The position numbers and the translations under genes are program-made. Of a DNA stretch of 64,000 nt, positions 1-64,000 are shown one piece after another. This DNA comes from Muricea muricata. Its lineage: Eukaryota > Cnidaria > Anthozoa > Malacalcyonacea > Plexauridae. Position 1 is the first letter of the stretch. Each line of letters opens with the position of its first letter. Below the pieces are notes generated by a model. That model had not been told where the DNA came from. It saw only the letters and a program-made list of their open reading frames with translations, and searched no databases. Location of the stretch: the NCBI GenBank assembly GCA_963855995.1, contig OY979717.1:68680354-68744353 (forward strand), read 5' to 3'.

Positions 1-370
1 AGTGACGTACTATAATAAATAAAATTTTTCACTACAAATGAACATTGTGTTATGTATATATTGGGACAAAATACGTTATCTTTTGCATCAGTTGCAGATA
101 TTGAACTGTTCTTCCACAGTTCTACTGTAGGGCAGGTTGTACGAAATGTGGATAGTGTTTTCCACTCGACAGTGATTTTCTGAATTGTTGCAGAAAGACA
201 TAAAAAGCAATAGCGCAGAGATATTGAAGTCGCAGGAGTAACTTTAACACAAAGACTTTAATATGGGTTTCACCAGTTACTGAACATGTTTAAAATGCTT
301 GAGAAAATCACAATCCAGTGGATAGCGCAATTCATCTTTCCTACAAGCGAGTAAAATAAGCGCTGTTTAC

Positions 371-3300
371 CAGAGGGCAGTTTTCCTCCAAGTTTGGTAA
401 ATTTTTCTGGTGATCTTAAGAATTCCACAACTTCTCTTAATTCCATCTTAGCCTCTTCCACCTGAGAAAAATGAGAGATTATTAAAGCATGACGTCATTA
501 CATATCTATCACAGGTTGCATACTTGCATTATATCTCAGTGAAAAGTATTATATCATTATATATCTCAGTGAAAAGTATTATAGCATGATATCTCACATG
601 AAAACTAGGTTGAAAAATTCACGCACTTCTGGAACGATTCACGTATTAATGTGTACTGCTCATTATACGGTAGAAAATTACCGAAATTTTGAAAATAACA
701 ATTTTGTTTCATTGATACGTTACGATACGATAAAAAAACCTGCACCGAATCATAGGTTTTGTGAAGCGTGTGCCTGGGTCCTCTATGTAAACTTTAGTAA
801 TATCAGTGCAAGTACTCCAAGCAAGAACAAGCGTTGTACAGTATGTACAGTTTAACGTAATGGGCAAGTTAAACAAGACTCACTCCTTGTACGTCTGAAA
901 ATTTTACTTTCTTCTCAGAACTATCAGGCTGCACTTCCTTTTGATTTGAGGTCACTACAAACAATGACTGCAGTTAGCAAAGAAGTGTGGCATCCTATCA
1001 TTATGGTGTTTGAGCACGAAAGACCTTGTGGGATTGTTTGGAATGTCCAAAACTACTTCGAGTCATGTTACATTAATAATTGAATAAAGTACAATTAACT
1101 TTTACTTATATTATATTATATTATATTATATTATATTATATTATATTATATTATATTACATCACATCACATCACATCACATCACATCACATCACATCACA
1201 TCACATCACATCACATCACATCACATCACATCACATCACATCACATCACATCACATCACATCACATCACATCACATCACATCACATCACATCACATCACA
1301 TCACATCACATCACATCACATCACATCACATCACATCACATCACATCACATCACATCACATCACATCACATCACATCACATCACATCACATCACATCTCA
1401 TCACATCACATCACATTATATTATATTATATTATATCATATTATATTATATCATATTATATCATATTATATCATATTATATTATATTATATTTTATTATA
1501 TACTGAATGTCAAAGTTCATTTATTCCTGTTTCTTATTGGTTAAGAACGTATCACGTGATAGTGGAGAAATTCTACTGTCTCCCTGGCAACGTAGCTAAG
1601 CGGTGGACATTACTTTTATTCACCGGTAAATAACAAATCCACAGAGCCTCACGGAGCCATGTCAGGTAAAAGGTAATCCTTTTTACACATGTCTGATTGA
1701 TTTGTGGTACTTTTCTTCTCTTTTGACACTCAGTATATAATAAAATACTTATTGACTGAGACCTTGGGAAAGCAGTATGTTTTGTGGACCCTCGACTGTC
1801 GATGTTTCCCTCGGTCTCAGTCAATAAGTGTTAAATATTACATTATATTACATCAGAGGTTAGTATCAAGATTTAAATCATTTTACAAACATCCTGGGAC
1901 CGGTTATATTAAAGGCTTTAAGCACAAATGGTGAATAAGTCAAAAATATAAAACAGGTTTTTACATTGCATACACAAATCATCTTTTCAACCCGAGAAGA
2001 GCAATAGACCTTTCTCATAATGACGTCAATGCGGAAACATAGATGTAAGAGGAAATATAATTGGCTGGACATTTTTTCGGAGCCAATTAAATTTCGTGAA
2101 CATCTCTACTCCGCTTTTGACGTCATTATGACAAAGGTCTGTTGTACATAAAACTAATTACGCTTAACACGTAATTTTTTTTTATATTTGACTTACTCAC
2201 TGTTTAAGACAAAAACGCCTGATATTACCGCCTTTAATATATATTTTATACGTGTTTTAATTAAATCATATATTTCTCATACTTCTCATTTGAAGTTGCG
2301 CTTCAAGTACAGACACAATAAGGAATAAACCAATAAGAAATCTTAAAGTATTCCAAAGTTGTTCTTTAAAAAACGAGCCTGTAAGAAAAATGAAAGGAAT
2401 TTAATAAGTTTGCTTCTCTTTACCTAGTTTTCCTTTTCACGAGAAATTTTCATCTTAAACCTGGTCCGGTTGTGGTACTTTCGATTGATACATTATTTAA
2501 TGGAAAGTGGCAAGAAAAAGATCAGCGCTAAAATAGGAAAACAGGACACGAGGAGGAAGCATGAATATGGGCTATGGCGCCTGGAGTTATTTGTCCATCA
2601 CTACGAATTTCCACTTTATTTCTTAGAGACTTAAAACAACTAATGCTAGATAATGTCACACATTTATGAATAATGACGCATCTAAGACTGTACAGGATGT
2701 CCCTTATAACCCGGACGCTATAGAATTTACCTATTGTTAGAATTTGAATAGCTAGCACTAAGCAGTATAAGATAAACCGATTGTCTCAGCCAGGAAAATA
2801 ACGTGTATCCAGCAAAACAAATTTTCAAAAAGATTAGTGCAAGGCCATTTAAATTCTAACAATGGGTGATTTCATTAGCGTCCGGTTTTAAGAGACACTC
2901 TAGCAGGAGTACGTTTTTTTCAATCGTGAAAACTGAATAACAAGTCATGTCTTTTTTGTCAACACTTAACATGAAACAACTTATAATACGTCACGATAAC
3001 GTACGTTTATCATTATTGACAGAAACAACAACAGGATTTCCTTCACTTCCCAAACCATTTGACGTCTCTTTCTGAGAATTCTGACGGGATGGAAAAATTG
3101 GTTTTTCCATCGCCTGGAAAACAACAATGCGACAAAATTATACTTTTATTCACCGTTTGTCAGATAGTCAATACGATGGGCATATGGGATCGAGTCTTCA
3201 AGATTTTTAGTAGCGGAGAGGGAGAGAGAAAGGGAGGGAGGGAGGGAAGAGAGGGAGAGAGGGAAGAAAGGAATGGAGGGAAGAAAGGAAGGGAGGAGGG

Positions 3301-6300
3301 ACGGAGGGAAGAGGGAGGGAGGAGGGAAGAAAGAAGAGGGAGGGAGGGAGGAGAGGGAGGGAAGAGGGAGGGCAAGAACATACCGTAACTGTACCGTACA
3401 CGAACTTACATAATTTCTAACCTCGTCCATTTCTTCGTTACTGACTTTGTCTGTCAATATTAAAGCCTAGAATGAATTAAAGTGAAGTCATTAATGCCGC
3501 GACAACAGAAGCGATTATCTGATAACAGATTCACCTTCGTGAAATCTTGCAACAAACCATTTCATTATCATATTGTGTTTGCAGTGTTTTTCCCTACGTA
3601 ACTAACGATTTAAATCGATCCAGGGGCAACCTGAAAAACTATTTTAAACTGCTTAAATAGTTTTTGACCTTTTTCGATTTCAACTGCAAATCAACTATAG
3701 ATCTATAAATCAGCTTGAAATAATGGTCTTAGATCGGTTTGGGTTTTGCAATCGAGCTAATTTTCGCCTAATTCTCATAATTTATTCACGGCTTTGTACA
3801 CGTAAAGTTCAAAGAGTTGGCCTCAGTTTGAGATTGCTGCAATTGAGATCGACTCTACGGTATATGGTACCCTGTAAGCAAAGCTTTTTGTTTTCTAGCG
3901 TCGGAGTAGCGAGAAAATAAGACTCTTTAATATTCGCATTCTGCTTTCATTGCGCATGCTCTGATGCTCTGCATTTGCTTCCCTAGTTATATCCAAATTC
4001 CTCTTCCGGTGCGAATTATATTTTAAGCTACTTGTACGTTTGCATGGTGAATATCAAATTAAAATAGAATTTTGTGGAAACACCAAATAAATTTATCATT
4101 GCATAATATTAAATTTATCATCACATAATAAAATTTATTATCGCTAAATATACGCGATGTTTCCACAAAATTATATATTTAGGCTCGGAACTTCATCAGT
4201 GGTAATACTAATGCGACTAATTTAAATTCACACGTCCCTTAAACAGGTAAAATGTCGTGATTTGTATGCTCGCGTGATTTGATTGCTCGCGTGATTAAAC
4301 GGTTAAATCAACTACGTCAAATCTAAAGAGAAATCAATTTAGAATAGTAAAGAGAGCGCGCCACGCACTATCAAGTGGCTTTCCCTCCTGATCTAGTGTA
4401 CTATGCATCCTAATTTCATTTGATTCTCTCATTTTGAGAGAGAACTTATGATTATCCATCGCTAAAATGGTCGCTTCATTCCACTTAATGCGATAGTCAT
4501 TAGTCCACGAGTTTAGGCACAACTGATTTTTCGAGATGGGCTCTCTCTTAATTACTCTTATGTTGATTAAGCCGATGCAAACCAAACCACATTCACAAGG
4601 AATGCGGTTCACAACAGGTTTCTGAAATTCATTAACTCTATCATTATGTGTGCAAAGAGATCGAAACAATTTGTTTTCACTAGAGTGGTATACCTGTATG
4701 CCAACTTCCTTCAAAATCCTTTCGATTTTGTGTGAAGCTGAACCAATATACAGTAGACTGATATTCAGTCTTTTCGCGTACTTTTCGTGGTGTTTCCATA
4801 GCAAAGAAAGGAATAGTTTTATCTTTCTTCTGCATGTCCAACGTGAACTTGATAGAAGGATGTAAACTATTAATGTGTTCTAGAAACCGGTGGAGATTTT
4901 CTAGACCAGCTACTAAACGTATCGTCAACGAATCTAAACCAGAAACCTATTTTTTCTTCTCAAAATCTTCCATGAACAAATTAGCTATAACAGGTGACAA
5001 CAGACTACTCATTCGAGCACCATGCATACGTTTCTATGCCCCGAAACGAACAACTTTCGTTTAATTTGTGTTGGTAATATTCATAAATGACTAGGCATTT
5101 AGGCTAAATCATCATTAGTTTTGCCATGAAAACAAAGGAAACAAAAAGCCAAAATAATAAAAAAACAAAGATCATTATTATCTACCAATCGTCAAAGTTC
5201 TCCTTTTTATGTGTTTCATTGGTGGAGAGCATATCACGTGAGATTGACCAAATTAGTAATAGTAATAAAATACTTATTGACTGAGACCTCGGGAAAGCAG
5301 TACAAAACATACTGTTTCCCTTGGTCTCAGTCAACACGTGTCTATTGTCAAACTGCCATTTTTTACATCGTGGGCTCGCATTTAGTCAACGGTTAACCGT
5401 CAAATACTAATCGCGTGCATCAAATACCGGATAACCAGATTAAACTGGTTTACTTCGTCCAAAATCACAAAGAGGAAAGCGAATATTGCAGAGCTTTTTT
5501 TCTCGCTACTTCAGCGCTAGGAAACACAAAATAGCCCTTGTTTACAGGATAGGCGAAAACTGTGAGGGAGATGATCGCACTATAATATTGACAACAGAGC
5601 AGAAGTCTTTCTTGTTGCTGTAACTTGGAACTCTTGCATACCTGATTTGCAACTCTTGCGTACCTTATAATATTCCCGATAAGAAGCATCGTTACTCTTA
5701 TATTTTCCGCTTTCATATCTTCGAATAACGTAATGCGGATCTTCGTTAACAATTGCCTGAGAACAAATCAAAAACATTCTGTCTCATCTCCCAGCACGGC
5801 AAAACTTCAGCTGGTGATTGAAACTACCTCCATCCAAAGCTCATGATTATCTTACAGTATAATTTTTATCATTTACCCAGAACGGGGGTGATTTGGCGAA
5901 ATATTAACGCGAAGTGATATTTTCCGACGGCTTTTAGCCCTAGGGAGTCGCACCAGCTCTCGCGAGACGTCGTATGAAATAAATTTAATATCACAGCGTG
6001 ATAAATTTGATATCACCACCTCGGTTTGTAAAATTGGGGACTAGGCATGCGACACCACGAAAAATCCCACTGTCACGTGGTACAAATATGGGTTTTTGGT
6101 TGGACAATTTGAATTTGAGGTATAATATTGATATTTATTCAATGTCAGCACTTGCTTAACTAACTGTATGATTATATACTGTACAATTAATACAAGGAAT
6201 CATTACTGCCACTGAGCAACTGGATTCTTTTGCTAAGTGCATCAGTGGGATGCACTATTGTGTGGTACACTATAATTATAACTGTTCAAAAAATTCCACT

Positions 6301-9300
6301 AATAATAACAGTAATTTGTCAACTTTATTTAAATAGGGCCTTTATTGATGACAGGAAATAAAGACCTACCATGATCAAAGCTACAGCACTAGCTTCCCCA
6401 CAGACAAGTAAAAAACTAAGGCCAGTCTATGGCTCAATGTGGCTAGTGTAAGTTGAACACAAATTACCTTGAGATACTCTGCTTGTGCATCAGCATCATC
6501 AGGATTCTCATTAGCTCTTCCTTCTAGTTCATGTATTTGACGTGAAGAGTACGTGAACACTGAACGAGTGGTCATTGCTGCGGGAAAACAAATGATAACA
6601 AGAATATTATATTCTACACAATCACTACCAGCACTGTCCCTAGCTTTCCTTAGCAAAAAAAAATCAAATCGGAAAACATAACCCTATAAGGATCCTGTTA
6701 CATGTCCTACTGAAATTGGTCAAAAATGCCAACATAATAATTCCTATTAAATCTATTGAAACCCCCAATAAATCCTACTGGGACTTCTATTAAACTATAT
6801 TGCAACTCTTGCTTAATCTACTGCAATTTCTTAATCTATAGAATCCTATTGGAACTTTCACTAAATCCTACAGGGACTCCTATCAAATTGTATCGCAAAT
6901 CTTGTTAAATCTACTGTAATTTCTATCGAATCCTGTTGGAACTCCTACTGACATTTACAATTTAGGAGTTCCAACAAGTGACTAGAATTCTTATAGAATC
7001 ATTCTGAAATTGCTATAATTGTTCTTTTGCATGTCAAAATATAATTTAAACACTCTAGGCCACTTCACATACAGGTATATACATTTTAAGTAATATACAT
7101 AGTGAAGTAAATAAGCTTAATTTTAGGCATTTTTCATCAATAAATACAATATAAAATTTACAAAGTTTGCAGTTGCAAAGTACAATAAGCCACTTTATTG
7201 AGGTTTTCTCAATGAAAGAACTACAATATTATACCTGTAAACCTTTGATTTGACAGCAGTGATTGTATGAACATTGGTGATCTTGGTGTTGCATGTGATT
7301 TAAACAATTGAAAATGTGGGAAACCTAAATTACATAAATGTGATTAAAATAAAAGCTAAATCAAAACACAAATTGTATTAAACTCTAAATTTATAGTTAT
7401 CATTCATTCATATAACATCCAAAGGATAGCAGGCTAGCGTTACGGGACTTGGAATGTCCTGGTCAACACAGACATGACAAGCTTAAACCTAAAAGAAAAG
7501 GCTTGTTTTAAACCTAAAAGGAAACTAAAGTTTGTTATGGAAAATGGGCAAATTTTACAGAGCAAAAAATCAAAATTGTGTGCGAGGTACCATGTTTATT
7601 TTCATAAAAGGAGTTTCCAGATGTGTATGAAACTGCCCAGGGTGAAACAACCACATTGTTTGAAGGTAAAGACATTTCCAAGGGGGAGCATAATCTTTGC
7701 CAATCATCTGGGAGATTTTGAAATATTTCTGCTAGAGATGATTGAGCTGAGCAAAATGCCTAAAAAATACACAAAATACTAACTATAATTAATTTGCAAA
7801 GCTTTGTTACCGGTATGCTATTTCATATTTTGTTGCAAAGTTTGCAACAACCGGACAGTCCATCATCATCATAAATAGTTAACATATAAAATCAAACTCA
7901 ACTTTTGGGAGCAAACCAATGGCATAATAAACAAATTCAAAATTGCCTAAAAGGTCCTTACAATATCCTAGTAAAGCATCAACATTACTTGAAGAAGTGC
8001 AGTGATCAGCATCAAACCTTACATCTTATATGTGAAATCTCATTTTTTAATTTTTATTAAGCCATTATTTTTGGGCAAATCTCTTTGGGAGAGGGCGAAG
8101 CAAATTTCCCCTCCCCTCTCCCCTGAACACTCCTGAATTCAAGTGCCACACTTCCTACCTTGGTTGTCTGTTTTGAGTGCATTCTTTGCTGCTGTAGCTT
8201 TTTCTTTTTAAAGTATTTTGAATATGTGAGAAAACCAGCCCATACTGATGACTTCAACTGATACAGGTGTCCTGGTAATTCACTTAGACTACCAAGCACC
8301 TATAGATGTAGAACAAGAAACCACCATATCATTAGAGTCGTGTCATTTGGAACACACATCTAGTGTACACATCAAGGGTCACAATATCAGCAAACTACAA
8401 TGACTGATGGAATTAAATGTCAAATTTGGTGAAAAGGATTTGGTGAAAGTGATTTGAAGGCCATGGGCACCCACAGATATTTTAGGAGCCAGACCAAAAT
8501 TTGGCTTTGAAAGCATTGTTTTTTCATTTTTAGTAATATGGTATGTTATGACCTACAGTACATGGGATAGGAAGCATGTCCCCCAAGACAGATTTTGAAA
8601 CCTGGGACCAATGACATAAAATCCTATATTAGCCATGGGAAAGTCGCTAGAGTTGAAATCATGTATGGGCACCCATTAGCTAGGGGCCTGGGATGAATTG
8701 CACATTTTTCCTCCCTCTAATACAACTGATCCAAACAAGATTTCTGAAGTAACACTTCAAAGCTTGTAAAATTAGTAACGGGCTGCTAGGAAATTTTCTT
8801 TGAATTTTATGTTAATCCAGGATTAGGCTGGGCTTAGTTTGAAGCAGTTCAGTTTCTGCCTTGTTCCCAGTCGCTTTTTATTTTAGTACTTTTTAATTAA
8901 AGTACTTTTCTGTCAAGATTTTTTATTAAATTTCATAAATCTCCACCACACATTATACAAACTTTCCAATCTGGAGCAGATGTAATTGCATTTATATTCT
9001 TTGTTTTTCGTTCTTCAACTTATAATGTGTTTTGATTGAATGTATTGTTGCATCTCAGGATGTATGATTAATACGCCAGTGTGAATGTGTAGTATAGTGT
9101 AAATTTTTTCTAATCTGGACCCTGGACATTAAAAGGCTGGATATGATGATGAATTACTGAGCATTAACGAGAGATACAGCAAGCTATGATTGCTGTCCAT
9201 GCAAGTAAATCCATGGTGCATTCCATGCACAACATTTCGGATACTTACACATATATATGTACTCACTACAAGTTTAAAGGTACATACGAATTTTATTATC

Positions 9301-9450
9301 AATTTTAAATACTAAACAATCTCATCATCGCTGTGCTACAGTAAAAACCCTCTACAAAAATATATTTTGTCTTTCATAAATTTCGATGACCAAAAAACAT
9401 GTGTTGTCTATTGAACTCACCTGAGAGTTGAAACCATTCATTGAGAACAT
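371..9450 (-). CDS. YME1L1: Mitochondrial i-AAA protease, YME1/YME1L type (5' half, runs off left edge)
   Basis: ATP-dependent zinc metalloprotease of the mitochondrial inner membrane that degrades misfolded and regulatory proteins in the intermembrane space. Exons read on the minus strand: 9450-9421 (ATG at 9450), 8299-8159, about 8024-7917, 7324-7235, 6577-6468, 5756-5664, 3466-3410, 3113-3005, 2378-2283, 954-884, 461-371. All joins agree in phase except the start of the third exon, where either the donor of exon 2 or an extra small exon is unresolved. Visible parts: a basic, Ser-rich N-terminus that could target mitochondria; a segment with [14 protein letters not shown] and [11 protein letters not shown]; one membrane span ([15 protein letters not shown]) in the 2378-2283 exon; then VKFSDVQG and [15 protein letters not shown], the entry to the AAA module. 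The last exon ends at KLPSG, just before Walker A, so the ATPase and M41 protease parts lie outside. EVVEFL and GGKLP favour YME1 over AFG3L2/paraplegin. Confidence 0.9.
1108..1500. repeat. Pentanucleotide satellite, TATAT and CACAT blocks
   Basis: About 390 bases of 5-base repeats in an intron of the YME1 gene. A TTATA block (about 1108-1156) changes abruptly to about 50 copies of TCACA (1157-1415), then back to TTATA/TCATA variants. The two motifs differ by T-to-C changes at fixed positions, so the blocks are probably variants of one array. The open frame across it is an artefact. Confidence 0.95.
1498..1832 (+). repeat. Dispersed TIR repeat unit, copy 1
   Basis: Starts with TATACTGAATGTCAAAG and has the inverted form TTTGACACTCAGTATATA near 1722-1739, giving an inner element of about 240 bases. 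A hairpin bounded by TTATTGACTGAGACC and GGTCTCAGTCAATAA (about 1750-1826) follows directly. The same unit occurs in reverse at 10365-10680, and a degraded form at 5190-5345. No coding capacity is seen. Confidence 0.8.
2004..2141. mobile_element. Small inverted-repeat element
   Basis: About 138 bases bounded by AGACCTTTCTCATAATGACG at the left and its imperfect reverse complement, CGTCATTATGACAAAGGTCT, at the right. Non-coding; MITE-like. It lies in an intron of the YME1 gene. Confidence 0.65.
3215..3373. repeat. GGGA/GAAG-rich purine satellite
   Basis: About 160 bases of almost pure purine on the plus strand, built of GGGA, GGAA and GAGA words. It lies in the intron between the YME1 exons 3466-3410 and 3113-3005. 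Long proline/serine/leucine frames on the minus strand and glycine/arginine/glutamate frames on the plus strand are by-products. Confidence 0.9.
4066..4196. repeat. Penelope-type terminal hairpin, degraded
   Basis: TTTTGTGGAAACACC at about 4072 is matched by GATGTTTCCACAAAA near 4156-4170, with AT-rich tandem words between. The minus strand just beyond carries CTGATGAAG, the start of a hammerhead-like core. The same terminal word makes a perfect hairpin at 42952-43020. It sits beside the Penelope-like coding remnant at 4334-5060, so it may be its terminal repeat. Confidence 0.5.
4334..5060 (-). pseudogene. Degraded Penelope-like retroelement (RT C-terminus plus GIY-YIG)
   Basis: Minus-strand translation in more than one frame gives [14 protein letters not shown] (RT motif B region), FRFVDDTF (catalytic motif C), [18 protein letters not shown] (downstream thumb-like region), then [15 protein letters not shown] and a C-terminal region typical of the Penelope-element GIY-YIG endonuclease. 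Frame breaks occur near 4960 and near 4800, and in-frame stops interrupt the RT. In the endonuclease the usual VYIGET core is changed to VCIGLI, so this copy is dead. It is nested in a YME1 intron. A second, less decayed Penelope-like copy lies at 37981-39785. Confidence 0.85.
5190..5345 (+). repeat. Dispersed TIR repeat unit, degraded copy 3
   Basis: Shares GTCAAAGTTC, the ATCACGTGA word and the GACTGAGACC/GGTCTCAGTC hairpin with the units at 1498-1832 and 10365-10680. The inner part is shortened. Confidence 0.65.
6740..6990. repeat. Degenerate tandem repeat, unit near 95 bases
   Basis: Words such as AATCCTACTGGGACTTCTAT, CAACTCTTGCTTAATCTACTG and their variants recur about 95 bases apart (near 6772 and near 6866). 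A third partial unit (AATCCTGTTGGAACTCCTAC) ends in a small hairpin with AGGAGTTCCAACA. It lies in an intron of the YME1 gene. Confidence 0.65.
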
Positions 9451-11679
9451 GGCTGCCCAGAGCGATTTCTCCAGAAAATCAATGAGGTATTCTAGTTGGC
9501 AATTATTCCATACTCTTAGGTTTCACTTTTGTTTCAAGAAATACGTTCAAAATGTATTTGAAAACGAAGTTTCAGCTTTCAGATAAAAAATACAAGGAGA
9601 AACAAAAATCAAACAATTCCAAATCTAGTTCCCAGCCTCCCACTGTATAAAATGACGTAATATAATAAAGCAAACGCAAATTGTTAAGGTGGTCCCAGGG
9701 TGATCCACTATTGAAAAATCCAAATTTATGAATTTCAAAAATTGTAGAAGATATTGTTTACGTGGTTCTCTCAACATTTCCAGAATTTCAAACACAGAAA
9801 GTATTTATAAACACAGAAATTCGACAAACTGTAAACCTTGTTAGGGTAAAACTATGATTTTACCCGGAACAAAACTACAAAAGGCAGCTTTTCATTGGCT
9901 TTTCTCGGCACTTCATCTTTTTGTTGCATTGTTTAGTTTAAGCCCTTTTCTCGGGTTGTTTACAGCATATACATATTTCAAACACGATAACTTGGCTAGT
10001 ATTCAATATGTATTTGAAGGTGAAACTGTCTGGTAATTTAGTAACGGTCCTCCGCTAGGGGATAAACTAATTAAAATGAAAGAATTTTATTACAATTTGG
10101 CAAAGGTATTGCAATTTTCAGTGGACAGTTTCAACATTCTAAAATATAATCTTTGATCTTAGAGGCGCTATAAATTGTTATAAAATAGTTTTAGTTCACA
10201 CCCTGACACCCTAGACATTGTCCTGGGTAATCAAGTCAACAAAAAGTTTCTATCGTTGATATTTCTCTCGAAATCATGCATACAAAATTGCGAAAACTTA
10301 AGAAGACATTCCACTTTGGTAACCACAGCAACAAAAACAACCAACAATGTATCTTTTCAAATCATGGACATCGACAGTCGAGGGTCCACAAAACATACTG
10401 CTTTCCCGAGCTCTCAGTCAATAAATATTTTATTATATACTGAGTGTCAAAAGGGGAGAAAAGTACCACAAATCAATCAAACATGTATAAAAAGGATTAC
10501 CATTTACCTGACATGGCTCCGTGGGGCTCTGTGGATTTGTTGTTTACCGGTGAATAAAAGTAATGTCCACCGCTTAGCTACGTTGCCAGGGAAACAGTAG
10601 AATTTCTCCACTATCACGTGATACGTTCTTAACCAATAAGAAACAGGAATAAATGAACTTCGACACTCAGTATATAATAATATCTGTTATATTATCTGTT
10701 ATTGCTATACGAAAATTATTGCTGACGTCAGCATTGTTTGTCAAACATGGGAAAAATTGTTTGTCTACTTTTAATCTCTATCAACAACAATTTGAATATA
10801 AACCATGAAGCCGCTTTCAGTTTCTCAGTATCTCGTCTAGTTGTCAAGATATTTATCTTTTAAAACAGCAAACTAAAGCTAATTTGAGATGTCATCTACT
10901 CACACATTTGAGATGAATTTACTAAAAAAAAATATTTCTCCAACAAAAACAGGCAGAATTTATGAAACTTTTGCACGATTATGCACCTACAACATTACCA
11001 TCCATTTATAAAGTTTGAAGACATTCTACTTCTTTGTTTCGAAAATATTTCAGTTTTGTTTAATCTGCTTGGTAATTGGTATACGTTAGTAGATGACATC
11101 ACACACTAAAAACTAAATTCATTATTCAGAAACTGAAAACGACTTGTTAGTTTACTTCCACATTACGTTTGATTGAAATCAAAACAGACAAACAATTTTT
11201 CATTACACTGCCCCTTCAATTTACTGGGGTCAGTTGTTCAAAGCTGGATTAGCACTAACCCTGGGTTAAAATTAAATCCATTTTTGTAATTTCTATATTT
11301 CTACAGGTGCGTTTAGTTCATAACTTCAAAAAGCAAAGCGACTATGGATCCTGACAAGATTTCTGCAAAAATATTTTCATACTTTATACAAACAATCTGC
11401 TCTCAAATCAACCTGGAATTAAGGTAACCTTTACCTTAACAAGCTTTTGAACGATTCAATCCTGTAATCTAAAAACCTTCAGATCGAAGATGGAGTAAAC
11501 TCTGAAACGTCGTTTCTATGTAAAATAAAATTTAATGTCTTACTCTTGTCTATAATAGTATGACAACAATCAATATTATCATGAGGCTCAGAGAAAGTTC
11601 GTTTTTGAACCCATTCAGTATAAAATGTTGATCGTTCACGTTTCCACTGTGGCTAAATTGACACTAGTGGTATAGTGTC
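9451..11679. other. Intergenic DNA between YME1 (5' end) and ICE2 (3' end)
   Basis: Two minus-strand genes in tandem, 2.2 kb apart. The part just above 9450 should hold the YME1 promoter. The rest is AT-rich and contains the dispersed repeat at 10365-10680. TTAAGGTGGTCCCAGGG at 9684 resembles the end of the TTAA-type element at 59506, but no partner end was found. No convincing gene seen. Confidence 0.6.
10365..10680 (-). repeat. Dispersed TIR repeat unit, copy 2 (inverted relative to copy 1)
   Basis: Reverse-complement match over almost its whole length to 1498-1832, including the words CGACAGTCGAGGGTCCACAA, CACGGAGCC/CACGGGGCT-like variants, CTACGTTGCCAGGG and ATCACGTGATA. The inner TIR is TATACTGAGTGTCAAA (about 10436) against TTCGACACTCAGTATATA (about 10659-10676). 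Confidence 0.8.
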
Positions 11680-14600
11680 TCAAAAATCAAAGTCATTTTC
11701 ATCATATGTTACTCTGCTACGTAAACGCAGTGCCATACCCAGATCCTTTTCATTCTCCGCTCTTGTAGATGCTCTTGTATTCATTGGATGTTTACCTGTT
11801 GATTTGTTTTCCAATTTTCCGACATCACCACTAGTCTTATCATCCTTCCCCTTCTTTCCTTTCTTACTTTTCTTCTTTCTAGCGACGGCATTCTTCTCTT
11901 GTATCTTCTTCAATTCTTGTCTCGACACAGGCGGGAAAGTTAAGGGTATACGATTATGCGCAACTTGCCAATGTAGGAACATATTAGGATCTAAAGGTAT
12001 CCATGGAACATGTTTCTCGTACTCAAGCAGAACTTGCTTGGAGTGTGCAAGGTGAAGGTTATACGATGCATTCTTAGTTTTCCCGCCTTTTTCATCATCT
12101 ATCACTTCATACACACATATATGCATATCGTTCGCAGAATGAGATAAAATATACTTTCCAGGCTTCAAAAGTTTCTCTAGCCGAGAGAAAATACCATGAA
12201 TCATCTTCATTGGCTTGGCAGGATCAAAGGAGGACAGAGTTAGGATGTTAGACTGATCGAAAATATCCAGTTTTACAAGCTGCGCCGTAACAGGGTCTGT
12301 TCTAGCACAAAGGCAGAGAGAATCTGGATTGATATAAGTACTAAGCCACCATCTCGATGCCTCACTAGTAGTTATTTGTTCGTATCCATGAATTAGTTGA
12401 TATTCTGGTTTCACAAATACATTGACTGGATACAAAGAACCTTTACCAGCTTTGTTCGCCTGGTAAAGAAATCCGCAGTCTGTGGTGCGGATTAACAAGT
12501 TTAGACCTCCAAACGTCCACAAACTGTAGGTGAAATTATTTTTCTTGTTAGAACCCTTGTCCTGACACTTTAAGTCGGTCGCAAACTGATTTTTCGCTCT
12601 ATTTTCATTAGCGTTTAAGCTTGAAGATATCATATCAACATCTTTCCCGAGCTGATCAAGATTTTCCTTACTTGGTTCACAGTTATCTTCACAAATAATT
12701 AGATCGCCGTCTGCGTCCATTGCCTCCTCGCTATCTTTTTCAACCGCTTTTCTAGTGTATCCTATATCGGAATGCTGCCTGTCCCGAGGTTGTCTTAAAA
12801 CATCACAAACCTTACTGTGGTAATACATAACATTTGCCTCTCTTGGTTGTAAGGATTTAGGTGGTAATGGGTCATCAATCATAATAGTGCATTCTGAAGA
12901 CGTTTTGCCAGAACCTAAAAAATGATTTTTTATTAAATACAAAGTGGTCATTGTTTGGGGGTTCTTTCAAACTGATATATTTTGTAAATGAATCTTTCTT
13001 GCTGGAACTATCCAACCAAAAACTAAACAAGGAGAAACAAATAAAACGGCAAGTAAAGCTGCAGTAAAACGAAGATGAAGACGTTGTCTGCGTTGCACTA
13101 TAGTCAGTACAATGTCGGAAGATGAAATTTAAGAGAAAATTCTCATGCAAACTTATCTATCAACCCTGACCCTCGTCTGACATTAGGATTGGTTACAGCA
13201 TTATATACAATAAGCAATAAGATAGTCTATTTAAAGAAGGTTGTTCTTCAAAAAAGTATAAATTTTAAATATTGAGCGGCACAAGGGACAATGGGTACTT
13301 ACTTTATTACAGCCGCAGATAGGTTACTATCTTAGAAAATCAAATTATTATATAGATTGTTTTAATACATATTTATGGTTAATTATATATCCTAGTATTA
13401 TACAAACGAATCTTTTCTAGTTAATTCAGGAAAATAAAAAATTACCCATCTCCATTTGCACGCTCAAAATAACAATCTATAATTTTAGGAGAACAACCCT
13501 TTTAAAGCTTGCTGTATACAGACCATTCAATCGCTCAATAACAGTAACTGGTAGTTCCCAGTCTTTCTCGTACTCAGGTGCATGGTTGTCAATCAGCGTC
13601 TGCAATGCTTCAGCGGTTAAAACAAAATGAGCAGCAGTTTCTGTAGCGAGTTCACATGCAGATGAATCATGGGATATCTATAATAGAGAATAAGGAAACT
13701 ATACTTTACAAACTTACTATGTTCAGACTGCTCTAAAATTCAGCGACTTAAATAAGGTCATTAAATAATAATACAGGTAAATAATATCATATAGTCACCT
13801 CGAAATTCTTTTTTTTTACTAGTGAAGATTTACAACTAAATAACCCGATGCATATACATAAGGTAGGATTAGTAGCTAATCGTACCTAATATTTATGCCA
13901 AACATCTGCGCTTATTATTTATACAAGACAGAAATGAGCACACTTCGATTAACTTTCATGCCATTTTACCTATAGTTAAATTCCCTAAAAGCGTTCCTAT
14001 TGTCTCGGTTGACAATAACATTACAAAGTAATGGTTAAAGTTTACTAAGGGAGGTTTAGTTAAAGTTTAGTTTAGATAAAGGTCTACTTTTGATGGATGT
14101 GAAAGAGTGGATTGGAAACCCACACGTTCATACAAATAAAAAAAATAAAAAAACACCTTAAAAAATAAGCTTAATTTTGTTTTATTTAAATTTGTTTATA
14201 CAATATGAACAAATACATTTTCGACTTATCCATGGTTTAAGCTAAATACTTTTGATGGAGAAGATGGATACTCAGGTGTCAGAACGTGACACTAGGTGAA
14301 GAATTTCTTTGCGTCATTTCTGGTCGATAACTCATTATATTCCCAATACCATACCTGGGAGACACGTGGTGTTTCAGTTTCGTCGCTGTCTAAAAGCAAG
14401 ATTTGTTTGGTTTCCGTGTCGGGTAAAGTTAACAAAAATTGTACCTTGAAGGGAAGATAAAGTATCGTTGAGTACTAACACAAAACCATATGTGATTCTA
14501 CAATAATGCTTCTGTGCACGGAATCATTAAGAGTTTAAATACTCACTGCTGCTTTCTTTAATGTTTGTTTATAAGAAAGAACAGGATCATTCGGAAATAC

Positions 14601-17600
14601 TGCACCAGACGAGAGTCCGATTGTTTGAAACAGAGCGTAGAACGGCTGATAAGAAAAATAAAATAATTACGCACCATAAATAATGTAAATAATTATGTAC
14701 ATAATATATATATGAACAGCTTACTTACTAAGTAATTCTTTGTGACTTGGCATCTTAGACTTTCAAGTATATTCTGTGGGAAGATGTCAGAACATTAGCA
14801 CAAATAACACTCTGTGCGGGGTAAGCTGGCCCTATCAGCTGAATGCTAGCTTTCATATTACACTATTCACTATTTCATACTGTTATATTTACACTATTGA
14901 TAAAAAGACTATATTACTCTACTAGCCGATCTGACCGTGAGTAAATACCAAATAGAAATCCATTTTGCTGTTGTTAATCACTCATATCTTTTCTTTTCCT
15001 TTGCGAATCTTGTTGAAACTTAGTAACTGTTCTTAATAAAGAAAATGATAAGTCTGCCAGAAATTAACAAACAAAGTAAATTATATTTCCTGAGAAATTT
15101 TATCATTTGGATCGAGAAATGGATTTCTATTTGACAACTAGTGCCAGTACTTTTCCGTGTTTTCAGATCAACTGGTATTTACAAGAAAATGGCACACTAA
15201 ATTATTAAAATCCACAAGACCAGCAACTAGCTAACGATGTTTATAGTATTAGTTCGTTTCGAGTAACCTCTTGAAAGCATAAATCGTAGGAGCATACTTA
15301 GCCTCATGAGATAGATTATTAAAATGGCTCCTCTATAATAAATACGTTTTAGAAATTCTTTCTTAGATTTAGGAATTGAGAGGTCCGTATCACAACCTCT
15401 CAGATTACAAACATTATAGTCGCCCCGTGCACAAAACGTTTCGCGAAGGCAAGGGGCTGTACCGTTTCTAAGAATGTCGTAAACCATAACCACCTTATTG
15501 AATTCAAGTCTGGTTTCGAGATTTTTCCAACAGAGTATTCTAAATTGCTCCCGTCAACACCATAGATATCTCATATACACTAGATAGCGCATCTGTACAT
15601 CAAAAGTGAAGCCAAAAATCTCGGCGGTATCCCCTCATAACAATAGGCGGCCGCCATAATGGTCGTTAAGATGCTACAGAAAACACAATACTTTTCTGCA
15701 TTTGTGTATTAAATACTTTTTAGCTGCACAAGAGAGGACTTATTGTCAACTTTTTGTCCATTTCCGCAATACAAAATACACAAACTATCATGCTCCGTGT
15801 CAACTCCGTTGGAACGACTAGCGCCTGCGATTCGGCTTCAATTATCGCCTGCCCACAGTGTGGGATGCACCATCTAGTGTATACTGTGTATGTGAAATAT
15901 CTGTGGCCAACACCCTTCCTGTTCTATATTTTCAAAATCTCCGTAATTAATTGCTTCGTAATTATCCAAAATGGGGGAGCAATAATCATGCAAATTAGGC
16001 TGAATTATAGCTTTATAGGTAGTGTGCAAGGTCTCATTTAGGAATTGGGACGAATGGTTCAGTACGTTTAATACTCCAATTCCTGTACTAACTTATTTAC
16101 AGACTGAATTAATGTGTGCTTCCCAACTTAGGTGTTCGTCAAGTTGAACTCCCAAGCACTTAAATGGGGATGGAAAACGAACCAATGATTTATTATTAAA
16201 AATCACCAATTTATTGCTAATTTTGTTCCGAATATCATATGGTGAGCCTATAAACATTAATTTTGTTTTAGTAGCATGGTGTTGCAGTTGGTTTTGCAAG
16301 AGCCATTTGCTGATATTTTGCAAATCAGAATTTAATAATCATCATAGTTATCTGATGAAGCGGAAAGACTGAATATCTAGGTTTCAATCATTTTAAAAAA
16401 AAATCGTTTTCTTTCTTCAGAGCAGAATTTTCGCTTTGAATACGCTCAACAGGATTGAGTTTTCTTGTCTTTGTTCCTCAATGTAGCTGGTGTACAATCA
16501 CCAGCTACAGACACAATCTTCACCCAAACCATCATGGTACATAAAAAATATTTTCCTTCAATTTTTGTTACCTGTTCCGCAATCTTTTTTACATTTAGCA
16601 CTCGTGTATGTTTGGCCAGTACATTTGATCTCTATAACACATCATGCACCCACCTGAATTTCCTTTTTTACTTCTTGATGAAGAAAATTGTAGTTGTGTT
16701 TCTCTGACACAGAGTGCTGTTGAAGAAATCTCAAAAAATCATCTTGCTCTGCAGATAGCACACAAAGTAAATTCTGAAAAAAAATATAAAAGATAATATT
16801 AGAATTAATCTTCTACAGAATGATTATAACTCTCTTTTACCCACCAGCATCAATGCATTTGGAATGGGCAAAAGCTCACACTTTAAATTTGACCTCAGGA
16901 CATAGCATAGAAGAGACATTTACTGTTTAATATGCAACTTTAATGACCTCTTACAGTCCTCTTTGTCTAATACCCAACCTTGATGTTACAACCAACATTA
17001 ACCAGATGATGTTTCATTATTTTAAGAATTAAAATAATGCATGACTAGATTAAAGTATAAATTTGAATAGGAGAATATTACATTCATGGATGTCTGTAAA
17101 AAGGGCAATTCTCCAGTCACACACATGAGATAGCATTCCTGTCACACAGATTTGGTATTTATTTTGATCATGCTATGTTGCATATGTGTGATGGAAGAAT
17201 TACCCTGTATGGTAATGCAGGATTTGATTACATTATAAACTACTTTTTATAGTAGTGATTACTATACTCTAGTTTGGTGAGCAGAATTCCAAAAGAAGGT
17301 CATGTCTACAATACTTGCAACTGATCAACATTTTTAGACCCAATTTCTTGTCCAGAAACATATTCTTTATAGATATCCAAAAAATATTTTTGGTCCTCAA
17401 TAGACAAATCTGATATTTTGGGATATGGAATCTGTGGTTCAGGTATTTTTTGGGTGATGACAGGAACTTTTGGCGTATCTTTATCTACATGCACAAAAAA
17501 CAAAGTAACAGTAAAAAAATAATGAAGGTCTAAATATTTATCAAGTGGATTTGTTCTGTTTGGACAAATATTTGAATGAGAGTGCTGAATTCATTACTTA

Positions 17601-18088
17601 ACCGGTGTTGGAACACACGAGGTGACAAATCACTGCAACATATTACCACAACAAACTGCTTTGGGTGTAAATACAGTCAAGCACGATTCACATGCTGTTC
17701 GTTTTATGTCACAGTGAAAAAATTCTGTCACTGCAACAAAACTTTTCAGTAAAATTCTCCTGTTTACACGATGAAATTTGTTGCTGTAACATGTTGCAGC
17801 AATATGTTGCCTCTTGCACAACTTGTATTCCAGCCTACGATGCAACATGAACTAGTTCATATGATATGGGTTATCTTGAGTGCATATGTTTGTGAATGTT
17901 TGTGTTTCAATTTTGTAAACCTTTAAAGTAACTAAGAAACTAAGAAATTCCCACCTTGTTTGCAGGTAGAGTTAGTATTCTTCTTTACACAATCATTATA
18001 GTTGAAATATTTTTCCAGGGAGTAATTCTTAAAAGCATCTTCTGTTAATGTCCAGCTTGATAATTTAGACTCTGCATCAAGTTTTTCC
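11680..18088 (-). CDS. ICE2: Little elongation complex subunit 2 (ICE2/NARG2), first exon not found
   Basis: ICE2 belongs to the little elongation complex, which with ELL promotes RNA polymerase II and III transcription of small nuclear RNA genes. Exons on the minus strand: 18088-17955, 17484-17315, 16773-16654, 14773-14729, 14645-14547, 14444-14355, 13677-13524, 12914-11680. All borders are GT-AG and all phases agree, giving 681 residues after the missing start. Visible landmarks: EPQIPYPKISDLS near the N-terminus; LTAEALQTLIDNHAP and DWELPVTV in the 13677 exon; an acidic linker; then the NARG2 C-terminal domain in the last exon, with YNLHLAH, VPWIPLDPNMFLHW and RIPLTFPP, which match the animal family well. 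The tail is Lys-rich and probably nuclear-localising. The first exon must end in phase 2 and lie above 18088. The introns carry a TIR element (15560-15906) and a LINE fragment. Confidence 0.92.
15560..15906 (+). mobile_element. MITE family B, copy 1
   Basis: Ends are CATAGATATCTCATATACAC at the left and a decayed reverse complement (GTGTATGTGAAATATCTGTGG) at the right; subterminal words are CTAGATAGCGCATCTG and GATGCACCATCTAG. A second copy in the opposite orientation lies at 49766-50082. Non-coding and intronic (ICE2). Confidence 0.8.
16093..16323 (-). pseudogene. Non-LTR retrotransposon RT fragment
   Basis: The minus-strand frame gives WLLQNQLQHHATKTKLMFIG, then KCLGVQLDEHLSWEAHI. This is the part of a LINE reverse transcriptase just after the catalytic domain (the KTK.M.IG and LGV.LD..LSW.HI signature). 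About 75 residues remain, with no RT core, endonuclease or 3' tail next to it. It sits in an ICE2 intron. The clade cannot be assigned from this piece. Confidence 0.8.
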
Positions 18089-18746
18089 CTGTGAAAAGTT
18101 TTAACTACTATAGCACAGGCTCAGAGATAGCTTAGCAGTTGAACAGCAAATCTCTAGACTGAAAAATTATATAATGATATTGTGTAATTTAGACAGCTAG
18201 CTGTGCAGTTTTTCTGTTTTCTGCATATTCACAGCAGTCAGGATAAGGACAGCATTTGCTGATTGCTGACATGAATCAGTAGATGAAAAACATTGTTAGC
18301 AATTACTGCACCAAATCATTTGCTGATATTAACATTCAATTTATGCAATCTGTCCTTGAACCACAGGGTTGTGACAAGTTTGTTCAGCAAGTGTAGGGGA
18401 ACTGTAAAAGTGTGTTGTGTGTATCAGGAGAAAACCAAGCACTACAAAACAAGTTAACTGCATGTCTGAGGCCAAAAGATTTATTACAAAGTCGTTATTT
18501 GCCTGGTCATGGCCAGATAACAACTTTGATTATTGTGATTATCAAACAGATTTAATGTTGTGAACAATTTACTCCAATGTAAATAGGTTGAAATCATTTG
18601 AGCTGCGGTAACTGAGAGGTAACGTCATGCACTTGCAATGTTTAGGTTGCAGCTTTGGTTTCCATGCAAGAACATTCTCATTTTGTAATTTCCTTTCAAA
18701 GGTTTTTCAATTCTTCTAGATATTTCTTGCTCTGTAACACATTGTG

Positions 18747-18815
18747 TTAAGGTTAATAAGGGTTAGGAATAGGGTTAGAGTTAGAAAAAGGGTCAGGTTT
18801 GGGTTAGGGTGTAAT
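18747..18815 (+). repeat. Degenerate telomere-like repeat
   Basis: GGGTTAGG, AGGGTTAGAG, GGGTCAGG and GGGTTAGGG occur in close succession on the plus strand, like a decayed interstitial TTAGGG array. Only four or five imperfect units are present. Confidence 0.5.
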
Positions 18816-20937
18816 CAGCCGAAACCTATTTCTCTTTCCAAAGCTGTTATTTGTTTGGTCAGTTATTACTTGTCCCTTACCGGGCAAATTCTATTATGAA
18901 GTGTTTTTATATACATGGTTGACATTCATACACACATCTTCAAAATAGTTCTATATTGAGGGTCCTGAAGAGGTAAATTGGGAGCTGGGAATTGCCCATG
19001 TTTATGCTCAATCTCATACTCAGGGCAATGCTTGTTCGTTTTTGCTGGGAAAATGGGATTCCATGCAGGGTCATTGGCCAAAAAACAAGGCAGCCACTCG
19101 CACTTGGTTTGGACTGGGGAATGGAACAGTGCCACCCCCCCTTCAGGATCCTGTATGACTGTATATTTCCTTCCTATATACAAATGTACAAATATTTCTT
19201 ACCAGTTTATGTATTGTGATAAGTCCATATAGTTGTCACCATTGAGCTTTTAATATAAAGCTCATTTTATAATAACCAGGGACAGTTAGCATTTGTATTC
19301 CATGCCTCGAGAATCTGTGACTCGAACATGTGCGAAATACTTCATGTAAATAGAATATTACCACAATTTGAAGCAATTTGCACAATTTGCAGGTACACCA
19401 AATATGGTAGCCAATAATTAGTACTAGCTTCTATAAGCACGAGTTTTAACCAAATTAGTTAGATTCTTCTTACAACATACCTTAGAAATGCTTACGTCAC
19501 GCAGTTTTCAATGCATATAAAAGGTAAATTTTTCCCACATGGTTCCCACATTGCATTGCAATTCATTGTTTAACTCTGGCGTGACGTAAGGACCTCTAAC
19601 GTCTATTAGATCAGACGTTAGTTGCTAATTTCTGCAAGTATTTTCAAACCAAATTTTGTGCGAAATACACTTTTAAAAGCCTTTAAAAAATAATGCTGAT
19701 TTCAGCAATAATATTCTTTACTCAATGAAAATGCTTTTTACTCGATGAAAATAGACGTATCGACTAAAATATTTTTATGGATAACACACAACAGAAGGCA
19801 GAGTTGTAGCTTTATTCTTGTGAATCGTACTCTCTATATTGAGTTGGTCGGAAATAGAGTTGCTACGGGCTGAACGAATGTTACCAAGGCAAGCCTTAGT
19901 AAAATTGGTTCCGGCGTCCATAGTAACATGAACGTTTCGGCCAGTAAGCATCAAGTTTCATAATACAAATCAAACACATTATAAGAAACGCACGGTGCAC
20001 ACTCAATTGCAAATGACGCCCAAGCAAATATTTAACTTGTGGTAAAAGACACCTCTTTGAGTAAGGTTCTAAATTTCTCATTTTTAGTTTCTGTTTATTC
20101 TACATTGTAAGTCAAAAACAATCTTAATGAAAAAATTCGTACATTGAGGCGCTTCACGAAATAGAGAACGATTTCAGATTTGTCTATTTTTAAATTTAGT
20201 ACACTCCAGAGTACACTCTGTATATGAGCTCAATCGCAGGAAAATTTTTCCTTTTTGAGTATTTGACTTTTTTCGATATTTCGAGGTAATATTTTGATGT
20301 AAGCTATTGTCCGAGACAAAGGTTTGGTCACTGTAATACTAAAAAACTTTGTGAAGCATTTACTTCATAGAGCCTAGAGAGCTTCAGAAGCGACGATCGA
20401 CAGCGGGAGGTCAAGGCAATGCACCAGGATCGCAGGTTGGATTCATGCGGAATGACTGTAGCTGCTGAATTTTTTACTGATGTCGGCTTCGTCACTATGC
20501 GGTCCTACAGTCTAACTTTGTTGCAAAACGATGAATTTCCCTCTTTTGCCTGTACAACTAATATGAATGAAATATAGTCAAATATATCCATTAAACACTT
20601 TTTAGTGTTAATAGTAAACATAATATTTGACATATGTTTGCAGTAAGTGTGTGGTTTACTTTTACGGAAAATAATTATATACAAATAAATATTGAGAAAT
20701 ATATCTTAGCTTCTCCACCCAGCCAAGAATTTGAAGTGTTATATCTCATGTCATGAGAATTCTCCATGTTGCAATTCCTCTAGGTCTCTCGTACACAGCA
20801 TTGGGAACTGTGTTTTTTAAAAAGTAGTTTTAAAATAAATTGGTTGATTATACAGTGAGGATGCAATAGTGCTGGTATTGATTTGCACAACTGAGTAAAA
20901 TTATAGTAGCTGACATTGCACTAACAAGTAATTGGAC

Positions 20938-20987
20938 ATGACTGAAGAAGAGAGTGCTGAAATCTCCGTAAATGCAGATACGAGCAG
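20938..20987 (+). CDS. Possible short first coding exon, no partner found
   Basis: ATG followed by 16 codons (MTEEESAEISVNADTS) and a strong donor, AG|GTATGT. The composition looks coding, but no following exon with matching phase was found. The GLI exon at 25831 has an in-frame stop two codons before its ATG and cannot be joined in frame. It may be an upstream exon of another transcript or chance. Confidence 0.2.
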
Positions 20988-23900
20988 GTATGTCATCAAG
21001 CACAATTTATAACTTGCTTTTAAACAGTCGTATTTAAAAAGATGAATAAAGTCTATGTCTATAAGAGGTCATTTCGAATTTTACATCACTCAGCGACGAT
21101 TAATATATGCATAACGTGAACTATGCGCACTGATGTGCATCCTAATCCTAGCTAAGAAATATCTATATTCTATGATTATTTTTTGCTTGAACAGATTAGA
21201 CCGAGGACTGCAAATAAACTAGAGTTGTAGTAATACTGAAATATAGCGACCAGACGTCTAAAATTGCCCGCCATGGTATGTTCTATTAGTATAGTTCCAT
21301 GGAAACAAAGTTACACAAGTGACCTTTCATTAACAAATCTATATTGTTTCAAGTTTCGAGAAGTTTAGGCGACAAGTCGGCCTACAGTGCAAGATCTTCA
21401 TTGCCAAATTAGACATATTGTACATTTGTAGCCCGGTTATTTCACTAACAGCGCTAGCAGCCAAATCAAATTCCAGGAGCTCTAGGAAGTAAGTTTGTTC
21501 GGAGGGTACTTTCTGACTAAGTGATATAAAACTTAAATTAGGAACGTGCTCTATCTACCAGGTTGCCTATGAGAATACTTTTTTATGCAAACCTTATTAG
21601 TAGTTCAGCTTGGTTTCAGCTGATAGCTAAAAGACAAAGAGAAAAAGTCGCCTCGCGCCAAAATAATGAAAATATTTGCTAGAGGAAAACTGGCTTTAGG
21701 GTATGCTTACAGCTTTGCCTTCGCGCTTGCATATATTATTGTACAACTAAAGCAAAGTTCTCTGTCTGGGAATCAAGGTCGCGAACTAAGGGTGCTTTGC
21801 TGTATTAGATGGAAAACGCTCTATCTACAATGTTGCTTAAAAAAAATTTAAAAAAAATATTTTCTTATTTTTACAACAATTTTTACAATAAAAACAGATT
21901 TACACTGTATCAAAGCATAAAGTATACATTTGTAGCTTGTAACAACAGCAACGTAGCCGGTCTGCAAAGTACAAAGGCATTTACTATCACAGCTCTCAAC
22001 GCACTTGTTAGTATTGTACATTGTGGTTAACCACTACACTAGGCTTGCATGTTTTGCATACACTACTTTCTCGGCATTTTATACATCTGGAACAAATCAA
22101 TAAACACATTTTCTATTCTAAGCAACACTTACAAGGGGTCATGGTAAAAAAATAAACTATACCCCAGGTTTCCACGGTTGGAATACTCGATAAGCTCATT
22201 TTAAGTGTATACAATCTCAGAGGTGGCATAATTCCTTACGAAAATTGAAATAAGTTATGTTCATGGATCAGTCTAGAGAAATTTTCGAATCGCACATGCA
22301 CCAACTGGTTTCATTTTACAGTTCAGTTAAATCCTGGTCCAGGTGATCGCAGTGCATACTTTTGATTTTGTACCGAGCTTAAAATATGTGCATAAACGTA
22401 GCGTGAAATGCAGTCAATGCAAATTTATCCTAATAACGATCTAAGAGAAAAGCCAGCGTTCCAAGACTTCTTGAAATGATATAACTTGAAAAATAATGCT
22501 TTACACGCGAACCCTTTCGAATCAATATATCGGTGAAAAACTCTTGTGCATTTCTAAAGCACAGGTCGTCTAAACAACGGCGTTTACAGTTGCAGGTATA
22601 ATCTATAAACGCTTCTTTAAACATTTTATGACTAAGTTCAATAGTTCATAACCTTTCCTCAATATAGGTGCAGCCTCACGCACCATATAAGATGTCGTTT
22701 CTTATTTAATGCTGTAAGTGAAACTTTGAATATGCTTTAACTCAACAGTTAAGCCTGTTAAGAATGTAGTTTATAACAAGATTTAGCTGTTCTTTAGTAA
22801 TGCATAGCGTGAATTATATAATAAGATCATTTACACGACTTGGATTTCCGATTAAGTGACATCTCCTGTTGCCGTCCTACCCAGAAGCCCTACTCCCCAC
22901 TGCTTGATGAACTATTTGAAGCGAATTTCAGAATGAGCTAGCTTGTGTTTGAAATTTGTGCGAGGCTAAAAAGATACTAATAGTGTCTTGCGTGACTAGG
23001 CTCGAAAGATGGGCAGCAGGCAGTCGGTACTTCATATATTCGCCGTATTCACATGCCGTAAAGTGAAGCAATGAATTTCAAAAGAAATTATATTAATCAT
23101 GAGAACACAAATATATGAACACATCTCCTATTATATACTAAATTGACGCAGGAATATACCTTATCTGCAAGGGTTAAGTCATCATAATATACCAGATATA
23201 GTAACTATTTAGATTTGAGAAAATACTATTCTTTCATTGAAATGTTCCATTATTATTATATCCTTTAAGCCTTGGGAAAATTCATTTTTTTCAGGAACCT
23301 TGAAGGAAAGGGGGAAGGGTGCATTATTTAATAAAAGGAAGGGGGCTCCCTCCCATCTTTTTTTCTTTCAAGTTACTTTACATTTCAGAATGTGTATATC
23401 CTATAAACACGTCATTCTCGGAATTCTACGTCACCAGTCTTTTCATCGGTCGATTCTATCCAGATGGTTTGCGAGCAATGTTGTAAAATTTGTCAAAAAT
23501 GTTGTAGCTATTTATAAAGCTTTCAAAAATAACATAATCTTCACTTCTTAAATCGATTAATGTGCCTTCTTTTAGATGACTACTATTTATAGAATGTTTA
23601 CGTTTTAATAGCTCTTAATCCTCGTCGCATACATCAGAAAAAGCTGAGTTTTGTATCCACTTGTTTGATCTTACATCAGATTGCATTCCTCAATTCCTCC
23701 TTCGGTCACATCATACTTAGCATAGCACTTGCTTATTATTCAATGCTATTTAAACAGCGGAAATTTATTGATCAGTAATATCTCGAACTAACGTTGCCAG
23801 TGTTGGTAGTGCAGTCATAAAGTACATGTAGGTCCTTCGTCACTATATATAGTTACCGTTTTCAACGAGAAGGATTCCGTTTTATCAAAAGAATCATCAG

Positions 23901-25830
23901 AAAAAAACGCTGGAAAGGACCTACAACTTCGACTTTGTAATTTATTTAACTTTAAGAATGAAAAAGGTCGACTGGATGATTCTTCTAGGAAGGATATCGC
24001 GTTGCATTTGAAATGAACTGAAAATAAAATAGTTCATGATTTTTTTAACAAAACTGAATCAAGAACAAATGACTCATTGTAACTGTTTATCACCAGAGGT
24101 TCCAGTGTAATTGCTTTAGATAATTTTTCAGTGTTGCGCCGCACATATGCTGCTGTTGAGTAAATAAACAAACAACAACGCAATCTTATTAGCTAACGCT
24201 GTTAGTTTTTGAACAAGATTTCAAGATATATTTAACACATCAGTGGACACCACGGAGTTGCATGGTGTTTTCATGTCATATAAATTTGAAAATCTTGACA
24301 ACGACTGAGAATTAAAAAATTCTTTCAAAGAAGTTAGCTTGTCATTTTAACTAATCTTTGCAATGCAACAAACAAAACCTTAGGCAAACCGACCCTAGTC
24401 AAGCTAGACCTAAATGGTATATAGTATTATGATAATATTCAATACTTTAATTCCACCAATGAAAAGCGATGTTAAATGAATTTTGATCTGCTATACATCA
24501 TTCATTTCTTTAATCATTCAAGCGGCTTTTCTTGTTTTGGAATTCAAGGGTTTACCGTCATGTGGTTATTAAGCCTGTTTACAAATTTTTATATTATTAT
24601 TCATTTGTGAGTGAGCGCACAAGGTTGTAGCAATGAAAAGTTAAATGGTCTGATGTTTGGTATGTTGTAAATGTACCAGTTGAATGTGAAAACGGGATTC
24701 ATGAATATAAAAATAGGAAGATATATAAGTCGACTTTCATATCTTTCTATTTATTCAACTGTGCATGACAAGTTATGGTTGGAGTTCACCCTATATCTTC
24801 TTGTCAGGGACTTCCGATAATCCCAGCCAAGAGCATAGCTCAACTTACGTTTGATCCTCTATATTTTCATAAAAATAATAAAGTTACTATGGTAAAATTG
24901 TGAAAAAATGTAGTGGAAATCATTTGACTTAATTGAGAAGTAAACATTAGCTGCCCGAGCGTTTTCCTGCGTTGATAAAGTACGAATTTCATCTCCATGA
25001 ATGTACCCAAGTGTTTCACAGTTGCGGAAGCCTTACTCCATAATACCGGAGATGATGCTGGTGGCTTCATGTGTCTCAAATGATAGATTCTGCATGATAC
25101 TTGTCGGTACGCATGACAAGTCATGGGAGCACCTTGAACCTATTTTATCAAGAACCAATCAAATACTATCTATTTCCTCTCATTGAGGTATCATAATACA
25201 CACTCAGAGTACATTCACAGCTTGATACAATCATAGAAATTGTTGCTCACTATTGTCTCTGTCCACTGCCGCAACGATTATCACACGTAATCCTCGAACG
25301 CAAACTAAAAATACAAGGTGAATATGAATGGGCGAATTGCGAAAGTAAAGGTATGGTATTAGATTTATTTGCGCGCAGTTTGTGTTAATATCTTAATGCC
25401 CCATGTTGCGCACCATATGAAATCTTTCCAGCATGGCACAGTGCGCTATATGTCGAGTGGATTTTTCACAATCTCACCTATCTAAACTATTTTAATGATC
25501 AGTTGATTTGTTGAAGCGTACAAAACAAATATTTTCACTCAAAAGGAAAAAACTTAACAATGCTATTGTTTGATTAATCAAAGAATACAAACGCTTTATA
25601 TCAGCTATTAGTCCAAATAGTGTGTTTGATTGCTTACTTCTTGGTCATTTGTCTAATCGTTTGTATTCGTCGCACTTGACAGGATTTGACTTCGATAAAG
25701 ATGGAGTAAGCCTCGAGAGGAAAAGAGACGGTCTTATGGATTACACTGGAAATAGTAACGAATAGCAAATCTTAAGGTTGGGATACTTTATTAGAAAGAA
25801 GAATATTTGAAGTTTATCTATTATTAAACG

Positions 25831-28800
25831 ATGTCAGATAAAAGACAACAATTCCGACAGCATACAGATGCGGCTCGCGTCTCATCAACAAGCGATGTAA
25901 GAATGGAACAACGGCAACGTATGTTTGCGCGCTCCCCAGCATTACAGAAGTCTCATACAGGAAGCTTAGAACGAGTTGATGAAGAGCCAAGTACTATGGC
26001 AGATTCCTCAACTGATCATAAAAATACGGCGGGACAGATGTTTCACAGTCACCATGGAGCTGAACAACAGTTTGCGCATGACGGACCGTTCAAGAAGCCT
26101 GCGCAACAAGGGTATTTTCGTTTCCCTATAACACCACCGTATTATGATAACAGATACGCTTGCGGGAACCCATCATGTAGAGATACACATTATTGCTATG
26201 AACATCAAATGAACTCGTACAACCCATCCATCCCAATGCCACCAAGTCCTTTTATGTATGATTGTCATGCAAGCTTTCCTCGTCAAGGATATCGGACTTC
26301 TCCTTTGTTTATGAATCCGAATCACATGAAGCGATTGGAAAACGGGTTACTTCGACCAAAACCAGAATGGCCCTCATGTTATCGACCATCAAACAATGAA
26401 CATCCAACACCATCAACCCCTGCACAATATTTAGCATCTCTTTCTAATAAAGACAATAACAGTATCCCTCCTTCAACGGCTACTTCGTTAAGATCGAGTA
26501 ATTTAGAACCTTTTATGCATCCTTCGAGCATTCCCAGCCCAAAACACTCTGCACGTTTAGCGAGAAAACGCGCGATGTCAAGCTCACCACTGTCCATTGA
26601 TTCTATCGATATAAACAGTTTAATTCGTACATCTCCGGACTCATTAATTGCGTACATCAATGCACCAAGGTTATCATCTGCGGGTTCGTACGGGCATCTT
26701 AGTGCGAATGGTATAAGTCCATCGCCTAAACCAAGATCGTCATCAATGCGCTCGCCGTTACTTGGTTGCTGGGATTCGACATCTACAGGTCCCAGAGCAG
26801 TATCTCAATTTAGCGATATCAAGCCTCCTGAAGAAGCGAATAAAGCTGTCAAAAAAGAGAAGATCGCAGAGAAAGCAGTAAAGAAAGAAGCGCAAGAAGA
26901 AAGCATGATTGTGGATAATAATCAAGACGAGAACAAGTTGTCTTCGATTAACTCTCCAGCGGAAACGGAAAAGGTGAGTCTACTAATTGTTTGTCTCTAG
27001 TATTTTTTATTTGCTTTACTACCTGTGCGACGACCTATTGGCTTATTATTATTTTGTCGTATCATTATTCACTTATCAAATCATTTACATTCACTGTGAT
27101 GCAGTGTATTGATTTGCATCATAACCGCCAGTCAAACATTAAACAGCTAGTTTAAGCTTTATACATAGCTACAAATCACGAGTTTAATACTAGATAAACG
27201 AAGTATTAAATGCTCGTTCATTGAAATTTTGCATTTGCTTCTCAGGTCACTCATAACATTTTGATTTGTGCATGAAATGCGCCAAATTAGAATTACTGAG
27301 TTTTCGTTATTGACGTGCGGCGCAGATGATGGTGATAAACCACCTTAGCAAGCAAATAATTATGTTAATTCCTGTCATTTGTATGCCGTTTTGTTGTTTC
27401 TCCCCCAAATACATACAACTATACGAGATGTTAATTCTTCATGTTTTAATTTTCGTGCTTCTCGATCAACCATAACCATAAATTTTGTGAACTTGACAAA
27501 CATTCAATGCAATTGTTTTGGTGAACGGAACATTGAATACACAGGCAGTAGTATGATCGTATAACTTTGATATAATAACAAAATGGGCAGCACAATGATT
27601 TGGGAATTATCCATAAACATTTCACATTACTATAATTGTGTGTATAATATCTTGAATCGTTGTGTTCAAGCAATTCTATCGTGACTAAGAGCTTGTCTTA
27701 ATTAGCAGGTATGTGCGACATTGCAACAATTAACTCTTTCATTACTACAGCTAAATTTATTAGTGCAGTCTTTTATTCTAGATTCTAGTCGCTTTTAGAA
27801 AAAAAATATGTCTGCTCTATGCTCTTTGTATAAAAGAAAAGGGTTGTATAAAACATGTGCGGTCAGTTTCCCACCTAAAAAACAGTTTTTTGTATTGATA
27901 GGCAGGCGGTATTTAATGGGCGGCGTGAGCGCACCAGAAATGTTAAGGAGGCAGTCGAAAACTGCAAACAATAAATCACGTAACGTCCGTGACTTCGCAG
28001 CCCTGAAATTGAAATACTCGTACAAGTAGCTATAGGATACTAGATTTCGCTTTCTAGCCTTTTACGGGATTACAATTAGGTTTTGATCCACGCCAAGGAT
28101 TTTAAGTCTTTGAAAAGTAAAATCATCTTGTACGAAAACAATGAAGCATATGATCTAACTAAATTCATGTTCCGTTTATTGAAACCTATTGTTCTCTTAA
28201 GATTGTTCAACCGTACAATGAATCAAAATTGCCTTTAAAGGGAATTATTTAATTAAAAACTAAGCAGTTAAAGATCTTAAGGATCATAAATTGATATTGA
28301 CTCGGTTTTGGGGGTTTCAATTGATTTGATATTATATAATATGGTAAAACATAGGCTGGGGTTTCATAATATTGTCTCTTATTATTAACACAAACCTGAA
28401 AAGTGATAAGGGTTCAGTGCTTTGTTTGGGTTAGATATACGAGATAAAGCAGCTGGATTATTTCAGGCGCATCCTGCATATACCTGTTAAATTCATAAGC
28501 CTGCTAAAACATGTAGAGTGACCCACAGACCAGGGGCATCAAAATACCTCGTTCTTCAGTTATAAGGAGAGAAGATGCGAAGGTCGATAAAAGTGGTGTT
28601 TATTGAATTTAATGATAATACATGCCTATCGTTATTATTATCAGTTATATCAGTTAAAAATATTATAATTTAGAAAGCATATGATATTTCGTATATAGAT
28701 TTATACTGTATATTCGATATACGAGCTTTCACGAATGAATTTTTAAACAACAGAATATTTTTTAAAAACAGCAAGTACTCCGCAGACAATCCTGCATTGT

Positions 28801-31800
28801 TTTGTATATTTGTTTTTGTGCAACACTAATGACACTATAACTATATCGGTTGAAGCTAGGCCAAAGTTCGATAGAATTCATTCATTCATTCACAATACAA
28901 AACAAATAAGAATTGAAAATACTGAGTTGTCTGTGGAGAAAGGAGGGGCAATAACAGGTAATAGAGTGTCGATTACAGTATATGATGCAGGCTTGTTTTA
29001 CTTATTTAAAGCAGGAAATGCGAAAATGAAAGATTAAATCTTATTAACTGTTTTATCTCAAATCGTCTTGGATATCTAATACTTTTATACTCATTTGCTT
29101 TCTTAAGATACACGAGTCATCTGCCATTCTATTACACGTTCTATACTTCCATGTTTATGCTTATACATGAAAAATTTCAGGGTCATTTTTACAAGCTTCT
29201 GTGCGTACATCATGATAAAAAGTGGAGGTTAATGTAGTAATAACCTCAACTTCAGCCTACAGGCTCGTTTCTCAACAACGCCAAGGGAATAGGTGTTTCG
29301 AATTACCACAACAAAGTGAAGTGTGCGATATCACTTAACAGCATGTCTTTTGTATCAAGTAGAATTTCCTATGAAACATTTGCACATGGAATTTCTTTCC
29401 GACTAATAATTATTAAAAATAATGAAATGTATTATAATCGAGTAATATACAATAAGAAGTCATGACATTGCCATTATGGAATGTCTTCATTTAGTCAGTT
29501 AATTAGGGTCATCGTGCTCTTAATCATGCTGATTAAGCACACACGTCAGTGAGTATCATCTTCTATATTTTATTCCTTTCTGAAGTGGTAAAAAATTAGT
29601 CTGCCACTACAAAAATAAAACAAAATTTTGCACTCATCATTATGTCAAGTGTTGATAGACGTCCCCATTTATAAAATACAAATTTGTTTGGGTTTGGACC
29701 GAATTTCTCTCATCTATGGATATCGACGAAATGTAAGACCCATAATTTGCCGGTCTGCAACATTAATCTTTTAAAAAAATATGTTATTGGTGGACAATTA
29801 GGATCCTAAGCTAGAAAGATGAGGCATGGCAGATCCCGTGCGAAAGAAACAAGGGGGAAAGTGAAACCATGCACAAGCATTTAGGGAAATAAAAAATCAT
29901 GCGTTTACGCGGATTTTATGGGAGGGGGGGGGGGGTTTATTGCATGTGGTCAAGATGATAGTCTGCAGAAAGTTCACTTTTTCTCACCCATACGACGTTA
30001 CAAATAAATAGATTTTGATTTAAAAAATCAACCTTGGTGACGTCTCGTCAAACTGTAGGTGAATCAGCATGTTGTGATCGGCATTCTTGTCTTTTTTAAA
30101 GTAATTAGCCCAGATTCAGACCTTGAACGGACCACTGCACATACTCTTTGTATGAGAAAGGTCTGCTTTAAAATGACATTAGTAAATGGGCATTGATTTC
30201 AAAACTTTCGCAACGTTCCGGATATGAACGTTAAAAACACAGGTATCGCGGATCTCCAGAAATTGGGCAATAGGAAAATCTGCCCAGCTGAAAGCGAGGA
30301 AGCTAATATACTGAAAGTCTCCTTGAATCAGCAATATGAACGATCTAATAAAGCATGTGAGAAAGGAAATTAAAAATACCAGATCCATAGTATACAAATA
30401 ATGAATGTTTATGAGTGCAATGGTAAGAATATTTTCATGAGGTGAAAGATTGATTGTCCAATCTTTCACCGAATGAAAATATTCTTACTATTGCACGAAT
30501 AAAAACATTCATAATTTGTTTTATATAATACCAGACTATTGTTTTTCAAGACCAATTTATTCGACATTTAAAACTACACGCATTTGAGTCGTATTTTAGC
30601 ATTTGGATTATTTCGCACTCATCTCAAGACCGAAACCGGTCAAAGTAAACTACGAAAACCGTACGAAGAGCTTTTTGACGAATGTGAATTGTGAGAGTGC
30701 AATGGAAAAACCTATTGCACTCCTAGGAGTGCAATGGAACGTTTTCCATTGTACTCTTGGAAAATGGAACTTTTTATTTAATATCACGTGACCATAATCA
30801 ACCAATTAAACGACCAGAATTTAATGAGGTATTACATAATAACTTCTGAACAACTGTTAGGAAAGATTCAGACTAAAAAGCGTTACATATTTTTGTGTTT
30901 TCTTAGCGAGAATCCGACGCAGAAAATGAAGAAAATAACGAGACGGCAGAAAAAGATGAAAATAATAACGAATTTCTATGCTTGTGGAAAGATTGTAATA
31001 TTCTGTTCCAAACTCAAGATGAACTCGTAAAACATGTGAACACTGATCATATCAAGAAAGAAAGACGCGATTTTACATGTCATTGGGTTGATTGTCAGCG
31101 AGAACAGAAACCATTTAAAGCTCAATATATGTTAGTTGTCCATATGAGGCGGCATACTGGCGAAAAACCGAATAAATGTACAGTAAGTAACGTTGATCAA
31201 ACTCGGTTTCAAGTTTCAGGGTAAACAAGGAAACATTGTTTTTAGTCATGATATCGTATAGCCGACAAATCACTACATAACGTTTCATACTACCAAGAAG
31301 GCGTTATATTTCAGTAGTCAAGTAAACCCCACAAAATGCAATTTTTGCACCACTCGTTTTTAAGTGTTTGCAACGGAAACATTTGAAATAAAATTCTCTC
31401 TTCGCGGTTCATGTATCAAATGATGTACGTGATAAAGTACTAGACAGATGCGTCATCATCAACGCCAGGTTGATATACCATAACACATATGTTTATCCAA
31501 ACAGTATAGTACATACGTTTGCAACATGACGTACTCTGTGGCGTAGCCAGCTTCGACAATTGGAGGGATGAATATTCATATGTCGTATTTTGCATCATTA
31601 ATTCTTTTGAGATCAGTTGTTTTCAACGTGCATAAACACGCATATATGAACAATAGCTACGCGTACAGACATACTCTAGCAACGAAGCTTGGGCCTGAGT
31701 CTCGTTAACACTAGCACATATCTTTTTTAGTACCCAGGCTGCAACAAAGCTTACTCCAGACTGGAAAACTTGAAGACGCATGAAAGATCACACACTGGGG

Positions 31801-34800
31801 AAAGACCTTACGTGTGTGAATATGAAAACTGCAATAAAGCCTTTACCAATGCATCAGATCGTGCTAAACATCAAAATAGAACTCATTCATCGGTGGTAAG
31901 TTGAACATATAGAGCCCCAAAGTCCCATGTCTTTCACTCTTTTTCGAATTATGAATTGTTATCACCAGTTGCTGCAATATGAGAAGGGAACGTGGGACGT
32001 AATTTACAGGGGGAATGATTAGAGCGCCGAACCTACGAGCTATCTAGGGGGAGGTACAGAAGCATGCTGTCCTGGGATATTTTGGGGACTGAAATAACTA
32101 AAGTCTCGGGCATGCGATTTCCTGCATGTTAGCAGCAGTTTTTGTAACCTTGCAGGATTTTGTAGTTTCCATAATTTCTTCGATTGTTTTTAGAAACCAT
32201 ACGTGTGCACAGTTGCAGGTTGCACGAAACGTTACACAGATCCAAGCTCGCTAAGAAAACACAAGAAAACTTGTCATCCTGAACATTTTGCTGGAGCAAA
32301 AAAGGTAATGAAAACAAGAGTACAAAACTCAATCATTTTTTAAAATCATATGTCATTTGTCATATTTAAATCATTGAAGTATACAAGTATGAAATATTAA
32401 AGTATTTAACTGGTAAAATTCAGTGATTTAAATAGCACAATTGACATATTATTTTGTTTTATACAAATAGTAAAGATTTTAGAATATAAGACCAAATTTA
32501 TCGTTTACTTCTTTTTTATTTGAATCCCAAGTCACAGACATACATGCATGACACACGTGCATAACGAACCATAACTTATGTCAATGAAGAATTTTGAACT
32601 TAAATCAAAGTGTAAACAAAGCCTTAAGCAATTTCAACTGCGCCTCTCTTTAGAATACGTGTTTTATACATTTCTATACAGCAGTGAAAAGTTTAATAAA
32701 TATATGCAATGAACGAAGGGAAAATAAGGATAAAAAGATTTAAGGTGGGAGGGGGGGGGGGTTATAACTCCAAAATCCGTCAGTTTCCCTCTCAAAATCC
32801 ATGTTGGAAGTATCAGTTGAATATGACAGGGTTTTTTTCCAATTGTCCATGCATGTTTCATTGCGTGGACCATACATTCTGCGGATATTTAGTACTTTTT
32901 TAAGAACAATCCTACTGAATGAGGAGTTAAAAAGAAACCAAACGAAAAATATGATCGTGAACAAGAGCAACCTGAAAATATATCCAGTTATACTACCTGT
33001 AGTCAGGCAGTATATACATACTACCTACATTCGCTAAGTTAGTTTTATCTAGAAACAAAGTACGTATTGATTGCATCTTTTCTTGTTCTAGCCAAAGGTT
33101 GATGAAGCCAAAGGTAAACCAAGCGATCATGCAAAAAATAGTACCTCTGCTAAAAAACCATCTGTGAATGGTTCCCCAGGGAAACAGAATCAAAGCTCCA
33201 GTAACGGCAAACAAAATGGAGATCCATCCAGCCCTGCAGTTAAAAATCAAAAAGAGAGTGGTCAAGGCAACAATATATCAAGTCTTCAACAGATTGATTT
33301 CTCACCGCAAAGTTACACAGGGGATTTAACGTCATCGTCCAGTTGTGTTGACAGTCCACACTCAGCGAATATTGTTTGTGATGAACAAGAAGAGAGTGCA
33401 TTGAGTCCACAAGGTGCAACAGTAAACAATCAGAACAAAAACAGTATGTCACCAAGATCACCTCAAACTGCTGTGCCATATCTATTCCCAGACAGACCTG
33501 AGATGTCTGGCCAGGTTCACGGAGGCGGGGGTGAAGTTCTGGTTGAAAATCCAATTGTACCAAATCAGCTGTCGTTGCCAACTATCAACAAACAAAACGA
33601 GGTTGGAAAGTGGATTGCAGATGTCACTCAAAGAATGAGCAATGTTGGTAGATATCCAGGCGAATTAAAGGAAAATCTTCAAGTTGATTACAGTAGCCGA
33701 AGGTCAAGTGAGAGTGGAGTGTCATCGTATATTAGTAGTCGACGATCAAGCGAGATGAGTACACTTACAAGACCCCCACACGGTGGAGTACCACCTTTAG
33801 TTGAAAAAACGCCAGAAGACATGTATCCACCAAATAAACAAGCAAGCGATGCTCATCAAATACAACAACAACAACAACAACTATCAGTGAACCAGTGGAA
33901 CCCTAGGCGCAATGATGATATGGCCAGACCTTCACCCATCCCGGATTCATTCCAGGCGGACCAAAGGCGGTCAAGTAGTGGATATGGTAGTCATCATAAT
34001 CTGGCAGTTATTCGAAGTCCTGTATTTCATAAAGTACCCATACAGAACCCTCCTGAACCAACTCCTAACAGAAGAATGAGTGATAGCATCATATGCGAAG
34101 CTGACAGTTCAAACCGATATCTACCTTTACGAAATAGCAATATAGGACCACGCAGAAGCAGTGAGCCTGCTACTCATTATTATTCTGATGGGCGTAACGA
34201 ATTCCACCAGCCACCCTACGTACAAAGCGGGCAAACCCCTCAAGCTCTGCCTGATATTAATCAGAGACAACCTAATATGCTCAATCATCCAAGACCCCCT
34301 CCTAGGCCCCAGCCTTTAGACAGGGGTCAAAAACTTTCCCATTATCCCTATTCAATGGACGCTCCAAACCAGGACTACCTTTACACACCTCACCCTCCCA
34401 ATCACCCACATGGAAACAAACCCTCTCAACAAAGCCCCCACCAAAAAGGACTATGGGAATATGAACAACACATCAACCAACAGTTGTTGCAGGCACGAGA
34501 CCATCGACAGTCCCAGAATTATATGCCAAGTCATGTATACCCTAATAATGGACAAGTCATGAATGGTCAAGCCCCAATGAACAATGGCCAAGCTATGAAC
34601 GGTCAAGTGCCACTAGTCGAAGGACCCTACGAGTCGATGTTAAACGGGATAAGTAATTTAAATACGAAAGAAATGTCAGATGAGTCAGTTCTACAAAATG
34701 GTCCCTCTAACATGGTGGTCAATGATATGAATACGCTTCTGAATTCATTGATAGAGGAAGATAGATATTTAGAAAAAACTCAAGAACAAAGCAATATGGC

Positions 34801-34825
34801 AAGTGCACTTTCGCACATATTTTAA
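25831..34825 (+). CDS. GLI: GLI/Ci-family zinc-finger transcription factor
   Basis: DNA-binding effector of Hedgehog signalling in animals. Five coding exons: 25831-26973, 30907-31182, 31731-31895, 32194-32304, 33092-34825; every junction is phase 0, giving 1141 residues. An in-frame TAA lies just before the ATG. Residues about 260-300 hold the N-terminal GLI block [15 protein letters not shown] followed by [10 protein letters not shown], which contains the SYGH motif that binds SUFU. Five C2H2 fingers span about residues 404-560, with GLI hallmarks [44 protein letters not shown] and [12 protein letters not shown]. After the fingers come several RRSS/RRSSE motifs (near residues 767, 785, 857 and 919), resembling PKA/GSK3/CK1 processing sites, and a short Gln tract. 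The C-terminal half is Pro/Gln/Asn-rich. The fingers separate it from GLIS and ZIC. Confidence 0.95.
30393..30520. repeat. Long imperfect hairpin in GLI intron 1
   Basis: ACAAATAATGAATGTTTATG and GTGCAATGGTAAGAATATTT on the left are matched in reverse by AAATATTCTTACTATTGCAC and CATTCATAATTTGT on the right, with arms of about 55 bases. A second small palindrome built on GAGTGCAATGGA lies at about 30692-30755 and shares the GTGCAATGG word. It could be a MITE or a folded transcript; it sits close before the first zinc-finger exon. Confidence 0.6.
31538..31620 (+). repeat. Dispersed repeat, GTGGCGTAGCCAGC type, copy 1
   Basis: Resembles 55026-55108 over about 80 bases (GTGGCGTA, CCAGC, ATTGGAGGG, CG.ATTTTGCA.CATTAAT, TCTTTTGA). 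It lies in a GLI intron. Its source element is not recognised. Confidence 0.6.
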
Positions 34826-36545
34826 GAATTTGAGACTAAACTTTGTCGATAGAAAAAATACTCTGAAGTTGCCAAATGTTATCATTCTTACAAGAGCAGC
34901 CAATACTTGACTTATGATTAACAGCGTACGGGAAAACAAATGAAAAAGGGGTGAGTGGGGAAGTCTGAATAACATAGAAATTCTCCGCTCCAAACCTCCC
35001 GTTTTGCAAGAATATGACTTTAGGGAGGGTGGTAATGAAACGTGAAGTTGCCCTTCTAAGACACGTGAATTGTGAAACTGCTTCCCCCTTGCTTTGAAAC
35101 GTGACCGACAACCCCCTTTACCACCACCCTCTTTGAGCCGATACAATATCAAACAGCAGTCTACTTTTTTACCGATTTATGTCAATTGATTCTTGTCAAA
35201 AGCCATGTTACACGAGGCTTATCTTGCAATGCAGTTTTGACAAATGTCGCTGTTATTTTAAATGTAGTCGCTGCGAAGTTTTAAGTGTGGTTCGCATTCT
35301 ACTTTATTGCACGAAAGAGATAAATGATAAGAAATGTGATGCACAAATATTGACAGAGGACTTACATCATGTTTGATTTATTGACAGAGCGTAGCTCAGA
35401 ATTGCATTGTAGATTGCAACAAACATTGCCCCTTGTAACACGACCTGACATGGGCCTTGCACGAAGGAATGCAAATCTCAAACGATGCTGAGGTGCCAAT
35501 GTTGTTTTCTCAAAATGTTGTTTTATAACATTCATAAAATCTGGTGTACGATCGAGTGTTATTAGCATCATTTTATTATCCACACTATGTACTGTTACAT
35601 TGATATTTTCAAATTTTCAGTATTACAAAAGCTAATCAGTTTTTACTTAGAAAAATGAACCTTTTTACCATATTTAATATTTTGTTACGCATGTATATAG
35701 TTAAATGTTTTTTCAAAATGCAAATTTATTACTACAATAAAAAACTCAAACTTACTCACGTTTAGGGATTTGTGTGTACGCTTTTATACACGTGCCAAAG
35801 CTCATGTGAGTAATTATGTTCAGTATTCTACAATCTACACTGTGCAGTCATCGTCCATTTTTTTGTCACCGCAACTACTGTACATTGCTTGTTTGTCACT
35901 ATACTTATACTGTATATTGCTGGTATTGTGCACCTATGCGACAAATGTAAGCACTTGTTTAGTAACAAAAAATCGTTGATTGCGATTCATGTATATTGGA
36001 TAGCTCAAGGAACCAAAGAACGATTGTCAACTTTACCTGAAACAATTTTTAATTAACAAAATCAAGTACACGAGGCAAGGAGAATTTCATATTTTATTAC
36101 TGCTATACAATCTTTGCTCACAATGCATAAAATGCATAAGTGCTAAAAATGCATAAGTGCTAAAACAGGCGAGCGCTTGCGGAATGTGATTTCAACTAGT
36201 TCATTACTCTTTGAGAGCCTTTCGTCACTGACTCTAAAGGCTAAACCAAAACGGCTATTCCGCCTGTCAATAGTTAAAGTTTTGAGGACCATTATATAGT
36301 GTGTTAGGACATAATAAAACGTATTATATGCCTCAAATCCTCACCTTCCCTACTCGATCTTCCAAAACAGTAATATTTATATGATGCAATTAATTTTAGT
36401 ATTATGCATCAGACGGTTATATAGCGTAAAGGTGTCTTATGGGACTACTGTTGATAAATATTTTTATTGCAATTATAATAAAATAAACTACCGATGCAAA
36501 TATTACATTTAGCTAAAAATTGGAGGATACATGGACATAACTTAC
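34826..36545. other. Convergent gene ends: GLI 3' region and the C17orf98-like 3' region
   Basis: The GLI stop is at 34823-34825; a plausible plus-strand AATAAA lies at 35736-35741. On the minus strand a possible last exon of the neighbouring gene can be read from 35595 down to a stop near 35362. It joins in phase after a TAACAG acceptor but does not look like the family C-terminus. If real, the two transcripts overlap tail to tail. Confidence 0.4.
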
Positions 36546-39500
36546 CAATAAATACCGAAGGTTTTTGACGCAGCCAAGGAGTATTTCGTCGAAAACCATA
36601 CAAACCATGGTAACCAATTATTGGTTTTGGATTTTCCATAAACATACTGTGTCCTCTAATAACCTCTTCGGAATTTCCTGGAAAACATTAGTGTAGAAGG
36701 AATGAATCGATCATTAAAAGCAGCCTGACATTGATGATCTCAATCTTTCAGCCTCAGAAACCAAGATAGCTTAGACCACGTTATAAATATTGAAGAGTTC
36801 AATATTTTTAATAGAGCCGCCTGAACCAAATGCGTTGATGTTTGACGCTTTTCAATGTAGGGAATTTTATATCATGAGCAATGTTTCTAAAAATCGCATG
36901 ATGTTTAAACGGTTCGTGATCGGTTAAAGAGCTTTTTGGTGCGCTGTACAAAGATGTGGAATGGCCATCAAAACCTCCCGACCTTACTCCTTGCGATTTC
37001 TTTCTTGGGGGTTATTTAAAGAAGAAAGTTTTCACAAGTCCGCCAAATGACTTGATTTTGACCAACACTTTCTTTTGGTCTCTAAAAGATTGATCTTACA
37101 GAATGTAAAAAAAATTAACACACACCGAATAGTTTTTGTACTAAAGCACGTCAACGTTGGATTACCTTTTCTTGATACGCACTGTATATACTATATTTGA
37201 ATAGATTTTATATTCAATTTGCTACTAGTTTCATTTTGAGACTTCCTATCTATTACCTGCTCCATTTTGGTTTCTTAAGCGGATATTTGTTCCCATGCTT
37301 CCGGTCAAGTAAAATCTATCCATTTGTTTTCCACACAGCGAATCTCCTTGATTAACATCCTACAACGTTACAAAGTGTTGAATTATGAATACAGCGTGCA
37401 AATGCAGTTAATTTAAAGCAAGACTAGTTATTAAAAATGCTAGATGCGCGACCAGGATTCATAATAAGTTTCTGAAACGTTCTCTGATCGTAAAATTTAT
37501 TTTAGCACGTGCTTTCGACTGCCAGTCTGCAGTCTTCCACAGGTAATGTAATACTAAATATAAAACTAGTAGAATAGCTTTATATTTAGTATTACTTTAC
37601 CTGTCAAAGACCGCAGACTGGCAGTCGAAAGCTCGTGTTAAATAAATTTTACGATCTGAGAATGTTTTTAGAAACTTAAGACTAGTTATGTCTCTAAGCA
37701 CTTGTAAGCATGCTTGCCCTATTGTTCAGTTGAGACACGAGATATGGACAACTAAATTACTCACTATATTATTCTTATATAGCCTCCTCCGCAGGCAACA
37801 ATGATTTAATTTGAAAATTGCACGCTTTTAGACAATATTTTGATTGAGAAATACAATTGGTCGTGGCCAGGGATTTGCCAGGCGGAAAACGGATTCTGAT
37901 AATAAAAATGAGAGCCCAACATATAACTTTTAGTAAAGCCATCAAAGCAATAACAGTAAGATTTTAAAATAGTTTTATTCGTAACGTTTCGTCTTTAAGC
38001 TAAGACATCTTCAGACTAATAGTATAAAATTACATGAGACTATGAATATAGTCAAGCTAGTTATTTACATGGTGTAATGTTACAAAGTGTTAAGGATAAT
38101 AAAGGATAGGAAGGTAAGAATAGTACATAACAGGACGATACAACAAGGGGACAAAAAAAAGACAGACACAAAAAGCAATTATAGAAGATTAAGCGGAATT
38201 GAGCTGCCCTGCACGTTAAGAGAGGGTTTGAGCTTAGATGTAAGAACGCTTTCGTGAATCATTAATTCACAAGTGTCGGAGCAAGAGGAGAGAATTTCGA
38301 AGTCGTCAAAGTTGGCAGAGTGACCATCAATTCAAATAGTGTGGTTTTGGCCAGCTTTGATGTTACCTCTTTGTTTACCAACATTCCTGTTGGTGAAACC
38401 ATTGAGATCATCTCTAATCAAATCTTTGCCAATCGTGTGGTTTTCGAAGGCCTTGATCGCTCACAGTTTATCAAACTTCTATCTCTTGCTGTAAGAAACT
38501 GCCACTTTATTTTCAACAATCGTGTTTATCAACAAATCGATGGCGTGGCTATGGGCAGTCCTCTTGGCCCTCTCTTTGCTAATATATTCATGTCCTTCCA
38601 TGAAAAAACGTGGCTTCACAACTATCCTTCTCTCTTCAAACCTCTCCTGTATCGACGTTACGTTGATGACTGTTTTCTTCTTTTCAAATCCTTAAACCAT
38701 GTACCTCTTTTCTTGACTATCTTAACCGCCAACATCCTAGCATCTCTTTCACATCCGAACTGGAAAAAGACGGTAAGCTTCCTTTTCTCGGTGTTGAAAT
38801 ATTTCGCTCAAGCGGTAAATTTTCCACCTCTGTTTGTCGTAAACCCACTTTCACTGGTCTTTTCACGAATTTCCACAGCTTTATTCCCCTTGCCTACAAG
38901 CGCTCTTTAGTCTCTTGCTTACTGCACCGAATTTTTAACCTTTGTTCCACCTATGAAAACTTTCACGCTCAACTTGAAGTTGTTCGGAAGCTGTTTAACT
39001 TGAATGGTTTCCCTTACCACATGTTTGATCATCTTGTCCGTCGCTTCCTTGATAATATGTTCGACCCTAAGCCCACTCTTTACACAGTTCCTAAGAAAAT
39101 TGTCTATTTCTGTCTTCCCTTCACTGGCTCACACCTCTCTTCAAATTCGCAATCAAATCACACCAACTTTGCAATGCTGCTTATCCACATCTTAACATTC
39201 GATTTGTTTTTCGCTCCTCAACACGTATCTCTTCCTTCTTTCCTTTTAAGGATAAAGTTCCTAAGCTCATGAGATCTGGTGTTGTATATTTATTTAAGTG
39301 TCGATGCTGTTCCGCGTCGTATGTGGGTCAAACCACGCGCCATTTACACACCAGAATATCAGAACAATTGGGAATCTCTCCTATAACAGGAAAACCATCA
39401 TCCAGCCCAGTCATGTCTAGCATTTTCTCTCATTTAAACTCTACTGGTCACTCTGCCAACTTTGACGACTTCGAAATTCTCTCCTCTTGCTCCTACACTT

Positions 39501-41465
39501 GTGAATTAATGATTCACGAAAGCCTTCTTATATCTCAAACCCTCTCTTAACGTGCAGGGCAGCTCAATTCCGCTTAACCTTCTATAATTGCTTTTTGTGT
39601 CTGTCTTTTTTTTGTCCCCTTGTTGTATCGTCCTGTTATGTACTATTCTTACCTTCCTATCCTTTATTATCCTTAACACTTTGTAACATTACACCATGTA
39701 AATAACTAGCTTAAATATATTCATAGTCTCATGTAATTTTATACTATTAGTCTGAAGATGTCTTAGGTTAAAGACGAAACGTTACAATTGGTCGAGCGAA
39801 AATGGTTTACAGGGGCCTGGGACACCCCTCAATATCCCGCCCAAGTATTTCACGATCTCCTGCTATCCCTCAAAGTTGCTTGAGGAGGAGGCTAACCCTT
39901 ATAAATATAATCAGATCAGCAAAGTTTGAAAATATATAATGTGTTTAGGGAGGGGGGATGGGGCAGGCAAAGGGCAGGGTTTTTGAGGGGGATATGTGGC
40001 ATATAATTTTATGCATGCCAAAAAAATTCTTTTTGCTGCCAACACTTACAAGCGGTTTCTGGGGCAAGGGAATAGGGAGAGATCATAACATAACAGTCAG
40101 GGTGTTAGCTACAGTCAAAAATACTGTGTTCAACACAGTTTTCCCAACTAGTTTTAGACTTCCATTTCCCAATTTCAGTCACACAAGAGTTATATTATAT
40201 ATATTCCATTAATTCTGTGTTCACATCTGATGATCTTTCACAGGAGCGAATCAGCAAAATTTGACTACTATATTTTCAATATATAGTCATTTATACTCAT
40301 TTGGATTAACATCAGTTATATTTGTTCTATATTGCTAGCAAAATGAAGAAAATGGCATCTCAAAGAGACAACCATGCAAAAAAATCAGAAGGGGGCATAT
40401 CCGCAGACCCAGAAAGAACTATTACACTACAACACATTTGGACTAAATTTCTCAATTTTGGTTAGACATAATTTTTTTTAATTCTGGATAGCACCACGAC
40501 ACTGTTGGCAATTTCTATCACAGCAGTTTTATTGCATTCGACAAAAGATAATGCCTTTTAATCATGACTTGATGGCTGGATTCTTTGGCCTCTTTACATT
40601 TTTGGATGTGGCATTTGCCTCATCCAAAAATGTTATAAAATGACCAATCTATTATATCATTGTTCACGTTGCTTTAACTTTTAGTCTTGTTTACAATATC
40701 TATGCTTGCATAAACTCTCATACAGAATATTTCAGTAGTAAATGAAGTTCAGTTAACCTCTGTGTGATTGGTGCAAAATTGCTGTAATTACATACATGTA
40801 CAAGTCATTGATTTTTTCCTATAGACTTTTCAGCACTATTTGTCTGTTAAATATGCCCATTTATTAGTCCAATTTATTTTGCAGTCAATGTTGTGAGTTT
40901 GCTGACAAAGCCAACATTGGGGGGGGGGCACATCTCCCTACACCCCCCCCCCATCCCTGGATAACCCTTGTCTGAGGTATACTCCCCACATTACCCTTGT
41001 ATGAGGTATACTCCCCACTTTAAAATGTTAATGTAGCCAGAGGGCATTGCCTCTACCCTAGCTGCAACACAGTTGTCCTTTAATGGTCTCAGTTGCCAAA
41101 ACAAAACATGTACCATTTTAAATGTTTTGAAATACAATTTAATTAATATTATTGTTGATAAATAATATTATAGTATAACTTATTAACTCTTGACCATAAT
41201 TTACCTGCCCAGTTTTTATGAGTACTTTACGGACAGTTGGTGACTCAAAATAATTCTTAGCAAACTTGTCTTTTTGCCCATTATATGGTGGAATTGCGGT
41301 TGCCATTTTTGGATTAGCGCGTCCAGAATCATCAGAAAGTGTTCCGACAAAAACACAATCCAAAACGAACGATTTTTCCAACTTTCGCAGTTCAGCATCA
41401 GTTCTCTCTGGCGGACCGTACTTTACACATCGTGCTAATTGGTATTTTGGGGTAGAAAGCGGCAT
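36546..41465 (-). CDS. C17orf98-like conserved protein (three exons seen; last exon uncertain)
   Basis: The function of this small animal family is not established; I associate it tentatively with cilia or sperm. Exons on the minus strand: 41465-41205 (ATG at 41465), 37359-37257, 36677-36546, with consistent phases and GT-AG borders. The product so far is 165 residues. From memory of human C17orf98, shared features are: KSFVLD near residue 31; AIPPYNGQKDKFAKNYFES; VLIKTGQ; and PIIGYHGLYGFRRNTPWLRQ followed by KPSVF at the end. No membrane span or signal peptide is seen. The human protein ends a few residues after this point, so a very short last exon is expected below 36546; I could not place it. 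Intron 1 (3.8 kb) contains a Penelope-like element. The gene starts 516 bases from bL36m on the other strand. Confidence 0.7.
36950..37092 (+). pseudogene. Mariner-like transposase remnant
   Basis: The plus-strand frame from about 36953 reads DVEWPSKPPDLTPCDFFLGG, then YLKKKVF and PPNDL. This is the WP..SPDL.P.DFFLWG block around the third catalytic acidic residue of mariner-type DDE transposases. About 45 residues remain. It lies in intron 2 of the C17orf98-like gene. Confidence 0.8.
37470..37685. mobile_element. Inverted pair of Penelope-type ends with hammerhead-like core
   Basis: Two arms of about 95 bases face each other around 37570. Each contains the core GACTGCAGACTGGCAGTC (left arm, minus strand) or GACCGCAGACTGGCAGTC (right arm, plus strand), followed by GAAAGC and TTTTACGATC. 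The core fits a hammerhead fold: stem II GACTGC/GCAGTC, then GAAA, then stem III GCAC/GTGC, then TA. The usual CTGATGA is changed to CTGTGGA or CTGTCAA, so activity is doubtful. Confidence 0.6.
37981..39785 (+). mobile_element. Penelope-like retroelement with long terminal inverted repeat
   Basis: 1.8 kb. Plus-strand RT from about 38326: SFDVTSLFTNIP (motif A), GVAMGSPLGPLFANIF (motif B) and YRRYVDDCFLLF (motif C). After a frame shift near 38700 the reading continues as HPSISFTSELEKDGKLPFLG and on to about 39050. GVVYLFKCRCCSASYVGQTT, then RHLHTRIS and IHESLLIS form the GIY-YIG endonuclease (about 39270-39550). The outer 345 bases are inverted copies: 37981-38326 mirrors 39445-39785 and so repeats the last 30-odd endonuclease codons in reverse. 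The RT is cut at its N-terminal side where the inverted copy begins. This matches Penelope elements, which often carry a partial copy of themselves at the 5' end. Not functional as read. Confidence 0.88.
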
Positions 41466-41981
41466 TTTTTGGTGAAGTTTATTAACAAGGCATCCAACGA
41501 TTTGTTGACAGTTGGCGATCTATGGTTACCATGAACGCATAAATTTTGATTGTGAGTCAACTGCACTTTTCACGCTTTTTCATACAGAGAAACCCTGAAT
41601 ACACTGATTCCTTGATATCCATTCTACAATTCCTGAAACATGGAAAGTCCGTACCAAAATTCCTATTAGTCAAGTTACAGTAATACTCCTAGTTACAGCA
41701 AAAACTCCAAGAAGAAATTGATAAAAAAAGTAGTACTCCAATCAATATTTAATCACGCCACTAAAATTCGAGGTTGGCTTTGCAGAAATCAATAAATTTC
41801 AAATTTATATGACGCTATTCATAGACGCTACTCAAAATTCCGAAATGTAGCGAAAATGGGAATTGTGGGAACCATTCAGGAACCAACCACGTGAATCATT
41901 TCCGACGTTCCACGATCAACTTCTGCAAATGTACGTTATGAATTTTGAAATTTAGATTCTCAAAGTTCACTAAAGTCAGTC
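41466..41981. promoter_or_regulatory. Probable shared promoter of bL36m and the C17orf98-like gene
   Basis: 516 bases separate two start codons on opposite strands. No TATA box or other distinctive motif is certain. The head-to-head layout is the evidence. Confidence 0.45.
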
Positions 41982-42203
41982 ATGTTTAATTTAATGTGCG
42001 CTCGAAACCTGATGAAACAATTGTATGAAAGAGGTTCTGCATTATATTTGATGACTTTAAGAACTTATAAAGTGAGGAGTTCCTTGAGGTTGCGATGCAG
42101 TAATTGTCGTTTTGTCAAGAGGAGAGGTGTTCTGCGTGTGATTTGCAGGGAAAATCCTAGACATAAACAGAAACAGTCTGGCAAAGAAAAGAAGTTTTTA
42201 TAA
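41982..42203 (+). CDS. MRPL36: Mitochondrial ribosomal protein bL36m
   Basis: Single-exon gene of 73 codons. bL36 is the smallest zinc-ribbon protein of the large ribosomal subunit, and this is the mitochondrial form. Residues 1-28 are a basic, Leu-rich leader without acidic residues except one Glu, consistent with mitochondrial import. Residues 31-63 match the family core: [19 protein letters not shown], then [15 protein letters not shown]. The expected zinc ligands are present: Cys39, Cys42, Cys55 and His61. A short Lys-rich tail follows. The length suits animal bL36m, whose leader is variable. It is divergent from the C17orf98-like gene, with which it probably shares a promoter. Confidence 0.93.
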
Positions 42204-42529
42204 AGATCATAAATTCCGAGCACTAACTCGAGAAGTTACAGAGACGATATTGTATGCTGGCGTGAAGAACGTAACAGTTTGGTCTTATGAAATGACTTGT
42301 GGACACTGTTCCAACATCTGGCTATATGAAATATTATTTATGTCACCAATTAATGTTACAATGTGTAAAACTTCAATTTAAGATTTTATTTAGAGGAAAA
42401 AGTATTTGATGCTGCATTGAGAAATGACATTAACCTGTAAAATGTAAATATATTTTGCACGGGCTTACTGAATTCCCCTCCCCATAAAAAAGGCATATGT
42501 CAGAATTCAATTTGTTGTGCATGCAGTTA

Positions 42530-43218
42530 TGCATGAGTCAAATCCAAGCGTGCCCATCCCCCCCCCCCCGGGGCATTTGCTTGTCTAGTACGTCCCAGGG
42601 GTGGGGCATTTGCGTGCGAACCTTTGCCCGGGGGTGGGGCATTTGAAATGATGATTCTATTGTTTTAGAACAAATAATAATACAAAACAACATAATCAAA
42701 CCAGTTTCAAACAATATCAAAATATATGTTAATATGTTATGATATAAAAGAAGGTTCCAAATAATGTCCCTATTTATTGTTTGTAGTACTGGTAATTAGA
42801 CTGTATTGAATATTGAATTGAATATTAAAATAACACGCTAGACAGTATTCAAACCCTAAATCCAAATTGTTTTCGAAATATGCGTAATATAAATTCTGTT
42901 TAGTAATAAATTCCCTGTATGTTTGCATAGTGATTTTCAAGTTAAAATATAATTTTGTGGAAACACCACGTAAGTTTATTATTATCATGTAATAAACTTA
43001 CGTGGTGTTTCCACAAAAAACAATTTGGATTTAGGGTTTCAGATTTCAGGTGTCCCCGGGGAGGGGAATTTGCCGACAACTTTTTGCCCCACTGCGGGGC
43101 ATTTTCACATGTATTTTATCCCCACCCCCGGGGATTAACCACGTATTTTAAAAATTTGTCAAAAGCCCGGGGGTTTGCCGGGGGGGGGGGAGAGGCACGC
43201 TTGGATTTGACTCATGCA
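42530..43218. mobile_element. 689-base TIR element with TTA duplications and internal hairpin
   Basis: Ends TGCATGAGTCAAATCCAAGC and its exact reverse complement, flanked on both sides by TTA. Inside each end are GC-rich subterminal repeats of the word GGGGCATTTGC (left) and its variants or complements (right), in contrast to an AT-rich core. The core contains a near-perfect hairpin (42952-43020). No coding region. Nonautonomous DNA transposon; superfamily not identified. Confidence 0.85.
42952..43020. repeat. Perfect long hairpin inside the TIR element
   Basis: TTTTGTGGAAACACCACGTA, then AGTTTATTA on the left pairs with TAATAAACT, then TACGTGGTGTTTCCACAAAA on the right: about 29 paired bases around a short loop. 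The terminal word TTTTGTGGAAACACC is shared with 4066-4196. Confidence 0.9.
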
Positions 43219-43734
43219 TTACAGATCTAGTTCAATTCGTGGGACATTTCATTGATAACTTAGTACCGAAAATGTAGTGGAGGAATGAAAACCCATATTT
43301 GTTGCAAGGATGGATGGGTATCACATCATTTGAACCATTACCTCATTTGCAATTATAGTATTTTCTAAACATATATATAATAATAAAACATACAATAAAA
43401 ATATACCATACCAAAAGACACGAAATATTTTATTTAATTTGTCTGTGATTAAAACATTAAGGACTAAACTAAAATCATAACATATATTAAAAATATTCAA
43501 AATTTTAACCTTCAACTTTTTTAATTTGATTTGTTTAATATATTATATATTTTAAAGTAGACTGATTTGCATAAATTTATACATACATAATATGTTCTAA
43601 CAATTACATACAGATTAATATGGGTTTGTCAACAAAGTCCTGCTTTGTGAACGTGTTCTGCAATGGCAGGAGGGGAAGATAAACTGCCTTTGAGTCAGCG
43701 ATTGTAAAATATTTGGGACATTTATTAGAGAGTT

Positions 43735-44115
43735 GCAAGGCATATTTAGTAGTGAAGACCTTTCTCATGTTGCACAAAATGTTCATTGTGAGATACCAAC
43801 CAACTGCTGCTTTCAGACAATCCTGCAAATTTTTTGCCCGGCTTGATATGTGCCTCAGTCCAATGAAATTCTTTGTATATGATATGTTAAATGGCTTTTC
43901 AAATCTCCACATTTTTTCCAGTCAGTTAAACTTTTGATCTGCTCATTCCTATTGTTCTCAGAAAAATAGGTTGTACTCAGGGAGAATTAGGAAATGTGCA
44001 GGCCTATCGTTTAAGAACATGCCTATAGCCATTTATGCAGGAAATACTAAGTCATTTAATTCTTAGAATATACTAGAAGTTAGAAATTTTTTATATCTGT
44101 TCTACTTGGGAGATA
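43735..44115 (+). repeat. Dispersed repeat family D, copy 1
   Basis: Reverse-complement match to 48398-48785 across about 380 bases, sharing TTGCAAGGCATATTTAGTA, GATATGTGCCTCAGTCCAAT and TCAAATCTCCACATTTTTTC. No terminal repeats or coding seen. The second copy lies in an RCC1-FYVE intron. Confidence 0.85.
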
Positions 44116-45088
44116 TTTTAAAATAAATCAATGAACTGCTATCTTGGATTAATTTTTACCCTCATTAACTATGTTTTGGTAATGTCACAACAGGGAAACG
44201 CCATTCAAAGCTACTCCTACATACGTACCAACAATCAAATATTGTTTAAAACCCCTTCAGTCCGTGTGGAAATTCAGAGCACTTATTCAGGGCGCATATT
44301 AATAATAGTTTGATAAGAAAATAAAATTGCGTGACCTCAGTTGTGACGTACCTGCATATCCAAAAATATCCAAGATGACGCATGACTTAATATTTCTAAA
44401 TCAAAATATCTCACGAAATAAGGCTGAAGTAAAAACTCTGCAATATACTTCAATATATTGTTTTAGAGTCACTTTCAAATGAGACGATAAAAAATTGTTG
44501 CTATTTCCCTTTTTGAGATATTGTTCGTTTACATTTTCTCCTCGTGTTCATGGTCCTATATAAGGCGCTATTACACTACACAACTTGTCTCGTAATTTTG
44601 TTGCGACACAAGCCGCACGCAAGGTGTAAACATGCCTCGCAATCATAAAGTCACGCAATATCTTTGTTGCAAGAAACAGTGCACGAAGTAGACGATAAAC
44701 TGGTTGTAATTTTCCGCTTTCGCAAAGATTGCCGTAACGCTGCATTTTAGCAAAGTATTTTCCAGCAAAATTCTTAGCAAATTATTTTTTGTCTAGTTCG
44801 CTGCCCCCCCCCCCCCCCCCTCTTCCGCCATCGCTGCATTTGTACCTGGTTTGAAAGAATTACAATCTTGTTGTGAATAAAAGTGGGGATGGGGTGCCTC
44901 TTTGCCCTTGATTATATTTGCACTAGTGCAAATCATAGTATTTGTAAAACTGGTAATGTATGTACTGTTTGACGTGCATGTGCGCCAGACTTTGACTAAA
45001 AATGGTAATAAACTATGCCTTCAGTCGCTTTCTCAACATACATCGCATATATACTGAGAAATATTTTCTTTTACAATCTTTGTAACTT

Positions 45089-48000
45089 CTAAGCTTCTTC
45101 TTCCTGGACAATCTTAAAGCATTTGTCACAAAGACGATGTGGACGTTTCGGTGCACACGACGAACAAAATGTTCCACTGCAACGATGGCAATGACATCGA
45201 GCCTGAAAAAGAAAAACAAGACGCGTGTTAAGACGTTAATTCCGCCTGCCGAGAAGAAAATGGGCACAAGGTGTACGTCTCATGTATTAGTATTAATCAG
45301 GAGGAGACGTAAAAAAGTCGTTCACTAAAGTTCTGTGCCATCCAATTATATGCAGTGCCAAAAAATAGAGAAAACTATAATGTGTGCTACGAATGTGGCA
45401 CAAGGTTAGCCTAAAATCTAATGAATGCTTTCGTGTTCAATATATATTTCACATGACTGTGAGTGGGTGCGTTCACTTTTCTGGACGTCCTTGAATGAGG
45501 TAAATACGCTGTCGTACACTACAACAAATGTCAAATGGTGATACATAGACATATCTTTCTTTACTGTCTGGGCACAGTATAGGGTATAAACAGTAGGGCC
45601 ACTCAGCAGTGCAACATGTCCCCCTATTTTTATGCACTTATCTGGCCAGAATAATGGCGGAACGGCCAGTTCAGCGTTCCTATTGGCCAGAAAAGGCAAT
45701 TGACTGGCCAGAACCTGCATAATGAACATGCGTAATGAGACAAGCGTGGAGACACAAACTTCAAAGGTTCCGACTCGAGTGGCCTTTCTGTTTATTTCTA
45801 TTCTGTGGTCTGGGGTTACGAAGGGAATGCTTGCTCAAAGTCAGGATTACTGTCAACTCGAGATAACAGGGACCTTAAGATGCAAGGACGGCAACGCGAC
45901 GACGACGGCTAGCAATACAATGAACTTAAAATTATTCAACCAAAGATATCAATAATGAAAGTCCCAGGGGAGATAGTCTTTGCTTAAGCTACAACACTAC
46001 AGGGTGAGTAAAAAAAAACTGACGCCCTTTCAAACTCAAATTAACCGCAAATTTCATTACGGAACTTTAAGTATTCCCACAGGTATACAGAGAACAGATC
46101 GTGACCAAGTACACAGTACAGGATGAGTAAAAAAACTGATACTATTGAAACTCAAACTAGCAGCATTGCATTCTTGCAATTTGACAGACGTTGATCTAAA
46201 ACAAAATCGAATTCCCAGTGGAAATTTAAATTGCATAATTTTAGCCGGGCAAGAATTGTCAGAATGGGTTTACGTACTGTGTACTAAATCACGATCTGTT
46301 CTCTGTATACTCATGGGAATACACCGTAATGAAATTCGCAGCTGAATTTGAAAGAGCATCAGTTTTTTTTTACTCACCCTGTAGAACACGCAGTTTTAAG
46401 CCGTGTCTACAACGTCGGCATTCCAAGCCGCAAGAATGCTAGAGTATGAGCAAAACTACACTGGAACTTTTCTTAACAGTAAAACATCAATCTTATTATC
46501 TCAAACGCTATTTTGTAAAATCGATAACAAACGATATGCTTTTGAAATTGTACAACAATTTATTTGAGTCAGTTTGCATTTGCCGTCGTCGTCGTGTTCC
46601 CGTCCTACATCTTAAGGTCTCTAACGTTACATTCATAGCCGGGCAAAAAGATGTCAACCGCACCTACCGGAAAACAATAGAGATTGATGATTGCGACTAA
46701 ATTATCGTTCCAGTTCAACACATAGACTAGAGTTCAGTGATGTGAATGATTGGATGAAATACTGCATGTTAAAGCTGATTGCAAGCTACTCGTAGCTATA
46801 GGTTTATTACCTGTATTATTGAGAATTTTTTCTTACATCCCATACATTTTTTAACGAAACTTCCAGTAGACCGAATAGCCGCTGTACATGCAGTATGAGT
46901 AATACCACACGACACTGATATAACCCGTTTGCCATCAAAACATTCTGATATCTGGGTTGGTTGAAACCTGAATAATATTTTAATAATTAATTTTGGAATG
47001 ACAGAAGCTGATTGAGTGTGGAAAACGCGTTTATTATACCTGGAGTCATCGTCGCCATGGCCAAGCTTACCATTGGAACCATTCCCCCACGTAAATATTT
47101 CACCCTTTTCTAGTAAAAAAGAAAACACCAATACCATTTAGTCATGGTTGAATCGGAAATCTGTCACTGAAATTAGGCAAAGTCACCCATGGAAAGAAAC
47201 CCAAAAATTTCAAACTAATTTCAAATTAATTTTTAAATGAGCGTTCTGTGCAGGGTGGTTTACATCATTGCAATGCACGAAGCTTTCTTACCTGAAAGGA
47301 AACTACGCTTAAAATTTGTTATGAATACTTCTTATAAGATGACGAACACCGTTGTTTTGGTTTCAAAGAAACTTATATAAGGCGCTGTTACACTACGCAA
47401 CTTATCTCGCAAGTTGTTTTGGTCTTAACAAAACTTCCAATTTAGTTACTAGTGGAGTCTACCAATTTCGGGGCTTGGAACACTGTCGTTTTAGACACGA
47501 CGTAAGAGTTTATGTTTTGACGTTGTAAGGAGAGCAAAGACGCCATCTTCCTCTCTCCTGGGACCTGATTAATCATAGTCTTTTCTTTAATAATTTTAAA
47601 TTCCTGGTATACCTAGCCGTCGTCTTTGCGGTTCCGTACCGGGACTGAAGGTCCCTATTAACCCACCTGAGACGCCAGCAGTGTAGTCAGCCCCACAAGA
47701 TACCGTCTTCATTTTTACGCCAGATGGAAACTTTATTCTTTCAGGTCTGTTACATTTTGCTGGACCATCTACTGTGTTCTTCTTTCCCAGTTGGTTATTG
47801 GTGTTGTCTCCAAAACAGTAGACTGAACCACTGACTATTAACATGTAAGAAAACGACAATCATCTGGAATAATTTCAATATAACTTGATATAAAGTAAGA
47901 CTACTTCTAAAACAATCTGAGAAAATCTTACAAGTCACAAGAGCTGTATGTCGACTACCACAACTGACGTCTTTTATCAACGCAATAAAACTAGAAATAA

Positions 48001-51000
48001 TAGATTTTCACGATTTTTAAACGAATTACAAACTGGGAATGAGGTCTACCGACTAAATTAGTTCAGCACATAATGTTATAGTGCTTATTAATAAGAATTA
48101 ACAAGTATAAAGCATTTGGCTTATATTGTTGTTATCATTCCTTGAATTCAGTTTAATTAATTTAACATGTGTACCAAGAACTACATGTAAATCACCTGTC
48201 ATCTTCCGAAATTTGAAGTTTGCAAGGTTTGCTGATTATCGCAAAATTAACTTCGGTACCAAGTTGACCAAATTCGTTTGTTCCCCACATCCAGACATTG
48301 CCACAATCTTAAGTGCACAAACAACTCTTGTATATGACTTGTATGTATACAGCATACTAGTGGTAGAACTAATACACAATTCCCTTTCGATAGAATATCT
48401 CCCAAGTAAAACAGATATAAAAATTTTCTAATGGACTTCTATATATGCTAAGAATTGAATGACTTAGTATTTCCTGTATTAAATATCAATAAGACACGTT
48501 CTTAAATGATAGGCCTGCATATTTCCTAATTTTCCCCAAGTACAACCTATTTTTCCGAGAATAATAGGAATGAGCAGACCAAAAGTTGAACTGACTGGAA
48601 AAAATGTGGAGATTTGAAAAGCCATTTAAGATATCATATACAAAGAATTTCATTGGACTGAGGCACATATCAAGCATGGCCTGCAGGATTGTCTGAAGCA
48701 ATTGGTTGGTATCTCACAATGAACATTTTGTGCCTCTGGCAACATGGCAAAGGTCTTCAGTACTAAATATGCCTTGCATTGCTATACCTTATGGCAACTT
48801 TGTTTTCACCTGTTTTTTTTCAACTCTTTAATCCACCTCAACCTATGCCTACCCATACCTACTGTATACCTGATACCCCGTGTCCCATATACCCTCTTCT
48901 CCTTACTCTACCAATACACCATTTTGATAATTACGTCATTTGACCTAAGATCCAAGCCTTCAGCCAATCACACTATGTAATTGTCACATTGCAACGAGGC
49001 TCGCAGACCCAGAAAATAATGACTACGTAGTTCTCAAAAGGGTGAATTGTATTACACTGAGTAGCATAAATCTCACCAGATACAGCAGCAGTGTGGTAAT
49101 CTCCACAGTCTACTTGCACCACGTGCTCCTCCTCAATATTTTCAAAATGAACCAAAGTTGGATCACGGCGAGGTGCATCATCGCCAAGACCAAGTTGATA
49201 AAATTTATTGTTGCCAAAAGCAAATAACTGACCATCACTTGTACAAGCTAGAAAAAGCCACAACATCATAGAAAGGTATCTGCCTTTCACAAACACTACA
49301 ACGGGGAAATATATCACCCTCAAGTATTTCATAGCTGCAAGTAAGTCCCTAGCAACGTGATAGCAACAGAAACTTTGGCTTTGGTTTCGTTTAGTTTGGT
49401 TTGGTTGGTTAGCTTTGGTTTTGTTTTAGATAGTAGGTTAGGCCAGTGGGAATCCATTCATGTGTACCACTAATTAGACGATGGAGCCACCAAACAAAAC
49501 AAAACAAGCAGAAACACTGAATACAGTAGATATAAAAAAGCATAAAATGTAACTCCGGCATTTGGCCCTCAAACCGACCGATGTTAGGAAGGATAGACCA
49601 TTGGCATGAGGACAGAACGCAAACCCGGAAGCGAAACGCACTTCAGGCAAAGTACTTCGTTAGTTACTCCTGCCTTTTACCCGCGCTTGCATGAATTGCA
49701 GCAATGTAAACAGCTATCCTAATGATTTGTGTTGTTCATCGCATTCTCCCTGTCCGTTTCAGTTCCATAGATATCTCATATACACTGGATGGTGCATCCC
49801 ACACTTTGGGAAGGCGAAAATTGAAGCCAGATCGCAGGCGCTGATCTTTCCCACGGAGTTGACACGGAGCATGATAATTTGTGTATTTTGTATGGCGGAA
49901 ATGGACGAAGTTGACAATAAGCCCTCTTTAATGATGCACCTAAAAAGTATTTAACACACAAATGCAGAAAAGTATAGTGTTTTCTGTGGCCGCCGCCTAT
50001 TGTTATGAAGGGATACCGCTGAGATTCTTGGCTTCACTTTTGATATACAGATGCGCTATCTAGTGTATATGAGATATCTATGTCCAGTTCTAATTGTTCT
50101 AAGTTGGCTGTTGAAGGTCGTACAGGTAACAGAAAAGGAAACCATAATCCTTTTGTACATACTTTAAAATGATCTGACAAAAAAACTTAAAGCTACTTAA
50201 AATCTTACCCAGAGTAAAATCTTTTCCACAAGACGCTTGAACAACAGTGTGGGAGGAAAGACTTTGAACAATTTTGGGAGTAAGTTGTTTTTCGTTTCCT
50301 GTTTCGTATCCAAGCTTGATACTACCATATCCCCATGTGTATAGCTTGCCCTCGTCTACACAAATATGAAATTTCAGCGAGCAAAGATTTCTGTCTTGCT
50401 GATTACAGTAAATCTGTATACAATGGATGTAAAGTCCCCGGATGGTAGTGGAGTACGTAATTGAAGTATATAATTGAAGTATATAATTGAAGTAGAATCA
50501 GATGAAAATTAACTCAATTTTGGTACTAAGTAGGACATTCAGTGATGGTCAAGGTGACAAGGTCCAGTAGACAGTGGGGGATCGAGACCAAACTGTTTAG
50601 GGGCGTCTTCTACAGACGTTTGACTTGCCGACCACTTAAATTCTGTTGATAAAATCAATTTATCAACAAGTCCCAGACCTTCCAGTATGCCTCTGCCTAT
50701 AGAAAATGTGTATAGCCCATTACCTCTACCTCTCTTGGCTACATTTACCTGTTACAGCAGCAGAATGATATTCATTGCATGATATATGCACAACATTCTG
50801 TTGTTGCAATGCCTCTACCCTCAGTGGTGTGTATCTATCTCGCAAATGACCTTGACCAAGTTGACCTTTCGAACCAGCTCCCCAAGATAGAGTCTCGCCG
50901 CAATCTGTTAAATTTAGAAAATTTTAGATTTGCTGTGTTATTTAGATTTGTCCCAGATAACTACGGTTAAACGTCCTTAATCGAGTAGACGTGAGAGATT

Positions 51001-54000
51001 TGCAATTTACAGGTGTCAGTTTAAAGGTCAAGGTTTTGATCAAGGTTTGAACCATGAGGGTGATTTTAGACAGAATGGTAACTGAATGACATAATAACAA
51101 TGTCTTGTGATACCCAGGGGCGTACCGAGGAGAGGACATTGAGGGCGGCACACCCTCCCAGTTTTGGAAGATTCGTTTTTGGTTCGTGATATTGTTTTTC
51201 GTTCCGTGATATCATTTTTATCCCGCAATATCGTTTTTTGTCCCATGCTATCGTTTTCTATCCCGCTACATTTGTCTCTATCAAAAAAGATGTTAAAAGA
51301 CAGGTTATTCGTATTTTGTTTTTGTAAAGTTCTACCTGTGAATCGACCTGCGTACATTTTATAATGATTTTCATTGAGGAAATAATTCATTTCAAAATAA
51401 AACCTGATTTTCGACTCCGCATGATAAAGGCTGCAAGTGTGTGATCAATAGGTTATTGTAACGCCTACCAGTAACACATAGCATATATTTAGCACCACAT
51501 GCTACTAGTCTAATATTTAGTCTCGATAAAGCATCAACAATTCTTGGTTTTTGTTCCTCTGTCTCTTCTCCATGTCCAAGTTTACTTTTCGTACCATCGC
51601 CCCACGTGTATAAATCACATGACTCAGCTGAAATGGTGGTGAAAGTAAACACAATACTTAGAAACAATACTCAGAAGATAAATTGAACAGAAGATTGATG
51701 AACTTACTGTTCTGTCGAGCCAAAGAAGTAGAGGTACCCACAGTTCCAGCTCCCGTGCGATTATCAGGTTCCTTCTGCAAGCAAAGTTAATACTCACGTT
51801 CAAAACCTTACACCTACAAAAAGTTTTTGACTTTTCGTCTTTATGGGCCTGTTCATATACGCTGGGGAGGCTCGCAAGTGACGATCTTCTGCATCGCATT
51901 TTGTTTTAAGACAAGAGCCGGACCAGCTTTGATTAGCGTACTAGGATTGGCGGGCTCCCGCTTAACTGGCTCATACGACTGCATCAAGTAATGTTACCAG
52001 ATCGATACGTTATCGTACCAAAAAATAGCGATTGAGACTGGTGGAAAACCTCTGCTTCGTCCCTAGGCGCTTGTTGATAGAACGACGCATTATATAAACA
52101 ATTTACAAGAAGTACTACGTCGCAGCATAAGCGCACAAAGGAAGACGGGACGTGGAGGGCCTTCGCACACACATCCCATCTTGCTTTGCGCACTTACGTA
52201 GCAGCATACAGAGTGTGTAAAAAAACTGATGCTCTTTCAAATTCAAATTAGCCGCGAATTTCATTACGGTTTATTCCCCCATGGGTCTACAGAGAACAGA
52301 TCGTGACTTTGTACACAGCACAGAGTGAGTAAAAAAACTGATACTATTGAAATTCAAACTAGCATCATTGCATTCTTGCAATTTGACAGACGTTGATGTA
52401 AGACAAAATCTAATTCCCTGTGAAAGTTAAAATGCATAATTCAAGATTCGTCAGAAACAAGACAAAGTCAGAAACAAGACAACATGGAATAAACCGTAAT
52501 GAAACTCGCGGCTAATTTGAATTTGAAAGGGCATCAGTTTTTTTACTCGCCCTGCGGTACGTCATGTGCAGTAAACTGTTTATAAAATTCGCCGTTCTAT
52601 CAGCAAGCGCCTGGGGACGAGGCAGAGAAAATCGTCTGAATTCTATACGGTGATTCATCAGTTACTGTCTCATTTGCAGAGAGGTTGAAACAATCAAACA
52701 ATACTTACAGATGTAAAAATGCAAGCATGAATCACTGACGATTTTTTCTGGATGGGGACGGGCACATCTCACCTAGGTACATACAGTAGCACCCACCTCA
52801 TCCATATTTACCCTACCTTGCTACTGTTTCTTTCCAGTGTTGAAACGATGGCTTTGACTGATCTGTCTGGATCTTCATCACCAGTGATTAGTTCTTGTAT
52901 AAATTCTTTGTCTTCAATACCGTTCAATAAAGCCTGAAATTGAAATTGAGTTCATTTCAAAAGACATTAGTCAGTCAGAACCTCAATATACGCATATACT
53001 ACCCCTATAACGCTCAAGCACCACCCCTCGAAGCCATCTTTGAGGACATCTTCCAATTGCCCGCCCATTTTCAATTACTACAGGTAAGCTCTACGGTCGC
53101 TGCATTGATCTCCACCAAAAAGACAGGGTCCTGAAAGGGGGGGGGGGCTTCCCATTTTTATAGAATGCAATTTCCTCACATTCTTTAACCAGAGTCCCAA
53201 GCGATAAAACTTTTCATATTGCTGTTGTGGATAACCGTGAGTTCATCAGCTATAAATGTTTTCTATTCTTTTCTATTCTATTCTAAAATTCTACTAACTC
53301 TCAATCCAATGAGCCACGTGTCGTATTCTTTCTTGTCTTCACTTATGAAGTTTAGACTTTGTTCTCCGTCATCACTTGTATACATTATCGAGATTGACAA
53401 AACCTCGATAAAAAAAAGCAAATCATGAACAACAGCATTATACATGACTGTATCAAACTTATATATTCAAATATTGCATGCTAATGTATCTTGTATTTAG
53501 TCTGAAGATGTCTTATGTCACTTATGTTAAGACGAAACGTCACTTTTAATAAACATATATAACCTTATGAAACTGGTCTATTTGTGGCTCTACTAAAAGC
53601 ACTATGTTGGGCTTTGATATTTATTCTGCGAATTCGATTTCCGCCCGGCAATTCTATCGCCACAGTATTGTATTAAAGTTATTAACAGCAACCTTGTAAG
53701 TTGTCTGTCACAAGTTGTAAAAAGCAAGTTGGAAACTTGAGAGAACAAACTAGCGACAAGCAGCATATATAGGAACACAATTTGTTGATAACAGGATTTG
53801 TAACAACTTTTGCGTGCACACGATTCTAATGTATATGATTTTCATTCAAAGTACAAAAAACATATCAGTCTTGGTAGCGCATTGACAGCTGATTAATTAG
53901 CTGTGTTTGAGAAAAAATACATAGATAGTAGATGGTAAAACATACCAACCTTATAATCATCAGGAATTCTAATATTTTCAAAAAAATTTGTCTTTTTTCC

Positions 54001-57000
54001 TTCAAGAACTTGCGTCATTTGTGATATGAGTACTACAGTTTAAGGAAGGAAACGTTACTATCTATTCTGTCACGTCTATGTTGGTTGTGTATTTGCTTGG
54101 GTACTAACGTTAAATATCTCCACAAGGTACGAAGTCACAAAAATTGTACCAAACAAGTTATATTGTTACATTGAATGATGTCTACAAAAAAACTGGCTTA
54201 ATTTGTAAGGCTTTACACAAGCCACTGCAGTTGGTTACGGCAATAGACCTTATGCATAAGTCGTGATCTGGGCCGTGTATCCTAGGAAACAGGAATTCAG
54301 GCATTGTTATTGGTCACTGTTTGCGACAAGTGACCAATAACAATGCGTAAAATCCCGTATCCTAGGATACACGGCCCGGATCACGACTTATGCATAAGAT
54401 CTATACATCCTCTAATTCAAAACTACATTAAACATGTTAAAATGTAAGAAGCGAACAATACATGTACCATAACATGTTAAAGATTACCGCTTGATTTTTC
54501 TCTTGATTTCTTTGGGGCTTGCCACTGAAGGTAAGCCAGATCTTCAAATGAAATTTATATATTGCTATTTAGTATATAGAATTTCTTTCTCTGTTTTAGA
54601 AAAATACCGTAGTAGAAAAAGTCAAGCCACTGATAGACGGATAGATGATAGATGGCTTAATACAGTAATGTAATACAAGGCAAAAAATCGAGTCTTGTTG
54701 AAAAAGGATACAACAATGTTGTTGGCGCAATATTGTTCCTGGTTATTGACAATAATGTTCGGAATTGTTACGCCTGATTGTTGACAACTAGGAACAACGG
54801 TGCCCTAACAACATTGCTGCATGCTGCTTTCAACAACCTGTTACAACACATAACTGACATGCATGCATAGAGATAAAACACATGAATTAGGGACGTTTTC
54901 CACTTTCTCACGTCCTAAGTAATTTTTATTTATAACGAACGGAATTACTAGAGCACACTAAGTTGTTGGTAATGTTAAATAGAGAAATAATACTCTCTGT
55001 CAAAACTTTTGTTCAATTAAAATGTAATCAGTGGCGTAACCAGCGTTGATAATTGGAGGGGCGAATACGAAGTTATCGTGTTTTGCACCATTAATTTCTT
55101 TTGAAATCGATAAACAAATACAACTAACTTTACTCAATAACGGTTGTCTTTCCAAAAGTGTATACTGTTAACTATGAGCGCGCGAGGGATGACGGGTTAT
55201 TGCTTATTTTCAGCTCCAAACCTGGATTTACCTCTTTGAAACAGCATCGAGGGTACATAGGAAGCTTACGAGCGCAAATTTCACTGGGCACACAAGTAAT
55301 TCCCTGAGTACCAGGGCGTAAATAAACAATAATCCATCATCCCTTGCGCGCTCATAGTTCACAGTTTACGCTTTTGAGAAGACAAGCTTAACTGGCTGCA
55401 TACGAACAATGACATTCACTCAAACGTGTGTGCGTGTACGTGATAAACAGCAGTCCGCCGAAGAGCAGTACGTAACTTGCATCTGACGCAAGTCAATATT
55501 ATAAAATGTTAGATTGCATCAAAATGTCATACTCTACCTTTAGAAAGAAACAACTTCCTAAAACGGGGTCGATTCTAAACAAAATATAATCAGAATGCAA
55601 GACCACGTACATTCAATGACGCACAAGCAGGTGAAACATGTTGCAAAATTTATCATGTAAACTATTCGTTTGAAATTCCTTGTTTTCAACACAACTCAGG
55701 TATAATTAGAACAAGGTGGTAATAGTAAGAACAGATGGCTGTCATAAATATAGCTGTACTATTGAGGCAAACTAGTTCTGAACAACAAAATCTATTCCAC
55801 ACGTACAGGTTAGAGAATACTATAATCACATTGGGATAATCACTATATTGATTATTGCTATACTGATTAACTTTGACATTTTAAAACCCCTAAAATACCA
55901 GGTGTACTATTTTAAATTGGCCTTTTTAAGTAAAAATTATTAGATTCTTGTGTTACTCTTTCTTTAGAAGGTGGTAAAGGGTATTTTCGTGAGCCATGAT
56001 TGATTAATACCGGTATCTGTTTCTGTGAAATGCTTGCTGTGAAATGTGATTTGTTCTATGCCCATGAGGCATGACTCTAAATAAAAATCTTAATGCTCCG
56101 TCAAATGAGAATAAAGGATGTCACTCTTGTGAAATGTGACTTGATTGTTCAAATGAGTAAAAATTTCTTCGGAGGTTGGCGGATGTTCTAGTTACTCAAA
56201 CATAAACCCACGTTTTTTGAGAAATGTGAAACACATGTAGCTGAGCTCCCAGGTTGTTCAATTATGTCACACTTGCTACATCCTTTGATGTGTGAAGCTT
56301 TTTTAAGACACATGAATTGTGTACACTGCTTTTCTCCCCCCCCCCCCTGTGAAACGTGCTTTGCCCTGCCCCTTTTTCCTGTTTATTTACTCATACATAT
56401 AAAACCTAATATCAATAGTTTAAAGTTTGAAGGGAAGGATAAATGTAATTTAGTTCGATACAAACAAGTTTTAGAATCTGGTACAAGTAAAAATTAGGTT
56501 TCAGTACAGTACATAAATGGTAACATACAGGGTGTCCCAAAAAAAGCGGAGTTCTGCATTCAAGTTTAAATCTTGAAAAGAATATTAAGCAATGAAATTA
56601 GTTTTTATTCTTGTTTAAAAGTGTATTCATTTAGCTTTCTTTGGATTGGTTGTCTATAAAATTTGAGCGAGTAAGTCACAAGTTATGGTGCATTGACCCA
56701 TCATGATTGGAAGTTTTTAAAATTGAGATAACGCTTAAATACATCACATGTTCACTATCTGTATTCAAAGTCGGTATCTGGATCTCATATTTGGAAGCTG
56801 AACATTCATCTCATTTTTTAATGCTTTCGTGGTTTGTTGATCTTCTGTAATAAAAGTGTGTTTGAGGCAGCGTAAAGTAAATTTTGTCTTTAAGCCAGCT
56901 CAAAAGAAAGACTAGTACCAATCACTGTCTCATGAAATGTGGTGAATGCATTTAATTGCAATTCGATCCATTTAATTTCAATCAAGGGGATCTCAATCAG

Positions 57001-59431
57001 ATTTATTTTCTTCATCGATATTGTTTTATTCTGTTACCGGTAGTTAGTATAAAATCATATTCAACAAGGAGACTGAATTACTTCTGCTGTGGAACACTAA
57101 GTGGGCATTAGACAGTCTCAAACTACCCATGTGGCACCAAATTATGTCCTTTTTTTAAGCATCTCAAAGTGACCACGCGCTAAAATCGTTTCTGTAGTTG
57201 TATTACTTGGTTCAAGTAGACATGGAATACCTTGTTCGAAAGGCAAATGAACAAACCATAAAACAAAAAAATATGATCAAGTTTCCATTAAGCAATCAAT
57301 CTCAGAAGTTGGACTCTGGTTTTTTGGGACACCCTGTACTGCAGGGTATATACAGTAGTGCTGCCTGTATACACATACCAATTTCTCAACCAAAAGCATG
57401 TTTGCTCCTTTAGACATTTCATAGATAGCACTGATAACTTCACCAGGTACCTGGCTGTAATTGCCATTGTTCTGAGTCATCATCGATTTTATGGCTGTAA
57501 CGACACTTGATCTGTAATAATGAAGGTGTAATTGATTATGACCATTATATTTACTGCAAATAGATTTACTAGACTCTTTATTGGTCATAATTACTCTAAC
57601 AATAATGGGAGGGGGGGGATAGAAGTTTCTCAAACACTCATTCAATATATATGACACCAAAATATTTGTGGGTTCACTAATCAAGGTAACTGCAATTAAT
57701 GACTGTAAGAGGTGACTTCTCATCCAAAACAGTTCATTCCAGGTATCATTAAGATATGTAATACTACTAAATTAATGCATTACTTCAGGCAACACCTATT
57801 TTGCTGCATGCTGTTTGAAAGTAAGTCAAGCATGCCTGAAAATAAAAAATGATCTAATATCTTGAATATTATTGTACGCCTATTTATGATAACAGATACA
57901 ATTTACATACTTTGGTCAATACTTAAATCCATAATTAAGGCTGGGCGATTATCAGTTACTTGGTATTGATACCACCTGATACTAGGCCTAGACCAGAAGT
58001 AGTTGGTACTGCACAGTATCAAAACCTTTTTTGATTATTCCTATTAAACTTTTTTTGATCATTTGTAGAGAAAATTTTTATTTCTTTTGTGTTTTTCTGC
58101 ATTTATTATTAAGAAACTTAGGCAATTTTACATGCCTTCAACTGATCTGCAAATCTCAACAACCTTGGCCTGAAGAGCTAATTATATCACAATCACATCG
58201 AAATTGATACTGCCAGTATTGCCCAACACTACTGAACATGAAGGTAAATTGGGTGAGGGGTAATTTATTATGTGACACTAGGATAAACCAATTTTCTCAT
58301 TTTTATTCATCATTCCATATATGAACAGTGATCAGAAATATGGACAGGGATTATTCATAAGCCTTTAATTTCTTATTACCATAGAGTAATGATAGAATAT
58401 ATCTCGGAATATATATATATGTGTGCTGGGGCATTTGCAAATAAAAGTGTGTTCTTACACATTCAGCACTGACTCTAGAGTTGCGTCTGTGCAAAGGCAA
58501 CACTGACTCCAGTCTGAATCAAATCAATTCGGATCATCATATTGACCCAGTGGGTTTTTTCATTGAAATAAATCATTTATATGAGAAACAGCTTCCAAAA
58601 AAGAAGGACCATAAGTTTGAATTTAACGAGGAAACTGTGGTACGTATATGTGGACATTTGCCTCAATCCAATATTATTAATACGGTCAAAAGACAGTAAA
58701 TACGATCCTTTTTATCACAATCCCTAATACACAAACAATACATGTATTAACATTTATTTGGCTTTTCGTTTATTACATTTATTAAAGACTACGGTATTTT
58801 GATTTACAGAAATCGATGATTCTATATATTGTATTTATATAAACAAAATAAAAACAAAGAGAGCGCAAAGCTCATTATAATTTCTAATATTCGCGCAAGT
58901 CAATGTGATCAACATTGTTGGTTATTTCTTACCTTGATCTTGGGACAGGTTGTTTCGTTGTTTCAATGAATCATTGCTTCTGTCAGCTCATAGTTTGCTT
59001 ATTATTTATTTTTGTGGCAAAAAACAATCGCCATTTACCAAAGCATATTTTACAAAATCCGGGTTCAAAGGTCATTGAAATTTAATCTACATAGCAACCC
59101 AGATAGCAACGAATGGCAACAGAAATGGATTAAGCATCGCCCCCCCCCCCCCCCCCTTCCCCGCCTTCTTGAATAAAAATTGAATTGTGAAATTCCTTGT
59201 AGCGTTCCGATGTGGCCTGACTTCTGTGCATGTGGTACCTTTCTGTAACGCGAAATATATTAGGGCCGGTGCGCCATGGTAACGAGATTGCCGCTCTATA
59301 CGAGTCAATACGACCTGTGATATTACCAACATCCCAAGCCAAAATCTTCACCTCGAAATCTTTGGAAGTAAAGCCGGTAAAGTCGTGAAGACCCAAGGCC
59401 AAGCAGGCCGATTTGTTAGGAATGCCTTTAG
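45089..59431 (-). CDS. Seven-repeat RCC1 propeller protein with C-terminal FYVE-like zinc finger
   Basis: At least 17 coding exons on the minus strand: 59431-59239, 58979-58933, 58486-58461, 57511-57451, 54032-53950, 52933-52817, 51774-51708, 51627-51469, 50904-50749, 50355-50209, 49247-49077, 48307-48196, 47990-47932, 47834-47667, 47109-47040, 46967-46811, 45202-45089. All junctions are GT-AG and phase-matched: 634 residues, start exon missing. The N-terminal 198 or so residues are unrecognised. Then come seven blade motifs: DLYTWGDG, TLSWGAGS, KLYTWGYG, QLFAFGNN, NVWMWGTN, SVYCFGDN and EIFTWGNG, each followed after some 30 residues by an SCG/ACG turn. The C-terminus (CMGC, RCHCHRC, FCSSC, LCDKC) is an eight-ligand FYVE-like finger ending in EEEA, suggesting phosphoinositide membrane binding. 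RCC1 propellers often act in GTPase regulation or as scaffolds; the role here is inferred only. Plant PRAF proteins join RCC1 and FYVE too, but with a PH domain. Confidence 0.88.
46000..46381. mobile_element. Mariner-type MITE family C, copy 1
   Basis: Ends CAGGGTGAGTAAAAAAAAAC and the reverse complement, flanked by TA. About 382 bases, non-coding. An internal start-like word, GGATGAGTAAAAAAACTGAT (about 46123), suggests a nested or duplicated end. Copy 2 is at 52209-52554. It lies in the last intron of the RCC1-FYVE gene. Confidence 0.85.
48398..48785 (-). repeat. Dispersed repeat family D, copy 2
   Basis: Inverted counterpart of 43735-44115. It lies in the intron between RCC1-FYVE exons 49247-49077 and 48307-48196. 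Confidence 0.85.
49766..50082 (-). mobile_element. MITE family B, copy 2
   Basis: Ends CATAGATATCTCATATACAC and the reverse complement GTGTATATGAGATATCTATG, better preserved than copy 1 at 15560-15906 and opposite in orientation. Internal words (GTGTGGGATGCACC complement, GCGCATCTG, CTTTTCTGCATTTGTGT complement) match copy 1. Intronic in the RCC1-FYVE gene. Confidence 0.85.
51177..51265. repeat. Degenerate minisatellite, unit about 21 bases
   Basis: Four or five copies of a unit like ATATCGTTTTTTGTCCC (TTTTGGTTCGTGATATTG, TTTTTCGTTCCGTGATATC, TTTTTATCCCGCAATATC, TTTTTTGTCCCATGCTATC, TTTTCTATCCCGCTAC). Intronic. Confidence 0.7.
52209..52554. mobile_element. Mariner-type MITE family C, copy 2
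   Basis: Shares ACAGAGAACAGATCGTGAC, GAGTAAAAAAACTGATACTA and TTGCAATTTGACAGACGTTG with 46000-46381. Ends are more decayed: CAGAGTGTGTAAAAAAAC at the left, GTTTTTTTACTCGCCCTG at the right. The second half of the body is shortened and rearranged. Confidence 0.8.
53500..53546 (+). repeat. Solo Penelope-type end with hammerhead-like core
   Basis: CTGAAGATGTCTT, a loop, AAGACGAAACGTCAC: the same core as at the ends of the element at 37981-39785 (CTGAAGATGTCTTA and AAAGACGAAACGTTAC). No coding part nearby. Confidence 0.6.
54244..54403. mobile_element. Near-palindromic MITE, about 160 bases
   Basis: AGACCTTATGCATAAGTCGT, then GATCTGGGCCGTGTATCCTAGGA on the left is mirrored by TCCTAGGATACACGGCCCG and ACGACTTATGCATAAGATCT on the right, with about 60 bases between that contain a further palindrome (GTTATTGGTCACT / AGTGACCAATAAC). 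It is almost entirely foldable. RCC1-FYVE intron. Confidence 0.85.
55026..55108 (+). repeat. Dispersed repeat, GTGGCGTAACCAGC type, copy 2
   Basis: Same family and orientation as 31538-31620. It lies just left of the inverted-repeat element at 55144-55386. Confidence 0.6.
55144..55386. mobile_element. Inverted-repeat element with GC-rich arms
   Basis: Left arm contains CTATGAGCGCGCGAGGGATG, right arm CATCCCTTGCGCGCTCATAG; the arms extend for about 65 bases each (TTGTCTTTCCAAAAGTG against CGCTTTTGAGAAGACAA at the outer ends). Central part about 105 bases. Non-coding. Confidence 0.8.
56528..57336. mobile_element. Mariner-type nonautonomous element, 809 bases
   Basis: Ends CAGGGTGTCCCAAAAAAAGC and the reverse complement of CAGGGTGTCCCAAAAAACCAG, flanked by TA duplications. 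Neither strand shows a transposase. Intronic in the RCC1-FYVE gene; its right end is about 115 bases from exon 57511-57451. Confidence 0.88.
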
Positions 59432-59505
59432 CTTAATTAATAAGTTTGAACCAACACGCTCACAATTCCAAAATAGTTTTATAATTTGTTAAAATCACCG
59501 TTTAA

Positions 59506-60733
59506 GGTGGCTCCCTACGGTTTTAGTTAAAAAGTGCATTGTTGGCGTGAAGACCGTCTCATTTCCACATCTTTCATTATAAAACTATGAAATTCAGTAC
59601 AAGTGTTATTGGAGTCTTGCTGAAGATTTTAAAGTGGTGATTTTGCGCTAAAACATTGTTGCCATGGCAACGAATGGATAAGAACATGGCTTGCGTTGCG
59701 TCTTCTTTCCGCAATTTTCAAGATTTCCTTCGGTGAATTATTTTTTAATTGAACATGTTGTATAGTTCTGACGTAAGGGTTTCACTTACACACTTTAAAA
59801 AAATTCTATCAATAGGTTTTTTTATTATCTTACAAAATGTCAAAAATCAATATAAAAAAAAATCCCTTTGATAAAATTTTTCAAAAAAATCACATTTCAA
59901 GCACTTGGGCGATGGTAATTGATGAGCGAAATTTTAAAAAAATTCACCGAAGGAAACGGGCAAAATTCACTGTTTAATTTCATTATATTTTTTTGCTTTG
60001 ACGTCATAAAATTTTTGAAACCAGTTTTTCACGCGTGGTCCGGCATATTTCGTGGACAACAACCAGAACAGCGAGAAATGCGTGTTTTTGATAATAGCCG
60101 TAGTATTTTTTCGTTTGAACGGTGCAACCTTATTTAAGAAGAGATTAAAAGACATTCATATTGCCAAAAAGTAAAAACAAGACATAATAAGGCATCAAAT
60201 CAAACCACTGCTTCTTAAATTTATTCTTGTCATTAAAAACCGATGTACGAAAATATTCTCAAAACTCATGACTGTATGCACGATAGTTATAAGACTATGT
60301 TATTAAAACACGACAGACATCCGACCTTAATTAAACAAGAAAACTTACATAAGCTTCGGTAACATTTCAGAAGAGCCATGAAGTCGATAAAGACAATACA
60401 AAATGGTTCAGTCGGAGTCCATACACTTTCGTAAAATTTCGAGCAACAAAAATTACATTACCGGACATAAAAAAGCGCCTAAAAATCGTTTTAAAACTGA
60501 TCTAAATCACCTAATACTTGAACTTGGAAACACAAACGATTCTAAGCAAGAACTGTCGTCTTTTTTGTGTGCAGAAACACAAAAATATCGGCGAAAATAA
60601 TGTTTTCAACTTTGAATGAGAAAAATTTATAGCTGGCCACGAACATTCCACGCGTGATTAGTGCGGACAGCGTCTGATCTCTATAAATCTGGTTATAACT
60701 GGTTATAACTGAACAAAACCATAGGGAGCCACC
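59506..60733. mobile_element. TTAA-flanked TIR element, 1.2 kb (Kolobok- or piggyBac-like)
   Basis: TTAA precedes GGTGGCTCCCTACGGTTTTA at the left; the right end is ACCATAGGGAGCCACC followed by TTAA. TTAA duplications occur in piggyBac and Kolobok families; GG-starting ends favour Kolobok. No transposase is visible, so it is nonautonomous. An internal pair, TTTCCTTCGGTGAATTATTT (about 59724-59743) against AAAAAATTCACCGAAGGAAA (about 59936-59955), makes a further inverted repeat. It lies between the RCC1-FYVE 5' exons and the METTL24-like gene. Confidence 0.8.
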
Positions 60734-61488
60734 TTAATCCCACTGTATAATCATTCTCGATTTCGGTCCACTTTTTCTCACATTAACCAGATCTAACTCT
60801 AAAGTCTCTTGTCATTTGAATTGTTTGATTGATTAGATAAAATCGCAAGCGGATTGTTGATGTACTGAACTGGCAGAGTACAAAACTCTCTCAAGTTATC
60901 ACACGTGGACAAACCGTCGACAAGTTGTGTTCGCACCAATTGTTGTCAATTTCTGACAACTTGGAAAAACTTGTTTGACTGATCAGATCATGATATTACA
61001 ATGTCCTAAACCTATGAATGTTGAAAACACAATGAAACATCAATAAAACTGTTAGCCGATTATATAAACGCGGATACAGTTATGAGATAGCAATAATTTT
61101 TGTTGGAGAAACCTTGTTATATGTTGTTAACAATTCCAAACTTAGCGCAAACACAAGTTTTCAACAGATTGTTAAAAGACTTGCACATGTTGCAACTAGT
61201 ACTTGTTTAATTTGCTGGTTTTTTACAACTTATTTTTACATGCGTTTGTTTTTAGGGCTTAAATTCTATTTTTTTTCCTGTGGCCCCTTTTACACTGAAC
61301 GCTCTAAACGACTAAAGATTATTGCAGTAGCAAGTCAATAATGACTAATGTGTTCTGAATCTTCCTAGCAAAAGTTTTCTACCTAAAGTTATGCTCAGTA
61401 TCTCACAGAAATGAGGTAAAAAGTTAATAACAAAAGGCAATTAAAGTTTTGGTGAGTAAAATTTCATATATTCCATATAGAGGAAATA

Positions 61489-62594
61489 TCACCTAAGAGG
61501 TAGGTTAATAAGATTTGTGTTGATAAATGTAGTTTCATAACACTCCATACAATACATATTTTTATGCATATTGGCAATTTTAAATCCTTGTCTGTCCAAC
61601 CACATGACTATACCATAATAGCGACGAACACCAAATGGCGTGCGATCTACGACATGAAACTCGACATCAAGTTGTTTCACATATTTTTTCAGTGTTCCGT
61701 CAGACAACATTTGTGGAAGGCATTTCCACTCATCCCACTCAATGTCCATCTTCAAAACATCCACCAATCTCTATAAAAATGTTTCTCGTGAGATTGTCTC
61801 ATGTGTGAGCGAATTTACCAACAGACTATTGCCCAATTCATAGGGAAGGCGAGTACCTACGGTTTAACTTTCTTATCCGACAAGACTCTTGCCGTCTTGG
61901 TGTCCTGTTTATCATATCGAAGAGACAACAGGCTACCAGTCGCAACATACAAATTCAATTCCTTCTCAGGTTGTTCATCATAATTCTACACTAAATTCTA
62001 TTCAACTCTATCTCGGAATATGGCTGAGAGCTTGTTGGATGCACATGCATGGGAGAATATTTGGTAATTCAACCAAGCAATTCAATATGATAATGTATGA
62101 AAAACCCCTTGAAAAAACTCTCACCAGTAATAAGCCTCTAGAATTACAGATTTCAATCTAGCATTTTGCATGCTTGTATAAATATTGTAAATTAAATTAT
62201 TTTTAGAAAACGGGAGAGTGCCTTTTACATGGGACTTCAACTCTTCAAGTCCCGTTCGCACTTTCCCGCTTGGGCATTGTCCAATAAAATAAAAAAAAAC
62301 ACGGAAGGATCCTGTTGCACAAGCTCTAATTTTGGCGGTGAAAAATCTGCTAGCATGTTACTTGCCTTGTTGTGCCGAAGCTCAGTAATAATGGATTTCA
62401 ATGTTCTAGTTTTCCACGCAGCCTTTCCAGACTGCCCTGGAGTTCCTTCCGAGTCATGGTCTGCTAAACCGACTTTAAAGAACTGTACATATGCTGAACG
62501 AAGATGGCTTTCCTTCTTCATGGTGGGATCAAATGCATACACCCGACAGCCGTAGTTTGCAATACTATCATCAAATGACCATTCATCATTTATT
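61489..62594 (-). CDS. METTL24: METTL24-like methyltransferase-domain protein, last two exons
   Basis: A family with an FkbM-like methyltransferase fold and usually a secretory leader; substrate unknown. Exons on the minus strand: 62594-62366 and 61770-61489 (stop TGA), giving about 170 C-terminal residues. Visible landmarks: NDEWSFDDSIANYGCRVYAF and DPTMKKESHLR at the cofactor-binding part; WKTRTLKSIITEL; VDVLKMDIEWDEWKCLPQML, the conserved acidic motif; KQLDVEFHV; and a C-terminal CMECYETTFIN. The intron starts with AAG|GCAAGT, a GC donor, and keeps phase 0; no GT donor nearby does. Exons for the N-terminus and signal anchor should lie above 62595, beyond or behind the element at 62965. The RCC1-FYVE gene follows on the same strand. 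Confidence 0.85.
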
Positions 62595-62964
62595 CTACAA
62601 TTTAGACAAATAACATCCCCAAAGTTGAGTCGGCAAAATATAACCGCTAACCCACAATTTTCATGCTTTTAGTTTTTTCCCTGCTGATGTGCTACAGATA
62701 CTGCATTCATGAACATGTTCTCACTCGGGAAAAACTGTGAAATTATAGAGAGGTCTAGATGTTCATATGATACATTCACTTTCTGACCTACTATATTTCG
62801 TCTGAAATGAGGTTGATTTCGAAAGAAAATAACCGGGAGACGAATATATTGAATATCCCCCCCTCCCCCAACGCGGCGCTATAGCTTTTTCGACCGAAAG
62901 TTTTGAATTTTGTCTCAAGCGCTCTTTAATGTATATATAATTCATGCGATTATAAGTAGGACGA

Positions 62965-63537
62965 ATTTAGTCTAGTCCAGTTTTGGCCCCTGACCGCGCT
63001 CCCTCACGCGGAGAAGGGTCCAGGGAAAAATGCATGCGCATGCTAGCATGCGTAATACAGATTACCAGCTTTTCCTGGTAATTGTTACTGCGCATGCTTC
63101 ATTTGTAAAACTACATAATATAATATGGCGGCAAAGGAATGTCGGAAGTTATTTCCCTATTACGAGTATAAATTCTTAGACGCCGTAAATTATGCAGTCA
63201 CTGCTTGTAATTTAAATTTTATTTTACGGAAGGAACAATTGCAAGCGTTATATGAGTATACAAGGGGTAGAGATGTCGTGTTAACTTGCAGACTGGTTAC
63301 GGAAAAAGTGTTTGCTACTCTTTGTGTCTCTTAATTTGTGACAGTTAATTTGTGACGGTCACTGTTATAGCTTGGCGCCATATATTCCCACGGTCCAATT
63401 CTACTTCTGTCTTGGGCGGGGCCAGAACTGAATTTCAGTGATTGGTTAAATGCAAGCATGCGCATGCATTTTTCCCTGGACCCTTCTCCGCGTGAGGGAG
63501 CGCGGTCAGGGACCAGAACTGGACTAGAATTTAGTCC
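62965..63537. mobile_element. 573-base element with 80-base GC-rich TIRs carrying a helicase fragment
   Basis: Left end AATTTAGTCTAGTCCAGTTT, CTGACCGCGCTCCCTCACGC, GGAGAAGGGTCCAGGGAAAA, ATGCATGCGCATGC is repeated in reverse at 63455-63537. The very end includes a self-palindrome, CTGGACTAGAATTTAGTCCAG. The target-site duplication is not clear. A short RecQ-like coding fragment lies inside. Confidence 0.85.
63125..63334 (+). pseudogene. N-terminal fragment of a RecQ-like helicase inside the TIR element
   Basis: ATG-initiated frame of 69 codons. The stretch NFILRKEQLQALYEYTRGRD followed by VVL resembles the motif 0/Q-motif and run-up to Walker A of RecQ-like helicases (F.L...Q..AL.....G.DV...). 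Where Walker A (TG.GKS) is expected the frame reads CRLVTEKVF, so the nucleotide-binding loop is lost, and a stop follows. No other helicase motif is present. It is probably a relic of an autonomous element encoding a helicase. Confidence 0.55.
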
Positions 63538-64000
63538 AGCATGCAATGCAAATTTCCCTGTTTTCATGCAGGCAAAGAACTGTGAAAAAAATCAATTTAA
63601 TTCTAAAGAAATGATTAACATAGTTCAAACTGGCGTGGTAGGACTAACTATTATAGTTGGGTTGGCTAAGCCACTGAAACTGTTCAAGCATAACAAGTGA
63701 GATGTGTATAGGTAGTTTATACATGATAAAGTACCACGAATGACAATTAGGATGCACCTTTATATTATTTTTAGCATTCTTTCATAGTAGATCAGATTTG
63801 CGCACCAAATTTGAATCCATGTGCCAGTGCAAATGCCGTGATCACACCTCACTGCTATGGAGTATGGTACAAATGTTTGAAAGACATTCGAATGTCTTTT
63901 ACTTTACTCCACTAAATTAATGCAATTTTACTATCACGGCATCACATGATTTTCAAATAGAAAATATATATTTTACGTTGTTGATCAAATTTGCACAAAA

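Follow-up and report, generated by a model that had tools for sequence, protein, structure and literature searches.

A predicted Muricea muricata protein with PH, RCC1, and FYVE-type domains in the order of plant PRAF proteins

An intact-looking animal gene on the minus strand of a 64,000-nucleotide stretch of the Muricea muricata genome (the window) is predicted to encode a PH-RCC1-FYVE protein of at least 626 residues. The gene model joins, in one reading frame and in this order, a PH domain, an RCC1 propeller of seven blades, and a C-terminal FYVE-type zinc finger. Rebuilt from splice sites, the gene (45089..57511) consists of 17 open exons whose phases are consistent throughout, separated by 16 GT-AG introns of 72 to 1804 nt (Table 1). 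Its first in-frame ATG lies at 57483..57481 in exon 1 (MMTQ...), from which the product counts 626 residues, and a stop codon at 45089 directly closes the exon of the finger. The initial annotation of this DNA had likewise proposed 17 phase-matched exons, a set that is probably not identical to ours. Its central proposal, that RCC1 and FYVE elements occur together in one animal gene, is borne out by this single in-frame model.

Table 1. Coordinates of the gene model, a candidate upstream exon, and neighbouring genes within the window
Feature	Coordinates	Strand	Remarks
Candidate upstream exon	59352..59431	-	80 nt; probably the first exon of the initial annotation; splice-compatible only
Exon 1	57379..57511	-	133 nt; in-frame ATG, PH start (beta 1)
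Exon 2 (microexon)	55538..55574	-	37 nt; NRPRFRKLFLSKD; predicted PH beta 2
Exon 3	54488..54541	-	54 nt; DLAYLQWQAPKKSREKSS; PH beta 3
Exon 4	53950..54032	-	83 nt; LISQMTQVLEGKKTNFF...; PH from beta 4 on
Exon 5	53299..53403	-	105 nt; PH end including C-terminal helix (EYDTWLIGLR)
Exon 6	52817..52933	-	117 nt; final PH residues and linker
Exon 7	51708..51774	-	67 nt; linker
Exon 8	51469..51627	-	159 nt; phase 1-1; RCC1 blade 1
Exon 9	50749..50904	-	156 nt; phase 1-1; RCC1 blade 2
Exon 10	50209..50355	-	147 nt; phase 1-1; RCC1 blade 3
Exon 11	49077..49247	-	171 nt; phase 1-1; RCC1 blade 4
Exon 12	48196..48307	-	112 nt; phase 1-2; RCC1 blade 5, part 1
Exon 13	47932..47990	-	59 nt; phase 2-1; RCC1 blade 5, part 2
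Exon 14	47667..47834	-	168 nt; phase 1-1; RCC1 blade 6
Exon 15	47040..47109	-	70 nt; phase 1-2; RCC1 blade 7, part 1
Exon 16	46811..46967	-	157 nt; phase 2-0; RCC1 blade 7, part 2, and zinc cysteines 1-2, KKCMGCKKKFSIIQ
Exon 17	45089..45202	-	114 nt; remaining FYVE finger (RCHCHRC...PHRLCDKCF) and stop codon
NARG2 C-terminus	11683..12966	-	Pfam 1.8e-36
GLI zinc-finger exon	30907..31221	+	2gli 7.8e-33
SPMAP1-like (sperm microtubule associated protein 1 family)	41142..41519	-	Pfam 6.6e-21
Methyltransf_22 end (tentative)	61492..61770	-	20.1 bits, below cut-off 22.4

The N-terminal region, previously left unrecognised and described as lacking a PH domain in its visible part, proved to be one. Pfam PH_12 matched the whole spliced protein with an E value of 1.6e-8 (35.5 bits) and the N-terminal 176 residues with 1.6e-9 (38.8 bits), in both cases above the cut-off of 27 and over positions 9 to 131 of the 131-position profile. 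Two pieces complete the domain: the 37-nt microexon, which enters in phase 0, leaves in phase 1, and fits the expected PH strand, and an exon 4 that begins at 54032, since shortening that exon to start at 54008 lowered the PH_12 score from 38.8 to 28.3 bits. The microexon was taken from 115 phase-compatible AG...GT segments, 52 of them 25 to 64 nt long, and the choice was not blind, because the segment was selected for its likeness to PH beta 2. Six of the 52 segments of suitable length, scored as controls, reached 33.8 to 34.6 bits against the 38.8 bits of the microexon, whose placement as PH beta 2 is a prediction from fit and frame. PH_12 exceeded its cut-off in nine of nine N-terminal versions scored (28.3 to 38.8 bits), and a PH domain is predicted whichever of the nine holds.

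Another acceptor in the PH region, at 54590 (54488..54590, minus strand), was rejected: it brings in an in-frame TAA, and the microexon together with the acceptor at 54541 was used in its place, being preferred because it avoids this stop and resembles PH beta 2. The segment opened by the 54590 acceptor adds a second PH-like strand (RKKFYILNSNI), followed by the TAA and then, without a change of frame, by exon 3. A poison splice form, a duplicate in decay, or coincidence might explain it. The stop bears on a less favorable reading of the locus, in which the exons of two genes have been joined by the model or the frame is broken in vivo. With the stop masked, the 54590 version scores 36.9 bits with PH_12, near the 38.8 bits of the microexon version, and the general PH model prefers it (16.7 versus 13.8 bits, both under the cut-off of 25.1). 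However, 17 open exons run in phase, every intron is GT-AG, the microexon avoids the stop, and profile matches cross the exon junctions. Blade 7 ends in exon 16, which also encodes zinc cysteines 1 and 2, and exon 17 supplies the other six, so the start of the finger is not another gene's unless exon 16 is wrong, and the earlier placement of finger and propeller in one gene is upheld. We regard an artefactual model or a decayed gene as very improbable.

The gene extends farther upstream than its homology-supported part, which starts in exon 1. Because exon 1 is preceded by an acceptor, one or more additional exons, coding or 5' untranslated, lie upstream. The candidate in Table 1 can be spliced in phase to exon 1; the donor matches 6 of 9 consensus letters (5 to 8 in the gene's own donors), and the acceptor has 11 pyrimidines in 20 positions (10 to 17 in the gene's own acceptors). 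It contains no ATG, begins after an AG, and gave no significant Pfam match by itself; adding it left the PH_12 score not raised (38.3 versus 38.8 bits without it), and another frame, at 59133..59432, gave no Pfam match. The exon that had been proposed to begin at 59431 is thus compatible in splicing, and homology does not support it. ATG-starting first exons with the phase of exon 1 and a strong donor, sought in 57560-61490, yielded two tiny candidates, neither preferable.

In the propeller, Pfam RCC1 was found in seven stretches of the spliced protein (1.8e-91), in agreement with the seven blades counted earlier, and WD40_RLD was matched end to end (6e-93; profile positions 1 to 363 of 363). 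Blades 1, 2, 3, 4, and 6 occupy one exon each, with phase 1 on both sides, and blades 5 and 7 are split over two exons (phases 1-2-1 and 1-2-0, respectively). The introns between blades fall at a nearly equal position of the repeat, directly before the strand that opens the following blade, as would be expected if the blades had multiplied as exons.

The best solved relative of the propeller is UVR8 (1.5e-69), followed by HERC2 (1.4e-52), HERC1 (4.5e-51), RPGR (2.3e-45), and RCC1 (6.4e-33). Where UVR8 (4dnv) reads GWRHT, GFRHT, and GWRHT, the predicted protein reads NEYHS, GKDFT, and GDYHT (third aligned block). The UVR8 tryptophans at the aligned sites serve in UV-B reception, and because no tryptophan stands at these sites here, a UV-B receptor is ruled out by this test. 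Alsin (ALS2), an endosome-associated protein (PMC3017826), has an RCC1-like propeller in common with the predicted protein but differs in its DH-PH, MORN, and VPS9 set; here Alsin_RLD reached 58.8 bits, short of its cut-off of 100, none of DH, MORN, and VPS9 was listed as a match, and assignment to ALS2 was rejected.

The C-terminal finger, proposed to be of FYVE type, is recognized as such on its own and not in its full context: the last 55 residues alone gave a Pfam FYVE match of 33.5 bits (4.5e-8), which clears the curated cut-off of 27.8, and the same match within the whole protein reached 22.4 bits, below it. Eight zinc cysteines lie in four CxxC pairs with FYVE spacing (588/591, 604/607, 612/615, and 624/627, in a numbering that counts a leading X as 1), with an extra cysteine at 602. 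The best solved relatives are EEA1 (3.0e-7 and 3.6e-7) and then Vps27 (2.8e-5), with WDFY3 and RUFY1 also among the first. The finger differs from that of EEA1, its closest solved counterpart, in the lipid motif, the WxxD motif, and loop length. In place of R(R/K)HHCR it carries ARCHCH (ARCHCHRC versus RRHHCRQC in EEA1), keeping the second R and the second H and replacing the first R, the first H, and the last R with A, C, and H. The residues of the RRHHCR motif presumably contact lipid in FYVE fingers. Such contact is supported in part by PMC3017826. The RVC motif reads RLC, a conservative change that keeps the R, and the WxxD site reads RSTG, with G for D, at a place where the alignment to EEA1 is of low confidence. 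Plant class V fingers are also described as devoid of WxxD, having WxxG, the G alone, or neither (PMC3017826), and the G found here may be a trait common to them or may be chance. Ahead of the final cysteine pair, the finger has a loop with 8 residues fewer than that of EEA1.

The altered lipid motif, the missing WxxD, and the shortened loop leave room for an alternative in which the zinc finger serves structure only and its reading of PtdIns(3)P has been lost, so that membrane contact, if any, would be made via the PH domain alone. The finger nevertheless remains basic (its final 53 residues contain 12 K/R and 4 D/E), keeps the R of RVC, and has a hydrophobic II in the loop preceding the lipid motif, and the HNCY variant fingers of plants are reported to bind phosphoinositides (PMC2837644, PMC3017826). 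Loss of lipid reading is in our judgment a serious but somewhat doubtful reading, and we continue with a finger that would still contribute to membrane contact.

Domain order likens the predicted protein to the class V FYVE proteins of Arabidopsis (PRAF/RLD), which are described as carrying PH_PLC, RCC1, and FYVE in that order (PMC3017826). The comparison with PRAF had been drawn earlier from RCC1 and FYVE; because a PH domain is also present, the order is the PRAF order and the likeness is closer than was thought. An N-terminal PH domain, an RCC1 propeller, and a finger after the propeller that is FYVE-like when scored alone are all found. Two other traits are not. The finger motif (K/R)(R/K)HNCY, reported as the variant motif of class V proteins (PMC3017826), is replaced by ARCHCH, and BRX (DZC) was absent among the 9 Pfam families listed at E values up to 10 for the whole protein, which has no room for it because it ends 9 residues past the last zinc cysteine. 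BRX is reported in seven of nine class V proteins by one source (PMC3017826) and in eight of nine by another (PMC6941992). The plant protein RLD1 is also longer, with about 1100 residues (3309-bp coding sequence) versus about 630 here. We liken the predicted protein to PRAF by domain order and do not count it among PRAF/RLD members or orthologs, because BRX and the HNCY motif were both tested and neither was found.

Whether the common order reflects common descent is a separate question. An ELMO-like PH domain, an RLD propeller, and a FYVE finger might have been joined independently in animals. Consistent with such convergent assembly, the only solved PH relative among the matches is the weakly matched PH domain of ELMO1 (0.0023; residues 77 to 158 of 176), the finger is closest to that of animal EEA1, and neither BRX nor HNCY, the hallmarks of the plant proteins, is present. 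The ELMO1 match is confined to the C-terminal portion of the PH domain, and outside that domain ELMO1 is unrelated. However, the PDB matches include no PRAF chain, which may be the sole reason why ELMO1 and EEA1 rank first, and convergence would have to account for the same order of three domains, a blade number of seven where plants have six or seven, and a PH_12 match running nearly the length of its profile. We hold independent assembly to be possible, though less likely than not.

The alternative, to which we give slightly less than even confidence, is that PH-RCC1-FYVE proteins are not a plant invention and form an ancient eukaryotic family of GTPase regulators guided by phosphoinositides. 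Some animals would have retained this family, with no BRX tail and with a finger that has diverged, and it would be missing among human RCC1 proteins. The union of RCC1 with FYVE has been called plant specific with one exception, Nematostella vectensis, the single case outside green plants in the available text of a 2010 survey (PMC2837644); our protein is likened to it by that mention only, not by sequence, PH domain, or finger motif. The whole PH-RCC1-FYVE architecture seems unique to plants according to the available text of PMC3017826, where none of the 18 human RCC1-superfamily proteins has it; the nearest, PAM, likened here by description only, differs in domain order and carries other domains. 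What appears to be new here is that an animal protein has the PRAF domain order while it lacks BRX and carries a different finger motif. A complete animal PH-RCC1-FYVE gene contradicts the strict form of the plant-specific claim, and such a protein would let the membrane and GTPase roles be studied without the BRX-binding polarity partners of plants.

Text searches of the literature, with subscription journals and database annotations outside their scope, returned no study of an animal PH-RCC1-FYVE protein. Animal proteins of this type may well carry automatic names in public databases. The RCC1-FYVE text matches were four plant papers (by title) and the survey PMC2837644, and the single match in which Nematostella was named as well was a paper on myosins, so that the description of a poorly described animal family in the initial annotation accords with the single Nematostella mention in the literature searched. 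Relatives were also sought in two sequence collections, viral_contigs (2 stretches matched a pattern, 0 confirmed) and genome_contigs (30 stretches, 0 confirmed); these misses say little, because the collections are viral and prokaryotic.

By analogy with PRAF, we give about even chances to a propeller that is guided by phosphoinositides and works on a trafficking GTPase. The two domains that flank the propeller are of types that frequently bind phosphoinositides. Together, the PH domain and the variant finger would hold the protein on phosphoinositide-containing membranes, either endosomes or trafficking vesicles, perhaps as two weak contacts acting jointly, and the RLD-type propeller between them would act there on the GTPase, either as a Rab exchange factor itself or as a platform that brings one in. 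Among the plant proteins, a class V protein is reported to bind PtdIns(4,5)P2 through its PH domain and both PtdIns(3)P and PtdIns(5)P through its finger (PMC3017826), the RLD of PRAF1 to catalyse exchange on Rab8a (PMC6941992, citing Jensen et al. 2001), and a PRAF protein to bind GNOM, an Arf exchange factor, and to work with it (PMC8748900). Against a membrane role, the PH domain of ELMO1, the nearest solved relative of the PH domain here, is not known as a strong phosphoinositide binder. Because the finger motif has diverged, reading of PtdIns(3)P is the weakest link of this mechanism, and the earlier suggestion of an endosomal-membrane link is plausible as a proposal drawn from domain content.

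The propeller might instead be only a protein-binding scaffold, without catalysis of its own, that recruits another regulator while the PH domain and finger provide membrane placement. Many RCC1-like propellers are not known to be exchange factors, and UVR8, HERC2, HERC1, and RPGR all rank before RCC1 among the solved relatives. Binding roles are documented in related settings: the FYVE-CC part of PRAF4 is reported to bind the C-terminal half of GNOM (PMC8748900), and, on macropinosomes, the RCC1 part of Dictyostelium TbcrA to bind the PH protein PripA (PMC8980073). In contrast, the PRAF1 propeller is reported to be active on Rab8a (PMC6941992), and the coiled-coil and BRX parts with which the plant proteins bind partners were not found here by Pfam. 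We consider a purely scaffolding propeller the less likely reading, and a propeller that would act on a trafficking GTPase, directly or as a platform, remains our working model.

Judged by its neighbor genes (GLI, SPMAP1-like, and NARG2), the window, with a G+C content of 36%, is animal. The PH-RCC1-FYVE gene is flanked by the SPMAP1-like gene and the tentative methyltransferase-like end, all three on the same strand. Sixteen introns and this animal setting make contamination from a plant or alga unlikely. An open stretch of 577 amino acids at 33092..34822 (plus strand), with no Pfam match, may be a large exon of the GLI gene, and a reverse transcriptase fragment at 38266..38907 (plus strand; RVT_1, 2.2e-8) is probably part of a retroelement.

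Several repeats were observed within the introns of the gene. A 156-nt repeat occurs in two of them (46076..46231 and 52278..52433; 88% alike), and one copy is enclosed by 69-nt inverted arms (93%) at 52209..52554, an arrangement resembling a nonautonomous transposon. Inverted repeats were also found between exons 3 and 4 (54243..54404; 76-nt arms, 91% complementary, 10 nt apart) and in the intron following the microexon (55135..55394; 75-nt arms, 83% complementary). Elsewhere in the window, a long simple array at about 1080..1630 (plus strand) reads as repeated TSHHI in the three plus-strand frames listed.
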